From positions 359,573 through 423,572 of the forward strand of contig CANTFL010001448.1 in assembly GCA_947650285.1 (NCBI GenBank): a DNA stretch of 64,000 nucleotides, in the 5' to 3' direction. The notes under the pieces are model-generated. The model did no database searches and had not been told where the DNA came from. It saw only the letters and a list, made by a program, of their open reading frames with translations. Both the position numbers and the translations under genes were made by a program. The stretch is from Hyaloperonospora brassicae (Eukaryota > Oomycota > Peronosporomycetes > Peronosporales > Peronosporaceae). Shown one piece after another: positions 1 through 64,000 of this stretch; within the stretch, counting starts at the first letter, position 1, and each line of letters starts with the position of its first letter.

Positions 1-1514
1 ATAAAGATCAAGATTGCCCGGATTTGTCTCAGTAGGACCGCGTCGTTACAATAATAAATAGACCCTGGTATTTGAAAAAATCGCTAACCGAAAGGAAGAA
101 TTGCCGGAAGAAGAGGCTACCCACATATAATTAGCTCATCATGTCACACAACGACGAAGGTTATAACTCGTATGGGGAAATAAGCTGAGGTAACGTTTAA
201 CAACCGGAGGAAGCCACCTCGCGATCTGATGAGGAAATAATGACCGAAGGAGATCGTACAAATGGTAAAGCTCTACGATGGCCAATATCAGTCGTATGTT
301 TCATTGTGGATACGAGGAAGGAAATGAACGATCGATAGCCAGATACGATCGGCGAAGTGATCAATGCTGTTAGACATCGTTTATGGACATCGATATCGTC
401 AGGGCGTGGTATAAACGCAGACTAGGATGTATTCGGGTGTCGATATTGACAAATTTAGGCCTCAAAGTATTGAGAAATCCTTTCGTAAAGTTTCAAAGTA
501 TGTCCTCGAGAATAAATGTATTTGTAGAAGGGGTGAATCAGCATCTGGCAATACTGCGAGAAATTGCTATGTCTACGGATGGGGTTACGCTCAAAATCAA
601 ATAGGTTGGATAGTTATGGATACATCTGACCGCGGTTCAATAAAAGTTGCAAAAATAATGATGCAAAGAGTCGCCCTCTGCTGATAGGCAATAAAAATGG
701 ATACCAACGGCACCACCCGGAGCGATGTGCGATTTTGATGTAGGATAAGTGACAATGATTGATCGTAGGTTCTGCCGGCTTCTGGACTTCTTTAAAAAAG
801 GCAGACATGACTAATAGTTTACTAATGACGAACAAGACGCCGATAAACGCACCAACTTCGTCGAAACGGACTGGCGTGATCGACACCAGCTACATCCGTC
901 GTATAGTGCGCCGGCATAGCTAGGTAGATAGAGATGCCGAGCATGTGAAGCGATATGCTCACTGACATGACAAAGCGCATGATCAAGTTTGCACCTTCAC
1001 GGGACGGTTACATGCACTGGAGAATCAGCGGCATTGTCGCCATTGACGACGAACAGCCCATGGTATACACGCGCACATGAAGCATCTGGAGCATGAAGGA
1101 GAACGAGTTCCGGCGTGTAATGATCAGGAAGAGTGCAGGCACAATCACGAGCATATGGATGAGCCCGGTCACAACCAGAGTGGTCACCACGATCAGAACC
1201 AACTTCAGAGGCTGGACTGCGACCGACTCGTCCAATGAGGTATCTAGCAAGCCAGCAAGCAAACTAAATATGGCAACGATTGTGAAGCGGAGGATGTAGT
1301 GCGCCACGTGCGCGGGTGTCTCGTTCACCTCAAGGAAAAGCTACAGCAGTAGATTCAGACTCGCAGGTTCGTCGAAACTGTAGGCCAGCATTGCGCCAAG
1401 TGGCAGTGAAAAGGCAGCGATGCTCAGCAACGTGCTAAAAACAAAGGCAGATGCAATGTTTGCCAGCAGCCGCCTGACAATGATGTTCAACACATTGTTT
1501 GACGGTGTTGTATT
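1..1514. repeat. Left arm of a ~1.5 kb inverted repeat
   Basis: This stretch is the reverse complement of 10130-11643 (left position plus right position is about 11644), with only a handful of mismatches. Both arms carry the same broken transporter gene with the same stop codons. The arm touches the window edge, so its true outer end is unknown. It could be a real palindromic duplication around a retrotransposon or an assembly artefact; the few mismatches (for example around 1240 versus 10402) argue for two real copies. Confidence 0.9.
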
Positions 1515-1580
1515 CGTCTCCGTCAGTGCTTCAATTCACACTAGCGCACTATTAATATCATCCAGAGCTAATGAGTTGTG
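874..1580 (-). pseudogene. Degenerate dicarboxylate/amino-acid:cation symporter (EAAT/SDF family) relic, left copy
   Basis: The minus-strand translation of 1328-1008 has the SDF-family order: a hydrophobic helix, then VVTTLVVTGLIHMLVIVPA, then an ITRRNSFSF-like loop and a GCSSSMATMPL segment. The last matches the family's serine-rich re-entrant hairpin (normally GTSSSSATLP). Family members use ion gradients to import glutamate or dicarboxylates at the plasma membrane. Beyond the stop at 1008 the same protein resumes out of register with a RFVMSVSISLHMLGISIYLA block, corresponding to the family's RFVLPLGATxNMDGTAIY motif, with the key NMDGT destroyed. Upstream, homology continues to about 1580, further than the right copy, which is cut by the LTR at 10129. 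Stops and motif loss make it a pseudogene. Confidence 0.7.
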
Positions 1581-2135
1581 ACGTAGACTTAAGTCGCCGA
1601 AAAGTCAGCCCAACGCCCTCATGTGCGCCAGTATACTATTGCCTTGGACCCAGCGGCGTGGTGTTCAACTTACCTTGGACGGCAAGATGCACGTGCCGTC
1701 CAAGGTAAGTTGAACACCTCGCCGTTTCTCCAGAAGAACCGCCTCGGTACATTGGCACACTTGGCTGCCGACGAGGCGTTCTCTCGTCTAGCTCCGAGTT
1801 GACGGTTGCTTGTCTTTTTATGTCATACGATCTTGGACAATTTAACAGTGCGCGACTGCATGCATAGAAGAGAGCAACACAAAAAATGGCATCAGCTTTT
1901 GTGTGACTGGGCGAGAAATATCATCGACAAATGATGGTTTTATCTCGAAGTGGGGCTCCTATCAGACTGTGTGATGAACCAGATACGCTGAATCGGCAAA
2001 GACGCTCAGCAAATAGTTCTTTGACAAAGACCACATAGACATGCAGCAAAGAGGCAGATGTGCAGCTGAGCGTAATTTCCGACAAACTATGATACGCCTG
2101 CCTCAAGCAAATATAACGTGACGGCATACGGGTTC
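1515..2135. other. Spacer between inverted-repeat arm and LTR; contains a 24-bp perfect hairpin
   Basis: The first ~65 bases continue the symporter relic. The rest has no gene I can support. It contains a long perfect hairpin: 1661-1684 pairs with 1694-1717 around a 9-nt loop, with one mismatch when the stem is extended to about 31 bp. Confidence 0.6.
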
Positions 2136-2528
2136 TGTAACGGGGCACACCCTTGCGTGAACTTAACCCAGGGTTTGGGTGCCCCGACAGACGTACACGA
2201 GGCAAACGAGGAAGCGTAGATAAGGGAAAAGTAAAACTGTTGCATTAATATAATTCAGTCTTTCAACTACTATCTCTTTGTTTAACCTGACGTAATTATG
2301 TTAATATAACTGAGTGTATGGTGACGTCTCGTCACCACTCATTGCGCGCGTCCTGCGGCGATTGGTGGGTTGATAACGTCAAGATATCAACCAATGAGCA
2401 GACTCTTTGGTCGCCTCACCAATATCACCACTATCGATGATATTGTTCAAAGAATATTCAACTTCATATTCTTTATTGTCATTGTTTCTTTAAAGTGACA
2501 ATTCCATGTAACGGGCTGCCCCGTTACA
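2136..2528 (-). repeat. LTR of element 1 (3' LTR relative to element)
   Basis: Begins tgtaacgggg and ends ccccgttaca. It ends in a 9-bp stem/4-nt loop at 2507-2528. Internal hairpins include 2368-2375 with 2385-2392. It is the partner of 9737-10129. Confidence 0.93.
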
Positions 2529-2541
2529 TCACCCCCCTTGA
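2529..2541 (-). promoter_or_regulatory. Polypurine tract of element 1
   Basis: On the minus strand, aaggggggtga directly abuts the LTR. This is the position and composition expected for the plus-strand DNA primer of an LTR retrotransposon. The same arrangement occurs next to the LTR at 63498 and before the LTR at 32940. Confidence 0.7.
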
Positions 2542-2658
2542 CTGATAGTCACTGTGTGACTATCGAAATATGGCGGCCACCCGCTGGGCACCATTGGGAC
2601 AGGAAGCACTTGTTGGGTCAGTTCCGTTCATAACTCAACCTGACCTCGCATAGTTAAC

Positions 2659-3581
2659 ATGTCTATGCGGGGTGACTCAAGGCACACAGAGTCTGTGCCT
2701 GTGCCAGATTCTGCGGCAGACGATTCGTCGTCTGCTGCTCCTTCTTCGCCTGCAGCAAGCGGTTCTGCAGGTGCACGCGGTACAGCACCGCGTGCGCATG
2801 ATGACCCCGACATTGAAATCATCTACTCTGGCGAGTCAGACGTGTTTGACTCGGGCAATGTTGCAGAGGCGTCTCGATCACCGGCGACGCCTCAGTATTC
2901 GCCAAGGCCACTGAAGAACGAAGGACTCGTGAGTTGCAGCACAGTCTGTTCGGCAGTGATGACGAATCTGATGATGAGTATGTTTGCTCATCACCACGAT
3001 CAGCTCGTGCTTCTTGGCACGAGCGACTTGACGATGGTGCAAGCCATCATGATGCTGACAACCGTGGTATCGACAAGGGTACCACTTCGAAGCGTGATGA
3101 GATGAAGCCGTGGCGTTTGCCTGAACGGCTCATCAATAGCTTCTTTCACGAGACAAGCCAACACCATCGAATACCCTTATTCGATGCGACTGAGCTTCAA
3201 CGGCTTGGATCCCAGCGCGAGCAAATTTCGCGCTGAGGAAGACTTTTATCTCGATGTCTTCCCTAGACATCGATGGTACAATGGCATCCAAAAGCGTGAC
3301 AAGAACTCTCTTTTGGCTGCGTGGAACGCGTTCGTCCAAAACGTAAAGAATTTTGGACGAGAAGGGTGGCTTAAGAAAATTGAGGCAGTACGGCTTAGGT
3401 TCGAAAGGCGAACGCCAACCGATGCCAGGTACCGGTTTCATTGTTTATTAAGTGAGGCCGGCATTCCATGCCTCACTTGGGGAGACCCTTGTGCGAGTTG
3501 TGCCGACAACTCGCAACGTGCGCAGAGGGATGTGTATTCCCTCGATCTCGCCCTGGGGAAGGGCACACATCTCGGCTGAGA
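2659..3581 (+). pseudogene. Antisense gene of element 1 (unknown protein, two frameshifts)
   Basis: A plus-strand frame opens at ATG 2659, 130 bp inside the LTR, opposite to gag-pol. The N-terminus starts MSMRGDS and is acidic and Ser/Ala/Pro-rich, therefore probably disordered. About residue 87 a 1-nt deletion (near 2917, compared with the copy at 63622) moves the frame to one carrying LFGSDDESDDE and continuing to a stop near 3236. A second shift restores the first frame, which runs through FYLDVFPRHRWYNGIQKRDK to a stop at 3579-3581. Aligned with the copy at 63622, codons 4-7 (R-G-D-S) differ only at third positions, which supports real coding. The frame ends just before the chromodomain of pol ends at 3637, so the two genes converge. 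I do not recognise a domain. Confidence 0.6.
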
Positions 3582-3636
3582 TGCGTGATGCGATTGCAAA
3601 CTTGCAATCCGTCTGACAACCGCCAAAAGCGCGTGT

Positions 3637-5584
3637 TTACCGATGGTCCCTTGGACCAATCGGATGAGTCTCGTCATACTGGCGGACGAGACCTTCAACA
3701 TCCATCAACAGCTGAGAGCGGGGCTCCCAGCTGTTCCAAGAGGGTGGATACCCCCGCCACTGGACGAGGTAGCTCGTCCTTGATCCTGAATCGCCACGGT
3801 GATTCAAGATACGCTCCACTAGAAAGCGTTGATCACCGTGAGCATCCACCAAAGGATGTGGTGGAGGAGGAATAACCTCCTCCAGATGATTCGGTTCACC
3901 ATCTCGACCCTTACGAGATGGATCGCGCAATCGATGAATTGCGCGATGACTTGAAGCACGAGCGCGACCGGCGCTACACTTTGACCGATACCATGCGGAA
4001 GAACCGCAAGGATTGCGAGGCTGATCGGGCGAGAGACCGCGTCGATCACGCCACAACGCAGCTTCAGGTCGAGCGGGATGTCTTCTCCCTATTCGGCAAG
4101 CTGGCGACAGCTCGCGGGGAGATATCTCGGTTGAGTTCCAAGGTATCATATCTGCGCGACCAGACGGATCGTCTGGAGCGCGAACGCAAGAACCTTGATG
4201 GATGTTCTTGAACGTGGGGGCTATCTTCATCGGAAGAAGAAGGCTCGTACTGACAGTACGGCCTAAGCTTCCCCACGTAAAACGTAGGATGCGTGCGCAT
4301 CTTACGTGGCAATTCGATCGTGTATGAATTGCCCTTGCGGTGTAACACACGAAATAGGCCGATGTATTTTGGCAGTAGTAAACTACTGCCGACACTAGTG
4401 ACTGCATGTCCAGGTAAGTTTACCGTAGACAGTAGTAATAGGTCGTTAACCTTAAATGATAGAACATTTGCTCTTCCATTCTTGTCTGCGTTCCGTTTCT
4501 GACGGTCCACCGCAGTTGCGTTATGTCCTGAACGAAACCTACTACCGCCTCTCGAGCCATCAGGAAGGTATCTGATGATTCATTGTTGTGTCTTTCAGTG
4601 CGCTTCGTGCGCACTGCTAAGAGATCGTTCTCTATTTTCAACGAGGTTGTCTTCGTCCTCGATGGCGTAGTCGTTGACGATGCTGAATATACCAGCATCG
4701 TCATCATCATCCGAATCAATAATAGCGTCATCGCTATTATTGAGGTGATCTTCTTCACCGATGTCGACCTGATCGACATCGGCATCATAAGTGACGACGT
4801 TAGCGTCGACACGTGATGAGCAAGAGCCAAAACGGTTTTTGCTCGAGCGAGTCCCTCCCCCCTTATCCAAGAGTCACACTCTATAAGGGTGGGCACTCGT
4901 GGATGGCGTAGGCCATTCACGTAAAATGGTGTGTGCTGTGTGGAAGCATGCACCGAATTATTGATGGCGACTTCCACCATGGGTAGGAATTCGCTCCAAC
5001 TCGGAAACAAGTGGACATATCCTCGACGGATCTATTCGAGGACACGGTTCGCACGTTCCGTCTGACCATCTGTTTCTGGATGGTCTGAAGTGGACATCTT
5101 CAATCGTGTTCCGAGAGTACGGAACACGGTTTGCCAAAACTGCCGCCATGAACCGAGGGTCACGGTCGGATACGAGTTCACGGGGTAACCCGTGGAGTCT
5201 AAAGACCGTGTCTAGAAAGACACGAGCACAACCTTGAGCCTTGATCGACTCAGGGACTGCAGCAAGATGGACCTTCTTGCTGAATCGGTCAACAAACACA
5301 AGAATACCAATGTTCTTGTGAGCGTCGTCGGGAAACCCGAAGACGAAGTCCATGGAAACGGACTGCCAGCACTCTGTCGGAACAGGCAGAGGCTGCAATG
5401 GCGCACGGGATGAAGGACTAGGCTTCATCCGTTGACAAACCTCGCAAGCACGTATGTACTTGCGGACAAACTGATACTGGCGGGGCCAGTAAAAGTCACG
5501 ACTTACCGTTAGGTAAGTCTTTTCCCTTCCACGATGGCCGCTTGTTGGGGCATCGTGGCACTCATACATGATGCGCAAACGCAA
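3637..5584 (-). pseudogene. Integrase plus C-terminal chromodomain of element 1
   Basis: Integrase inserts the cDNA copy into the host genome. From 5584 the frame shows the HHCC zinc-binding module (H...GHRGREKTY...CEVCQRMKPS), then the catalytic Asp in SMDFVFGF and the second Asp in VSDRDPRF. The expected Glu region (GQTER-like) is reached only in another frame near 5010, so there is a frameshift there. The C-terminal part (KVNDLLLLSTVNLPG...YIGLFRVL...TFYVGKLRPY) lies at about 4510-4260. A chromodomain with YLVQWRGYPPSWNSWEP follows and ends at 3637. Chromodomains of this type steer chromoviruses to heterochromatin. Position and order are typical; the frame breaks make it inactive. Confidence 0.85.
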
Positions 5585-7302
5585 ATCATGATGAGCGAGT
5601 ACGACGACACGAGGCGTGTCACCGCAACAGCTGTATAGTACAGCAATCCGTTGCGTGTACTATGCCGATCCGATGAGGATCGGTACAAAGCCGGTAAATC
5701 CCTCATGGATTTACTGGATGGATTCACGAGATGATCCATCAATCGCAGAAGATCCTTATCTTCCGCGTATGCCTTTCGTACGTCGTCAAGTAAACTTGAC
5801 GACGGGACACTGACTGACAGTGTCGCAACAGTGGGCTTATCCTCACTGTTGAATTGTGCGTCCGCCTCGAAATCGGGCCGGCGCGAAAGCGCATCAGCGA
5901 CGACATTGACTCGTCCTGGTTTATACTCGACGGAGAAGTTGTACTCCGCGAAGAAAGACAGCCACCTCGCCATCTTTTGCGAGAGGTGTGGACTGTTTAC
6001 GGCCGTGCGTAGTGAAGCATGGTCCGTATAGACGATAAACGGTCTATCTCCCAAGAGATAGACCCGAAACTTAGCCAGTGCGTACTTCATGGCAAGGAGT
6101 TCCTTGTCATGCAATGGGCAATTGGATTCAGCTGACTGCAGCTGACGCGACTGATAACAGACGACGCGCTCCGCGCCATCTGCATCAAATTGCATTAACG
6201 CACAGCCGATTGCAAAATCGCTGGCGTCACAGACCACATGAAATAGTCTGTCCTGATCTGCAATCGCCAAGATCGGCGACTGCATCAAGCTTTGCTTGAT
6301 ACCTTCGAAGGAACGCTGACACTCAGCGTTCCATGACCATTTGACATTTTGCTTGAGTAACCAAGAAAGATGAACATTCATACCGGCGTAGTTGCGAAAG
6401 TACTTATTACAAGTACGCCGCTTGTCCAAGGAACTTCCTTAGTCCCTTGACATCGACTGGCACTGGCCAGTCGGTGATCGCCTTGATCTTTTCGGGATCA
6501 GGGCGTACGCCGTGTTTACCCACGATTCACCCAAGAGGTGGTATTTCGCTAGCCGCGAATATACACTTCTTGAGGTTTGCGTTCAACTTATGCTTGCGCA
6601 TAAGTTGAAGGACTTGACGAGCGTGAGTTCTGTGAGCTTCAACGTCCGTCTTTCCGTCCATAGCCCGGCTATGGACGAACACATCATCGAAGTAACTCGG
6701 TGCGAAGTCTCGCACCGGTCTCAACAGATTTGTAACACATCTGTTGAATGTTGCAGGGGCATTACTCAGTCCCTGTGGCATCACTAGCCACTCCCACAAC
6801 ATACCGCTGGGGGTGCTCACTGCTGTGTACGGGATGTCCCCTTCACGCATGAGGATCTGCTAGAATCCATCCATCAGATCCATGGACGAAAAGATGGTAC
6901 TCTTTGACATACCATCTATGATATGATTACGTCCTTCCTCGGTATCGGCGTCTGAGCCGGTACCGTTGCAGCATTCAACTTGTTAAACGCGTGCACTATC
7001 CGCCATCCTTCTATGTTCTTTCGCACACAGAAGGTCGGAATGCAGTGAGGGGATGTCGATTCCCTCACATGGCCCGCTGCTAAGCGATCGGTAAAGAACT
7101 TGTCGATCGCTATCACTTGTTCACGAGGCAGTGGCCACTGCTTCATGACACAGTACTTCGAGCCCGGTTTGAGCTCGATCTCGTGTCGAGTGCCTTTGTC
7201 CTTAGGCAACTCGCAAGGTACGTATTCAGGGAATACATCCTTGAATTCTATCAAATCCTTATACAAAGGATTTGCCTGAAGTGACTCCCAGGATTGAGAC
7301 GT
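5585..7302 (-). pseudogene. Reverse transcriptase and RNase H of element 1
   Basis: The RT copies element RNA to DNA and RNase H removes the RNA strand. From 7266 the frame reads VPCELPKDKGTRHEIEL...PLPREQ...PTFCVRKN...RIVHAFNKLNAAT, the usual finger region. A stop at about 6916 and frameshifts follow. The palm segment (WLVMPQGLSNAPATFNR, then YFDDVFVHS) at about 6780-6680 keeps an intact YxDD box. RNase H (from about 6240) has VVCDASDFAIG, KELLAMKYAL, YTDHASLRT and VVADALSRRP, covering the D-E-D-D positions. At least two frameshifts separate the pieces. DNA-level hairpins run through all of these conserved motifs. Confidence 0.88.
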
Positions 7303-8409
7303 CTATCGCTCAATCCAAGTCTTCTCATCGAGGACACTTTCGTCCATCGATGAGCTGCTGAGAACCCGTTCGTTCTCAGCAAATGCTGTTGCAGACCGAA
7401 TATCGGCCACACACTCGTCCTCTGTGACGAGTATGCAGATCTGCTTGACTTTGCCACTACGCAGATCACGCAAGAACCGTTTCGGTTCTAGCGTTGGCAA
7501 CTGAGTTATCTCCGAAGTCAACTTCGGAGGCACAATCAGATCAAGCGTATAAGCGCCTACGCTTGATCCGTCATTAACCAAGACGTTCAACGTCTCGGTT
7601 ACTTTCTAAGAACTTGCTTCCACAGGTTGCTGAGGGCCTAATCCTTCAGCAAGTGGATCTTGAGGAATTCCTTGCTCAAGTACGTGGGGACTTATTCCCT
7701 CGACGTCTTCCGACTGTGGCTGTGCAACCACAGTCAGGTACCGATTCTCTACGGTCGACTCTCCAGTCGACCTAGGACATTCGTGTTGCCCCTTGGGGGC
7801 AACAGGTTTCTTTTGTCTAAGATGCTGCCCGCTAGGCATGCATCCATGTCCCGGTCCACTCGACTTATTCGTGTGGTGGACCTTCGGCGCAGCCTGTACA
7901 TCTGTACAGCCGCCGGGAGCTTGCTCCACATTGTAGTGATCAACTACACTGTGATCTTGTGCAGTCGTGCTAACGACCGTACCGCAAGTGAGGCCATCGC
8001 ACTCACTCGCAGAACATCCACACGCTTGTGGACGCTCCAAGATGAACATCAGATGGCCATCTGATGAACAAGCGGCAGGCATCTTCACGGATCGATGCTG
8101 CCAGCTCACCCTTGGCTCGTATTTTCTGAGCCAAGGTAATCCCAGGATGACATCAAATTTGTCATCCAGATCTAGTACGATGAAATCATCATCGTACTGT
8201 TCGCCCTCCAACGTGTAGTGAATTCCTAATACACGTTTCTCAACAGTTATCGATGCGCCTGTTGCAAGGCGCACCGTCATCCTTCTGAGGGGAATGTCGC
8301 GCTCAACGAACTTGAGCCTACGACCCTCTAGTGACTGGCGACGAACAAAGTCGTTCGACGCCCCACAGTATACTAGGGCACGAAGCGACAAATCATTTGT
8401 CGCTTCCAA
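7303..8409 (-). pseudogene. Aspartic protease and linker to RT, element 1
   Basis: The retropepsin-type region normally reads ALVDCGAS. Here the frame at about 8370 reads ALVYCGAS, so the catalytic Asp is replaced by Tyr (TAC for GAC), which should abolish processing. Downstream FDVILGLPWLRKYEP at about 8150 is the usual flap/second-strand region of Gypsy proteases. The polar segment after it, to the stop at 7606, and the next frame (7590-7303) link to RT. A frame change separates protease from RT. Confidence 0.8.
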
Positions 8410-8537
8410 CTATAAGGTGATGAGCGAAACGTCATCACCAGGTGCAGAGACACACAATGATTGTGTATCTGGAGCAACTTCTGTCAAGAGATTTGCAAAT
8501 TCTCTTGAGGTTGCTGGATCAGTAGGGCGCTCCGCCC

Positions 8538-9692
8538 CTACTGACCTCGACCATTTTTTGATGGTCCGTTTCGCTGTTGCGGTTTCGCAACAGCGCTGGA
8601 CCCACGCCCATTGCGCTTTCTGGCAAATGGTCGTCCATTTCGCTCAGTACTGTTTGGTACTGGGCGTGGAGCACTACACTCATGTGCGAAGTGCCCTAAC
8701 TTCTGACAGCGATTGCACCTCTGCAATCGCTTGCTGTTTGAAGAGCGAGGTCTCTCGCTCTCAACATAGCAGAGATCCATTGGTTCTGGACCTCCACTCT
8801 CTTGTCGTCTCGGTGGAAGGTAAGAGTTTGAGCTAGCATGAGCCTGTCTCATGCTAAAGTCTTCCTGTTCCGTGGCTGATATCGCTTCCTCAAGCGTATT
8901 CAGCTCAAGGCGGAACAGATGGCTCCTGACGGGATCTTATGCGAGCCCTTGCATGAACACCGTAATCAACGTGTGTTCATGAACTGAGTTAGCAGTTATA
9001 CTACTCGCGAGGAGTCGTATATGTTGTGCGTAAGCGTGCACATCACGCTTACCCTGCTTGAGTTTCAGGAGCTCTGAACGAGCCCTGAACTCAGCTCGTG
9101 GCGGCTCAAACGTTTGTCTGATCCGGGCCTTGAAGTCATCTAGCGACCTAAACACATTTGGGTCGCTACTCTCGAGCCACAAAGACCAAGTTTTAGTACT
9201 TCCTGCCAAGTGGGTTTGAGCAAATGAAGCTCACATTTGCTCATCTTCGACGCGACGAGCCCTTAGGGCTCTGTCGAGTTCGACAAACCACAGTAACAGG
9301 GAGTCCTCCGGGACTCCACTATACTTGGAGATGTCAACCTCCATGACCTCGGGACGACGCGCATGTGCCGTCCCGCCCACAGCAGCATGGAATTGCTGCT
9401 GTCTCAACAGCTCTGTCTGTTGAGCACCGAGTTCTCTCAACTGCTTGGCCTGTTGAGAGCCTTGCTGGTGAAGCAAGGCTACTTTTTCCCTTTCGGCGAC
9501 AAGTTAACTTTGGATGAACTTGGCTATAGCGGCATGTTGTTGGTCTCTGTCTAGAGACTCCAACATGGCGCTAATGGCGAACTCGCCTACGGTAGAACTC
9601 ATTTGTTCTACCGCACCCCATTCGATGTCACTCAAATGGGTAAACCCTTCACGCGTGGCGTAAAAGGTCTCTTCATCATCCAACATGTTCAT
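8538..9692 (-). pseudogene. gag of element 1 with CCHC zinc knuckle
   Basis: Gag forms the virus-like particle. One reading frame runs from ATG 9692 to 8538 and is interrupted by in-frame stops at about 9504, 9231 and 8937. Each piece continues the same protein, so these are point nonsense mutations rather than frameshifts. Features in order: a Gln-rich stretch (QQGSQQAKQLRELGAQQTEL), a retrotransposon-gag core (WSLWLESSDP...FKARIRQTFEPP), and a zinc knuckle CNRCQKLGHFAHEC (CX2CX4HX4C) followed by a basic Arg/Asn tail. The start lies 44 nt inside the 5' LTR. Confidence 0.85.
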
Positions 9693-9719
9693 GTTGGATG
9701 CTGTGGTCCTTGAAAGGAC

Positions 9720-9736
9720 TACAAAGTGCTACCAGG
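9720..9736 (-). promoter_or_regulatory. Primer-binding-like site of element 1
   Basis: On the minus strand, tggtagcact lies 2 nt inside the 5' LTR. The same tggtagcact follows the 5' LTR of element 2 at 26406. TGGTAGC... is the form expected for a primer tRNA ending GCUACCA, as initiator tRNA-Met does. The tRNA identity is inferred. Confidence 0.6.
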
Positions 9737-10129
9737 TGTAATGGGGCACACCCTTGCGTGAACTTAACTCAGGGTTTGGGTGCCCCGACAGACGTACACG
9801 AGGCAAACGAGGAAGCGTAGATAAGGGAAAAGTAAAACTGTTGCATTAATATAATTCAGTCTTTCAACTACTATCTCTTTGTTTAACCTGACGTAATTAT
9901 GTTAATATAACTGAGTGTATGGTGACGTCTCGTCACCACTCATTGCGCGCATCCTGCGGCGATTGGTGGGTTGATAACGTCAAGATATCAACCAATGAGC
10001 AGACCCTTTGGTCGCTTCACCGATATCACCACTATCGATGATATTGTTCAAAGAATATTCAACTTCATATTCTTTATTGTCATTGTTTCTTTAAAGTGAC
10101 AATTCCATGTAACGGGCTGCCCCGTTATA
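9737..10129 (-). repeat. LTR of element 1 (5' LTR relative to element)
   Basis: 393 bp, about 98% identical to 2136-2528. The outer terminus has decayed from ...ccgttaca to ...ccgttata. It sits directly on the edge of the right inverted-repeat arm and truncates the symporter relic there. Confidence 0.93.
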
Positions 10130-11643
10130 AATACGACACCGTCGAACATGGAGTTGAACATCATTGTCAGGCGGCTGCTGGCAATTATTGCATCTGCCTT
10201 TGTTTTTAGCACGTTGCTGAGCATCGCTGCCTTTTCACTGCCACTTGGCGCAATGCTGGCCTACAGTTTCGACGAACCTGCGAGTCTGAATCTACTGCTG
10301 TAGCTTTTCCTTGAGGTGAACGAGACACCCGCGCACGTGGCGCACTACATCCTCCGCTTCACAATCGTTGCCATATTTAGTTTGCTTGCTGGCTTGCTAG
10401 CTATCTCATTGGACGAGTCGGTCGCAGTCCAGCCTCTGAAGTTGGTTCTGATCGTGGTGACCACTCTGGTTGTGACCGGGCTCATCCATATGCTCGTGAT
10501 TGTGCCTGCACTCTTCCTGATCATTACACGCCGGAACTCGTTCTCCTTCATGCTCCAGATGCTTCATGTGCGCGTGTATACCATGGGCTGTTCGTCGTCA
10601 ATGGCGACAATGCCGCTGATTCTCCAGTGCATGTAACCGTCCCGTGAAGGTGCAAACTTGATCATGCGCTTTGTCATGTCAGTGAGCATATCGCTTCACA
10701 TGCTCGGCATCTCTATCTACCTAGCTATGCCGGCGCACTATACGACGGATGTAGCTGGTGTCGATCACGCCAGTCCGTTTCGACGAAGTTGGTGCGTTTA
10801 TCGGCGTCTTGTTCGTCATTAGTAAACTATTAGTCATGTCTGCCTTTTTTAAAGAAGTCCAGAAGCCGGCAGAACCTACGATCAATCATTGTCACTTATC
10901 CTACATCAAAATCGCACATCGCTCCGGGTGGTGCCGTTGGTATCCATTTTTATTGCCTATCAGCAGAGGGCGACTCTTTGCATCATTATTTTTGCAACTT
11001 TTATTGAACCGCGGTCAGATGTATCCATAACTATCCAACCTATTTGATTTTGAGCGTAACCCCATCCGTAGACATAGCAATTTCTCGCAGTATTGCCAGA
11101 TGCTGATTCACCCCTTCTACAAATACATTTATTCTCGAGGACATACTTTGAAACTTTACGAAAGGATTTCTCAATACTTTGAGGCCTAAATTTGTCAATA
11201 TCGACACCCGAATACATCCTAGTCTGCGTTTATACCACGCCCTGACGATATCGATGTCCATAAACGATGTCTAACAGCATTGATCACTTCGCCGATCGTA
11301 TCTGGCTATCGATCGTTCATTTCCTTCCTCGTATCCACAATGAAACATACGACTGATATTGGCCATCGTAGAGCTTTACCATTTGTACGATCTCCTTCGG
11401 TCATTCTTTCCTCATCAGATCGCGAGGTGGCTTCCTCCGGTTGTTAAACGTTACCTCAGCTTATTTCCCCATACGAGTTATAACCTTCGTCGTTGTGTGA
11501 CATGATGAGCTAATTATATGTGGGTAGCCTCTTCTTCCGGCAATTCTTCCTTTCGGTTAGCGATTTTTTCAAATACCAGGGTCTATTTATTATTGTAACG
11601 ACGCGGTCCTACTGAGACAAATCCGGGCAATCTTGATCTTTAT
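10130..11643. repeat. Right arm of the ~1.5 kb inverted repeat
   Basis: Reverse complement of 1-1514. It starts immediately after the LTR. The sequence after 11643 has no counterpart in the window because the left arm reaches the window edge. Confidence 0.9.
10148..10770 (+). pseudogene. Degenerate EAAT/SDF-family symporter relic, right copy
   Basis: An ATG at 10148 opens a short membrane segment (IVRRLLAIIASAFVFSTLL) that stops near 10303. The main piece 10316-10636 carries LVVTGLIHMLVIVPALFLI, ITRRNSFSF and GCSSSMATMPL, the order found in sodium:dicarboxylate symporters. After the stop at 10636 the RFVMSVSISLHM block follows without an NMDGT motif. The N-terminal part is missing because the LTR sits at 10129. 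It shares all disablements with the left copy, so the gene was dead before duplication. Confidence 0.7.
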
Positions 11644-14600
11644 TCGCAGTAATCCACAACCCCACTGCTGGATCGTGATCCAGAATTGCCTCTCTATCGC
11701 TGAGAATATTAATAGTGGGTACTTGACTCGACTCGGTCTTGCAGTCACAGCCAGGATCCATTTGACGTCCCGTCTTACCCAAAGATCCACGTTGGGGGGC
11801 CCTACACCGATCATTGCGTCAGTTGTATCACCAACCGGGATCACAACATGCTAATCTCTCGCGGTGCTCGCTTGCATAGTAGATTCGTATAGTATCTTCG
11901 TATTGCTGGTCAAATCAGGACTATGTGGGGGTAGACAGAGCGTTCCATCTTCTGTCGTTAAACGTATGCCGGTTACTACCATATAATCCATGCCCACGAT
12001 CGCCGCTTGATTCGCTTTATCACCCGCCTAAGCATCAAAGTAATGGTATGGCGTTCGTTAAATGTAATCTTGATCCGAATGTAACCTACAGTATGCGTAT
12101 GGTCTTGCTAGTTCTCCCACATTCATTCATCTATTTGGCTCTAGTCCACGGCATTGACTATATAAAGAGAAAGGGAGAGTCGAAATATTAAAACGCAGCG
12201 CTCTCAGCAAAAATGCAGTGCTCTCAGCAAAAATGAAGACCTCTCTTCATTCATTTTTAACATTTCTGTAGCTTAACTAATCTGTGAGGTGTATAAGAAT
12301 CGTAGCATCCGCGCAATTTTTTTAGTTTAAACTCGATATCCACTTACGCGTGGGATCGGGAATAGTTCCTACCCTATCGAAACTTGATATTGGTCGCACA
12401 ATATTTGAACTTTGACATGCCTTTATCGGATTACTTATCGTTTCAAACCCCTGGTCCGTCGCTATTATCTCAACATCTGCATAAATCCATATCCTCTATA
12501 GGTCGGCTCATACCAGACCCATCATGGCAGCGTCATAAAACATCATTATCTTAGCCTTCAAAGGAAGCATATCTGCGTGTTTGGTCGGCATACGCTACTT
12601 GCGGATCAGAAATTAGAATGCTTCCATCGGACAATTTCTACTTTTATAAATCTCTATCTAATAAGCACAAGAGCAAATGCAATTGCCTGAAAGCTGTCCC
12701 TTTCTCCCAAACTTCGTACGCGCCAGTTCCCTTTAACAACCGCAATTGTTATTTTCTATGATCTGCAATGGATGAAGGCATTTTTTGCTAGTACTCGGTC
12801 TAGACTCTCGTCATATTATTAATGAACATACGAGGTGTGTTGATCAATCATCCTTTTAACTCTTTTTAACTTTGTGGCCACACACTACATCTTTTCATTT
12901 CAATATATGTTCCACTTCAGTCCGAGTTCAATCCGTGCCACCATTTTTAACGCGGATATCTCGTACGACACGAGCCATTTTCGAAGGTATCTGAAAAATC
13001 TAAATGCAAACGCTGTCGATTTTTTACCATATCCTTCGACCTTTATATATTCATCCGTTGGTAGCCGCTCTATGTCTTCAGCATCTCAATACTGGAGCAC
13101 CACTAATCTTTTATTTAGATTGCACTTGTCTGAAGTCTCGATAAAAAGTCCAACATACTCCGCTGGATTGCAGCCAATACATCCATTATCAGAATATTCG
13201 CTCGTATCGCCTCCTCCGTCGATACACATTTACATGTGGACTTTTCTCTCGATTGATTCTTTGCATGATGAAATTGTCTTCCAAGAGACACAACATATCC
13301 TTCATACTCGATTAAGAAACCGTTAGGCAAAAAAATTTCGCGAGTGACAAGTGGATTGCCACTCGCGAAAAATCTGAGCTAACTAGGAAAGTTCTGGGCT
13401 TACAGATTAAGTATATCACCTAAACAATACCCTTTCGGGATCTGAAGCTTCTTTACGTACTAATGTCAATATAACCTTGCTATTCCGATCCCGGTATTAT
13501 ACTTGTCCTGTCCTCGAAGTTTCTAAAAAATAAGCTATTGCTGACATCCAAATTCGGTACATGTGCGAATTTTATAGCGGTCGTCTTGAGCACTCAATTA
13601 AGTCATCACTTCTTCCATCGTGATGTTGTCAGTGGTTGGTACGACTATGAAGCGATCCACCAATTACATTTTCACATCCGGGCCACAAATTTCTAGCGAT
13701 TTCGTGGTGATCCTCTATCTTCTTCCGGTCCACCGCGAAATTGCCGTTCATCGTCTTCGTATTTCTGCATGGCCGCCTCATATGTATATTTATGAGCCTG
13801 ATCTTGTCAAATACGTTCTCTGATGTACATGTACGTGCGGTGATCGCTCTTTGATGCTCACAGGTTTTATATCTCCGCGTATGAGCGCTGCATCAGACTT
13901 CCCGAGCGAACCTTATTGGGTGTTGATCTAATCCTATTGTTAGGTTGCACTTCAGATTACGCGAAAGCGTGCTGAGGAGATCTAGCATAAGGCCCTATGA
14001 AATCATTCAAATCTGCCTAGTCTCCTAATTCGCAGAATCGTAGTTGACCGTGAAAGGAAATTATGCAAAAGCGACCGTGCCGCACAATCGCTTGGTCCAG
14101 GTCGCACTCCAGCAGTATCTGAGCGTTAAAAGCTGATCCGGCAGACTTGCGCCTTTTTTTATTTCAGAAGCCGACAAATCGCTTCCAGCTAATTCTGCAA
14201 GGTACAGTATCATTTCTCATAACAAGAAAATTGTTGTAGGGATTCCAACTGTACCTTTAAACGGTATGAGAATTTTGCCTTCCGACTCATCAAAACAAAT
14301 CTCCTGACTACAAATCTCAATATAAACGTCATGCAAGTAGGTTCAATTGACCGCGTTCCGTTATCGTGCCGCAATTATAAAAAAACTTTATTTTAAATAT
14401 TATGATCCAATCTTGTCGTCTTTATCTTCACTCGCGAAGTTTCTAAGTCATTTCTCCATCGAGTTCGCCTGAGTGGTGGCAAATACATACACATTCCTTG
14501 GTTTTTACTGGCAGATTCGGATTCAGGAAATCATGCCCGATAACACAGTTCTCTCTGGTACCTTATTGAACCTCTTAAATGAGTCGAGGTTTTTCTTGTA

Positions 14601-15427
14601 TGTCGAGCGATCGATCCTTATAAAAAATTTCTTGTCATTTTAGCCCTGCTCAAAACTACGTTAAGATAAAAAGTGCTTAGCGTCTGGCGTCTGCGGCGAT
14701 CCCTCTCTTGGTGATGCTTCCGTCCCAGGTCACTTTTGATCTCGTCATCTTTCCCAAGGGACTCACGATGAGATCCCGAGTCACTAGAAGATCCGAGCAC
14801 GCGTATATTTGTTGTGGGATGTGATTCTCAAAACTGTTGATGCAATCCCGACTCTACACTGTCTCGCAGACTACTAAAGATTGGAGGAGGTACTCCGTTT
14901 CCGTCTCATGATCTTGTGATGTATCTTACCGTTTGTCTGCGTCCGATAGCATTTGTGGTGGTGGGAGCTCTTGAAATCTGTCCAAAACTCTAGGCGTGGC
15001 ATTTTGATAGCGCGATCGCTATTTTCTGACGTCGAGAGCTACAACAATCCATCCCGGAAGAAAAACAGCGCGTTTATATTTCTAATAAATGTTAGCCAGC
15101 CAAAATATACATCCAAACTTCGGCTATGCCTGTCTGTGTCTGAGGACTAGATGCCGCGTGTCGCCCATTCACGAAAATAACACACTCGTACTATGGAATT
15201 TACTTCAGGTTTATCAACAGCTAGGCCTTAGATTGCAAGTTGCAATCGTGATCGCAGAGTGTGGTCCACACAAATAATGTGGTACACGTAAAAGTTTTGC
15301 ATTTCATTTTCGCCATCGACAGGGCTCCTACGCCGATCTCCATTCATCTTCCTTTACACTTCTTCTTTCCCCCCAGATATTCCGACATATTATATCTCTT
15401 TGAAGGTGATCATATCTTATAACAAAT
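11644..15427. other. AT-rich region without supported genes
   Basis: Only short frames occur, none resembling a known protein. Visible items: a 20-bp tandem duplication at 12195-12234 (gcag[c/t]gctctcagcaaaaat twice), and an 11-bp hairpin at 13336-13346/13360-13370, read on the minus strand as a stem followed by a T run. A phrase ggaggtactccgtttcc near 14885 recurs near 36685. It is probably old transposon debris. Confidence 0.5.
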
Positions 15428-15879
15428 TATGGAACGGGGCCCAGATAGTTACACTCTGACAACATTGCGTAGCAAGCCTACACTGAATACAGCAAAAGCT
15501 TGTGCCTTGTTTCATAGCGTACACAGTACGCTAGAGGAAGTCTTTCGACTAATCGACAAGGCTTAGTACAAGAAAAGGACACCGGTATCAATATATATTA
15601 CGTCTATATGTGTCTTTTCTTGTTAGTCCTGTCTTGACTATGGTATAATAACGATATGTATAGAAGCGCCTACCCATTTACCATTGTGCGCGCCTGGCAG
15701 CGATTGGTGGTTTGATAAGATAGATAGATGGCTATATCGATCGATGAGTGGACCCTCGGTTCATGCAACATTATCACCGAGCTCAGTGATATTGTAATGA
15801 TAATATTAGACTTAACAAAATCAATTCTCATTATTGTTGTAAATGGTGATAACATGTGACAGGCTCTCCCCATTATACA
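15428..15879. repeat. Decayed solo LTR related to elements 1 and 3
   Basis: From about 15662 the sequence follows the second half of the 63062-63498 LTR block by block: gtgcgcgcctggcagcgatt, a ggtggtttgat block, gagtggaccctcggt, a gatattgtaatgataatatt block, and an end ...ctccccattataca. The 5' part (aacggggccc near 15431) is only loosely similar. No internal element sequence is attached. The hairpins present in the young LTRs are largely broken here. The left boundary is approximate. Confidence 0.6.
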
Positions 15880-17234
15880 TTTTGTGATCAAAATGCCTTT
15901 CTTCTATACTTGCACGTATTATTTCCTCGAAAATCGCGATCTGGTGCACTCTCTGCGAGCACGACATGTGGACATAATGTGCGGGGTGAATCTCTTATAA
16001 TTTTTTTCCACTGTAGTGTTGCAATTCGTCTTGAACCTGGATAGTCACATTTATAATATTTACCGATATTTAAAGCAGCGATCGCCAAACTCACGTCCCA
16101 GCTCGTGTCCGTCAACCAGCGTCATTTCAAAATTAAATGGAACGCAAGACCCACGCTGATTCAACATTACACGCAACTACCGAAAATTACTCGCAACTAC
16201 TTTTCCCCAATTGAATACTATCTGAAGTTATAAAGCCAAAGCTTGAGGTCTGACTACGCCTATCTACACGCTAGGATTGGTCGCCAAGTGACGCCTTACC
16301 GTAATCATCTTCCCCTTCGAATTATTTATCTCTTACACCAAGTGAAATTCATCGCGACCGAAACCTGATCGCGATCAGCCAATCGTTATTACAATCTTGA
16401 TACGGCCCAAACACGGAACCTTGATCAGAACCCCATTATCAATGGGATGTCAAATCGCGATCAGGGTGTGATTCTCATATTAATACGACATCGAATTGCG
16501 ACTTCCGATTCGTGAACAGCAATCGTGGTCGTGGTGGGTGCACCACATAAATATGTAACTTACCCAAACGATATATGACCTTAATTTCTTTTTTTGTCGC
16601 GACCAGGTTCAGGCACATTATTCTTAACGCCAGTCTTCCCTTTCATTTGTGACTTTAACCCACATATTTTGACAAACTCCGAATCACTAGATCTCTCCCA
16701 TTGAAGTTTCTACTTTTATTTATCAACGATTCTTCACTGTCGATCAAACCCATACAAGATCGCGATACTTTATCGGACGGCGATTACGCATCGGCCGATC
16801 GCGATTTCGGGTAGTGATCAACGAGGGCAATCCCTATATATATCATATCAATATGAAGTATTAGGATTCAACATAGTCTATGGACGATAGGGATCCCCGC
16901 TATTTGAATAACGGGTTCGAAATTTATTATTCCAGGTTTTGATCTACCAGACAAATTAAAACGCAGACTCAACCGAAAATCGCGGTATGCGTTTCATATT
17001 TTCCTAACAAGCTCTTCAACAAAGTCGCTCTTCTTGATGAGCGGGTAGACCATCGTAACTTCTCTTCACCATTACAAACAATACAACTTAGTCGCTTCTG
17101 ACTTGAATCTCAGAGGGCTCAGTCCTAATACATCTGACCACACACATAAGTCTTGACAAAGACTGGACCTTGCTCACTCTTGTACTCGATGCTGTTGAGA
17201 TATCCTCAAACTTGCTTGTCCGCCTAGCGTATGT
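15880..17234. other. Gene-free repeat-derived DNA
   Basis: No coding sequence can be supported. Scattered copies of a gatcgcgatcag-like motif occur at 16360-16380, 16450-16470 and 16750-16800; the same motif is clustered at 37319-37560. Confidence 0.45.
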
Positions 17235-17768
17235 TGTAACGCGTTTACACGTCGACTGGTAGTCGACCATAGGTGTGGTGCCCACAAGGGATGGGATCCC
17301 CTTTAAAGTAATATTAGAACTTAATTATCAATTGTTGAAGATTGATGTCTGTCAATTTTTGATTACGAGATCTTTAGATAGGTTCATTTAGGACATAAGC
17401 GAGTAGGTTAATTACTTTGTTCTCCGGTGTTCTTTTAGGTTAAAAGAAGAAATAAAGTTCAGTTCCCATTTTGATACGATAGACACGTGCCTCTCTGAGT
17501 CGTCTTGCGATCATTGGAGGAGACTAGCAACGCCTTGTTAAGGCAGCTACTCCTTGTGCACTCAGTGCGTTTGATTCTCTGAATCGTTTGGTCCCCCTGG
17601 AACAGGGACCGTAAGCTCTCTGAGCTTGTTGACTCTTTGAGTCGGATTCTATGAACCAAACCTTAGCTCTCGGAGCTGTTGACTCTCGGAGACGGGTTCT
17701 TTAAACCAAAGTTGCTCGTTGAGCGTTAAGTCTTCCTCTGACTTGAGGAGCTGTGTAGCTCCGCTACA
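17235..17768 (+). repeat. Solo LTR A of the element-2 family, with 5-bp TSD
   Basis: 534 bp, starts tgtaac and ends ccgctaca. It is flanked on both sides by TATGT (17230-17234 and 17769-17773), a perfect 5-bp target-site duplication. It is therefore a complete solo LTR left by recombination of a full element. It is the ancestral left end of the tandem array. Confidence 0.88.
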
Positions 17769-20119
17769 TATGTCGCACACGAAACACCGGTTCACGCACT
17801 CGCCATTGATTTGGACTCTTAATAAATTCTTAACCGTAGAGCAAGATGCACTCCCGATAGGAATATCCGCTTCTTTTCTTAACGATCGAGGTACATTTCA
17901 CTCGCTATTTGTCTCTATCATTAGCCTCAATCCGTTTCCGCGCATTGAACCCGCCGCGAATATCTACCCGCTTTTTGTTCATTGCCAAAGATCTTAACTA
18001 TCATACCGCGGGCTGTCGCTGCCGTTAGCGAAAACAGATTATTGCTGAGGTCCTGCTCTTGTAGCGCGTTTCTAGCCGTGCGAAACCCAAATGATAATAT
18101 TTCGAACCCGAAACACCAATGTGTCTTGTCCGAGTGCATTTAAATGCGAATTGATCATTGGTCTTAGCACGTTACGTCCCAGAGTTTAGACATAAGCGCG
18201 GTGTCGTTGTTTGAAATCATAACATGCTTAAGATCAGGAAGATGGAAATGGTGGGAAAATGGTGGAGAAAGGAGTAAAGCCAAAAGTAAGTTATAGGTTT
18301 GTGTTTGTTTTATCCTTTCGGTACCATAATTCATTCTTCCCAACAGCTTCCTATATGTAGATCCCTCGTTACATCCCACGTCGCACTCCCTTTCTCTTTA
18401 TACTTCTTTCCCTTTTCTATGTAGAGTTTAGTCAAAAATGTGGGGGACGTCACTGCCTGGTAGGTCAGAGCTGAAACCGAAAGACCAGAATCGAACATAT
18501 TACTATAAGCCTGCCGGTGTCAAACCGATGACCTACAGATTATTAAAGACATTCTTTTCACTTAATCTACCTTTTCGTAGCAAATGTAAACTACAACTTG
18601 TATCTTCCGATCTCAAATACGTCGTACTCTGGCACAGACACTCACACACCCTTACGCGCATGCGTACATGAGAATCACGCTACGGCGATATGCACGATCC
18701 GCATCACCATCTATCAAAGCAATGATTCCCATGTACCCGATGAGTGCTTATGATGCGCGTCGATATGTACGAATTGCTCGTCGAGTCTTACGAAAAAAGC
18801 GTTGGCCAATTAATTGCTGTACTTTATAGGAGGAGGCTAGTCATGGGACTAGGCGCTCGGTCGAAGTTCGTCGGTCTCAGGCTTGGGAGGTTGAATTACC
18901 CCAGCAGTGCATCTGAGACCCTTCAGGCTAACAATAGTGAAGATATACGTGGTAACATTAGTACTTGTTGCTCCGTAGATATAAATGTCAGTGTTGTATC
19001 GGCACTAACACCCTAACGTTGATCAGGCTTCTGACACAGATTATTAGCTGATCTACCAAGGTCGACAAAATATGACGCCTCGCCTGACGAGGGCACTACC
19101 GCAAGCGCAGAGATGCGCGAAAAATCATATTATGGGTGTCTTACAAGCTCCCAATTACGCAGGATAGGTGCGTTTAATATATATATACAATATATATATA
19201 TATATATATGACAAAATCTCGCGCGACCGTCCGGATCCTATTTGACACAATTTTACCATCTCAAATCTACAAAATAAACTCATAGATTACTAGGTTTAAA
19301 TGGATTGACATGAACAATTGTTCGCCTACGAATTGCTTGCGTTTGCGTTTTCGACGTCAAAAACAGCAGTTGAGTCATCGCCATCATTCCGTGTGATCGA
19401 TTGCGATTGCTTTATCTTGACTTGTTTCGGCAAGAATGTCTCTTGAAGCTGAACAGGATGTCATCGTATCGTGATGCTGGTCCGCATTCTGTAATAAGTT
19501 CCAGGATTCCGCTACGAGCGAGCAACTTGTTTAGCCTAAACCCGCCTACGAAAGTGCGTCAATAGGCGATTAAACGGAAACCCACATGCTGATTGTTATC
19601 GCGGATAAGACCATGTCACTTGGAGATCATCGATGGGACGACGAAACGGGTCCGACACGTCCATTTCACCTGGTCCGAATACTAGCAATATATTGAAGGA
19701 ATTCAATAAGCACTAGATCCACGTTATCCCGGTCTGAGCTTTACTCTGCGAGTCAACACCTCATCCTGCGCAACGTACTTTACCAGAAAATGCTACTAAA
19801 AGTATTAAGTAGAGCACAAGTCGGGTAGATCATCATTGCAATTCTTCGCCCAATTACTTTCCGCAACAAGTCGAAATGCTAGAGTGCACAGACGAAGCTG
19901 TTATGCGCCCGACATATTTAATCAATATTGCTGCCCGAAGCTTGCGCAGGGCTTTTTGTCAAAAGATCATCTATAAACGGCATGGCATACTACACGTCGC
20001 CCTTCAGTGCATTTCCTTCTTTTATTCGTTAAACATTATAAATGAAGCGCCATTCTATATCGGTATTGTTGCAGCCCTGATGCCTATGGTAGCTGCGAGA
20101 AAAAAAGTTATGCATCTAC

Positions 20120-20650
20120 TGTTTCAGGGTTACACGTCGACTGATAGTCGACAATAAGTGTGGTGCCCACAAGGGATGGGATCCCCTTTAAAGTAATATT
20201 AAAACACAAGTATCAATTGTTGAAGACTGATGTCTGTCAACCATTGATTACGAGATCTTTAGATAGGTTTGTTTAGGACATTAGCGAGTAGGTTAATTAC
20301 TTTGTTCTCCGGTGTTCTTTTAGGTTGAAAGAAGAAATAAAGTTCAGTTCCCATTTTGATACGATAGACACGTGCCTCTCTGAGGCGTCTTGCGATCGTA
20401 AGGAAGTAGCAACGCCTTGTTAAGGCAGCTACTCCTTGTGCACTCAGTGCGTTTGATTCTCTGAATTGGTTGGTCCCCCTGGAACAGGGACCGTAAGCTC
20501 TCTGAGCTTGTTGACTCTTTGAGTCGGATTCTATGAACCAAACCTTAGCTCTCGGAGCTGTTGACTCTCGGAGACGGGTTCTTTAAACCAAAGTTGCTCG
20601 TTGAGCGTTAAGTCTTCCTCTGACTTGAGGAGCTGTGTAGCTCCGCTATA
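20120..20650 (+). repeat. LTR B (chimeric)
   Basis: 531 bp. The 5' part matches LTR D (tgtttcaggg start, gatcgtaaggaagtag, gaattggttgg). The 3' end matches LTR A (gacttgagg...gtagctccgct, then tatgt). Confidence 0.88.
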
Positions 20651-22058
20651 TATGTCGCACACGAAACACCGGTTCACGCACTCGCCATTGATTTGGACTC
20701 TTAATAAATTCTTAACCGTAGAGCAAGATGCACTCCCGATAGGAATATCCGCTTCTTTTCTTAACGATCGAGGTACATTTCACTCGCTATTTGTCTCTAT
20801 CATTAGCCTCAATCCGTTTCCGCGCATTGAACCCGCCGCGAATATCTACCCGCTTTTTGTTCATTGCCAAAGATCTTAACTATCATACCGCGGGCTGTCG
20901 CTGCCGTTAGCGAAAACAGATTATTGCTGAGGTCCTGCTCTTGTAGCGCGTTTCTAGCCGTGCGAAACCCAAATGATATTATTTCGAACCCGAAACACCA
21001 ATGTGTCTTGTCCGAGTGCATTTAAATGCGAATTGATCATTGGTCTTAGCACGTTGCGTCCCAGAGTTTAGACATAAGCGCGGTGTCGTTGTTTGAAATC
21101 ATAACATGCTTAAGATCAGGAAGATGGAAATGGTGGGAAAATGGTGGAGAAAGGAGTAAAGCCAAAAGTAAGTTATAGGTTTGTGTTTGTTTTATCCTTT
21201 CGGTACCATAATTCATTCTTCCCAACAGCTTCCTATATGTAGATCCCTCGTTACATCCCACGTCGCACTCCCTTTCTCTTTATACTTCTTTCCCTTTTCT
21301 ATGTAGAGTTTAGTCAAAAATGTGGGGGACGTCACTGCCTGGTAGGTCAGAGCTGAAACCGAAAGACCAGAATCGAACATATTACTATAAGCCTGCCGGT
21401 GTCAAACCGATGACCTACAGATTATTAAAGACATGCTTTTCACTTAATCTACCTTTTCGTAGCAAATGTAAACTACAACTTGTATCTTCCGATCTCAAAT
21501 ACGTCGTACTCTGGCACAGACACTCACACACCCTTACGCGCATGCGTACATGAGAATCACGCTACGGCGATATGCACGATCCGCATCACCATCTATCAAA
21601 GCAATGATTCCCATGTACCCGATGAGTGCTTATGATGCGCGTCGATATGTACGAATTGCTCGTCGAGTCTTACGAAAAAAGCGTTGGCCAATTAATTGCT
21701 GTACTTTATAGGAGGAGGCTAGTCATGGGACTAGGCGCTCGGTCGAAGTTCGTCGGTCTCAGGCTTGGGAGGTTGAATTACCCCAGCAGTGCATCTGAGA
21801 CCCTTCAGGCTAACAATAGTGAAGATATACGTGGTAACATTAGTACTTGTTGCTCCGTAGATATAAATGTCAGTGTTGTATCGGCACTAACACCCTAACG
21901 TTGATCAGGCTTCTGACACAGATTATTAGCTGATCTACCAAGGTCGACAAAATATGACGCCTCGCCTGACGAGGGCACTACCGCAAGCGCAGAGATACGC
22001 GAAAAATCATATTATGGGTGTCTTACAAGCTCCCAATTACGCAGGATAGGTGCGTTTA

Positions 22059-22090
<32 letters not shown>

Positions 22091-23000
22091 GACAAAATCT
22101 CGCGCGACCGTCCGGATCCTATTTGACACAATTTTACCATCTCAAATATACAAAATAAACTCATAGATTACTAGGTTTAAATGGATTGACATGAACAATT
22201 GTTCGCCTACGAATTGCTTGCGTTTGCGTTTTCGACGTCAAAAACAGCAGTTGAGTCATCGCCATCATTCCGTGTGATCGATTGCGATTGCTTTATCTTG
22301 ACTTGTTTCGGCAAGAATGTCTCTTGAAGCTGAACAGGATGTCATCGTATCGTGATGCTGGTCCGCATTCTGTAATAAGTTCCAGGATTCCGCTACGAGC
22401 GAGCAACTTGTTTAGCCTAAACCCGCCTACGAAAGTGCGTCAATAGGCGATTAAACGGAAACCCACATGCTGATTGTTATCGCGGATAAGACCATGTCAC
22501 TTGGAGATCATCGATGGGACGACGAAACGGGTCCGACACGTCCATTTCACCTGGTCCGAATACTAGCAATATATTGAAGGAATTCAATAAGCACTAGATC
22601 CACGTTATCCCGGTCTGAGCTTTACTCTGCGAGTCAACACCTCATCCTGCGCAACGTACTTTACCAGAAAATGCTACTAAAAGTATTAAGTAGAGCACAA
22701 GTCGGGTAGATCATCATTGCAATTCTTCGCCCAATTACTTTCCGCAACAAGTCGAAATGCTAGAGTGCACAGACGAAGCTGTTATGCGCCCGACATATTT
22801 AATCAATATTGCTGCCCGAAGCTTGCGCAGGGCTTTTTGTCAAAAGATCATCTATAAACGGCATGGCATACTACATGTCGCCCTTCAGTGCATTTCCTTC
22901 TTTTATTCGTTAAACATTATAAATGAAGCGCCATTCTATATCGGTATTGTTGCAGCCCTGATGCCTATGGTAGCTGCGAGAAAAAAAGTTATGCATCTAC

Positions 23001-23531
23001 TGTTTCAGGGTTACACGTCGACTGATAGTCGACAATAAGTGTGGTGCCCACAAGGGATGGGATCCCCTTTAAAGTAATATTAAAACACAAGTATCAATTG
23101 TTGAAGACTGATGTCTGTCAACCATTGATTAAGAGATCTTTAGATAGGTTTGTTTAGGACATTAGCGAGTAGGTTAATTACTTTGTTCTCCGGTGTTCTT
23201 TTAGGTTAAAAGAAGAAATAAAGTTCAGTTCCCATTTTGATACGATAGACACGTGCCTCTCTGAGGCGTCTTGCGATCGTAAGGAAGTAGCAACGCCTTG
23301 TTAAGGCAGCTACTCCTTGTGCACTCAGTGCGTTTGATTCTCTGAATTGGTTGGTCCCCCTGGAACAGGGACCGTAAGCTCTCTGAGCTTGTTGACTCTT
23401 TGAGTCGGATTCTATGAACCAAACCTTAGCTCTCGGAGCTGTTGACTCTCGGAGACGGGTTCTTTAAACCAAAGTTGCTCGTTGAGCGTTAAGTCTTCCT
23501 CTGACTTGAGGAGCTGTGTAGCTCCGCTATA
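23001..23531 (+). repeat. LTR C (chimeric)
   Basis: 531 bp, same A/D mosaic as LTR B. It marks the third unit of the array. Confidence 0.88.
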
Positions 23532-25874
23532 TATGTCGCACACGAAACACCGGTTCACGCACTCGCCATTGATTTGGACTCTTAATAAATTCTTAACCGT
23601 AGAGCAAGATGCACTCCCGATAGGAATATCCGCTTCTTTTCTTAACGATCGAGGTACATTTCACTCGCTATTTGTCTCTATCATTAGCCTCAATCCGTTT
23701 CCGCGCATTGAACCCGCCGCGAATATCTACCCGCTTTTTGTTCATTGCCAAAGATCTTAACTATCATACCGCGGGCTGTCGCTGCCGTTAGCGAAAACAG
23801 ATTATTGCTGAGGTCCTGCTATTGTAGCGCGTTTCTAGCCGTGCGAAACCCAAATGATATTATTTCGAACCCGAAACACCAATGTGTCTTGTCCGAGTGC
23901 ATTTAAATGCGAATTGATCATTGGTCTTAGCACGTTACGTCCCAGAGTTTAGACATAAGCGCGGTGTCGTTGTTTGAAATCATAACATGCTTAAGATCAG
24001 GAAGATGGAAATGGTGGGAAAATGGTGGAGAAAGGAGTAAAGCCAAAAGTAAGTTATAGGTTTGTGTTTGTTTTATCCTTTCGGTACCATAATTCATTCT
24101 TCCCAACAGCTTCCTATATGTAGATCTCTCGTTACATCCCACGTCGCACTCCCTTTCTCTTTATACTTCTTTCCCTTTTCTATGTAGAGTTTAGTCAAAA
24201 ATGTGGGGGACGTCACTGCCTGGTAGGTCAGAGCTGAAACCGAAAGACCAGAATCGAACATATTACTATAAGCCTGCCGGTGTCAAACCGATGACCTACA
24301 GATTATTAAAGACATGCTTTTCACTTAATCTACCTTTTCGTAGCAAATGTAAACTACAACTTGTATCTTCCGATCTCAAATACGTCGTACTCTGGCACAG
24401 ACACTCACACACCCTTACGCGCATGCGTACATGAGAATCACGCTACGGCGATATGCACGATCCGCATCACCATCTATCAAAGCAATGATTCCCATGTACC
24501 CGATGAGTGCTTATGATGCGCGTCGATATGTACGAATTGCTCGTCGAGTCTTACGAAAAAAGCGTTGGCCAATTAATTGCTGTACTTTATAGGAGGAGGC
24601 TAGTCATGGGACTAGGCGCTCGGTCGAAGTTCGTCGGTCTCAGGCTTGGGAGGTTGAATTACCCCAGCAGTGCATCTGAGACCCTTCAGGCTAACAATAG
24701 TGAAGATATACGTGGTAACATTAGTACTTGTTGCTCCGTAGATATAAATGTCAGTGTTGTATCGGCACTAACACCCTAACGTTGATCAGGCTTCTGACAC
24801 AGATTATTAGCTGATCTACCAAGGTCGACAAAATATGACGCCTCGCCTGACGAGGGCACTACCGCAAGCGCAGAGATGCGCGAAAAATCATATTATGGGT
24901 GTCTTACAAGCTCCCAATTACGCAGGATAGGTGCGTTTAATATATATATACATATATATATATATGACAAAATCTCGCGCGACCGTCCGGATCCTATTTG
25001 ACACAATTTTACCATCTCAAATCTACAAAATAAACTCATAGATTACTAGGTTTAAATGGATTGACATGAACAATTGTTCGCCTACGAATTGCTTGCGTTT
25101 GCGTTTTCGACGTCAAAAACAGCAGTTGAGTCATCGCCATCATTCCGTGTGATCGATTGCGATTGCTTTATCTTGACTTGTTTCGGCAAGAATGTCTCTT
25201 GAAGCTGAACAGGATGTCATCGTATCGTGATGCTGGTCCGCATTCTGTAATAAGTTCCAGGATTCCGCTACGAGCGAGCAACTTGTTTAGCCTAAACCCG
25301 CCTACGAAAGTGCGTCAATAGGCGATTAAACGGAAACCCACATGCTGATTGTTATCGCGGATAAGACCATGTCACTTGGAGATCATCGATGGGACGACGA
25401 AACGGGTCCGACACGTCCATTTCACCTGGTCCGAATACTAGCAATATATTGAAGGAATTCAACAAGCACTAGATCCACGTTATCCCGGTCTGAGCTTTAC
25501 TCTGCGAGTCAACACCTCATCCTGCGCAACGTACTTTACCAGAAAATGCTACTAAAAGTATTAAGTAGAGCACAAGTCGGGTAGATCATCATTGCAATTC
25601 TTCGCCCAATTACTTTCCGCAACAAGTCGAAATGCTAGAGTGCACAGACGAAGCTGTTATGCGCCCGACATATTTAATCAATATTGCTGCCCGAAGCTTG
25701 CGCAGGGCTTTTTGTCAAAAGATCATCTATAAACGGCATGGCATACTACATGTCGCCCTTCAGTGCATTTCCTTCTTTTATTCGTTAAACATTATAAATG
25801 AAGCGCCATTCTATATCGGTATTGTTGCAGCCCTGATGCCTATGGTAGCTGCGAGAAAAAAGTTATGCATCTAC

Positions 25875-26405
25875 TGTTTCAGGGTTACACGTCGACTGAT
25901 AGTCGACAATAAGTGTGGTGCCCACAAGGGATGGGATCCCCTTTAAAGTAATATTAAAACACAAGTATCAATTGTTGAAGACTGATGTCTGTCAACCATT
26001 GATTACGAGATCTTTAGATAGGTTTGTTTAGGACATTAGCGAGTAGGTTAATTACTTTGTTCTCCGGTGTTCTTTTAGGTTAAAAGAAGAAATAAAGTTC
26101 AGTTCCCATTTTGATACGATAGACACGTGCCTCTCTGAGGCGTCTTGCGATCGTAAGGAAGTAGCAACGCCTTGTTAAGGCAGCTACTCCTTGTGCACTC
26201 AGTGCGTTTGATTCTCTGAATTGGTTGGTCCCCCTGGAACAGGGACCGTAAGCTCTCTGAGCTTGTTGACTCTTTGAGTCGGATTCTATGAACCAAACCT
26301 TAGCTCTCGGAGCTGTTGACTCTCGGAGACGGGTTCTTTAAACCAAAGTTGCTCGTTGAGCGTTAAGTCTTCCTCTGACTTAAGGAGCTGTGTATCTCCG
26401 CTACA
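25875..26405 (+). repeat. LTR D: 5' LTR of element 2
   Basis: 531 bp. The end reads gacttaagg...gtatctccgctaca and is followed directly by the primer-binding-like site and gag, so this is the functional 5' LTR position. Confidence 0.88.
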
Positions 26406-26422
26406 CTTGGTAGCACTCGTAG
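26406..26422 (+). promoter_or_regulatory. Primer-binding-like site of element 2
   Basis: tggtagcact lies 2 nt after the 5' LTR. Element 1 has the same decamer at the same place on the minus strand. Confidence 0.6.
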
Positions 26423-26464
26423 TCAATATACGCCTGATTCGGTAACGACTGATTTTTTGTGAAG

Positions 26465-27499
26465 ATGGAGTAATCCACACCCATCACTGAGGCCCAAAAG
26501 GTCGCGCTTGATAAGCTGACCGCGGCCGTGGGCCCAGAATATGTGGAGTATCTAGGTGCGCAAGGTCCCGATGTGCTAAATGCACGAGTCGAGACCTTCA
26601 TGCAGTATGAAACGGCCCTGTTGGGCCAGGTTCAAAACCGAACAGCGTCGGCTATGCCGACAAGCTACGTAGCTATGCCACCAGAAGAGGCTAAGCCTCG
26701 TCCCCTTCGAGTGGACGTTAAACATTACTCCGGGAAGGAGGGGAAAAATTTGAATCTCTGGATCCGTGAGATTGAGATGGCCATGGACTCTGGTCTCATC
26801 TCACTTGAGAACCAGCGGGTCTCGTTGGCTCTTTTAAGCTCTATGGAAGAGCTAGAGAGTGGGCTTTGACGTGTGGCACGTCGGTCAACTTGGCATTTCC
26901 CACGTGGGAATCGCTCAAGCTAGACCTATTGCGAGTTTTCTCGCCGCCTAACCAGGCATATTGCGTGCGCTCACGCCTCTTGTCCACCCGTTTGGGTAAG
27001 AGCGAGTTAACGGACTATGTCCAAGAGTTGAGAACTCTAATGGCTGCTATGCAGTCTGACCCTCTCCCTGAGACTGTCTACGTGACAGTCTTCATGGAAG
27101 GTCTCCGCACTGGCGTGGCCAGAACCGAGGTTTTTCGGTTTCATCCCTCTACTTTTGAGGAATCTGTGCGCGTCGCTCAAAATGCCGAGCACAACTTCAA
27201 GTCGGCCAGACTTGGTTGGAATGGGTACAACCCAAGCTTTGTGAAGGCAACCTCTGCGAGCACCTCGGCTTATTGTAAGCCAGAACCGGTGGATCTCAGC
27301 CATGCTGAAGATGAAGGCGAAGCGGAGCTTCATGTTGCGGAGCAACGGCAGGACGTGGGACGCTGTTACATGTGCGGAAGCACTAAACACTTGCGTCCCA
27401 CTCGACCTTTGCGTAAGCAACGAACGACTCCTACGTTTCGAAACCCCATCCTCAACCAGAAACCTGGTATGGCACGGGGAAACGTCGACACCCAGTAGG
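26465..27499 (+). pseudogene. gag of element 2
   Basis: The likely start is ATG 26465 (ATG-GAG-TAA): the third codon is already a stop, after which the same frame reads ITEAQKVALDKLTAAVGPEY. The gag core follows (HYSGKEGKNLNLWIREIEMA). A frameshift near 26866 leads into FPTWESLKLDLLRVFSPPNQ and YVQELRTLMAAMQ, which end in a damaged zinc knuckle: CYMCGSTKHLRPT keeps CX2C and His but lacks the last Cys. Role as in element 1: particle assembly and RNA packaging. Confidence 0.82.
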
Positions 27500-28826
27500 T
27501 GCGGGGCGCCCTACTGGGGTAGAGCTTAGTTCTGTCACTTCTCTTCGAGGTAGAGTGAAACAAGTGTTAGCCCCACTGAGCTCTGTGCCCGCCAGCACAG
27601 AGCGTGGATACAAGCCTGGATTGTTAGTCGCCGAGGCGACAGTGAGAGGCTTTGAGAAGCATTGGTCGATTTTGATCGATTCAGGAGCATCATGCAATCA
27701 TGCTCAACGTCGTTCCCTTGAGGGAAGTCAGCGATACGCTGAAGCGCTCAAAGCGCATAAAGGTGATTCGATCACCGTTCTTTTAGCGACCGGCAGTCGC
27801 GTCACGGTACCTAAAGATCCGTTGAACTTGGGTGTAAAGTTTTTGGACTTTGATAGCATTGAACGCTGTCTTGTCCTCGATTTTGATTCGAGATGTGATC
27901 TCATATTAAGTATAGCTCGGCTTGAACGCCATGAGCCATGGATTGATTGGAGGCCTAAGCTTTTAGTGGCCACGCGCATTGTTCCTATCGAAGCTTTGGA
28001 GAGTCATGAACCCACCTTCGCTAGGCAACAAAAGCGCTATTGGCGCGAGTCATTGATGGAAGATGTCAATGTGCTGGACATTGGTATGTCAGAGTTAATT
28101 CACTCCAATGTCAATGACATTAAAGTTGAGCGGAGCTCATTCACCGTATGCGAATGGAGTTGTACTCCGTTGAGTGATACTCATTGTGATAATGAGTCAC
28201 TGCATGCTGCAGGCATGGTTGGCCTAGGGAAGAGAAATCAAGAATGTAATTTCTCTGATGTGAGTGGGGTGGCACCTGAAATTGCACCGAATGAGGGCGG
28301 CCGAGGTGGCACCTCACTGAATGTCGCTAATGACGTTGATGGCGAGAAGCCAGAGCGTTCAGGGCTAGGCCCGGATGCTATACGTGAAGTGGTACGTGAA
28401 AATCCACTGGGTGAAGTATTCGAGTTACGTAACACTTCACCAGATTTCGTTCAATACATGAGCTCTCGTATAGAGCGTGCTATAGCAATTAGCAACCACA
28501 GGGACCCTGCTGTCCCGGCCTCTAGGAGGCACAAATATTCCCTGAGGAAACAATCCCAGCGTCGGGTGGAAACTGCTAAGCGCCCAACGTCTACGAAGTC
28601 ACGAAGTGATAATAGTAATAAAACACTATATACACTTGTCAATGGATTGTCTGGCCATGTTGATGGCAATATTAGTTTTGAGACTCTTCCATATTTAAAT
28701 AATCTCTTTGAACTAGACGAAATGTATGACGGCAAATTTAGCCAAGCCTTACAGGCAGGAGAATCATCCGAGTTGGTGGTCATTCGGCCGGATATTGAGT
28801 TGAACACATCCTCGTTATTGGACTAG
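27500..28826 (+). pseudogene. Protease region of element 2
   Basis: A long frame (open to 28826) includes LIDSGASCNHA, the retropepsin active-site motif with its Asp intact. FDSRCDLILSIARLERHEPW matches the downstream FDxILGxPWL region, with Gly-Leu-Pro lost. A long low-complexity polar segment without recognised motifs runs from about residue 150 to the end. Protease would cut the gag-pol polyprotein. No ATG opens the frame, which is expected for a polyprotein segment; a stop separates it from gag. Confidence 0.75.
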
Positions 28827-29860
28827 TCTGTCCTTGAGGACACGAAGGCGGCATTGGATGCCCGCAGTGGATATTCGATCCCTAAGGATCCTCTTGATCC
28901 GTTCTATCTTTTGTTAAAGAGTTTCAGGACGTGGTGTGTCACAACCCCCGTCCATCTTACCTCCTGACAGAGGTGTACGTCATGAAATTGACTTGGTTCC
29001 TGGAACTAAATACTGTGTAACACGGCAGTAGACTTTGCCGAAAGAACACTGTGACGTCATTGACGACTTCTTTTGTGCAAACACGCGGCAGGAATGGTAC
29101 GTGAGAGCAAATCTTCTCATTCCACGCCCGCATTTTGTGTCTGAAAGCCCAACGGAAAGTGGCGCATTGTTCATGCTTACAATAAGCTTAATGCTGCCAC
29201 GATCCCGGCTTAGACACCAATCCCTAGGAAAGATGCCCTTCAGAACAACATGGTGGGATGTACAATGTACAGTGCACTCGACTTAGTCGATGGTTATTAC
29301 CAATTGCTCATGCGTGAGAACGATATTCCGCTGACAGCGGTTAGTACCTCGAGCGGTATGCTCTGGGAGTGGCTAGTCATGCCACAGGGCTTGTCAAACG
29401 CCCCAGCTACATTCAATCGTCTTGTGACACAAATGTTCAGACCTCACCGAAGATATGCACAGACGTACTATGATAGCATATTTGTCCATAGTCGTGCTAT
29501 GAACGGTCGGTCGGTCGGATGTGTACAATCACATTGCCAATTTACGAGCGGTGCTTGAGTGCATCCGCACGAATAAGTTGTACTCCAACGCGTCTAAGTG
29601 CATATTTGGTGCAAAAAAGATTTCCTTTTTAGAGTGCTTTTTGGTAAGCGAGGCCTTAGAGCGGATCTCGCTAAGGTGAAATCCATAGTCGATTGGCCGG
29701 TTCTTAACAACCAAAAGGACTTACGTAAGTGGATTGGCCTTGCCAATTACATACACAAGTACAGTGCGAATTACGCAGACATGGCTCGGCCATCATCCAA
29801 TCTCTTTAAAAAGGATGTGGAATGGTGCTGAACTAGAACCTAGCATGATGCTTTTAAGCA
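28827..29860 (+). pseudogene. Reverse transcriptase of element 2
   Basis: The start region RGVRHEIDLVPGTKYC is followed by a stop. Palm motifs DLVDGYYQLLM and WLVMPQGLSNAPATFNR are clear at 29280-29430. The catalytic box reads YYDSIFVHS instead of YFDDIFVHS, so the second catalytic Asp is Ser. A frameshift near 29500 precedes the thumb/connection region (KSIVDWPVLNNQKDLRKWIG, 29690-29750), which ends at a stop near 29829. Confidence 0.85.
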
Positions 29861-29890
29861 GTAAAGGAGAGTCTTCTTCATGCGCCAATC

Positions 29891-31129
29891 TTGGATTTGC
29901 CTGATCCTGATCGATCTTTCAGTGTCGTCTGTGACGCATCTGACTTTGCCATAGGCAGCGCTCTGTTACAAACAGATTCTGGTGGACAGGAACGCGTCAT
30001 TGAGTTTGAGTCTCGGCAGCTGAAAGCAGCTGAAAAGAACTACCCAGTTCATGACAAAGAGCTACTTGCAATGAAGTATGCTCTCGTCAAATTCAGAGCT
30101 CATCTGCTTGGCTCCAAGACGTTTGTGATCTATACAGATCATGCTTCATTACGCACTGCGACCCAGTTGCCTCACCTCTCTCAGAGAATGGCTCGTTGGC
30201 TTTCCTTCTTTGCGGAATACAACTTCGAGGTGAAGTATAAGCCGAACAAGCAGAATGCTTTGGCTGATGCGTTGTCCCGCAGGCCTGACTATGAGCTTGC
30301 TCATGTTACGACTCTGTCGTCGTCGGTCACCGACCTAATCCGTACGGCATATGCCAAGGATGAAAACTGTGTAGCTTTGCTACGTGCTCTGGGGAGCGAG
30401 GAGTTTAAGGACTCAGACATTATATTGTCAGCACGTTTACGTGCAAGGCTACATCGATATTCCCTCGATCAAGGCCTGTTGTGCTATAGCACTGATGTGG
30501 AGGATATTCCTCGTATCGTTGTCCCTCATGGTGAGGAGTTGGAGTATCGGATCCTCTATGAGGCACATGAAACTGCGTTGAGTGGTCATCTCGGTCGTGA
30601 GAAGACATATGGCTCAGTTAGCCAATGCTGTTGGTGGCCCAAATTATACAAATGGATGAGCACATACGTGCGTACGTGCGAAACGTGTCAACGGGTGAAA
30701 CCCTCAGCTCATGCGGCTGCGCCGCTCGCTAGTCTTCCTATACCCTCTGGGTGCTGGGAGTCTATCAGCATGATTTTTCTGTTCGGGTTGCCGAAGGATT
30801 CGTATGGAAATACGGGTACCGTGTCCATTGTTGACCGTTTGAGCAAGATGGCTCACTTAGCGGTGGTGCCGGATACCATTAATGGTGAAGGTACAGCGAC
30901 GCTGTTTATCGATCGGTTTTTTAACAACATGGTTTGCCACTGGCAATTATCTCTGATAGAGATCCTCGCTTCACTGGGAAGTTTTGGAAATCCATCTTCA
31001 AGGTGCTCAGCACACGTTTGGACATGTCCACGGCGGATCATTTGCAGACAGATAGTCAAATTGAGCGCGTTAATCGCGTCATCTGTGATATCTTGCGCAG
31101 CGTTTGAGCTGAAACGCCTAAGCGTTTAG
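29891..31129 (+). pseudogene. RNase H and integrase N-terminal/core of element 2
   Basis: RNase H motifs are in order: VVCDASDFAIG, KELLAMKYAL, YTDHASLRT and ALADALSRRP. The integrase zinc module follows (HETALSGHLGREKTY...CETCQRVKPS). The first catalytic site reads MIFLFGLP where MDFVFGLP is normal, so the Asp is lost. After FNNMVCHWQ a frameshift destroys the SDRDPRF site, although remnants of it and of the TDSQIERVNR block are visible in another frame (about 30950-31080). Clearly inactive. Confidence 0.85.
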
Positions 31130-31970
31130 AGCTCGATTCTCCCTTTTGTATAGTTTGCGTTGAAGAACGCCGTGCATACCTCCACAGGCTATACACCGTT
31201 CTACGTGCCCGGTCTCACACACCCTCGCGTTCCGTTAGCGCTACCACTACGTGGTTCAGGGCTTGAGGGGAGAGGAGTTGCCGATCGGCTTGCTGGTATC
31301 AGCCCTGCTACTGTTCAAAAATAGGTAAGCGAGTTTCTTGCAACGATATTGAATATGTTACGACACGTACGTGACGCACTGGCTGATATACAAGTCAAAC
31401 AGAAAGAACAAGCTGATGCTAAACGCAGAGGTTGTAGTGAACGTTACGAGGTCGGAGACCAAGTTTTACATAATGCTAAAAATCTACCTACAAATTTAGT
31501 GTCTGCTGTCCTTAAGACAAAGTTGCGCCCGCGCTTCATTAGACCATTCACGGTCGTCGCCAAGAAGGGAATTGCGTATACGCTCAACCTTTCGCGCAAA
31601 CTGCGCACACACCAAGTATTCTACTTGGGCTTGCTTAAGCCGTATCAGGATCCGTCTCACGTAAACTTGGAGGAGCTTGCGCCGCGTAGGTTGGCCTTTC
31701 CATCGGTTGCTGGATCCGTATCAGGAGTTTAAGCTGAGCCTCCATCCGGGTTTGACCCAACTCTACGCCTGAAGGCGAGCTTTTGTCGCGTCGAGCGCAT
31801 TCTAGGTCTTACCCAAGGTCCCGCGGAGATAGATTACTCCGCGACGAAGCTCCTCAAGTTCGTCCCTCGGTTTAACGACAGAGAATACCCGTAGTCTTAG
31901 AACTCATGGGAGTTCGAGATACTCCTTCGGCAGGATTGCCCATATGCCTTGGATGTTTTTGAACATCGTG
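31130..31970 (+). pseudogene. Integrase C-terminus and degenerate chromodomain of element 2
   Basis: From 31349: YEVGDQVLHNAKNL, RPRFIRPFTVVAKKGIAYTL and HQVFYLGLLKPYQ are the GPF/Y-like integrase tail. After a stop at 31730 a weak chromodomain remains (FCRVERILGL..., then SWEFEILLRQDCPYALDVFE near 31910). It has lost the central LVKWRGY block. It converges with the minus-strand frame that starts at 32771. Confidence 0.7.
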
Positions 31971-32771
31971 TCAAGGGTCATCCTGTGACCGAAGTCGCTT
32001 CTCACCCATAGTGGTGGAAGTAGGTGGGTAGTTGGGTACCGCTTGACCAGCCCTCACCTCAGTCGGCACAGCCGGAGCATAGCGTGTGCGAGCCCGCAAC
32101 TGGCCTCTGGCCTTAAGCTTGGCGTAATTATAGCGCAGCTTTCGTTCTAGACGAACGTCTGGTACATTGGCACTTGCTCTTAGAGCGAACATGCTGGTGA
32201 AGTGCCGTTTCCGATGCACCCAGCGAACAAAAGCGTTGTCCTCTTCCTCTTAAGATTCGCCTGCGAATAAGAGAATGAGCATAGCCTTCATCGGTGGAAC
32301 CGGTGCACCCCGTGCTTGCGTGTCAATTCGCAACTTGTATTGACTTTGAGTCGTAAAGAAAGATTCCAAGCACCTCTCGCGAAGTGCTTGGCGACTCGCA
32401 ACCTCATCAGAGGATGACGGCATAGCGCCGATGGTCCACGTTGCTAAAGAACGACCCGTCGTTTGGCATATACGTTCTCCCAAACCGAGTGGATCGAACA
32501 AATAGTCACGACGTCCCTCAAGGGTTGCAGCAAGCTGCATACGGAGCTGAGCGCTCTCCTCGTGATGGAGTGCTAGTTGTTGTTGCTCATCGAGCGGATT
32601 GGTGATAATTGCATCGCCCACAAGGGGTATTTGATGCGGCGCCAGTGGCGCATTGGCTTCTCCACGCTCGGCAAATGGGTTTGGTACAGTATGAGGCCGT
32701 GCCTCTTCCATCTGTGAGTAGGATGTTGTCGTTTCTTCACCAGGGACATTGGTAACACTACCATAGTCCAC
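31971..32771 (-). pseudogene. Antisense gene of element 2 (unknown protein, one in-frame break)
   Basis: A minus-strand frame opens at ATG 32771, about 170 bp inside the 3' LTR, and runs to a stop at 32250. A second basic frame, 32219-31971, apparently continues the same protein after a disruption. Visible features: acidic/Gln-rich N-terminal half (NPLDEQQQLALHHEESAQLR), a helical region with ESFFTTQSQYKLRIDTQARG, and a strongly basic C-terminal half (VRLERKLRYNYAKLKARGQL). Position and orientation match the antisense genes of elements 1 and 3, but I cannot align the proteins by eye. No known domain recognised. Confidence 0.55.
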
Positions 32772-32928
32772 CGCCTCTTCAATGACGAGGTACGATAAAG
32801 AGTTTAGGACTCATGGGGTAGCGATGCCATGGTGGTTCGTGTTTTGAAAGAACCGTAAGGTTGAAGCGCACACACACCAACCTCTTCGAGGAAAGACTTC
32901 TATTGACGTTTGAGATAACGTCAGTCTG

Positions 32929-32939
32929 GTGGGGGAGGG
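32929..32939 (+). promoter_or_regulatory. Polypurine tract of element 2
   Basis: gtgggggaggg directly precedes the LTR start tgtaacgg, as expected for the plus-strand primer. Confidence 0.7.
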
Positions 32940-33471
32940 TGTAACGGATTACACGTCGGCTGGTGGTCGACGATAGGTGTGGTGCACACAGTAGATGGAA
33001 TGTCCTTAAAGTAATATTAAAACACAAGTATCAATTGTTGAAGACTGATGTCTGTCAATCATTGATTACGAGATCTTTTGAAGAGTTTTTAATCAGTACA
33101 TTAGCGAGCAGGTTAATTACTTTGTTCTAAGGTGTTCTTTTAGGTTAAAAGACGAAATAAGGTGCAGTTCCCATTTTGATCCAAAAGACACATGCCTCTC
33201 TGAAGCGTCTTGTGATCATTGGAGGAGACTAGCAACGCCTTGTTAAGGCAGCTACTCCTTGTGCAATCTGTGCGTTTGATTCTCTGAATTGGTTGGTCCC
33301 CCTGGAACAGGGGCCGTTAGATCTCTAAGCTGTTGACTCTTTGAGACGGATTCTATGAACCAAACCTTAGCTCTCGGAGCTGTTGACTCTCGGAGACGGG
33401 TTCTTTGAACCAAAGTTGCTCGTTAAGCGTACTTCTTCCTCTGACTTGAGGAGCTGTGTAGCTCCGCTACA
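32940..33471 (+). repeat. LTR E: 3' LTR of element 2
   Basis: 532 bp, starts tgtaacgg and ends ccgctaca. It resembles LTRs A-D (ctcggagctgttgactctcggag, gagctgtgtagctc) with many substitutions. Confidence 0.9.
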
Positions 33472-33769
33472 TGTCATATACACAATCGTGCACACCGTGC
33501 GCACAACTTCGCTAAAAGTACATTGATGGGAAATTTGCACGCAGGGCCTTCCACGTTTTTTTGTGAGCGCTGGTTTTATCGGTCGCGGCTCCTGCAAACT
33601 TCGTCGTGTCGTGTATGCAGATTACGCGAGCAATTTAGTTGGCGATTAACTAGTAGTCGTATGCCTGCCGACCAGTCGACACTGATTCCTGGAATAGGCT
33701 GCAATTAGGCGAAATGGCTATGTAGTTGATGACAATATCGTTTTTGATGTTTTTTCCAGCCATCAGTCG

Positions 33770-34330
33770 TCAGGAACATCGTACTTTCAGCAGCCAAACG
33801 CCTATTAACTTTGCGAAGAGCTCAGCGTGGCAACTGTCGAGAAGTGTTGATCCCAGGTGCTTGCGATTAGGCAGTATGTTTTCATCAGAATGCAGCAAGA
33901 GGATGTTGTCATTCAAATGCACATTTGAAACGCGCTGAAACGAAGTCTTGGTCGCGTAGAAATGGATAGAGATCTGGTGTTGACATTTTGCCTTGGTCGC
34001 CTTGGAGATATCAGACATTATGAAATGCTTGATTGAAGTCTGATAGCTCGAACTGGCATCGGATACGGATGGAGCTCTCGCCTGGCGCGTCGGCTTTTTT
34101 TTCGATTATACCAGTCCGGGTGATCGACGTCTTGCATTCCGTTTATTAGCTTTCGGAAAGTTCCGCAATACTCGAGGTGTTTCTGCACCACCTCGCTCAT
34201 CTTGTGGTAGTCGATCAGGGTCTTGTAATGCAAGCAGATGTTCGACTTGCTTTTTTAAGGTAAAGTGGCGGTGGCGAATTGTTCCCAAACATTGCTCCGA
34301 AGACGGCCACGCTTCTTGCGCGGTTACTTG
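33770..34330 (-). pseudogene. Degenerate BED-zinc-finger / hAT-transposase-like relic
   Basis: Minus-strand fragments from several frames look like one decayed protein: SNVWEQFATATLP, then NICLHYKTLIDYHKMSEVVQ, KHLEYCGTFRKLINGMQDVD, then HPDWYN. A tryptophan-led motif, a C-x-x-(C>Y) pair and a later His...Cys fit a BED finger, the DNA-binding head of many hAT transposases. The rest, down to 33770, shows no catalytic motif. Stops and frameshifts are frequent. The family assignment is tentative. Confidence 0.4.
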
Positions 34331-34828
34331 TTTATGTCCTCCATTTTGCTCTCATTTTCGTCTATATCCCGCACTTTATTGTCGCTGCTTAGCATTGCGG
34401 AGTCGATGGCATTGAATTGGAGAGGCGCAGGAGCACCATAGTTGTGCCGTGGGCTGACACTACCGATTCTACGCTCACTAATGGAAATAAAGAAGCTGGG
34501 GTTGTTGAGTTGTAGCTGGGCATTGTGGGCTTCGTGATGCCGGGATCTAATTTTAGGCGAGGAAAGAGAAGTGTTCGTCTAGTGTTCAATCGGTCGACGC
34601 CGAGGGTCGCTTTTTTTACCAGAAGGCTCCGTTTTTAATTTTCGATTGAATCTCGTAGTAACTAGCGCTGATGGAGGCCGTGGAACCAAGGAATGCGGCG
34701 TTTTTCAATGAAGTGATCGAAGTTTAGCAACATAAACAGTGAATATATGTAGACCCTTAGTACACAACCTCCTGTTGCCACTTTAAGACTTCTGGGGTTT
34801 TTCTGCCTCTACGTTTGTGATCGTATAG

Positions 34829-34886
34829 TCGCGCATTACTAATCGTCTCGTCGCGCATTACTAACCGACAAGTCGCGTATTAATGT
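34829..34886. repeat. 22-bp tandem repeat, three copies
   Basis: tcgcgcattactaa occurs at 34829 and 34851, and a variant (tcgcgtattaatg) at 34873, giving a 22-bp period. Confidence 0.7.
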
Positions 34887-34929
34887 TCGTATAGTTAAAC
34901 GATTCCAATTCTGGTAGTGTGTTACGAAA

Positions 34930-35101
34930 ATACATTTATCGTACTTAACACGGGTCCGTCACTGTCTGGCAGGAAAGTGCTGGTGAGTTCGGACATACCA
35001 GAACCCGAAGGTTTTACTCTTCTACTGCAGTCACCGGATATCGATCTGGCTACTTTTCGCATAATGCTGCCACACCTTACCACTTGAGCTATAGGCTCTT
35101 T
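34930..35101 (-). repeat. tRNA-derived SINE-like sequence
   Basis: On the minus strand, tatagctcaagtggtaagg (35094-35076) resembles an RNA polymerase III A box, and gatcgatatcc about 30 nt later resembles a B box. The 74-nt head has no pairing acceptor stem, so it is not a tRNA gene. The tail ends ctgccagacagtgacg; a similar tail (ctaccaggcagtgacg) and a good B box (gttcgattc) occur in each tandem unit at about 18435-18520. tRNA-derived SINEs are known from Phytophthora; membership here is inferred. Confidence 0.4.
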
Positions 35102-38100
35102 TACAGAACATCATGCTGAGGCGCCTATCTTACAACACATCTTTAAGACTTATGCTTCCCTGATCACGACGATCGGGGGCCTAAAATAGAAAAAATCGAA
35201 TGCGCTGAACCCGAAAAGTCGGGGTTCTTTTGAAAAAACAAAAATTGATGGCAAAAACCATGGCATGCCTGCTCTGATTGTGATTGCCCATACTGCAGCG
35301 CTGACCAGACGATTTATTGTACGTTTGTGTCTGATGGTCAACCATAAGTAGCGCGCACAATGCGCTCGTCTTGCACGTGCGAATCGAATTTTTGCGGGTG
35401 GCAAATCTGTCTTTATGCAAACACGAGAAAGATTTCATGCCCGCCTGTCCACATAACGCGCCTCGGGTACGTCGTTAGGGTACGTGTTAGAGAGGCTATT
35501 CATATCCATCTCGGTGCGAAGATCTTCTGGCGATCCCAATGCATCATTGCCTTGTGCAGCAGCGAGGAGAAAGAAAAGCGCCTGATATGGTCTGGCATCC
35601 GTTAACTAGCAGTAGAGCGCTTGGCTACGAACAGCCTGTTGCTAGAAGATGAAATATTTAGTACATACGTGATAACAAGCGAGGTGAGGTTGGTGTTTGT
35701 TATCTTGCTGTGCTACTTCTCACTTTGTACGGAAAGGGTCATCTATCCCTTAGTATGGCAAAAACCTGAGATCAACTATGAAGGAAAATTTTCCATTAGC
35801 TGCGAGCAGCACTACGACACGCACTTGATGACGTCAAGACGTCGTTCGAGTATCCCAAGCTTCCATACCTGCCACTACCGCAACTTACTTTGAACTTGCA
35901 ACTTTAAGTAGGAAATCGCTAGAATTATATGCGGTACCCGGAAGCATGTCAGAAAGACTTTACAAGGTGGCGAGCGGTGGACGCGGTCTATCTGTCTCAC
36001 GTATACTTTATTTCAAAATGTAGGGACGCCTCCAATCGAAGTGTGGGGTGGCCCCTGACGCGACCCGTCGATCTGACGGAAGTTTTAATGGGGTAAACCT
36101 ATTGCATGTCAATAGCACGAATTGTATAGATGCGTATACTAGCTTTATCGACAATATTCAACAATTTCTATCCTTCAAGTCAATATTGATGGAATTATGC
36201 CTTAAAAGTAGTTATCGGCTTTGCTTCATTCAGGATTAGTTGAGCCATTAATAACCGAATCCACTACGAATTGCCGCTAGATGCGCGCAATGTATGCTAA
36301 GTCACATTCCGCATGATTAGCTTGTATTTCAACTTACTATATGTCAGATGAAAAAGATTTATTACAGAGGTGCGAGTAATTTCGGAAGCGCACATCCTTA
36401 TACTGTTACGGTGAAATGGCTTACCAATTATTAGGCGAACAGTGTCTCCATTATACCTCGTATCACTTCGTGGTCCTTTCAAAGACCACGATCGTTTCTC
36501 ATACCATGAAAATGTCGCAAAAGGGAAAACTTCACGCCACGCACGTAATCTGCCCCCATTTTGTACATCGCGAATGTGGGGTGGAGTATGTCCCACAAAA
36601 TTGATGATGTGATTGTAGTGGAGTGGCGATGACAAAGTTCTTAATACCCTGACTTTCCAATGGCTTCAGACCACCGAGTTTCAGAGGAGGTACTCCGTTT
36701 CCACGTTTTACGCTTCTTTCTTCACCTTTTGTACCCTTCATTTTTACGGCGGTCTAAACTCTTCTACGTGGATTCGTGTCGAAAAACTTCTAGGTGGACT
36801 TGTGTCGATATATGTAGGTCTTGTTTGTGGTGGGTTGGGGTGGTCGTGTGGTCGTATGGGATTTGTCACACGACCACGGATACACTTGCGGGGTGATCGA
36901 TGTGAGTCAATATGATCTCAATGAGATAGCATAATCCAATATGTAGATATTTGATATGATTACCCTTTTAAACAATTGTGCCGTATCGCGATCTTTTACC
37001 TTGTCCTCTACGGTGTTCAGATCGCAGTCGGAGGTTTGTATTAAATGTCTTTGATCCCTGAGCAAACAATTTTAAGGATATCACTTGATTAATCATGCGA
37101 GTTCTCATGACGTCGATTGATCAGTGATTCAACCCGGAAGGTAAGTCGACACGTGTACCGAACGCAAATAAAACTCTTTTTGGTGTTTATCTGATCACCC
37201 AAGCCATACCACTATACTTACCGGTAACTTCGGATCTGCTGACGTCACCTTTCACGACGTGGCCCGCTTCATGTACTCTTCTACTCGCGGGTTGCGAATT
37301 GCGTGGTGTAGTGATCCCCTACCTGATCGTTATCGCGTACCGATAGAGATATTTATCGTGATCGCGACCTTTATCTAGATCGGAACCACGTGTAGTGGTA
37401 ACCACCCACTTGATCGCGATCGCGTTCCTGATCGCGATCTCTATCCAGATCGTGATTGCGTCGCGTGGCACACATCTACCTGATCGCGATCGCTTAGTGT
37501 GGTACACACATACCAGATTGAGATCGCACCCTTGGTCCTGATCGCTATAGTGATCGTGTAGGCGTAGAATACTTCTCGTCAGTACTCTTTCACCGTCCTT
37601 ATACCGAGGAACAAAAGTATATTTTTTTAAATATCTTCGACCGATTAACTGGCGCAACCAGACTGATGAGGCCGTTTCCACCAACCACTTGCTGGATTGC
37701 ACTTATCCTGAGCACGATCGGTCCTTCTGTCCCAAATCGCTAGACGATTTAACACATGACCCCAACACTCCGGTGGTGCCCGTAAGGCGAATCACTCCGT
37801 CTTCATTCATTAAGCCTTTGTTTACAATCTCTATAGCGTTGGAATTATAGCTAGTTTTGTGTTACTGGTAAAACTAGATGTATATGCCTTGGCTCAAAAT
37901 GATTAAAATATGACTTGGCTTATCTCTTTCTGGCTACATACGACTTGTCTTGCACTTTGCACTTTTCCGACTGAGATTTTTATGCATGTGGTTGCAGCTA
38001 CATGCATACCGAAACCATTTTGGCTACTCGTCTTTTTCAGATATCCGTCAATTTCCTTACCCTTCTTTCGACCAGTTTCGACCAATTGGTAAAGGGACTC

Positions 38101-40430
38101 GCGATGCTCAAAGAACTCCAAAATAGGAACATATCAAAACGTCCTCGCTTATGATGTGTACCAGTCGACAGGGCTGGTTACATTTCTATCGGTAAGCCCA
38201 AGTCGATGCTGAAACTTGTTGAAGTTGAGATTGACTTTTGGGGTACATTGAGCGGAAATCTTAACTTGATCGGGTTGGTTCTTATATCAGTACCGGGTAT
38301 GAGTCACCCCTGTGTATATGAGACCATCTTTGTCTACTGTGTGCATACTTGTTCGCTTGTCCTTCTGATCAGTCGAGCCGTCTCTTAATCTTGGACCTTT
38401 TCGTGATCGCTGCAGCTGAATCAGATAGCAGTTTAATTTGTCTTAAGAGTAGCCTATCCCTTGGCAAAATGTTTTGGTATGCTGCTTGATTATCGAATGT
38501 AGACCTCCTTGACGTCGGGTAGACACAATTTCATCAGGAAGTGACTTCAACATGTTTACCAGGAAGCAAATTAATTGTGTCCTATATACATCAGATAAAA
38601 CCTAACGCCTATGAATGAGCATATGTGATCTTATCACGGCTTATGCCGTGTGTCGTCCTTGTACATCTAAGATCGATCATTTATGAGGACTAGTCACGAT
38701 CCGCACTTGTAAACAATCGATCTCGATTAGCATTTGTGATTAGTTCGTCTTCGCCTTAGAAAAACCCTCACTCACTATTTGGTCGTACTGACGCTTCTTA
38801 TCAGCCGATCAAACTACCTGAATCCAAAATATACAATCGATCGACCATCCTCATACACGTTATATCGACTTCACTACCATTAGTAACAGGCAATGTGGCG
38901 GTTACTAATCGTTTATCCAGAAATTGCCCGGAAGGCTTCGAGTAGCAATAGAATTTGGGAACTAAGGATCTTAATAGATTCGCTTAGCATTTGACAAATT
39001 CGATGCCATTAATCATTTACATGGTATAGTTAAAATTTAAGCGCTTTGTTGACAACTGATCACACCCTTCGTCTTTTTTGATAACGCTTACACTTTTGAC
39101 ATATACCGCTTGAATAATTGTACTTGGTTGATAAGTCTGGCTATAGCGATACTTGGTATAGTCGATCTCACTTATAATTATTTAGTAAATTGTTATGTCA
39201 AGTTTGACGCCACCTCGGTCGATCGCTTAAGGTAGGCTTGATAGATGATCAGAAAGAGACATAAGCTTGCTAACCCTACTCGCAATATTACGAATAAAAG
39301 GTGCTTGTCATGCCGACACTTACGATGAAGTTCCACTTAACACTCTCTCAGATCCAGGTTTCACTTACTTATGTTGAAGAACGTTTTGATTCTTACGTAT
39401 AACATGCAACTTTACCATCATATGTCTATAGGGACAGTTCGAACGGGTTCGGTGTGTCTTTTACGGATATAATTTATATATATTGATACTCTTGTACTTA
39501 ACAGAAAGACGCACCATGTTCAAAAAAATCGTACATATATATATAACACATTATACTCGGAGAATTTATATTTCTTCTCTTTCATGTGATATCCTTACAA
39601 TATGACGCACAGGTAAGTGCGATCAAAATTCGCAAATTTGCATTGAGGGTATCGTGATGTATCAGCTTGACGAATGGATAAATTTGAGCTCTGTTTCTGG
39701 TTTGATCGTATTGTATGTAAAGCAGTGATTGTTTACCCACCTCTCCGAATGCTCGGTGGTCGCCTACAATTATTTCTCTGCTTATAAACATACTATATTA
39801 TGATCAGGAGACGCTCGATTTACCTTTAAATGAGTTGTAGCAGTCATCGTCAAGTTCACGGAGTGTCTCATGTCGCTGTCGAACAATTGTTGAAGAGTCG
39901 AATGTGGTCAGTAAGGTACACTCAGGGAATCTGCACAATGTAGCTGGTCAGAAGAATCGAAATTACTGATATTGAAGTCTGACATTATTGACACTGAAGT
40001 CAACATTCAGAGTCCAACAATGAGCACAAAGTTGATCACAATTATTGGCATATTGCACAATGTACTAAAGATTGATGATAAGAAATGGTCGAGGGACCTA
40101 GCGATAAAAAACCACACAATTTCGAAACCCTTCTTTATGGTTTATTGATTATATATGAAGAATAAATATAACACTCCGCTTTGTATTGTTAGGGTATCAT
40201 AATGTTGTAACTTCAGACCACTAAAATAATGCAGAAAGCTGCAATTTATTCTACCAAGACCATTATTTTAGGATCGCAAATGTAATTAATTCGTATTTTG
40301 GTTGCTTTTTCAAATAGTACACTATTCATCGTCACTGTTACTCAAAGTTAGCATTGCACGAAATAGACTTACACAGCTGCAAAACAGACAGCACTTAGGT
40401 TTAAATAGCCGAAACAGCCGCAAAAAAAAT
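35102..40430. other. Gene-poor, repeat-derived region
   Basis: No convincing gene. A cluster of degenerate gatcgcgatc motifs lies at 37319-37560 (several copies, about 40-60 bp apart, often followed by gtgg/cacac). The 36660-36700 stretch shares ggaggtactccgtttcc with 14885. The last kilobase before 40.5 kb is AT-rich and may hold the distal promoter of CLF1. Confidence 0.45.
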
Positions 40431-40500
40431 AGTCCGTGCGTGGCTTAGCGAAACCGTCGCGGTTGTAAGGTGTGCCGCACGGTCCTTCTACGCACGGACT
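40431..40500. repeat. 11-bp inverted repeat upstream of CLF1
   Basis: agtccgtgcgt (40431-40441) is perfectly inverted as acgcacggact (40490-40500), with a GC-rich centre of 48 nt. It lies about 550 bp before the CLF1 start. It could be a folded RNA, a small foldback element or a regulatory site; nothing decides. Confidence 0.5.
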
Positions 40501-41044
40501 GGTACGTGACAGTCCTTGCGGTGCAACGCTCATTCATTGACAAGTTGCTAGCAAATCGATATCTTCCTCGATTCGCGATTTACACGCCACGCTACGTCAT
40601 ACATACTACAAGATACAACACAATTGTGTGCTAGCGATACGCTATCTTGTTGGAACAATGGCGGTCATCTGCTACGACACTGTCGGTCCTGCAAGCATAA
40701 CGACAATCTGGGCTAGCGAGGGATACCCTATACAAAATGTTTTGGACGCAGCGAAAAAAACAAAGAGCGATACAACGAACTGGTCGTCGCGCGCTCGCAG
40801 TGTCATACCGTAGCTCGATGTGGCACCACAATTGCACATTACGCGACACAATATGGGTGTCGCCTGATCTAGTTTTCGCACGCGAAGAAAAACCTCGCGC
40901 ATCTTTTTGCATCGAAATGATTGCCGCAGGTCCAAACACGCTAAGTTCGTGACGGGCGCAGCAGACACTCTTAAGTGCGCCTCCACCACCACACCATCGG
41001 ACGCGCTCGCAGTTCGTCGCCGTCGTATTGCCCCATCGCCGGTC

Positions 41045-43204
41045 ATGATGAAGAAGAGCGTCGTGAAGAACCGCGCGCCGGCGCCCATCCAGATCACGGC
41101 CGAGCAGATTCTGCTGGAGGCCAACCAGCGCAAAGAAGAGGTCGCCCCGCCCCCGCGTCGTCGCATCGCCGATGCCGCAGAGCTCGCCGAGTACCGCATG
41201 GGGAAGCGCAAAGCGTTCGAAGACGAGTTGCGCCGCCAGCGCCACCACATTGGGACGTGGGTGAAGTATGCGACATGGGAAGAAAGTCAGCACGAGTTCG
41301 CGCGGGCCCGCAGCGTGTTTGAGCGCGCGCTGGACGTGGACTACAAGGCCACGACGCTTTGGCTTAAGTACGCCGAGATGGAGATGCGGCACAAGTGCGT
41401 CAACCACGCGCGGAACGTCTGGGACCGCGCGGTGACGCTGTTGCCGCGTGTACCGCAATTGTGGTACAAGTACGCGTTCATGGAGGAGATGCTGGGCAAC
41501 GTGCCAGCGGCGCGGCGCGTGTTTGAGCGCTGGATGGCGTGGCAGCCGGACGAACAGGCGTGGTACTCGTACATTAAGCTCGAGATGCGGGTCCAGGACA
41601 TTGGACGCGCGCGGGCGCTGTACGAACGCTATGTGGCGTGTCATCCTGGCGAGAAAGCGTACTTGAAGTATGCCAAGTGGGAAGAACAGTCGCAGAAGCA
41701 GCTGGCACTGGCGAGGACAGTGTACGAGCGAGCGCTCGAGGAGCTCCGTCGGGACGAAACGACGGAGCGGATGTATTTGGCGTTCGCTCGCTTTGAAGAG
41801 CGATGTCGCGAGCTCGAACGGGCGCGTGCAGTGTTCAAGTACGCACTCGACACGTTGCCAAAAGAAGAGGCGCCGGCACTTTATCGCGCGTTTATCACGT
41901 TTGAGAAACAACATGGCGACAAGGAGAGGATCGAGCAAGTGGTGATTGCCAAGCGACGCGTTGTGTACGAGCAGCAAGTGTCGGCGAATGCATTGGACTA
42001 TGACTCGTGGCTCGAGTACATTAAGCTTGAGGAGCATGAGGCGGTAGATTCGCAGTCGTTTGGTACTGTGCGTGACGTGTATGAGCGCGCGATCGCGAAT
42101 GTACCACCAATTGCAGAAAAGAAGTACTGGCGCCGGTATGTCTATCTCTGGATCAAGTATGCGTTGTTTGAAGAGCTGCTGGCGGGCGACAATGACGACA
42201 GCGGTACCTCGTCCGAGCGCTGTAAACAGGTGTACCAGACGTGCTTGAAACTGATTGCGCACGAGAAGTTTACGTTTGCCAAGATTTGGATTCTCTACGC
42301 CAAGTTCCTCATCCGACAGCGTGACGTCCAAGCTGCACGTTTGACGCTTGGAGAAGCGTTAGGTCGCTGCCCAAAGAAGAAGCTCTTTACTAGCTACATT
42401 GAGTTGGAGCTCATGATGGGCAAAATTGACCGCTGCCGCAAGATTTACATGCGCTTTCTCGAGTTTGATCCGCAAAACTGTGAAACGTGGCAAAAGTACG
42501 CCATGCTGGAGCGGCAGGTGGGTGAGCTTGAGCGCGCGCGGGCAATCTACGAACTGGCCATCGCGCAGCCAGTGTTGGACATGCCCGAGATGATTTGGAA
42601 GCACTACATTGACTTTGAGATCGAAAATGGTGAGCGTGACAACACGCGCGCACTGTATGAGCGACTGTTGGAGCGCACGAAACACGTAAAGGTCTGGATT
42701 AGTTTCGCACAGTTCGAGGCGTCGGCTCTTGGTGACAAGGAGGCTCAAGGCGATAATCTGGAGGCCGCTCGCGATGTCTTTGAGCGTGCATTGCGGTATA
42801 TGAAGGAGCAAGGCAGTGATGGGCTAAAGGAAGACCGCGTCTTGTGCATCGACACGTGGCTAGCGATGGAAAAGAAGGGCGGCGACGCCGAGATGATTAC
42901 GAAGGTCAGCGAGATGGTACCGCGCAAAGTCACGAAGCAGCGCATGGCGTATGCACAGGACGGGGTACGTGCCGATATGCTGCATTGTATGAAGGGTGTG
43001 GTAGTCACTAACAAACACATTGTGCTGCGTGATACTATTTACTTTACACAGACGGAATTGGGTCTCGAAGAGTACACGGACTACATCTTCCCAGATGATG
43101 AGCAGGCGCAGTCGCACATGAAGCTCCTGCAGGCTGCACAACTGTGGAAGCAGAAGAAGCGCGCACGAGAAGAAGCTGCGAGTGCAAAATGCGACGAGAA
43201 ATAA
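41045..43204 (+). CDS. CLF1: Crooked neck-like pre-mRNA splicing factor CLF1/SYF3 (HAT-repeat protein)
   Basis: Scaffold of the Prp19/NineTeen complex, needed for spliceosome assembly in the nucleus. The protein begins with the family hallmark [19 protein letters not shown]. About 15 HAT (half-a-TPR) repeats then fill most of its length, with the usual W..Y/A..E pattern: [55 protein letters not shown] and [11 protein letters not shown]. It ends with the conserved [13 protein letters not shown] and a basic [11 protein letters not shown] tail. The start is ATG 41045 (a second ATG is at 41048); the open frame upstream has no ATG. A probable intron lies at 42965-43051: gtacgt donor, cactaac branch site, acacag acceptor, 87 nt, in frame and without stops. 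Removing it gives about 690 residues and joins AQDG to TELGLEEY as in homologues; retained, the protein is 719. Confidence 0.95.
42965..43051 (+). other. Predicted stop-free, 3n intron of CLF1
   Basis: GT at 42965, branch-like cactaac near 43006, AG at 43050-43051. The length is 87 nt with no in-frame stop, so an unspliced mRNA would still be translated with 29 extra residues. Family alignment from memory shows no such insertion between the HAT region and the DYIFP motif. Confidence 0.75.
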
Positions 43205-43384
43205 CATGGAGCTATGAGCGCTTTTGATTAAATCAAGGTCTACCACCGTAGGACATTGCGTCTTCTGCTTGCGAGTGGAACCTCTTGTTTCCGCTATCAC
43301 GTTGGACAGGTAAAGCACTGCCCACATGTTTGTTCGCATTTTACACGAACCGATTGACTGTTTGGATCGCACGAGTCGAAAGAT

Positions 43385-44851
43385 ATGCGTCTTCTCTCCT
43401 GTTCACTGCAGTCTCCTCGGCGTTCAACGCGCGCTCTCTTCTGGCCGACAGGTGCATTTGATAGCGCTGGATCTGCTCGTTCGTGCGGTGCCAAGCACAG
43501 CGTCCGCTTCGCTTCAACGGCTCCGCCACGACACGTCTTCGCGGACGCCTCAGTCAGCATTGGGAGTCTCCCGTTAGCGCCGGAAGAAACACGGGCAGAG
43601 CGGGAGCTGCTGAGCTCGTTGCCGGAGTTCCAAGAGGCAGCACAGATCCTGTTGGGTCAAGGCGGAGACGACGCGAAGCTGTTGCCCGACCACAAACGGG
43701 CGGACAAAGCGCTGCCGAAGCTGCAGCGCACCGTCGAGATCTGTCGCTCGGCTATGGGCTTCCAGAGTGTCTACTTGCAGGCGGCTCTACGGCACCTGGT
43801 GGCAACGCTCTTTATGAAGGGCGACGTGGCTGCCGCTCGCAACGTCATGCAAGAACGGGGCGACGTGATGCAGTGGCCCATGGCCGAGCACGAGCGTATG
43901 CTGCGGCTGCTGTTGCGTGCGAATATGCCCAAAGAGGCCGAAGTGTGGTGCACGAAAGCGGAGTTTGTGAAGCTGTCGCCCAAGGACGCGACAGTGCCGC
44001 TCAAGTGGACGATGTACGAGTTGATTGGGAAGGAACTCAGTGGGGGAGCTGAGCAGTTGGCGAAAGCCGTGGACGACCCGCTGTTTGTGCAGGCCGTGGA
44101 GACCCTGCGAGAGAAGAAGGACGTTGTGCTGAAGCACGAAGAAGCGAGCAACCTGAAGGCGAGCGAAGTGCAGCTGGGACGCGACATCCCGTACTTGCTC
44201 GCGCAGTACGCGTCACTGTCACTGGCCAGCACGCGCGCGCTGCCCAAATATGCTGATGCCGATTCCAAGGTGCCGCCGAATGACGCCCAGTTGCTGAGTT
44301 TGAAACAGGCCGAGGTGCTGTACAAGGAAGCGCTGGCGTGGGTGGAGAAAACAGCAGCTGAGGAGGACAAGGACGCGTTGCTGGCGTCTGGACCCAACGC
44401 GCCATTCGGAGCTTGGATCGAGACCAATCTGGGCGAGCTGCTGCTGCGCCAGAACAAGCCTGAAGAGGCCATGGAGTGGCTCGGCAAGGCCATGAGCACG
44501 CTACAGGCGGAGCAAAATGGCACTGGAGGCAGCGCGCTTGCGATGACCCGTGTGCTCGGCCAGATCGCGCGAGCTTGTCATGCCATGGGCCAAGCGGTGA
44601 CGAGCGAGGGTCTGTTCGTTACTGTCGTCGAGTCATTCGAGCGCGAGAACAATCTTTCCTCGACCGACCGCGTCGAGTTTTCTCGCGTGTTGCGTGCCTA
44701 CGGCGACCTGCTGGCGAATTGGGAGAATCGTGAAGCTGGTGCGGCAAAGAGGTTTGAACAAGCTCAGCAAGTCGAGCGGGATCTCGCGCAGATGTGCGAG
44801 GCTAACCAAAGTGCTGCCGCGCTGCATTCTGTGTTTTTCCTGCCGCTGTGA
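43385..44851 (+). CDS. Conserved-type protein with mitochondrial presequence and helical/TPR-like repeats, function unknown
   Basis: 488 residues from ATG 43385, 180 bp after CLF1. The first ~45 residues are rich in Arg/Ser and nearly free of acid (MRLLSCSLQSPRRSTRALFW ... SVRFASTAPPRH), as in mitochondrial targeting presequences. The rest is strongly helical, with TPR-like pairs: YLQAALRHLVATLFMKGDVA, LLLRANMPKEAEVWCTKAEF, WIETNLGELLLRQNKPEEAM and ARACHAMGQAVTSEGLFVTV. TPR arrays bind partner proteins, so a role as a mitochondrial adaptor is possible. I do not recognise the family. No intron is needed. It converges with the minus-strand TMEM185-like gene, whose stop is 190 bp away. Confidence 0.8.
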   Translation: MRLLSCSLQSPRRSTRALFWPTGAFDSAGSARSCGAKHSVRFASTAPPRHVFADASVSIGSLPLAPEETRAERELLSSLPEFQEAAQILLGQGGDDAKLLPDHKRADKALPKLQRTVEICRSAMGFQSVYLQAALRHLVATLFMKGDVAAARNVMQERGDVMQWPMAEHERMLRLLLRANMPKEAEVWCTKAEFVKLSPKDATVPLKWTMYELIGKELSGGAEQLAKAVDDPLFVQAVETLREKKDVVLKHEEASNLKASEVQLGRDIPYLLAQYASLSLASTRALPKYADADSKVPPNDAQLLSLKQAEVLYKEALAWVEKTAAEEDKDALLASGPNAPFGAWIETNLGELLLRQNKPEEAMEWLGKAMSTLQAEQNGTGGSALAMTRVLGQIARACHAMGQAVTSEGLFVTVVESFERENNLSSTDRVEFSRVLRAYGDLLANWENREAGAAKRFEQAQQVERDLAQMCEANQSAAALHSVFFLPL

Positions 44852-45040
44852 GCGACGAAGGGGACAAAAGCTGGGGAAGGAACTCGAGTGTGATGTAGCG
44901 TTTGATAGCTGACGAAAAACGGGTGTCTCGAGCAAGTGAAGTTTGAACACGATTTCCGTCACTGAAAGGACCAGAGCGCATGGCCATTCCTCGTTCGTTC
45001 CGGAACTCTCCAGGCGACTATCGTTGTAGCTGACAGGGCA

Positions 45041-46163
45041 TTAGCTCGTGGCAAAGGAACCGTACCGATTGCTGCTCTGGGCGTGACGATTCGTCGGCTG
45101 AACGCCATTACGAACAAGTCTTTCGGATCCCGCCAGGGACATTGCACAGAACAGAAACAAGAACGACGCCGCCATCTTCGCATCGAATACGACGCGCATG
45201 CGCATGGGAGTGAGCACACGGGTCGAAACAATAGATCTACGAGGTCTACAACGTACCAAAAACATCCACGGCATCACAATGACGAAACTGGACATCGTCT
45301 TGCCATCCAAGCGTTCTGCAAGGAGAAAAAGCGGTGCAGCCAGCATAAAGCTGACACCTGCAGCGAGCACTGCGTCCGTCAGTTCGTCTGTCGACGCGGC
45401 ATTTCTGTACTTCGCGACGAGGCAGCAGAAACGGTATGCGACGAAGATCCACACAGGAGCCATGACCTGCCACCAACGAGTCCCCCGCAGCCTCCCATTG
45501 ACCTTCATATCGACCAACGAAGCCTGAGCCATGAACAGCAGTGTGGCCCCCGTCCTGAGCACAACGGCCTTCACGAGCAGCTGACGTTCTGGTTCAGCAC
45601 CCCGTGTCTGGGAACTCTCAGCATCAATACTACCGTTGGCCACGAGTCTCTGGTGCGTTTGCATACCACCAGCCACAGTCTTCAGCACGTCGAGGAACGC
45701 ATACAAAAAGCACGGAGATAGCGCTGCTGCGAGACTCCAGTGGATGACGCCGTCCAGCTTCATTGCGAGCAATGCTTGTGCCCATAGCAGCAGCAACTTC
45801 TTGCGAAACGAGGACAACTCGCCGGTTGAAAAGACGAGCGAGAAGAGCGCACTCCCGTAGTAGAGAGCGTCCAGGATCCATAACGGAGTGAATACCTGCG
45901 TCCATGAGATTGAGATGAAGCGGTCCACGCGAAGGCAACAGAGCACTATCGAATCGCAACGGAATCAGTCGGTGCGACTGCAGCATTCACCTGATCTACG
46001 ACGCGACAAATTACTCACTGGGAAACGCTACGACGACGAAAAAAAGCGTCAGGGTGAGCACGAGGGTGAAGCATCGACCACAGAAGCCGAACCCGCTGAC
46101 AGTCGTGTACAGGACCTTGCAAGGCATCACCCACAAGGCCGTTACAATCCATGGACGCGTCAT
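45041..46163 (-). CDS. TMEM185-like multi-pass membrane protein
   Basis: Exon 1 is 46163-46019 (start ATG 46163). The intron 46018-45946 has a consensus gtgagt donor and tag acceptor, phase 1, 73 nt. The next exon starts at 45945. Hydrophobic helices alternate with the motif typical of TMEM185/FAM11 proteins, LxLDGxxxWSW...PLW: FTPLWILDALYYG, AMKLDGVIHWSLAAALSP, DMKVNGRLRGTRWWQVMAPV, AERLDGKTMSSFVIVMPW. Function of the family is poorly known. The same gene body, with an intron in the same place and phase, forms the C-terminal part of the DnaJ gene at 55630, so the two are paralogues; this copy lacks the DnaJ domain. A second, stop-free 81-nt intron is likely at 45256-45176 (gtacgt donor), before a last helix (ASFLFLFCAMSLAG). 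A GTTCATTCGCCTTT box at about 46298 resembles the oomycete initiator. Confidence 0.78.
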
Positions 46164-47143
46164 CAGCAAACAGGCAGACGTACGTCAGCGGTCCAGCCGA
46201 AGGTCGTCATGTTGAGGCGAAAGCTTAGCCTGCTACGCTATGCGAGCGAGGGTGGACGAATCTTGGACGAGAAAAGTGGCAGCAAAGGCGAATGAACCGA
46301 AGCTCCGAGTCTTTCAGTTTGTCGGCTGCTGACCCTTTCGCCAAGACCCTCCACGTGCTTCTGGATACTTTCTGCGAGAGCTGTCTCATCGCTATCATGA
46401 GTCCTTGCTACCACCACCTGTGCGGCTCTGTGCTGCAGCGTTTGAATGGCTACATGGTCAGGAGAGTGCTACGGGCGCAGGGGCCTGACATTGCAGTAGA
46501 TTGCCTGATTACGTTCGCTCATGTCACAAGCAGCAAAAGAGACGTCGACCAGATGAATGCAAAGAACGTGGTGCAACAACACGAGCAGCTGGCTGAACGC
46601 ACTGCGTTCGCACCGCCTTTGTGCACTTGCAACCACTTCGATGTTTGCAGCTGCATTGCGATTCCTCTTTTCGCCTGCTGTAGCTGTCACGCTCGACTGC
46701 AGACGCCGCCATTGTCCAAGAAGGATAAGACAGTATGAGGGACTAGCAGGAGTTGGAACACCGACTTTGACCCGTCTTTGGGTCAGCAGCTTCACTACGG
46801 TCTGGTCTGGCTGCGTGCAGCAGCGACCACAGTCGTCACCACTTTGTAGCTCCCCAAGCGCTCAGTTCCATTCCAAACTCCAGCAGCAGTCCACTAGGAC
46901 AATGAGCTGCACAGTGTCCACCAAGTCACGAGCTATCACTCTTCTTCACAGCATCGACACAGTCACCTTCAGCCGCTCGTTCGCGCTACAATGACCACAT
47001 GCACATCGACATCTGTGTGTGTGTGTGTGTGGCTTTTCACGTGCTCTGGCGACCAGTCGTCTCAACTGCACGTAAGGTGCACATTGGTGTGCCGCACACA
47101 ACGTCTGCAATGGGTCTGTACGTCGTCTCATCGACCACAAAAG
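46164..47143. other. Divergent intergenic region with (TG)n tract
   Basis: Lies between the divergent TMEM185-like gene and CWF19L1. A 148-codon open frame at 46292-46738 is Cys-rich but resembles nothing I know, and I do not call it. A (TG)n microsatellite at about 47012-47031 lies ~115 bp before the CWF19L1 start. Promoters for both genes probably lie here. Confidence 0.5.
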
Positions 47144-49175
47144 ATGCCCAAACTCTTGCTCTGCGGCGCCGTGCAGGGCCATTGGGAGCTGCTCTTCGAG
47201 CGCGTGCGCAAGCTGAATGCCGCGGCAAAGGACAACCCGTTCGAGGCGTTACTGTGCGTGAGCTGCTGCTTTCCTCTGCCGGCCGACTACGTGACAGGGG
47301 GCAGCAAACACGTGCCGCTGCCCACGTATTTCCTGCCAGCGCACGAGAGCGCGCGGTCGTGGGCAGACGATGCCGTCCAGACGAAGCTCTTTGACACAGT
47401 GAGTGCAGCAGAGCAGCCGTCGTGTCCTCTGGAGGTCGGTGAGGGCTTTTTCTGCCTTGCTGGGGCTGGCGTTGCTACGGTACGTGCGCTGTAGTCGATC
47501 GGGTTTCTTGTGCTCCTGTTGATGGACATGCGGATCGGTTGCGAGCAGTGCCGCTGTGGTTTGCTGACTATCTGATTGCTGTGCATCCACATTATGCTGT
47601 TTAGATTGCAGGGATGAAGGTGGTCTATGTCTCGGGTACAGAAGCCGCCAGTCAAGAGCAGGAGAAAGGAACGCTGTTGACGTATTCGAAGGCGTCGGTA
47701 CGTGCGTCGTTCACAGACAACTTGTCACGATATATTAAGTGTTGTTGCCCATGGTTTTTGCCGCGTTGCTGCAGATCGGTGGACTGGTGCAGCAGCTTCT
47801 TGTTGATGATGGAGAGGGCCAGAGGGATGTGGACTTTTTGATCACAGCGGAGTACCCGACGAGCTTCCAGCTTTTGCTGCCCGAGCAGCAGCTGCCTCAT
47901 GGCGTACAAGCGATGCGGGGAAGTGTAGCACTTCGAGAGATTGTGCGGCACGTGCATCCAAAGTATCACATCACGAGTCGCGGAGGAGATGGCAGTCGCG
48001 GGGACGTCTTCTACCAGCGTCTACCGTATGTGAGTGAAGTGGTCGGGACCGGCCGCAAGCGAATAACGCGACTCATTGGTCTCAGTGGCGTGAACACAAC
48101 CAAAGACAAGACCCGCAAGTATCTGCACGCGCTGCAGGTCGTGCCGTTCGCCCACCAGAGCACAGAAGAGGGCCAGCACGTGGACATTCCGGCTGGCACT
48201 ACGCAAAACCCCTACCTCCACGCATTGGTCGACGAAGCGACCTCATGGACTCGGGAACCTGATGCAAAGAGAAGAAAAGTCGATCCTGCCGCGACGGGAG
48301 GTCTCTCTGCACAACAGATCGAACAGCTTTGCGCGAAAAGCGCAGGCGGTGCGCAGTTTTTCTACGACCAAAGGCTTGCGGCAAAAGGCCAACGAAAGGG
48401 TGGGCTACTGCAAAGCCACGACACACCGCAACAGCGAAGGAGCAATAGGTCGGCGGTGCCGGAGCGCAGCGAGTGCTGGTTTTGTCTCTCGACGCCGACG
48501 TTGGAGCGGCATTTGATCGTAAGTATCGGTCAAGAAGCTTACCTTGCCATGCCCAAGGGCGCTATATGCGCCGACCACGTGCTGATCGTTCCAATTGCAC
48601 ACGAAGGGTCCACGCTGACCCTCAGCGAGGCCACGTGGTGTGAGATGGAGCGATTCAAAGAGGCGCTGCGTCGCTACTTTGCTTCGCAAGACAAAGAGCT
48701 GCTGGTGATTGACCGCAACGTGGCCACGCTGGGAGCCACGCACTGTCACTTGCAGGTCATCGGTGTGCCGAAAGCAAAGGCTGTCGCTGCGCGTAGTATC
48801 TTTGACACTGAAGGCGAAAAGTATCGCGTCAAGTTCGAAGAACTGTCGATGCCTACTGTTGACACGGACGCCGGCAGTGGCGCGTCGACGGGTCCTCTGC
48901 GGCTGCTGCGTGAACATGCCAACGACAAGTCGTTCCTGTACGCGGAAGTGCCAAACGGCCAGGGCGGGGCGACACACTTGCTGCACCACGTGGACGGGAA
49001 GCACTACGTACAGTTTGGTCGGCACGCCGCGTCGTGTTTGCTGGAGATGCCGCGTCGCGCTAATTGGAAGTTCTGCGTCGTAACGAAGTCGGAGGAGGAG
49101 AAGCTCGCGCAGGCGTTCAAGAGGCAGTGGAAGGTGTACGACTTCACGCTAGAGACGGATGCAGACAGCGAATAA
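47144..49175 (+). CDS. CWF19L1: CWF19-like protein 1 (lariat-debranching/spliceosome-associated)
   Basis: Three exons: 47144-47479, 47605-47697 and 47775-49175 (introns 125 and 77 nt, gtacgt donors, phase 0), giving about 609 residues. CWF19L1 proteins associate with late spliceosomes and resemble the debranching enzyme cofactor Drn1. The N-terminal part has the metallophosphatase-like opening KLLLCGAVQGHWELLFERV, and exon 2 reads IAGMKVVYVSGTE. The middle holds a basic KRRKVD nuclear-localisation-like patch. The C-terminal half has the CwfJ C-terminal domain 1: SECWFCLSTPTLERHLIVSI, DHVLIVPIAHEGS, then THCHLQVIGVP with the HxHxQ-type motif. Domain 2 ends NWKFCVVTKSEEEKLAQAFK...YDFTLE. The final YDFTL is typical of the family. 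Confidence 0.93.
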
Positions 49176-49349
49176 AAGTGGATAGTTGTATTATTACGGC
49201 CGTGTGGCGAGGAGTGCTGCAGATGGGGTTGAGGCGAGTCGCTCAACGCGACTGCTGCTACTTTGTTACTTCTTCGAGTGCTACGTCGGCCGCGTGACGG
49301 CGTCACAATGAGACACAGTTTGCAATTGGTCGTCCGCTGGCGCACTCGC

Positions 49350-49682
49350 TCAAGTGGCGCCACTGGTACCAAAAACGACGTTCCAAATGTCCACTTTGTG
49401 CTGCGCTTGGGCGAGTCCCTTCGGCGTCGCTGTGGGATAGTCCACGGCTTTCGACGAGCTCTCGGGCACTGCCGGCGTCTCTTGCAGCGCCTCGTGGATC
49501 TGCTTCTCGTAGTCGACGCCGTACACGTCGCACCACGCCTTCTCCGTCTGCGAGACTTGGGGTCCATTCGACCCGCTCGAGGAAGAGGTCGTTGGCACGT
49601 GGTGCTGCACGCGCGCGGCGGCGGAATTACTGATGTTGCGGGCCATAGTCTTTGAAAGTCGGCACGAAGTACGGGCCAACAT
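49350..49682 (-). CDS. Small protein with mitochondrial-type presequence, function unknown
   Basis: 110 residues if started at ATG 49682; the frame extends upstream to 49829 but the internal Met gives a clean amphipathic, basic leader (MLARTSCRLSKTMARNISNS). A Ser/Thr-rich linker follows, then WCDVYGVDYEKQIHEALQE and a C-terminal KVDIWNVVFG. No family recognised. It converges with CWF19L1 (stops ~175 bp apart). Base composition and codon use resemble the neighbouring genes, which supports it over chance; the length is small, so it remains provisional. Confidence 0.5.
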   Translation of the reverse strand: MLARTSCRLSKTMARNISNSAAARVQHHVPTTSSSSGSNGPQVSQTEKAWCDVYGVDYEKQIHEALQETPAVPESSSKAVDYPTATPKGLAQAQHKVDIWNVVFGTSGAT

Positions 49683-50703
49683 TGCGAGCGGATGGATGGC
49701 CTGAAGTGGTTGAAGTGGTTGTGGAGCTGCAGGTAAAATGCAAAGTGAGCCATTGATGCAGTTGAGACCCGACGGAACGAGCCGCCCAGCTACAGAAGCG
49801 ACACTTTTGTAGCCTGTCGAGACCTGCAAGTCTGGATACCTACAGCTGCACCGATTACTACGAACTATTTAGCTATGCAAGGCACAATGTATCACTCGCT
49901 GACGTGCCTGCCATCATTATTGCAAGGGTATTCGTACGAACAATGAGCGACTATCATTGGCTGCAAATCATTCCAGCGAAACGGCGCTTGGCATATTGCG
50001 TTGCTCACGACGACGTCGAAAAGGGGTCGGGGTCGACGGAGTACTCACACGGGCGCGCAGCAGTTTTTAGCGATTTCGGACGAAAATACGCCGAATGTGC
50101 AGACGTTGACCTGTCTCTCCACATACCGTTGCAGTCGATTGACTCGATTACACTATGGTCAAGATAGACGCGACGACGGGGCAAAATGCCAGTCGCCGCT
50201 ACTTCAACTGCAATGTCCGTCGATGACGCATGCGGCTCACTAAGGCCGAAGAACTAACTGCAACAGTCGTTTCCAGGTCTCTCGTGTGGTACAATGCCTG
50301 GCGCGTCATTACAGACACTGGAGCGTGCGTGACAATCGCAGTAGTTGTGCCACCAGATTCGCCCGTTACCAGAAACTGACAGTCTCTGTCGCTGTAATCG
50401 ATTTGTTTGGATGCGCTGATGCTGTGGGTGTGTTAAATGACAAATTAAACGGCTTTGTTTGTCGAGCCTTTTTTATACCCCCGGGTGGCAGCCAGATTCG
50501 TCTTGGATCAGCTTTTTCGAACACGTTACGGTTAAATAGGCAACGGAATGAAGCAACACATCTAAATGTAGCCAAGTAAAAATAGAACGCAGTAAAGTTA
50601 TTGTCAACAATAGGTCTAGTTCACGGGCAGCAGCTCGGCTGTTTTCCCCGCGTCGTCATCAATACAGCATCTCGTTCGCGGACTTGTCTCACGTGGCTCC
50701 GAT
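49683..50703. other. Intergenic region upstream of the small minus-strand gene
   Basis: No supported gene. Short plus-strand frames at 49904-50243 and 50286-50579 show no domain. The region probably contains the promoter of the small gene and the 3' end of SAC1. Confidence 0.45.
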
Positions 50704-52961
50704 CTAGCGCTTCCACGTAGTCATGCAGCCCTCCTGGGGGCACAAACTCGGCAGCCGCACGAGCTTCTTGCCCAGCGAGTTGCCCTTCTTGACCAGCACA
50801 CTGAACACGCCCGCGCAGATGAGCAGCGTGAGCAACACGGAACGGATGAGCCGCTCGAACGCGTAGCTCTGGCCCCTGGACCGGTACGTCTCGACAAGGA
50901 AGAAGACAGCTACGACTCCCAGCAGCTTGGTCAACGCCGACTCCAGGCTCTCGCCCTGGACCCCAAACGGCGTTGGTCTGCTGCGCGAGGCCACGTAGCG
51001 TCCCAGCAGCAGATCCAAGACGTCTTGTCGGTAGCCGTCCATGAAATTGTTCTTGATGTAGCGCATGCACGAGTTGTAGCCATCCAGAAGCGCCCCCTTC
51101 TTGGTGCGTGTGCCGGTGCGTGTAAAGTCCGTCTTGAGTGCACTCGTGCCGGCGTACAACAGACTGATTGCGTCGGCGTTGTTACCCCACACGCGCTTGA
51201 ACGTGCACTCGAACTCCTCAAACGGCGAGTTGAGCACGTTTCCTTGCAGCGCTTCGGTCTCATTCAGCTGGAGCATCAAACTACGTCGTCCGAAGAGCGA
51301 CTTGGTAGCCAAAGGCAGCAGTTAGCAACAAAAGTCAACAAGACACTGAAGAAGCTGGTCAAGAGACAACAACGAAGTGACGTCTCACCTGCACGACATT
51401 CGTGCGATCCAGATTGTCCATGCAATTCGTGCGCACCACGCCAGACTGTTTGTGCACCACGACGCCATCTGCGCCCTTGCAAAAGAATCTACAGCAACAA
51501 CATGGTTGAGCTTTCGATCAAAAACGGCACGTCCGACACACTGCGTATCGAACCATGTCGTCTACATGGTGGACTGACTTACCCGTGATCCAAAAAGTCG
51601 TCGTCGACTTGCTTGACTAGTTTCTCGAGCTTGCTCCATTTCATGTTACGGCACTCGTGGTGGAAGTCGAACCACACGAGTCGCACGGCCGCAAGAATGT
51701 GCGAGTCTTTCGTCGCAGCGTCAGCAACGGTCTTTGCCATGGCTTCGCCGAGCTTGAGCTGTTCCTTCTTCTTGTCAATGAGATTAACAAACAGCACTCG
51801 GCCATAAAGCGACATGAGCTCGTACGCGTGTTTCTGGAAGGCGGCGACGTCTCGGTCCTTGTCGATTGCCTGGTAGACCTCGGGCGCATACTTCATTGAG
51901 GCGGGGGAGCTCCAGAACACTGGAATCGAGCCACGAATCTGCACGAACGACGTCTGTCGACCGTCTTCAAACAGACAAATCTGCTCCGTCTCGACGAAGT
52001 TGGCGACATTGCCATCATCATCGATTCCACGCATCGTGAAGCGCATTCCCTGCCGCTTGCACGATCGTCTCGAGAAGTACAGAATCCGAAACGACTTGTC
52101 GCGCACGGTAAGTCGTTCCGTCAGCTCTACATGAGCCTGCATCATCGGAGTCACCCACTCAAACAGCTTTTGCTCTGCACGCACAGCAGCAGCACCACAA
52201 GGTCAGTCAAGACATACCAAGGCGACAACAGCCATACGGACACATTTGTGACTGCAGCCACGCTGCTCGTCGTACCCATGAACGCCGAGCACAGCGCCTT
52301 GTTCCAAAAGAACCGCTCGTCTGCACGCTCAGCAATCGTGCGGCGCTTGCCATCGAACGATGCGACGCCTGCACCAGCAAAAGCAAAGGCCCATTGCAGC
52401 ACATTCCACCAGAAACACAAACAAACAAACACGTCGTCAGTCTTGTAAGGCGTCCAACGATTCTCACAGTATCTCTTTCCACGCGCAAAAAAGACGCGTC
52501 GTACGTTGCAACGTGTGCGTCAGGTCACAGTCCCTAGAAAAATGCAGCTGCTGAGCCTCAATGTCGCCCGTGAGCATGTCAATGAACGTGCGCTCGTCCT
52601 GCTCTTGCAGCGGCGTGAGCACGGGCAGGTGCTGCGTGGGAATGAGCAGCAGCTCGAGCTTCTGCACCACGCGGATCTCCGCGTCCTCGACGCCTCTCGC
52701 CACCAGCTTCGACTGCGTGACCGCCGCCAAGTAGGGGCCACGCAGCAGCCAAAAGACGCCGTAGATGGCGTCAAAGACCATGCGGCGCCCGTGCACGTGC
52801 TGGAAGTCCTTCACGTGCTCCACGCGCAGGCCGAGCGATGCATCGGTGGGCGAGCAGCGGGAGATGTGCAGACTCAGCGGCTCGAGCGGGTGCAGCACCA
52901 CGAGGAAGTCGTCCTGCACCACGAGTTCGTACGCGTTCTTCGACCTGTTCGCGGCCGCCAT
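50704..52961 (-). CDS. SAC1: SAC1-type phosphoinositide phosphatase
   Basis: Removes phosphate from PtdIns4P at the ER/Golgi. Five exons (minus): 52961-52505, 52368-52276, 52174-51583, 51488-51389 and 51300-50704, about 612 residues; all junctions are GT-AG and keep phase. Exon 1 holds the Sac N-terminal lobe (DAIYGVFWLLRGPYLAAVTQ, CDLTHTLQR). Exon 2 has RADERFFWNKALC, and exon 3 has RFTMRGIDDDGNVANFVETE and SFVQIRGSIPVFWS. Exon 4 carries the catalytic P-loop RTNCMDNLDRTNVVQ: CX5R is intact, but the usual second Cys (CMDCLDRT) is Asn. Exon 5 has YAGTSALKTDFTRTG and RYIKNNFMDGYRQD, then two C-terminal transmembrane helices (LLGVVAVFFLVETYR, VLLTLLICAGVFSVLV) that anchor it in the ER as in yeast and human SAC1. 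Confidence 0.94.
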
Positions 52962-54681
52962 CGCGTGGGGCAGGAAGAGGGATGTGCGGCACTGGGTTTG
53001 CTCGGTTAAGTGCGAATACGAGACAGGGGGGTGTGACGTGGTGCACACGAGCGACGGACGAAAAGGTGTGGGTACACGGAGGACGGGATACATAACACGC
53101 CCGTCCCCGCCCGCCCCCCTAATCCGCAACACGCTGATGTCAAACGATTTGCGTCAAATATTTTTTCTTTAATTGCGACGTTAAGGACTGTCTTGCAATG
53201 CAAAATGTCAATTGAAAGTGTCTTTTTCGACAGCCATGCTACGGAGCACACTTTTTTGGAGAGCTTGTAACACGCGAGTGTTTCACTCCAATATTGGAAA
53301 GACTAGTGCCACTTTTCTTCGGTTGACTTTCTTCGCCAGCTATCATTTACTGACATTTCGAGCGCCACGAGGATTTCTTGAGGGCAGTCAGGCATGCAGG
53401 GTTTTATGTAGCTTCGATTCCCAGTTTCTGCTGTACATGGAACGGAAATGCATACCTACAGACGCGATTCTGTTGATGCGTTCATATGTAGACCAAGACA
53501 GAGCCGACATTGCTTGCAAGACATAAATCTTTCCAGGTCGTAACGCAAAGTTGTTGCATCCTGCGGATCGAACAACAAATGAGAATGTTCATTACCTACT
53601 CACCACCCACTCATTGCAACCATTTGTCATTGATCGGAGGCGATGTTGGCCGATTGTATGGTCGGTAATAGCTGGTGGGTACGTGTTGTCAGCTGATACC
53701 AGAATTTGTGCCATCAAACGTGCTTTTATCTTTTACCTGCGAAGGTTCTTTTGCTCGATACTGTCCGCTTAAATGATGCTCATGCTGACATTCATACAAT
53801 GTCAATGCCGTGTTCACTTCTTGCTCAACGCTTCCGTCTTGCGTACTCGTCATACTGACGTCTACAGCAAACTCTGTGTCATGTATTCGCTCGTCATCAG
53901 AGACTACGTGTCATCCGCAACGGTCACGTTCGAGTTACAAGGTTGTGGAACTGGCTTCAAATTCTGAGAAACCTTCTGCAGAAACATCGGTCACATCAGC
54001 TGGGTAAATGTGGCTCGGGTAGCAGAAGTGGGGACCGTGAGCCGCTTGATGGATAATGTATATACAGGGCGACCGATTTCCGTGGCGAACTCCTTACCCG
54101 CTTGTGTATAGCATATTTTACGAATGCTGCTCAGCGATCCTTGGCTCTTTTGCAGAGAATGTCTTCTTTATAAAGACGCAGAGAGAGAAAGAGAGAAATA
54201 GAGAGCGGGGTAAGGGGGTGACCATACCGTGTACATGTAAAGCGCGCCAAAGTAGCCGGCACTTGTATTTGTGACTTAGGTGTCAGAAAAGCTGAACGCA
54301 GTGCTTTATCAAGGCAACAACCAATGTCGCTCGGTACGCACTCATCCATACAAACAACTTACTATCAGACTTTCACAGCGACGCCGTAGCACTGTTCAAT
54401 CGGTCGTCAATCTCGAGCGTGGGAAGCGAAGTCAGTGTCAAGCCGCCTTCGACTGATGGCAAGTTCTCCCCCTTGTGGCCAATGCCCCTTGCACCCGCGA
54501 CGGCGCCACGCGGACCATCTAAAGACGACCCGAGATGCAGCAAAAAGTCACACGACTTCCGTTCAGGCACACGTGTAGTAGACATCGATCAATACGTGTT
54601 GTGAATATCGGCACATGATAGATGTTCGAGTGCTCATCAACGCCACGATCTCGATAACGCGATTGCGTAAAGTATGACAGC
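52962..54681. other. Intergenic region between SAC1 and flavin-reductase-like gene
   Basis: No supported gene. A GA-rich tract (gagagagaaagagagaaat) lies at about 54180. Short frames near 53212-53967 have no recognisable domain. The SAC1 promoter must be just after 52962. Confidence 0.45.
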
Positions 54682-55515
54682 TCATTCGCCTGTCGATGCT
54701 GCTCGTGACGGCGAGGAGTTTACAGGCAGTACATAGCCGAAAGTTTTGCTGCCGAGAAACGTCAAGTATGGCTCCACGTCGGCACTCGCTTGCGGGATAA
54801 AGTTCCGTCCATCCCAGTACGCTCGTCGAGTCCACCCCGAGAGTTGCACACACCGAAGCAGCAGATGCCCGTCATCTTCCGTCACAGATTCCACGCGACA
54901 AAGCAAGTGCGCTACACAGTCGCGAAGTGCAATACCTTGGTGAACAGCACGACTGATCTCTTGCTCTGCTAGCTCTTTCTTGGACAGTTTCGGCTTCTTC
55001 GTCTTGACGATGTCTTCGCTTACGCCTTCTGTAAGCTCTGCACCACCAGGTGCACAGACGGCAATGCCAAACTCCTCAAACTTGTCTGTATCAGCGCCCG
55101 AGCAGCTTCCGACCGCCAAGACCAGGTCCTCCATGCCTCGAACTGGAACGTTCAGCACGAAGATCGCACCCGCGTGGTTCACGAATTGGACTGAATGACG
55201 TGCAGCATGGACCGAACCAATGAACCCGCCTCGGTTGTTGATGGCCGTGATCCACGTGATGGTCATGACATTGCGCCCGCTGCCATCACTGCTACGTACG
55301 GAGAGTAGACACACCGGGTTCGGGTACAGCAGCCTGGCGAGCATGCTTCGATCCACAGCCACCCAGTCCATTCCCAGCGCGTCTTTCGTGTCGCAGAAAA
55401 CGTCTGTTTTCTGACCACCGATTGCATCGACAGCATAGTCTTTAAAAACAGCTCTCCCCCGCCCGCCGTTGATTGGCTGCGAAAAACGCACATAGCCGAA
55501 ACACAAACGGGACAA
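54682..55515 (-). CDS. Flavin-reductase-like FMN-binding split-barrel protein
   Basis: 277 residues if begun at ATG 55515; an internal Met at 55371 (MDWVAVDRSM) just before the domain is an alternative start. The core LLYPNPVCLLSVRSSDGSGR NVMTITWITAINNRGGFIGS ... FVLNVPVRGMEDLVLAVGSC is the split-barrel fold that binds FMN in the DIM6/NTAB flavin reductases (PNPV entry, then the A/TITW strand, then FVLNVP). Such proteins reduce flavin or bind it as a cofactor; the substrate cannot be told. The C-terminal part contains a basic Lys-rich segment (KTKKPKLSKKELAEQE) and a second beta-rich part with HLLCRVESV...WTRRAYWDG. It is divergent from the DnaJ gene, 115 bp between starts (or 258 bp with the internal Met), so a shared promoter is likely. 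Confidence 0.82.
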   Translation of the reverse strand: MSRLCFGYVRFSQPINGGRGRAVFKDYAVDAIGGQKTDVFCDTKDALGMDWVAVDRSMLARLLYPNPVCLLSVRSSDGSGRNVMTITWITAINNRGGFIGSVHAARHSVQFVNHAGAIFVLNVPVRGMEDLVLAVGSCSGADTDKFEEFGIAVCAPGGAELTEGVSEDIVKTKKPKLSKKELAEQEISRAVHQGIALRDCVAHLLCRVESVTEDDGHLLLRCVQLSGWTRRAYWDGRNFIPQASADVEPYLTFLGSKTFGYVLPVNSSPSRAASTGE

Positions 55516-55629
55516 GTCAAATCGTACCTGTAACCCATCTCCCTCCGGACGTATTAACCAAGTCGCTGGAACTCAAGAGCCCTTTTTTATTTAGGCTTTT
55601 CAGAAACTTAAGGTCGCTAAAACGGAGCC
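55516..55629. promoter_or_regulatory. Shared divergent promoter region
   Basis: Only 114 bp separate the start codons of the minus-strand flavin-reductase-like gene and the plus-strand DnaJ gene. No clear core element is recognised. It is listed because both transcripts must start in or near it. Confidence 0.4.
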
Positions 55630-57310
55630 ATGGCTGTCGGGGGCCCGAAGAAGGTGGCGAGTATGGTCTATTACGACCTCATGGGCCTCGAGGCAGACGC
55701 CACGCCCGAGCAGATCAAGAAAGCCTATCGCCGCAAGGCGCTGCAGCTGCATCCGGACAAACGGGGCAATACGCCCGAGTCGCAAGAAGAGTTTACGCGC
55801 ATGAAGCAGGCGTACGACGTGCTCTCGGACCTGCAGAAGCGCGAGGTTTATGACCGGTATGGTGTCGGTATACCGTTGTTTGCACCGAGTTGTGATCGGT
55901 CCAATGTTGACTGATGGGGTGCGTTTGTCGATCGATCGATTGGTTGTTTGTTTGTTGTTTCGTCATTGACTTTTTGTACAGAGTGGGCGAAGATGGGATC
56001 AAACTCATGGAAGATTTTGGCAGCATGAGTCCGGAAGAACTGTCGATTTTGATCTTCCGGTCCATGGGGGCGTTCGGTGCTGGGGGAAAGTGCGCTCTCA
56101 TTTTCGTCGTGTCACTGCTCTTTGCCTTTTTCCTGCTCATTCCAAGTACGAAAGCAAACTGTGTTGTAAAGTGGTGGCTTTGTTTGGTTGTGTGTTTTCT
56201 GGACTGAGCCCCTCTGTGTGTTTGCGTGTGCAACTTGCAGTTTTCTGGTGTCTGAGAGCAGACTCGACGATTTCATGGAACTGGGCGGTGGTTTGCATCC
56301 CGTTATGGATTGTTGACGCCATATACTACTGCTGCTTGGGCTGCGTGTACGCGTCTTCGGGCGTCGAGGACGTAAATCCAGACGAAAAAGCAAAGGAAAA
56401 ACCGGCGCTGTACAAGCTCTACGCGTTCCTCAAGGCGCTGCTGCTGTTGGTGCTGCAGATTTTCTTAGCCTTGAAGCTCAATGGCGACGTCCAATGGACT
56501 TTGATTCAGGCGCTGATTCCGTATTTCGCTTACGAGGGTCTTAATTTCCTCGAAGGGGTAGCCGGTGGAATACTTGGCTACGGTATGCTGACGAAGAATA
56601 GCGAAGGGGCGGGTGTAACTCACACGGAGGACATCAAGAAGCAGCGCACAGCTTTTGTTATTGCCGTGGCTAGAAAGCTAATTTTGAACCTCGCCCGGAT
56701 CGCCCAAGCTGTGTTGTTGGGACTCAAAGTGGACCACGATGCGCGTGACGTCAGTTGGTGGATTGTGTTCATTCCAGTTTGGCTTTACATTGCATTCTTC
56801 GTCTCGTTCCCCGTACGAAAGTATTATCGCACGAAGACGAAGGTGCCAAAGTCCCAGTCGGCGTCGCCGAGGAGACAGCACACGCACGACGATTACACTC
56901 GCGAGTCTATCAGCGAAGACGACGACGAGGCCGTTTCGAAGTTCCCGCTGCTGGATGCGCTTTGCACGATTCTCGTCATCGGCGCACTCACGTCACCCTT
57001 CTTCATCCTATCCGCGAGACTGGAACACGGCTCATTTTCCAGCATTTTCGTGCTCCTGCCTTGGCTCGTTGTGGTTCGTAAAGTTTGGTATGCATGCTCC
57101 GGTTGTCGCTAGCTAATGTTGACTCGCTGTTTGCTGCAGGTGGGACTTATCTTTTGCTTTATATGCTGCGCGATTTCTTGTGTGGGTTTCCGAGACCCAG
57201 AAGACGGTGGTACACCCGAGCAAGGAGCAGAGGAGGGTGCCGAAAAGGCGTCAGTGGCTGAGGAAGGTGCGACTGTTCGTACAGATTACGTTTCTGTCCA
57301 CATGGATTGA
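55630..57310 (+). CDS. J-domain protein fused to TMEM185-like membrane domain
   Basis: Four exons: 55630-55856, 55982-56145, 56241-57073 and 57140-57310, about 464 residues. Exon 1 is a J domain, the part that stimulates Hsp70: YYDLMGLEADATPEQIKKAY, the catalytic HPD in LQLHPDKRGN, then AYDVLSDLQKREVYDR. Exon 2 gives EDGIKLMEDFGSMSPEELSI and the first membrane helix (CALIFVVSLLFAFFLLIP). Exon 3 has TMEM185-type repeats: WNWAVVCIPLWIVDAIYYC, LALKLNGDVQWTLIQALIP, GLKVDHDARDVSWWIVFIPV and SARLEHGSFSSIFVLLPWL. Exon 4 adds a last helix and an acidic tail. The donor of intron 1 (gtatgg at 55857) is the best of two choices. Donor 3 (gttcgt) is weak but keeps phase. The J domain and anchored bundle suggest a membrane-tethered Hsp70 partner, probably on the ER; this is inference. 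Confidence 0.85.
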
Positions 57311-60300
57311 GCGGCAGAGAAAGAGTCGCGTGTGGTGCAGTCAGAGTGTACAAGAGCTGTCGTGCCTGCGTGCTGGTCTCCTGTTGCGATCTCGCTTTCG
57401 ACCTTTATTATATTAATGAATCGCGATTGTGATTGTTCTTGGTGTTGTCATTCTTGCAATGTGTGCAGTTGTCTAGAAACTCAATGGCTGCAACAGACCA
57501 ATGAAAGAGAGAGAGAGCAAAACCTTTGTATGCCAAAACCCGGGGCACTGGTGTTTGAGACCGCTTTCGAATCTGCACATCTGAAAGAAATCCATCTCAT
57601 TAGCTTGCACACGCCAGTGATGTACAAGAAGAAGCCTTTCGTAATAAACACAACAAGAAGCAGTTTGTGAGAACTCGTTAGCGTGTTGTTTCATATTGAA
57701 CTTCCGGATGAATACCCCAGTTGCGTCAACGATCAGAACTCAATGACTGGAATCGACTTCACGCAATAGTTGGTGCGTGTACAAACGTCAAAGAAGAAGT
57801 GTCAGTCTTGACCACGCAATTATCTGCTCGACGCTCGAGCGCTTGTGTGTTCTAGACCAACGAGCATGTTTCTCATTCGCTAGTGGTCAACATTCACACG
57901 CTGTCGAATTATAGCTCATACTGTCGGAAAGAATGGTCAAGTTCTGTCATACGAGCTACGAGCCGTACTAATGCAAAGGCCCTGCAAACCGTTGAAGCTG
58001 GATCCGTCGACTTAGCTGATGTAACACCTCCAAACATGCAAATTCAGCTCCAGACTGTTCCGTTGTCGTTTTGTTTGGGCTATTGTTCACACCACTTAGC
58101 TCGTGCACGACCTCCTTTATTGCAGTAGACGTCTTGAGTCAGACTGCTATTGCACTGGATTAGCGACATGCAATCCGACCCACGCCCAGTTTTGTACGAC
58201 ATAGCCCGTGCATTCGCGCAAACTTGTCAAGACGACCAAAGTTAGGTCAGCAGTGTGAACGAAGAACTCGTTCAAACTGATACATCTCGAACATGAACTA
58301 TCATCCGTTCTTGTAGGCTAACAGCGAAGTCACTTCCACAGCATTGCGAAGCAGCCAACTGACTGTGGCGAACTATATTTTTGCTTATGATGCGCCGTCG
58401 ACAGTCATGGTAATGACTAATGGCAATGAATGGCTACAAGCGCTTCATCACACGTTCTATACAGGACGATCTACATGTTGACGACGATGATACACCCATT
58501 TCCAAAAGCTTTTAACCAAGGAAGCAGGCGGTCTCGTCGTCGAACTTGTTACAGGTGTATTCATCATTTTTTTTGCGAATAATTTCATCAACTCACGGTT
58601 CGATCGGATCGACTGCTTGTCTAGCTGAATCAGGCAATGAAAGTTTGTTTATCGTCGGGGCCTTCATTCTGAAAGTGAAATCGTCGATACCACTTGTCAT
58701 AGGCATTGTGGAACGCAACGAAAGCATAGCACACTGTCATTGTCTGAGTATTATCCCGAAGCTTACGAATTGGTTTTTGCTTGATGTGCGACAGTCCAGA
58801 TAGCCATACCGAGTGGTCAGTCATGTGCTCTTCGGATTGCCATCCCTAGCACGCCTAACGCTTTTGACGCCTATTTGCAAACACCTTTGAGGATATTGAT
58901 CCGTGGCAAACTTGGACTCATTCATTAGTGACCTCGACGTAAAAACTTGGTATAACTCAAGCAATCACAGGGGCACTGTTGCTCAATGGTACTGCGCAAA
59001 TTCGGTGCATTCGAAAGTCGCCATTTCGAGGAATGGCGGGCACATGATGACTGGACGAAGTCGGGCTGGCTAAAACCTGCGCCTTGATGACGGGCCATAC
59101 TCTACCCAGGAATCATCGGTTGGAATGGCTGCCTCGGTATTTCATCTCCACGATACAGCGGTCGCAACGAAGACTGAATGCGTAATGTAGTCGAATGTAA
59201 GTTGAGCTCGAAACGACAAGCAGTGACACGAAATACATGACTGCATATGCCATATGGACCGCACGAGGTTTGCAGACGTGAAATCCATCTGAGTTGATGT
59301 ACCTAGGTATTCAAAGACACTTCACTAGTCGGTACGTTCACATCGTACACGAAATCCTTGCAATCTCTGCTACACGGAAGGCGCTTACGCAGGCATGTGC
59401 ATCACTTTTGATCGTAAAGCCTGATGTGACTGCCGATGGGTACAAGTCGTACGAGATGCAAGGTTCGTCAAATGCCGTCGGATTGGCGATTGTAGCGTGC
59501 TTGTTCGTAAATGGGCAATGCGCATGATACTAGTCCGCACGCAGCTTTCCTACGCCATTTGCTGTCTCGCTCCTGTCGATGTTTCACGGTGTTGTAGTAT
59601 GCATTACTTTCACCATTAAATTGAAGCTCGTAGAACGAACGCTACCTCGTTCACACTTGTTGACCCGTTTACAGTTCTGCTACCTCAGCGACCCACAACA
59701 TCTCATTGCAAGCAAGTTTTGTCAGGTTGAGATCCGAGCGTAAAGTCTGGCGATGGCAATGATGCTTAAATGTGTGCACTACGTTTGATTCTTTGGGTCG
59801 TGAACGTGTACGTATGCGAAACGTGCCAACGTGTGTGTCAATGTGTTAGTCGTGTCAGGTACGTACCGCAGTTCGTGGTCTCAACGTTGATGCGAAACGC
59901 GACAACCTCACCGGCATACCACCCACATCCTGAGTCATGCAAGCGATCTCTATTTGTGAACGAACACTTTCGTCTGCTTGGATTCATTGGCAAATGATTG
60001 CTAAGACTTCCAAAGTTGACGGACGGTTTGTGGTGATCACTAGCACTCAGTCGTTAGCCGGACGGATATCATCGTTGCGACTTGCGTCTGTCCTAAAGCA
60101 GCGCTTTGCAACACTCTGAAATCACAGCTTCCGTCAATTGCGTTCGGAACATGCTACTATCTATGATAGCATAGAGCTCTGTTCACGACTGGTCATTTAC
60201 CGCTCGCTCGAAAACCCTTTCGGTGTACGTGCGTACGTTACCAAAACGTCGGCTCTGTTGGTCATTGAACTAACATTCTACGAAGGGACCATAAAAACTG

Positions 60301-60425
60301 CCGACTGCTACACATGGGTAGCTCCTCTTAGCGGTGCACGTGGAACGAAAACCTCATCATTATTCGTTTCTTGTCCCAGCGTAGCCGACATTGCCCGATA
60401 CTTGACGTTGACTCTTACATATACA
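57311..60425. other. 3.1 kb intergenic region
   Basis: No gene can be supported; the longest frames are under 90 codons and resemble nothing. The open frame continuing upstream of the tyrosinase start to 60138 is not supported as coding. The last few hundred bases should contain the tyrosinase promoter. Confidence 0.5.
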
Positions 60426-62126
60426 ATGAAGTTCCTGTGGATATTGAGCGTTGGGCTGTTTGTAGTGTTCACGAGACTAGCCAGCATCGAGGCTCAGTCC
60501 TGTGGTCCCCGCGTTCGAAAAGATTGGACTATGATGACGGCGGCCGAGAAGACCACATACCGCAATGCAATACGTGCTTCCATGAACTCCGGCGCCTACA
60601 TCAAGTTCGTCGAGATGCACACGGAGATGAGATCCGAGATGGAAGCTCACCAGCAGTGTATGTTTGTCTACTGGCACCGTTTGCTGCTCGTCGTATTTGA
60701 AAACATGCTTCGTGGCCAAGGCGCTGCTTACGCGTGTGTGACGATTCCTTACATGAATTGGATCGCTGCAAGCGCACGCGTGACCTCTGGTGCGTGCACT
60801 TCGTTTAGCAATTGTTTGGCTATCATGGAGGAGTTAGGCGGTTCATCAAGTGGGACCCAACGCACGTTGTCCATTAATGGTATCAACAGCTCCGGGCGGT
60901 GCGTCAATCGACCGCCGTTGGATCGCTTTTGCCAGCAACGTTCACATTCAGGTGCTGCGTGTGCCGGGTGTGTTCCTCGAGGGGACTGGTCAACTGCTCG
61001 CGTACCCAGTACGACAGGCTATGCTTCAGTTCGAGCTCAGGTCTTCAACGGCGCCAACATCGGCCAAATGTCACCGCTGATCGAACAGGGATGCCACAAC
61101 AATGTGCACGCCAACTTGGGCAGTACCATGAACACGTTTGCTTCCCCTGCGGACCCTATTTTCTGGTCGCATCATGCCATGGTCGACTTGTTGCATGTCG
61201 TATTCCACAAGTGCCGCGTCGGACCGGATCGACTCACTTTCGATCAGAAAGCGTCACACTCTGTAGCTTGGTCTTCTTGCACTCGTCGAGACTCAGGTGT
61301 CTTCCGCCCAACCGACACAGTCACTATGCGGACTGGAGAAAGAGGCAGGAATCCCATTCCCGGGTCGAGCGATCCACAAGTCGGCAGGTTCTTTGCAGGA
61401 GTTCCGAACCAATATGCTGGTCTGATGGACGTTCGGGATCTAGGCGCTAGCAGCTACGGATACGCCATCAGCGGCCAGGTCGCAACTATGTTTACGCAGT
61501 GCGATGCCTCGCCTCGAGCTCGGAGGCTGGAAGAAACTGCTGCTACAAACGATACTTCGACGCCAACCCTCTGCGGCGCGACCGGAGACGGAAGCTCTGA
61601 AGGAGACAGAAACGACTACGCCTCGCAGAACAACTTTCCGGAAACAGACTACAAGGGCGAGGATGACGGTCACAAGGACGTTGTAATCGTGGACAAAGCG
61701 GGTGACGCGGTAAATGCGAGCACCCCAAGGGAGGCCTATTACTCCACTAACGCGGAGATGCGAATGGCGGACTGGTATGATGAGACTCTGGAGGCCATGG
61801 GGGGCGACTCATACGATAACATGGACGACATCGAGCGTCAAGCCTGCATGTTTGAGAGCCAGTGTTTAGGTGGCACGAAGGACTATACACCGGAGTTTAA
61901 GGCCCTTTCAATGGACAAGGGGCCGCGATGCAAGCTCATTGTCGACGCCATCAACAACGGGTCGCAATCGATTCAGTACAAGTCGTGGCGCGAGGCCATG
62001 GAGGCTCGCTTTGGTTGCCCCGAGCCGACTGACATGGCAAACTCAACTTCATACACGAGGCCGTCGAGCTCGTTATCTGGATCAGATTCGTCGATTTCAA
62101 GAAGAGCGGATATCCAGCAAGCGTAA
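60426..62126 (+). CDS. Secreted tyrosinase (type-3 copper enzyme)
   Basis: Oxidises phenols to quinones, leading to melanin-like polymers or protein cross-links, outside the cell. 566 residues from ATG 60426. The first 24 residues (KFLWILSVGLFVVFTRLAS core) are a signal peptide, cut before or after Gln-24. Copper site A is FVEMHTEMRSEMEAHQQCMF followed by VYWHRLLLVVFE, giving the three histidines. Copper site B is HNNVHANLGS, then PADPIFWSHHAMVDLLHVVF with the HH pair. Several Cys pairs suggest disulphides. After about residue 360 a Ser/Thr-rich, acidic and probably disordered tail follows, with NST/NGS-type glycosylation motifs and a second Cys-containing segment (QACMFESQCLGGTKDY). No introns. 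It stands isolated between gene-poor DNA and a retrotransposon. In oomycetes, tyrosinases have been linked to spore walls; that role is inferred. Confidence 0.92.
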   Translation: MKFLWILSVGLFVVFTRLASIEAQSCGPRVRKDWTMMTAAEKTTYRNAIRASMNSGAYIKFVEMHTEMRSEMEAHQQCMFVYWHRLLLVVFENMLRGQGAAYACVTIPYMNWIAASARVTSGACTSFSNCLAIMEELGGSSSGTQRTLSINGINSSGRCVNRPPLDRFCQQRSHSGAACAGCVPRGDWSTARVPSTTGYASVRAQVFNGANIGQMSPLIEQGCHNNVHANLGSTMNTFASPADPIFWSHHAMVDLLHVVFHKCRVGPDRLTFDQKASHSVAWSSCTRRDSGVFRPTDTVTMRTGERGRNPIPGSSDPQVGRFFAGVPNQYAGLMDVRDLGASSYGYAISGQVATMFTQCDASPRARRLEETAATNDTSTPTLCGATGDGSSEGDRNDYASQNNFPETDYKGEDDGHKDVVIVDKAGDAVNASTPREAYYSTNAEMRMADWYDETLEAMGGDSYDNMDDIERQACMFESQCLGGTKDYTPEFKALSMDKGPRCKLIVDAINNGSQSIQYKSWREAMEARFGCPEPTDMANSTSYTRPSSSLSGSDSSISRRADIQQA

Positions 62127-63061
62127 AAAACGACACCATTCAGCGAGTTTCTGATCCGAACGCGTCAAGCGCTCTTGGTTTCATCGCATGCGAATCATGA
62201 AATGCTGAGCAAGAATTCAGCTGCACGATCTGTTGAAAAGAATTAACTGCGTCGTTATGCAGACAAAGCCTACAGCTCGACACGTGCGGATCAGCAAAGC
62301 CGCGTTTGTCAAAACCCAAGATTGTCGCGAGTCTGCGGCGATCTTTCAATTCGAGGCAGGAAGGTCGACGCAAGATCGCAAGGTGGTCCTATATAAGCCT
62401 AGGTTACAGTGCTCCGGCCCAGTTGGTATCAGGCGCCTGGTCCGAGAAGCATTGTACTGGTAGATGCAGCCACCGCCAAGCAGACAAGCAGTCCTCGGTT
62501 CGGTATTGCAGTAACACGTTAGCTTTTCCGTCGCTATACAATAGTATACGTACAGCTCCACATCGTTTGTCAAGTGCTGAGGCAGAAAGACAGAGTTGGC
62601 TCTTGGAAAAGATTTCTCACGATGATGAAAGTAGGTAATGTCTGCCTTCATGCATCAAAGCTACCACCACCGGGCAGACCACAGTATCTGCGTTCATGAC
62701 GAAAAGCAGACCGAATTAAATGCATCTTTATGCGTTGTCGTGGCTACATGAATGCGTAGACTTGTTTATTGACTCGACGTCTGGTCTTTAGCTGTGGATT
62801 GCGGGCGAAGAAACCTCTACCTGTCGTTTTTTGTATTCGAATTCTGAGCGGATACACAGCAGCAGACTGCATGTGATGTTTGACGATCGCAACTGCACAG
62901 CCAAAACTTTTCCGATAGCTGCGATTGGCGCAAGGCCTTCGGCTATCACAATTTTTAACTTGCTATTCACTAGTTATTGCGTTACTAGACGTAAGACCGC
63001 GCCGCGCGTTAACGCTTGATGTCGAGAATCTGAAATCAAGCAGCACAGGCGTTGATCTGAG
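62127..63061. other. Intergenic region between tyrosinase and element 3
   Basis: No supported gene. The tyrosinase 3' end must be in the first part. The LTR of element 3 starts at 63062. Confidence 0.5.
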
Positions 63062-63498
63062 TGTAACGGGGCACTGTTGACCACAAACTGGATGACCAGT
63101 ACGGAGCTCACTTTCACTGACAACAGTGGTCGACAGTGCCCTGCTAGGTGTTTTAAGGAAACACAGAGGAAGGAACTAAGTAGTCAGACTAGTCTCTCGG
63201 TAAAAGTAAAACTGTATTAATATAATTGAGTCCTATAACTCCTTGAATCTCCGTTGTCCTGACTTAATTATACTAATATAACTATATGTATGATGACGTC
63301 TGCTCACCACCCATTGCGCGCGTCTAGCAGCGATTGGTGGGTTGATATCATCACGATATCAACCAATGAGTAGACCCTTCGGTCATCCCAACAATATCAC
63401 CATGTCTGTGATATTGTTAAAAGAATATTCGACGTAATATTCTTTATTGTCAGATTGTCTTTAATGACAATTTCCGTGTAACAGACTACCCCGTTACA
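63062..63498 (-). repeat. LTR of element 3
   Basis: 437 bp, tgtaacgggg...ccccgttaca. The second half aligns with the element-1 LTR; the first half differs. It keeps the same hairpins with extended stems: ggttgatatc (63340-63349) pairs with gatatcaacc (63355-63364), 10 bp against 8 bp in element 1. Confidence 0.88.
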
Positions 63499-63621
63499 TC
63501 ACCCCTCCCTTATCTGATAGTCACCGTGTGACTATCGATAACTTGGTGGCCACCCGTTGGACACCGGTGGGACAGGGACCACTTGTTTGGTCAGACCCAT
63601 TCGCTCCTGACCTTGCCTCGC

Positions 63622-64000
63622 ATAGTTAACATGTCTATGCGAGGTGATTCGAAGACCACACAGCCTGCTGCTGTGCCAGCCTCTGACGGCAGACGCTTCT
63701 TCGTCTGCTGCTCGTTCTCAGCTTGCAGCAGAAGGTGCTGCAGGCGCACGCGGTATCGCACCACGTGCACATGATGACCTTGTGAATGAGGTCATCAATT
63801 CTGGCGAGTCTGACGTCCCTGACTCGCGCAACGTTACAGAGGCATCCCGATCACCGGCGGTGCCTCATCGTGCGTCAAGAGCACTGTCGAACGAACAGAC
63901 TCGTGAAATGCAACACAGTCTGTTTGGCAGTGATAATGAACTATATGGTGAGGACTACTATGCCTCACCAGTATCAACTCGTTCTTCCTCGCAAGAGCGT
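63622..64000 (+). pseudogene. Antisense gene of element 3 (partial, frameshifted)
   Basis: An ATG at about 63631 (cggaggg-free context atgtctatgcgaggtgattc) opens MSMRGDSK, homologous to the element-1 antisense gene. A frameshift near codon 20 leads to an early stop, but the homologous protein continues in another frame (SGESDVPDS, EASRSPA, MQHSLFGSDN) to the window edge. Compared with 2659 the first codons differ at silent positions (cgg/cga, gac/gat, tca/tcg). This is the best evidence that the antisense frame was a real protein gene. Confidence 0.6.

What the first reader, a model, noticed from the sequence alone, without database searches (positions are those of the whole stretch)
2136..10129. 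A whole retrotransposon built as a chain of short perfect hairpins
Reading element 1, nearly every 30-60 bp holds a local inverted repeat with a small loop, in LTRs, gag, RT, integrase and the antisense gene. Examples: 6582-6593/6598-6609 (12-bp stem, 4-nt loop), 6041-6050/6055-6064 (10 bp, 4), 6310-6319/6323-6332 (10 bp, 3), 5781-5790/5795-5804 (10 bp, 4), 5105-5113/5120-5128 (9 bp, 6), 5500-5507/5512-5519 (8 bp, 4), 4371-4378/4383-4390 (8 bp, 4), 3922-3930/3939-3947 (9 bp, 8), 2507-2515/2520-2528 (9 bp, 4). My rough estimate for random DNA is about 8000 x 8 / 4^10, or 0.06, stems of 10 bp with loops of about 3-10 nt in the whole element; four lie within 830 bp. They sit inside conserved pol coding, so codon choice must have bent to the pairing. 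Possible causes: reverse-transcriptase template switching that perfects quasi-palindromes, selection for structured genomic RNA, or dsRNA that affects silencing.
Basis: partly seen in the sequence, partly recalled or inferred. Interest (0 to 1): 0.88.

Follow-up and report, generated by a model that had tools for sequence, protein, structure and literature searches.

The report
Retrotransposon written as hairpin chains
A family of jumping genes in a downy-mildew-like microbe is spelled, from end to end, so that each strand folds into about a hundred small perfect hairpins, and evolution keeps the hairpins even where the letters are otherwise free to change; what the folding is for is not yet known.

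Summary
All nine quoted hairpins are exact. The element at 2136-10129 holds 76 perfect stems of at least 8 bp with loops of 3-12 nt, against 1.0 in dinucleotide shuffles; host DNA at 41-57 kb has 3 against 3.3. It is an aged copy of a Ty3/gypsy chromovirus. A young copy (L061, identical LTRs) has 107; its pol has 52 against 1.0 in 200 synonymous-codon shuffles. Stems cluster at 8-10 bp. A sister subfamily keeps many hairpins, with compensatory changes; fourfold sites change at 6% in stems, 24% outside. Among copies, single-copy variants at fourfold sites are equally frequent in stems and outside (.418.413), but variants in five or more copies are not (.030.164): selection, not a mutational habit. 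Folding excess is equal on both strands (48%), with no G-U preference. A related family, also in this window at 26-33 kb, uses another size: 5-bp stems with 3-5-nt loops. A more distant gypsy family, three Copia stretches and host genes are near chance. Function is inferred: perhaps keeping strands from annealing or from small-RNA guides.

The parts
2136..10129 (-). Ty3/gypsy chromovirus copy (subfamily A), 7994 bp, written as a chain of 8-10-bp hairpins; coding strand is -
   Evidence: 92.3% identical over 8.0 kb to the young copy L061
9737..10129 (-). 5' LTR (relative to the - strand element)
   Evidence: direct repeat; 98.5% identical to the other LTR over 391 columns
2136..2528 (-). 3' LTR; contains stems of >=8 bp starting at 2319, 2368, 2420, 2449 and 2506
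8538..8852 (-). gag piece with CCHC zinc knuckle (frame broken in this copy)
4687..8643 (-). pol, broken into several frames: protease, RT, RNase H, integrase
   Evidence: tblastn of L061 pol; Pfam RVP_2, RVT_1, RT_RNaseH, Integrase_H2C2, rve (rve 31.2 bits, just under its cut-off of 32.6)
3637..4407 (-). chromodomain piece
   Evidence: Pfam PF00385, E 2.6e-13
2659..3875 (+). antisense open frames (148, 131 and 135 aa among others); in L061 one antisense frame of 539 aa, no Pfam match
6582..6609 (.). example hairpin: 12-bp stem, 4-nt loop, inside the RVT_1-matching frame
6041..6064 (.). example hairpin: 10-bp stem, 4-nt loop, inside the RNase H-matching frame
6310..6332 (.). example hairpin: 10-bp stem, 3-nt loop
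5781..5804 (.). example hairpin: 10-bp stem, 4-nt loop; the same arms in L061 (position 4319) hold one compensated pair in subfamily B
2506..2529 (.). LTR-terminal hairpin: 10-bp stem, 4-nt loop
3922..3947 (.). example hairpin: 10-bp stem, 6-nt loop
63199..64000 (.). end piece (LTR plus internal sequence) of a sister-subfamily (B) copy cut by the contig end; 7 stems of >=8 bp
26800..32800 (+). copy of a related gypsy family (C) with another hairpin size: 67 stems of 5 bp with 3-5-nt loops against 12.8 expected; borders approximate

Best explanation
Layer 1 (shown; I hold it at about 0.85): a clade of Ty3/gypsy chromoviruses in this genome has been under purifying selection for self-folding. 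Each lineage encodes a chain of short, perfectly Watson-Crick hairpins over the whole element, by synonymous codon choice in genes and directly in the LTRs, in a size class typical of the family (8-10 bp in A and B, 5 bp in C). Selection sees both strands alike. Layer 2 (inferred, about 0.35): the folding keeps sense and antisense strands from annealing to each other and from pairing with small-RNA guides, so that element transcripts make poor Dicer substrates and poor Argonaute targets. Stems stay at or below about one helical turn, so the hairpins themselves are not long dsRNA. The confidence below is for both layers together.
For: Excess: 107 stems against 1.07 (L061), 76 against 1.0 (window copy), pol 52 against 1.0 in codon shuffles. 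Stem lengths in L061 have a second mode at 8-10 bp (33, 35 and 26 hairpins of 8, 9 and 10 bp; 8 of 11; 2 of 12), where host and Copia DNA fall off steadily from 5 bp. Longer stems are less GC-rich (60% at 8 bp, 41% at 11 bp; r=-0.38, 0 of 5000 permutations), as if stability were the target. Compensation: of 849 L061 stem pairs readable where both B copies agree, 24 change on both sides to another Watson-Crick pair and 8 to a non-pair; with the partner slid, the first number is 2, 8, 3, 3 and 5. Constraint between subfamilies: fourfold sites in pol 8/134 in stems, 11/29 in loops, 74/311 outside (stem vs outside p=2e-6). Constraint among 55 A copies at fourfold sites of pol: single-copy variants .418 per site in stems and .413 outside; variants in >=5 copies 4 on 134 sites in stems, 49 on 298 outside (p=1.5e-4), 11 on 36 in loops. 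LTR stems change less than the rest of the LTR (17/111 vs 57/233 in the 5' LTR, p=.07; 14/105 vs 63/228 in the 3' LTR, p=.005). Both strands: folding-energy excess 47.7% sense, 48.5% antisense over 52 windows, paired p=0.75; one-sided stem changes G-U 22 vs A-C 18 between subfamilies, 31 vs 25 among variants in >=2 A rows. Real loops: the ends of 3-nt loops are complementary in 20 of 68, 8 of 44 (C) and 2 of 17 (A1) cases, about the chance quarter, so loop-less palindromes are not what is kept. Family C: 101 short hairpins in its open frame against 17.3 in 200 codon shuffles (maximum 34); fourfold sites 26/173 in stems vs 125/464 outside in the 89%-identical L069 (p=.0016). For layer 2: in Phytophthora infestans, 21- and 25/26-nt small RNAs map along gypsy elements in both orientations (PMC3522703, passages).
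Against: No small-RNA, transcript or probing data for this organism were available, so layer 2 is untested. Hairpins of >=7 bp cover only 37% of L061, so much of the strand is unpaired by this measure. One-sided mismatches (68) outnumber compensated pairs (24) between subfamilies, and in several of the 16 hairpins with a compensated pair (355, 1148, 5383 in L061) B no longer has a full stem, so hairpins are also lost or gained. Variants in 2-4 copies are only mildly rarer in stems (fourfold .164 vs .238, p=.17). The two LTRs are copies of each other, so their tests must not be pooled (the pooled p overstates). In the window's C copy double changes to Watson-Crick number 2, no more than slid controls (0-2), though L069 shows 6 against 0-2. 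5-bp stems with 3-nt loops are weak and would resist annealing poorly. A more distant gypsy family and three Copia stretches in the same genome lack the trait, so evasion is not a general need. Equal G-U and A-C is also what a DNA-level function would give.
Confidence: 0.35

Rival explanations
1. The hairpins serve a DNA step: single-stranded cDNA (minus or plus strand) must fold during or after reverse transcription, for protection, compaction or ordered synthesis. Because G-T and A-C both disrupt DNA stems, no strand preference is expected.
For: Strand symmetry and no G-U preference; hairpins cover LTRs and all genes alike; family C's 5-bp hairpins are mostly closed by a 5'-pyrimidine/3'-purine pair, 70 of 93, and prefer 3-nt loops.
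Against: Family A does not share that closing-pair preference (G-C and A-T closures 61 of 104); no known step of Ty3 cDNA synthesis asks for genome-wide hairpins (recalled).
Confidence: 0.25
2. Sense-strand RNA function: compaction or many dispersed Gag-binding stem-loops that help packaging; size classes follow each family's Gag.
For: Family-specific hairpin size; all 20 A1 windows are over-folded (z below -2); the likely PBS and PPT lie between hairpins, though 63% of the element does.
Against: No loop or stem sequence motif seen (by inspection); the antisense strand folds equally and G-U is not preferred.
Confidence: 0.15
3. Mutational: the element's reverse transcriptase folds back and copies one arm from the other, with a tract length typical of the enzyme (5 bp in C, 9 bp in A); selection on proteins only filters the results.
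For: Perfect Watson-Crick stems, strand symmetry, a family-specific size and no motif are all natural for a copying mechanism; compensated pairs would be its signature. Fourfold sites in stems mostly pair with coding-constrained positions, so some slowing there is expected under copying too.
Against: At fourfold sites single-copy variants are no rarer or commoner in stems, while variants in >=5 copies are depleted. Noncoding LTR stems show 1 compensated pair and 3 uncompensated double changes against 17 one-sided changes over both LTRs, whereas correction would give mostly compensated doubles. Density is not clearly higher in LTRs than in genes.
Confidence: 0.1
4. Chance, base composition or assembly artefact.
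For: None found.
Against: Dinucleotide and codon shuffles; the trait recurs in all 60 fetched A loci at 5.4-13.0 stems per kb, at least ten of the first 30 having open frames of 1339 aa or more; it ends at element borders.
Confidence: 0.005

Closest known systems
[quoted passage not shown]
   Same: Consecutive stem-loops through the whole genome, in coding sequence, measured as excess folding energy over shuffles; linked there to persistence and escape from RNA sensing (PMC7642675 and PMC3950689, passages).
   Different: Excess here averages about 48% over the element, against genome means of 7.5-10.7% for HCV, about 15% for SARS-CoV-2 (with a local peak above 50% in ORF3a) and 23.4% for the highest vertebrate RNA virus named in PMC7642675 (window size and programs differ). 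Here the host is a retrotransposon, both strands fold equally, hairpins have a family-typical size, and many positions are conserved with compensation, where PMC7642675 reports poor conservation of position.
Ty3/gypsy chromoviruses of oomycetes (named relatives in Peronospora effusa, Globisporangium and Phytophthora)
   Same: Gag, protease-RT-RNase H-integrase order, chromodomain, LTRs beginning TG and ending CA.
   Different: I found no report of hairpin chains in them in ten searches (listed in Tried and rejected); no DNA of relatives in other species could be read here, so whether they share it is open.
Dispersed packaging signals of small RNA viruses
   Same: Many stem-loops spread over the genome (recalled).
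   Different: Those share a loop or stem motif read by coat protein (recalled); none seen here.

Membership tests
Ty3/gypsy chromovirus | pol order protease-RT-RNase H-integrase | tested here: met
   L061 pol, 1338 aa: RVP_2 86-188, RVT_1 540-705, RT_RNaseH 794-899, Integrase_H2C2 1017-1074, rve 1093-1186
Ty3/gypsy chromovirus | chromodomain downstream of integrase | tested here: met
   PF00385 in the frame 5250-6482 of L061 (E 2.4e-13) and window 3637-4407; in L061 it lies in a frame that overlaps the end of pol, not in the pol frame itself
Ty3/gypsy chromovirus | LTRs with TG...CA ends, primer-binding site and polypurine tract | tested here: met
   L061 LTR starts TGTAACGGGG and ends CCCCGTTACA; TGGTAGCA... 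2 nt after the 5' LTR; G-rich purine tract at the 3' LTR. PBS and PPT were read by eye; the priming tRNA was not sought
GORS | genome-wide excess folding energy above 3% | tested here: met
   47.7% and 48.5% in A1; 17.0% and 20.5% in C; threshold from PMC3950689. Controls: Copia L062 2.5/3.1%, L064 3.3/5.9%, family D 3.3/0.4% and 1.7/-0.8%
GORS | positive-strand RNA virus genome | tested here: not met
   an LTR retrotransposon integrated in DNA
GORS | folding conserved but pairing positions not | tested here: not met
   of 849 L061 stem pairs readable where both B copies agree, 749 are identical and 24 compensated; 249 further pairs were gaps or disagreements
Dispersed packaging signals | shared sequence motif in loops or stems | tested here: not met
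   no common loop among 104 A hairpins or 116 C hairpins (by inspection of counts, no motif program)
Dispersed packaging signals | binding by capsid protein | not testable with these tools
   needs CLIP or binding assays

The most novel reading that the evidence does not exclude
A clade of retrotransposons writes its entire genome in a fixed-size, strand-symmetric hairpin code, with the size differing between families, as a physical shield that stops its two strands, or guide RNAs, from pairing with it. That would be a protein-free counter-defence against RNA silencing built into the nucleotide sequence itself.
Probability: 0.3. Interest if true: 0.92.

Novelty: new variant of a known kind. 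Interest (0 to 1): 0.83.

Why it matters
Genome-wide RNA structure is known from RNA viruses, where its purpose is unsettled and pairing positions drift. Here an LTR retrotransposon shows an average excess two to six times the genome means quoted for structured viruses, with selection at synonymous sites, conserved positions, covariation and a measurable hairpin size that differs between related families. This makes the question of what genome-wide folding is for directly testable, with Copia and another gypsy family in the same nucleus as built-in controls. If the silencing reading holds, it is a way for a mobile element to resist RNA interference without a suppressor protein.

Tried and rejected
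Chance and composition: rejected by dinucleotide shuffles (30 per region) and 200 codon shuffles each for A pol and the C frame. General property of the genome or of retrotransposons: rejected; host 41-57 kb, three Copia stretches (L062-L064) and two loci of gypsy family D (L070, L071; 33-34% identical to A pol in the RT region) have hairpin counts at chance. RNA-only selection: tested by wobble asymmetry three ways, none showed a clear G-U excess in A; in C, G-U exceeds A-C (20 vs 12 in L069, 30 vs 14 in the window copy), but slid controls lean the same way (G-U/A-C sums 23/13 and 45/30 over three slides), so I do not count it. Loop-less palindromes: one search showed some stems with loops of 0-2 nt (in C 14, 30 and 18 against about 4 by chance); one search shows that they are about what chance complementarity of the ends of 3-nt loops gives. 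Sequence motif in loops: none seen. I first took family C as lacking the trait (3 stems of >=8 bp); looking at shorter stems showed it has its own size class. Relatives outside this genome: two viral-contig scans and one genome-contig scan confirmed no relative; metagenome scans were capped at 0. Papers: ten searches (open-access library only) listed no report of hairpin chains in retrotransposons, judged by titles and abstract openings.

Limits: loci L001-L060 are not 60 independent copies; at least five were cut twice (L003/L049, L004/L048, L007/L052, L008/L050, L011/L051). In one search (56 distinct rows, all codon positions) these were not removed unless identical; one search repeats the test without the five second cuts (55 copies) and at fourfold sites. 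B copies are aged and broken; only columns where both agree were used, and 249 of 1098 pairs were set aside. L001 is the window copy and L017 is L061 itself.
Full report
WHAT IS THERE. The window is G000:C856:359573-423572 of a 100.6-Mb genome. The nearest named relative of the element's pol is from Peronospora effusa (85% identity over 93% of the query), so the host is probably a downy mildew; this is inferred from the element alone. The element at 2136-10129 has LTRs of 393 bp (98.5% identical) and, on the - strand, pieces of gag, protease, RT, RNase H, integrase and a chromodomain. Its frames are broken. A young copy, L061, has LTRs identical over 390 bp, a 396-aa gag frame, a 1338-aa pol, a 411-aa frame with chromodomain, and an antisense frame of 539 aa with no Pfam match. 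The genome search scored 129 matches out of 5700 candidates (a lower bound on copies), most of them at about 92% amino-acid identity to residues 7-270 of the query and many in frames open for 600-1666 aa.

THE HAIRPINS ARE REAL. All nine quoted stems are exact. Counting every maximal perfect stem of >=8 bp with a loop of 3-12 nt gives 76 in the window element and 107 in L061; dinucleotide shuffles give 1.0 and 1.07. The host stretch 41-57 kb has 3 against 3.3. Pol of L061 has 52 against 1.0 in 200 synonymous-codon shuffles. All 60 fetched A loci carry 5.4-13.0 stems per kb, median 11.8 (at least five loci are second cuts of the same copy). Density in L061 is similar in the LTRs (15.4 and 12.8 per kb), gag (12.0), pol (12.8), the chromodomain part (11.5) and the antisense-ORF part (14.2). 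The likely primer-binding site and polypurine tract sit between hairpins, apart from one base; since most of the element is outside hairpins this is weak evidence.

ANATOMY. In L061 non-overlapping hairpins number 48, 33, 21, 33, 35, 26, 8 and 2 for stems of 5 to 12 bp; Copia DNA (12.9 kb) gives 76, 22, 3, 1 and host DNA (16 kb) 87, 26, 9, 2, 1 from 5 bp up. So there is a separate class of about 9 bp with a sharp upper end. Loops are mostly 3-6 nt. GC falls from 60% in 8-bp stems to 41% in 11-bp stems (r=-0.38, 0 of 5000 permutations), and loops shorten (r=-0.23, p=0.005), which suggests that a stability range is selected; total hairpin length peaks at 23-24 nt, 45 of 125. No loop motif is seen.

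SELECTION. Subfamily B (L065, L067; 80.6 and 82.0% identical to L061, LTR pairs 97.3-97.4% identical, frames broken) has 56 and 62 stems. Scoring the L061 hairpins (>=7 bp) on B where both B copies agree: 749 pairs unchanged, 24 changed on both sides to another Watson-Crick pair, 8 on both sides to a non-pair, 22 one-sided to G-U, 18 to A-C, 28 to others; 249 set aside. Sliding the partner gives 2, 8, 3, 3 and 5 double changes to Watson-Crick. Sixteen hairpins of >=8 bp show compensated pairs; in some (355, 1148, 5383) B has lost the full stem and the double change may be chance. Fourfold sites of pol: 8/134 changed in stems, 11/29 in loops, 74/311 outside. Each LTR by itself: 17/111 vs 57/233 (p=.07) and 14/105 vs 63/228 (p=.005). 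Among 55 A copies, fourfold sites of pol carry single-copy variants at .418 per site in stems and .413 outside, but variants in >=5 copies at .030 (4 on 134 sites).164 (49 on 298) and, in loops.306 (11 on 36); the 2-4-copy class differs little (.164.238; p=.17). Over all codon positions the same holds (.321 vs .361 single.024 vs .055 in >=5). Codon registers that let synonymous sites take part in two thirds of pairs are used 25 and 24 times, the third 9 times (p=0.016). In C this register bias is absent (40, 39, 35). Together these say that replication filters out broken stems in A and that mutation supply does not explain them.

BOTH STRANDS. MFE excess over shuffles is 47.7% for sense and 48.5% for antisense (52 windows of 200 nt, paired p=0.75). 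G-U and A-C mismatches inside stems are equally common (12 vs 11 in L061; 10 vs 11, 8 vs 11, 7 vs 8 in the other three copies). A structure needed only in the sense RNA should tolerate G-U. So the selected thing is either DNA, or RNA of both strands, or a duplex that must be perfectly Watson-Crick.

A SECOND SIZE CLASS. Family C (L066, open frame of 1606 aa, 56% identical to A in pol) has few long stems, but 100 stems of exactly 5 bp with loops of 3-5 nt against 12.5 expected, and 20 of 6 bp against 2.8; 56 of 116 non-overlapping hairpins are 5 bp with a 3-nt loop. Its open frame has 101 such hairpins against 17.3 in codon shuffles. Two more C copies show 86 against 9.8 and 87 against 10.2 (L068 is 99% identical to L066, so it is hardly independent), and the C copy in this window (26.8-32.8 kb) 67 against 12.8. 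C stems are also conserved: fourfold 26/173 against 125/464 in L069 (p=.0016), with 6 compensated double changes against 0-2 in slid controls; the window C copy shows lower stem divergence too (.074 vs .116) but no excess of compensation (2 against 0-2). Family D, a gypsy family 33-34% identical to A pol in the RT region (two loci), and Copia (three stretches) have hairpin counts at chance. On this sample the trait belongs to the A/B/C clade, and its hairpin size changed within it.

HOW IT MAY WORK. Shown: selection for local self-folding on both strands, with family-typical hairpin size. Inferred: the benefit. I favour escape from RNA silencing. In Phytophthora infestans 21- and 25/26-nt small RNAs map along gypsy elements in both orientations (PMC3522703, passages seen), and Dicer-like proteins localise to the nucleus in Phytophthora (PMC4791657, passages seen). 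Strands that fold at once into hairpins should anneal slowly with each other and with guides, and stems shorter than about one helical turn should not themselves feed Dicer (general knowledge, recalled). The weak hairpins of family C and the absence in D and Copia count against this being a simple or general need. A function in cDNA is the main rival.

COMPARISON. The closest known thing is genome-scale ordered RNA structure of RNA viruses (PMC7642675 and PMC3950689, passages seen), with HCV at 7.5-10.7%, SARS-CoV-2 at about 15% and a maximum of 23.4% among vertebrate RNA viruses in PMC7642675 (genome means; single genes can peak higher). This works like GORS but is not filed as GORS: it is not an RNA virus, and positions are conserved. 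Ten searches of the open-access library listed no report of hairpin chains in LTR retrotransposons (titles and abstract openings); subscription papers were not searched.

Noticed in passing
1-1514 and 10130-11643: The element lies between two arms of a 99% inverted repeat carrying a sodium:dicarboxylate symporter piece (PF00375, searched for the left arm only); the right arm starts at the very LTR end, and no 5-bp target duplication is visible (left GGTTC, right AATAC), so the insertion was rearranged or the assembly is folded here.
   Followed up: partly
1660-1718: A single 25-bp perfect stem with a 9-nt loop in the spacer between the left arm and the element, much longer than the element's own hairpins.
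   Followed up: no
17482-26297: Four pieces about 2.88 kb apart, each 86-89% identical to part of the 3' flank of L061, look like a tandem array; short C-like hairpins rise to 8-11 per kb in parts of it.
   Followed up: no
L061:5860-7476 (- strand); window 2659-3875 (+): An antisense frame of 539 aa over the 3' part of the element, no Pfam match; it may be a real gene or follow from the strand symmetry of the sequence.
   Followed up: partly
L066 hairpins: Family C hairpins of 5 bp (loops 3-5) are closed by a 5'-pyrimidine/3'-purine pair in 70 of 93 cases; family A shows the opposite, weaker lean, 61 of 104.
   Followed up: no
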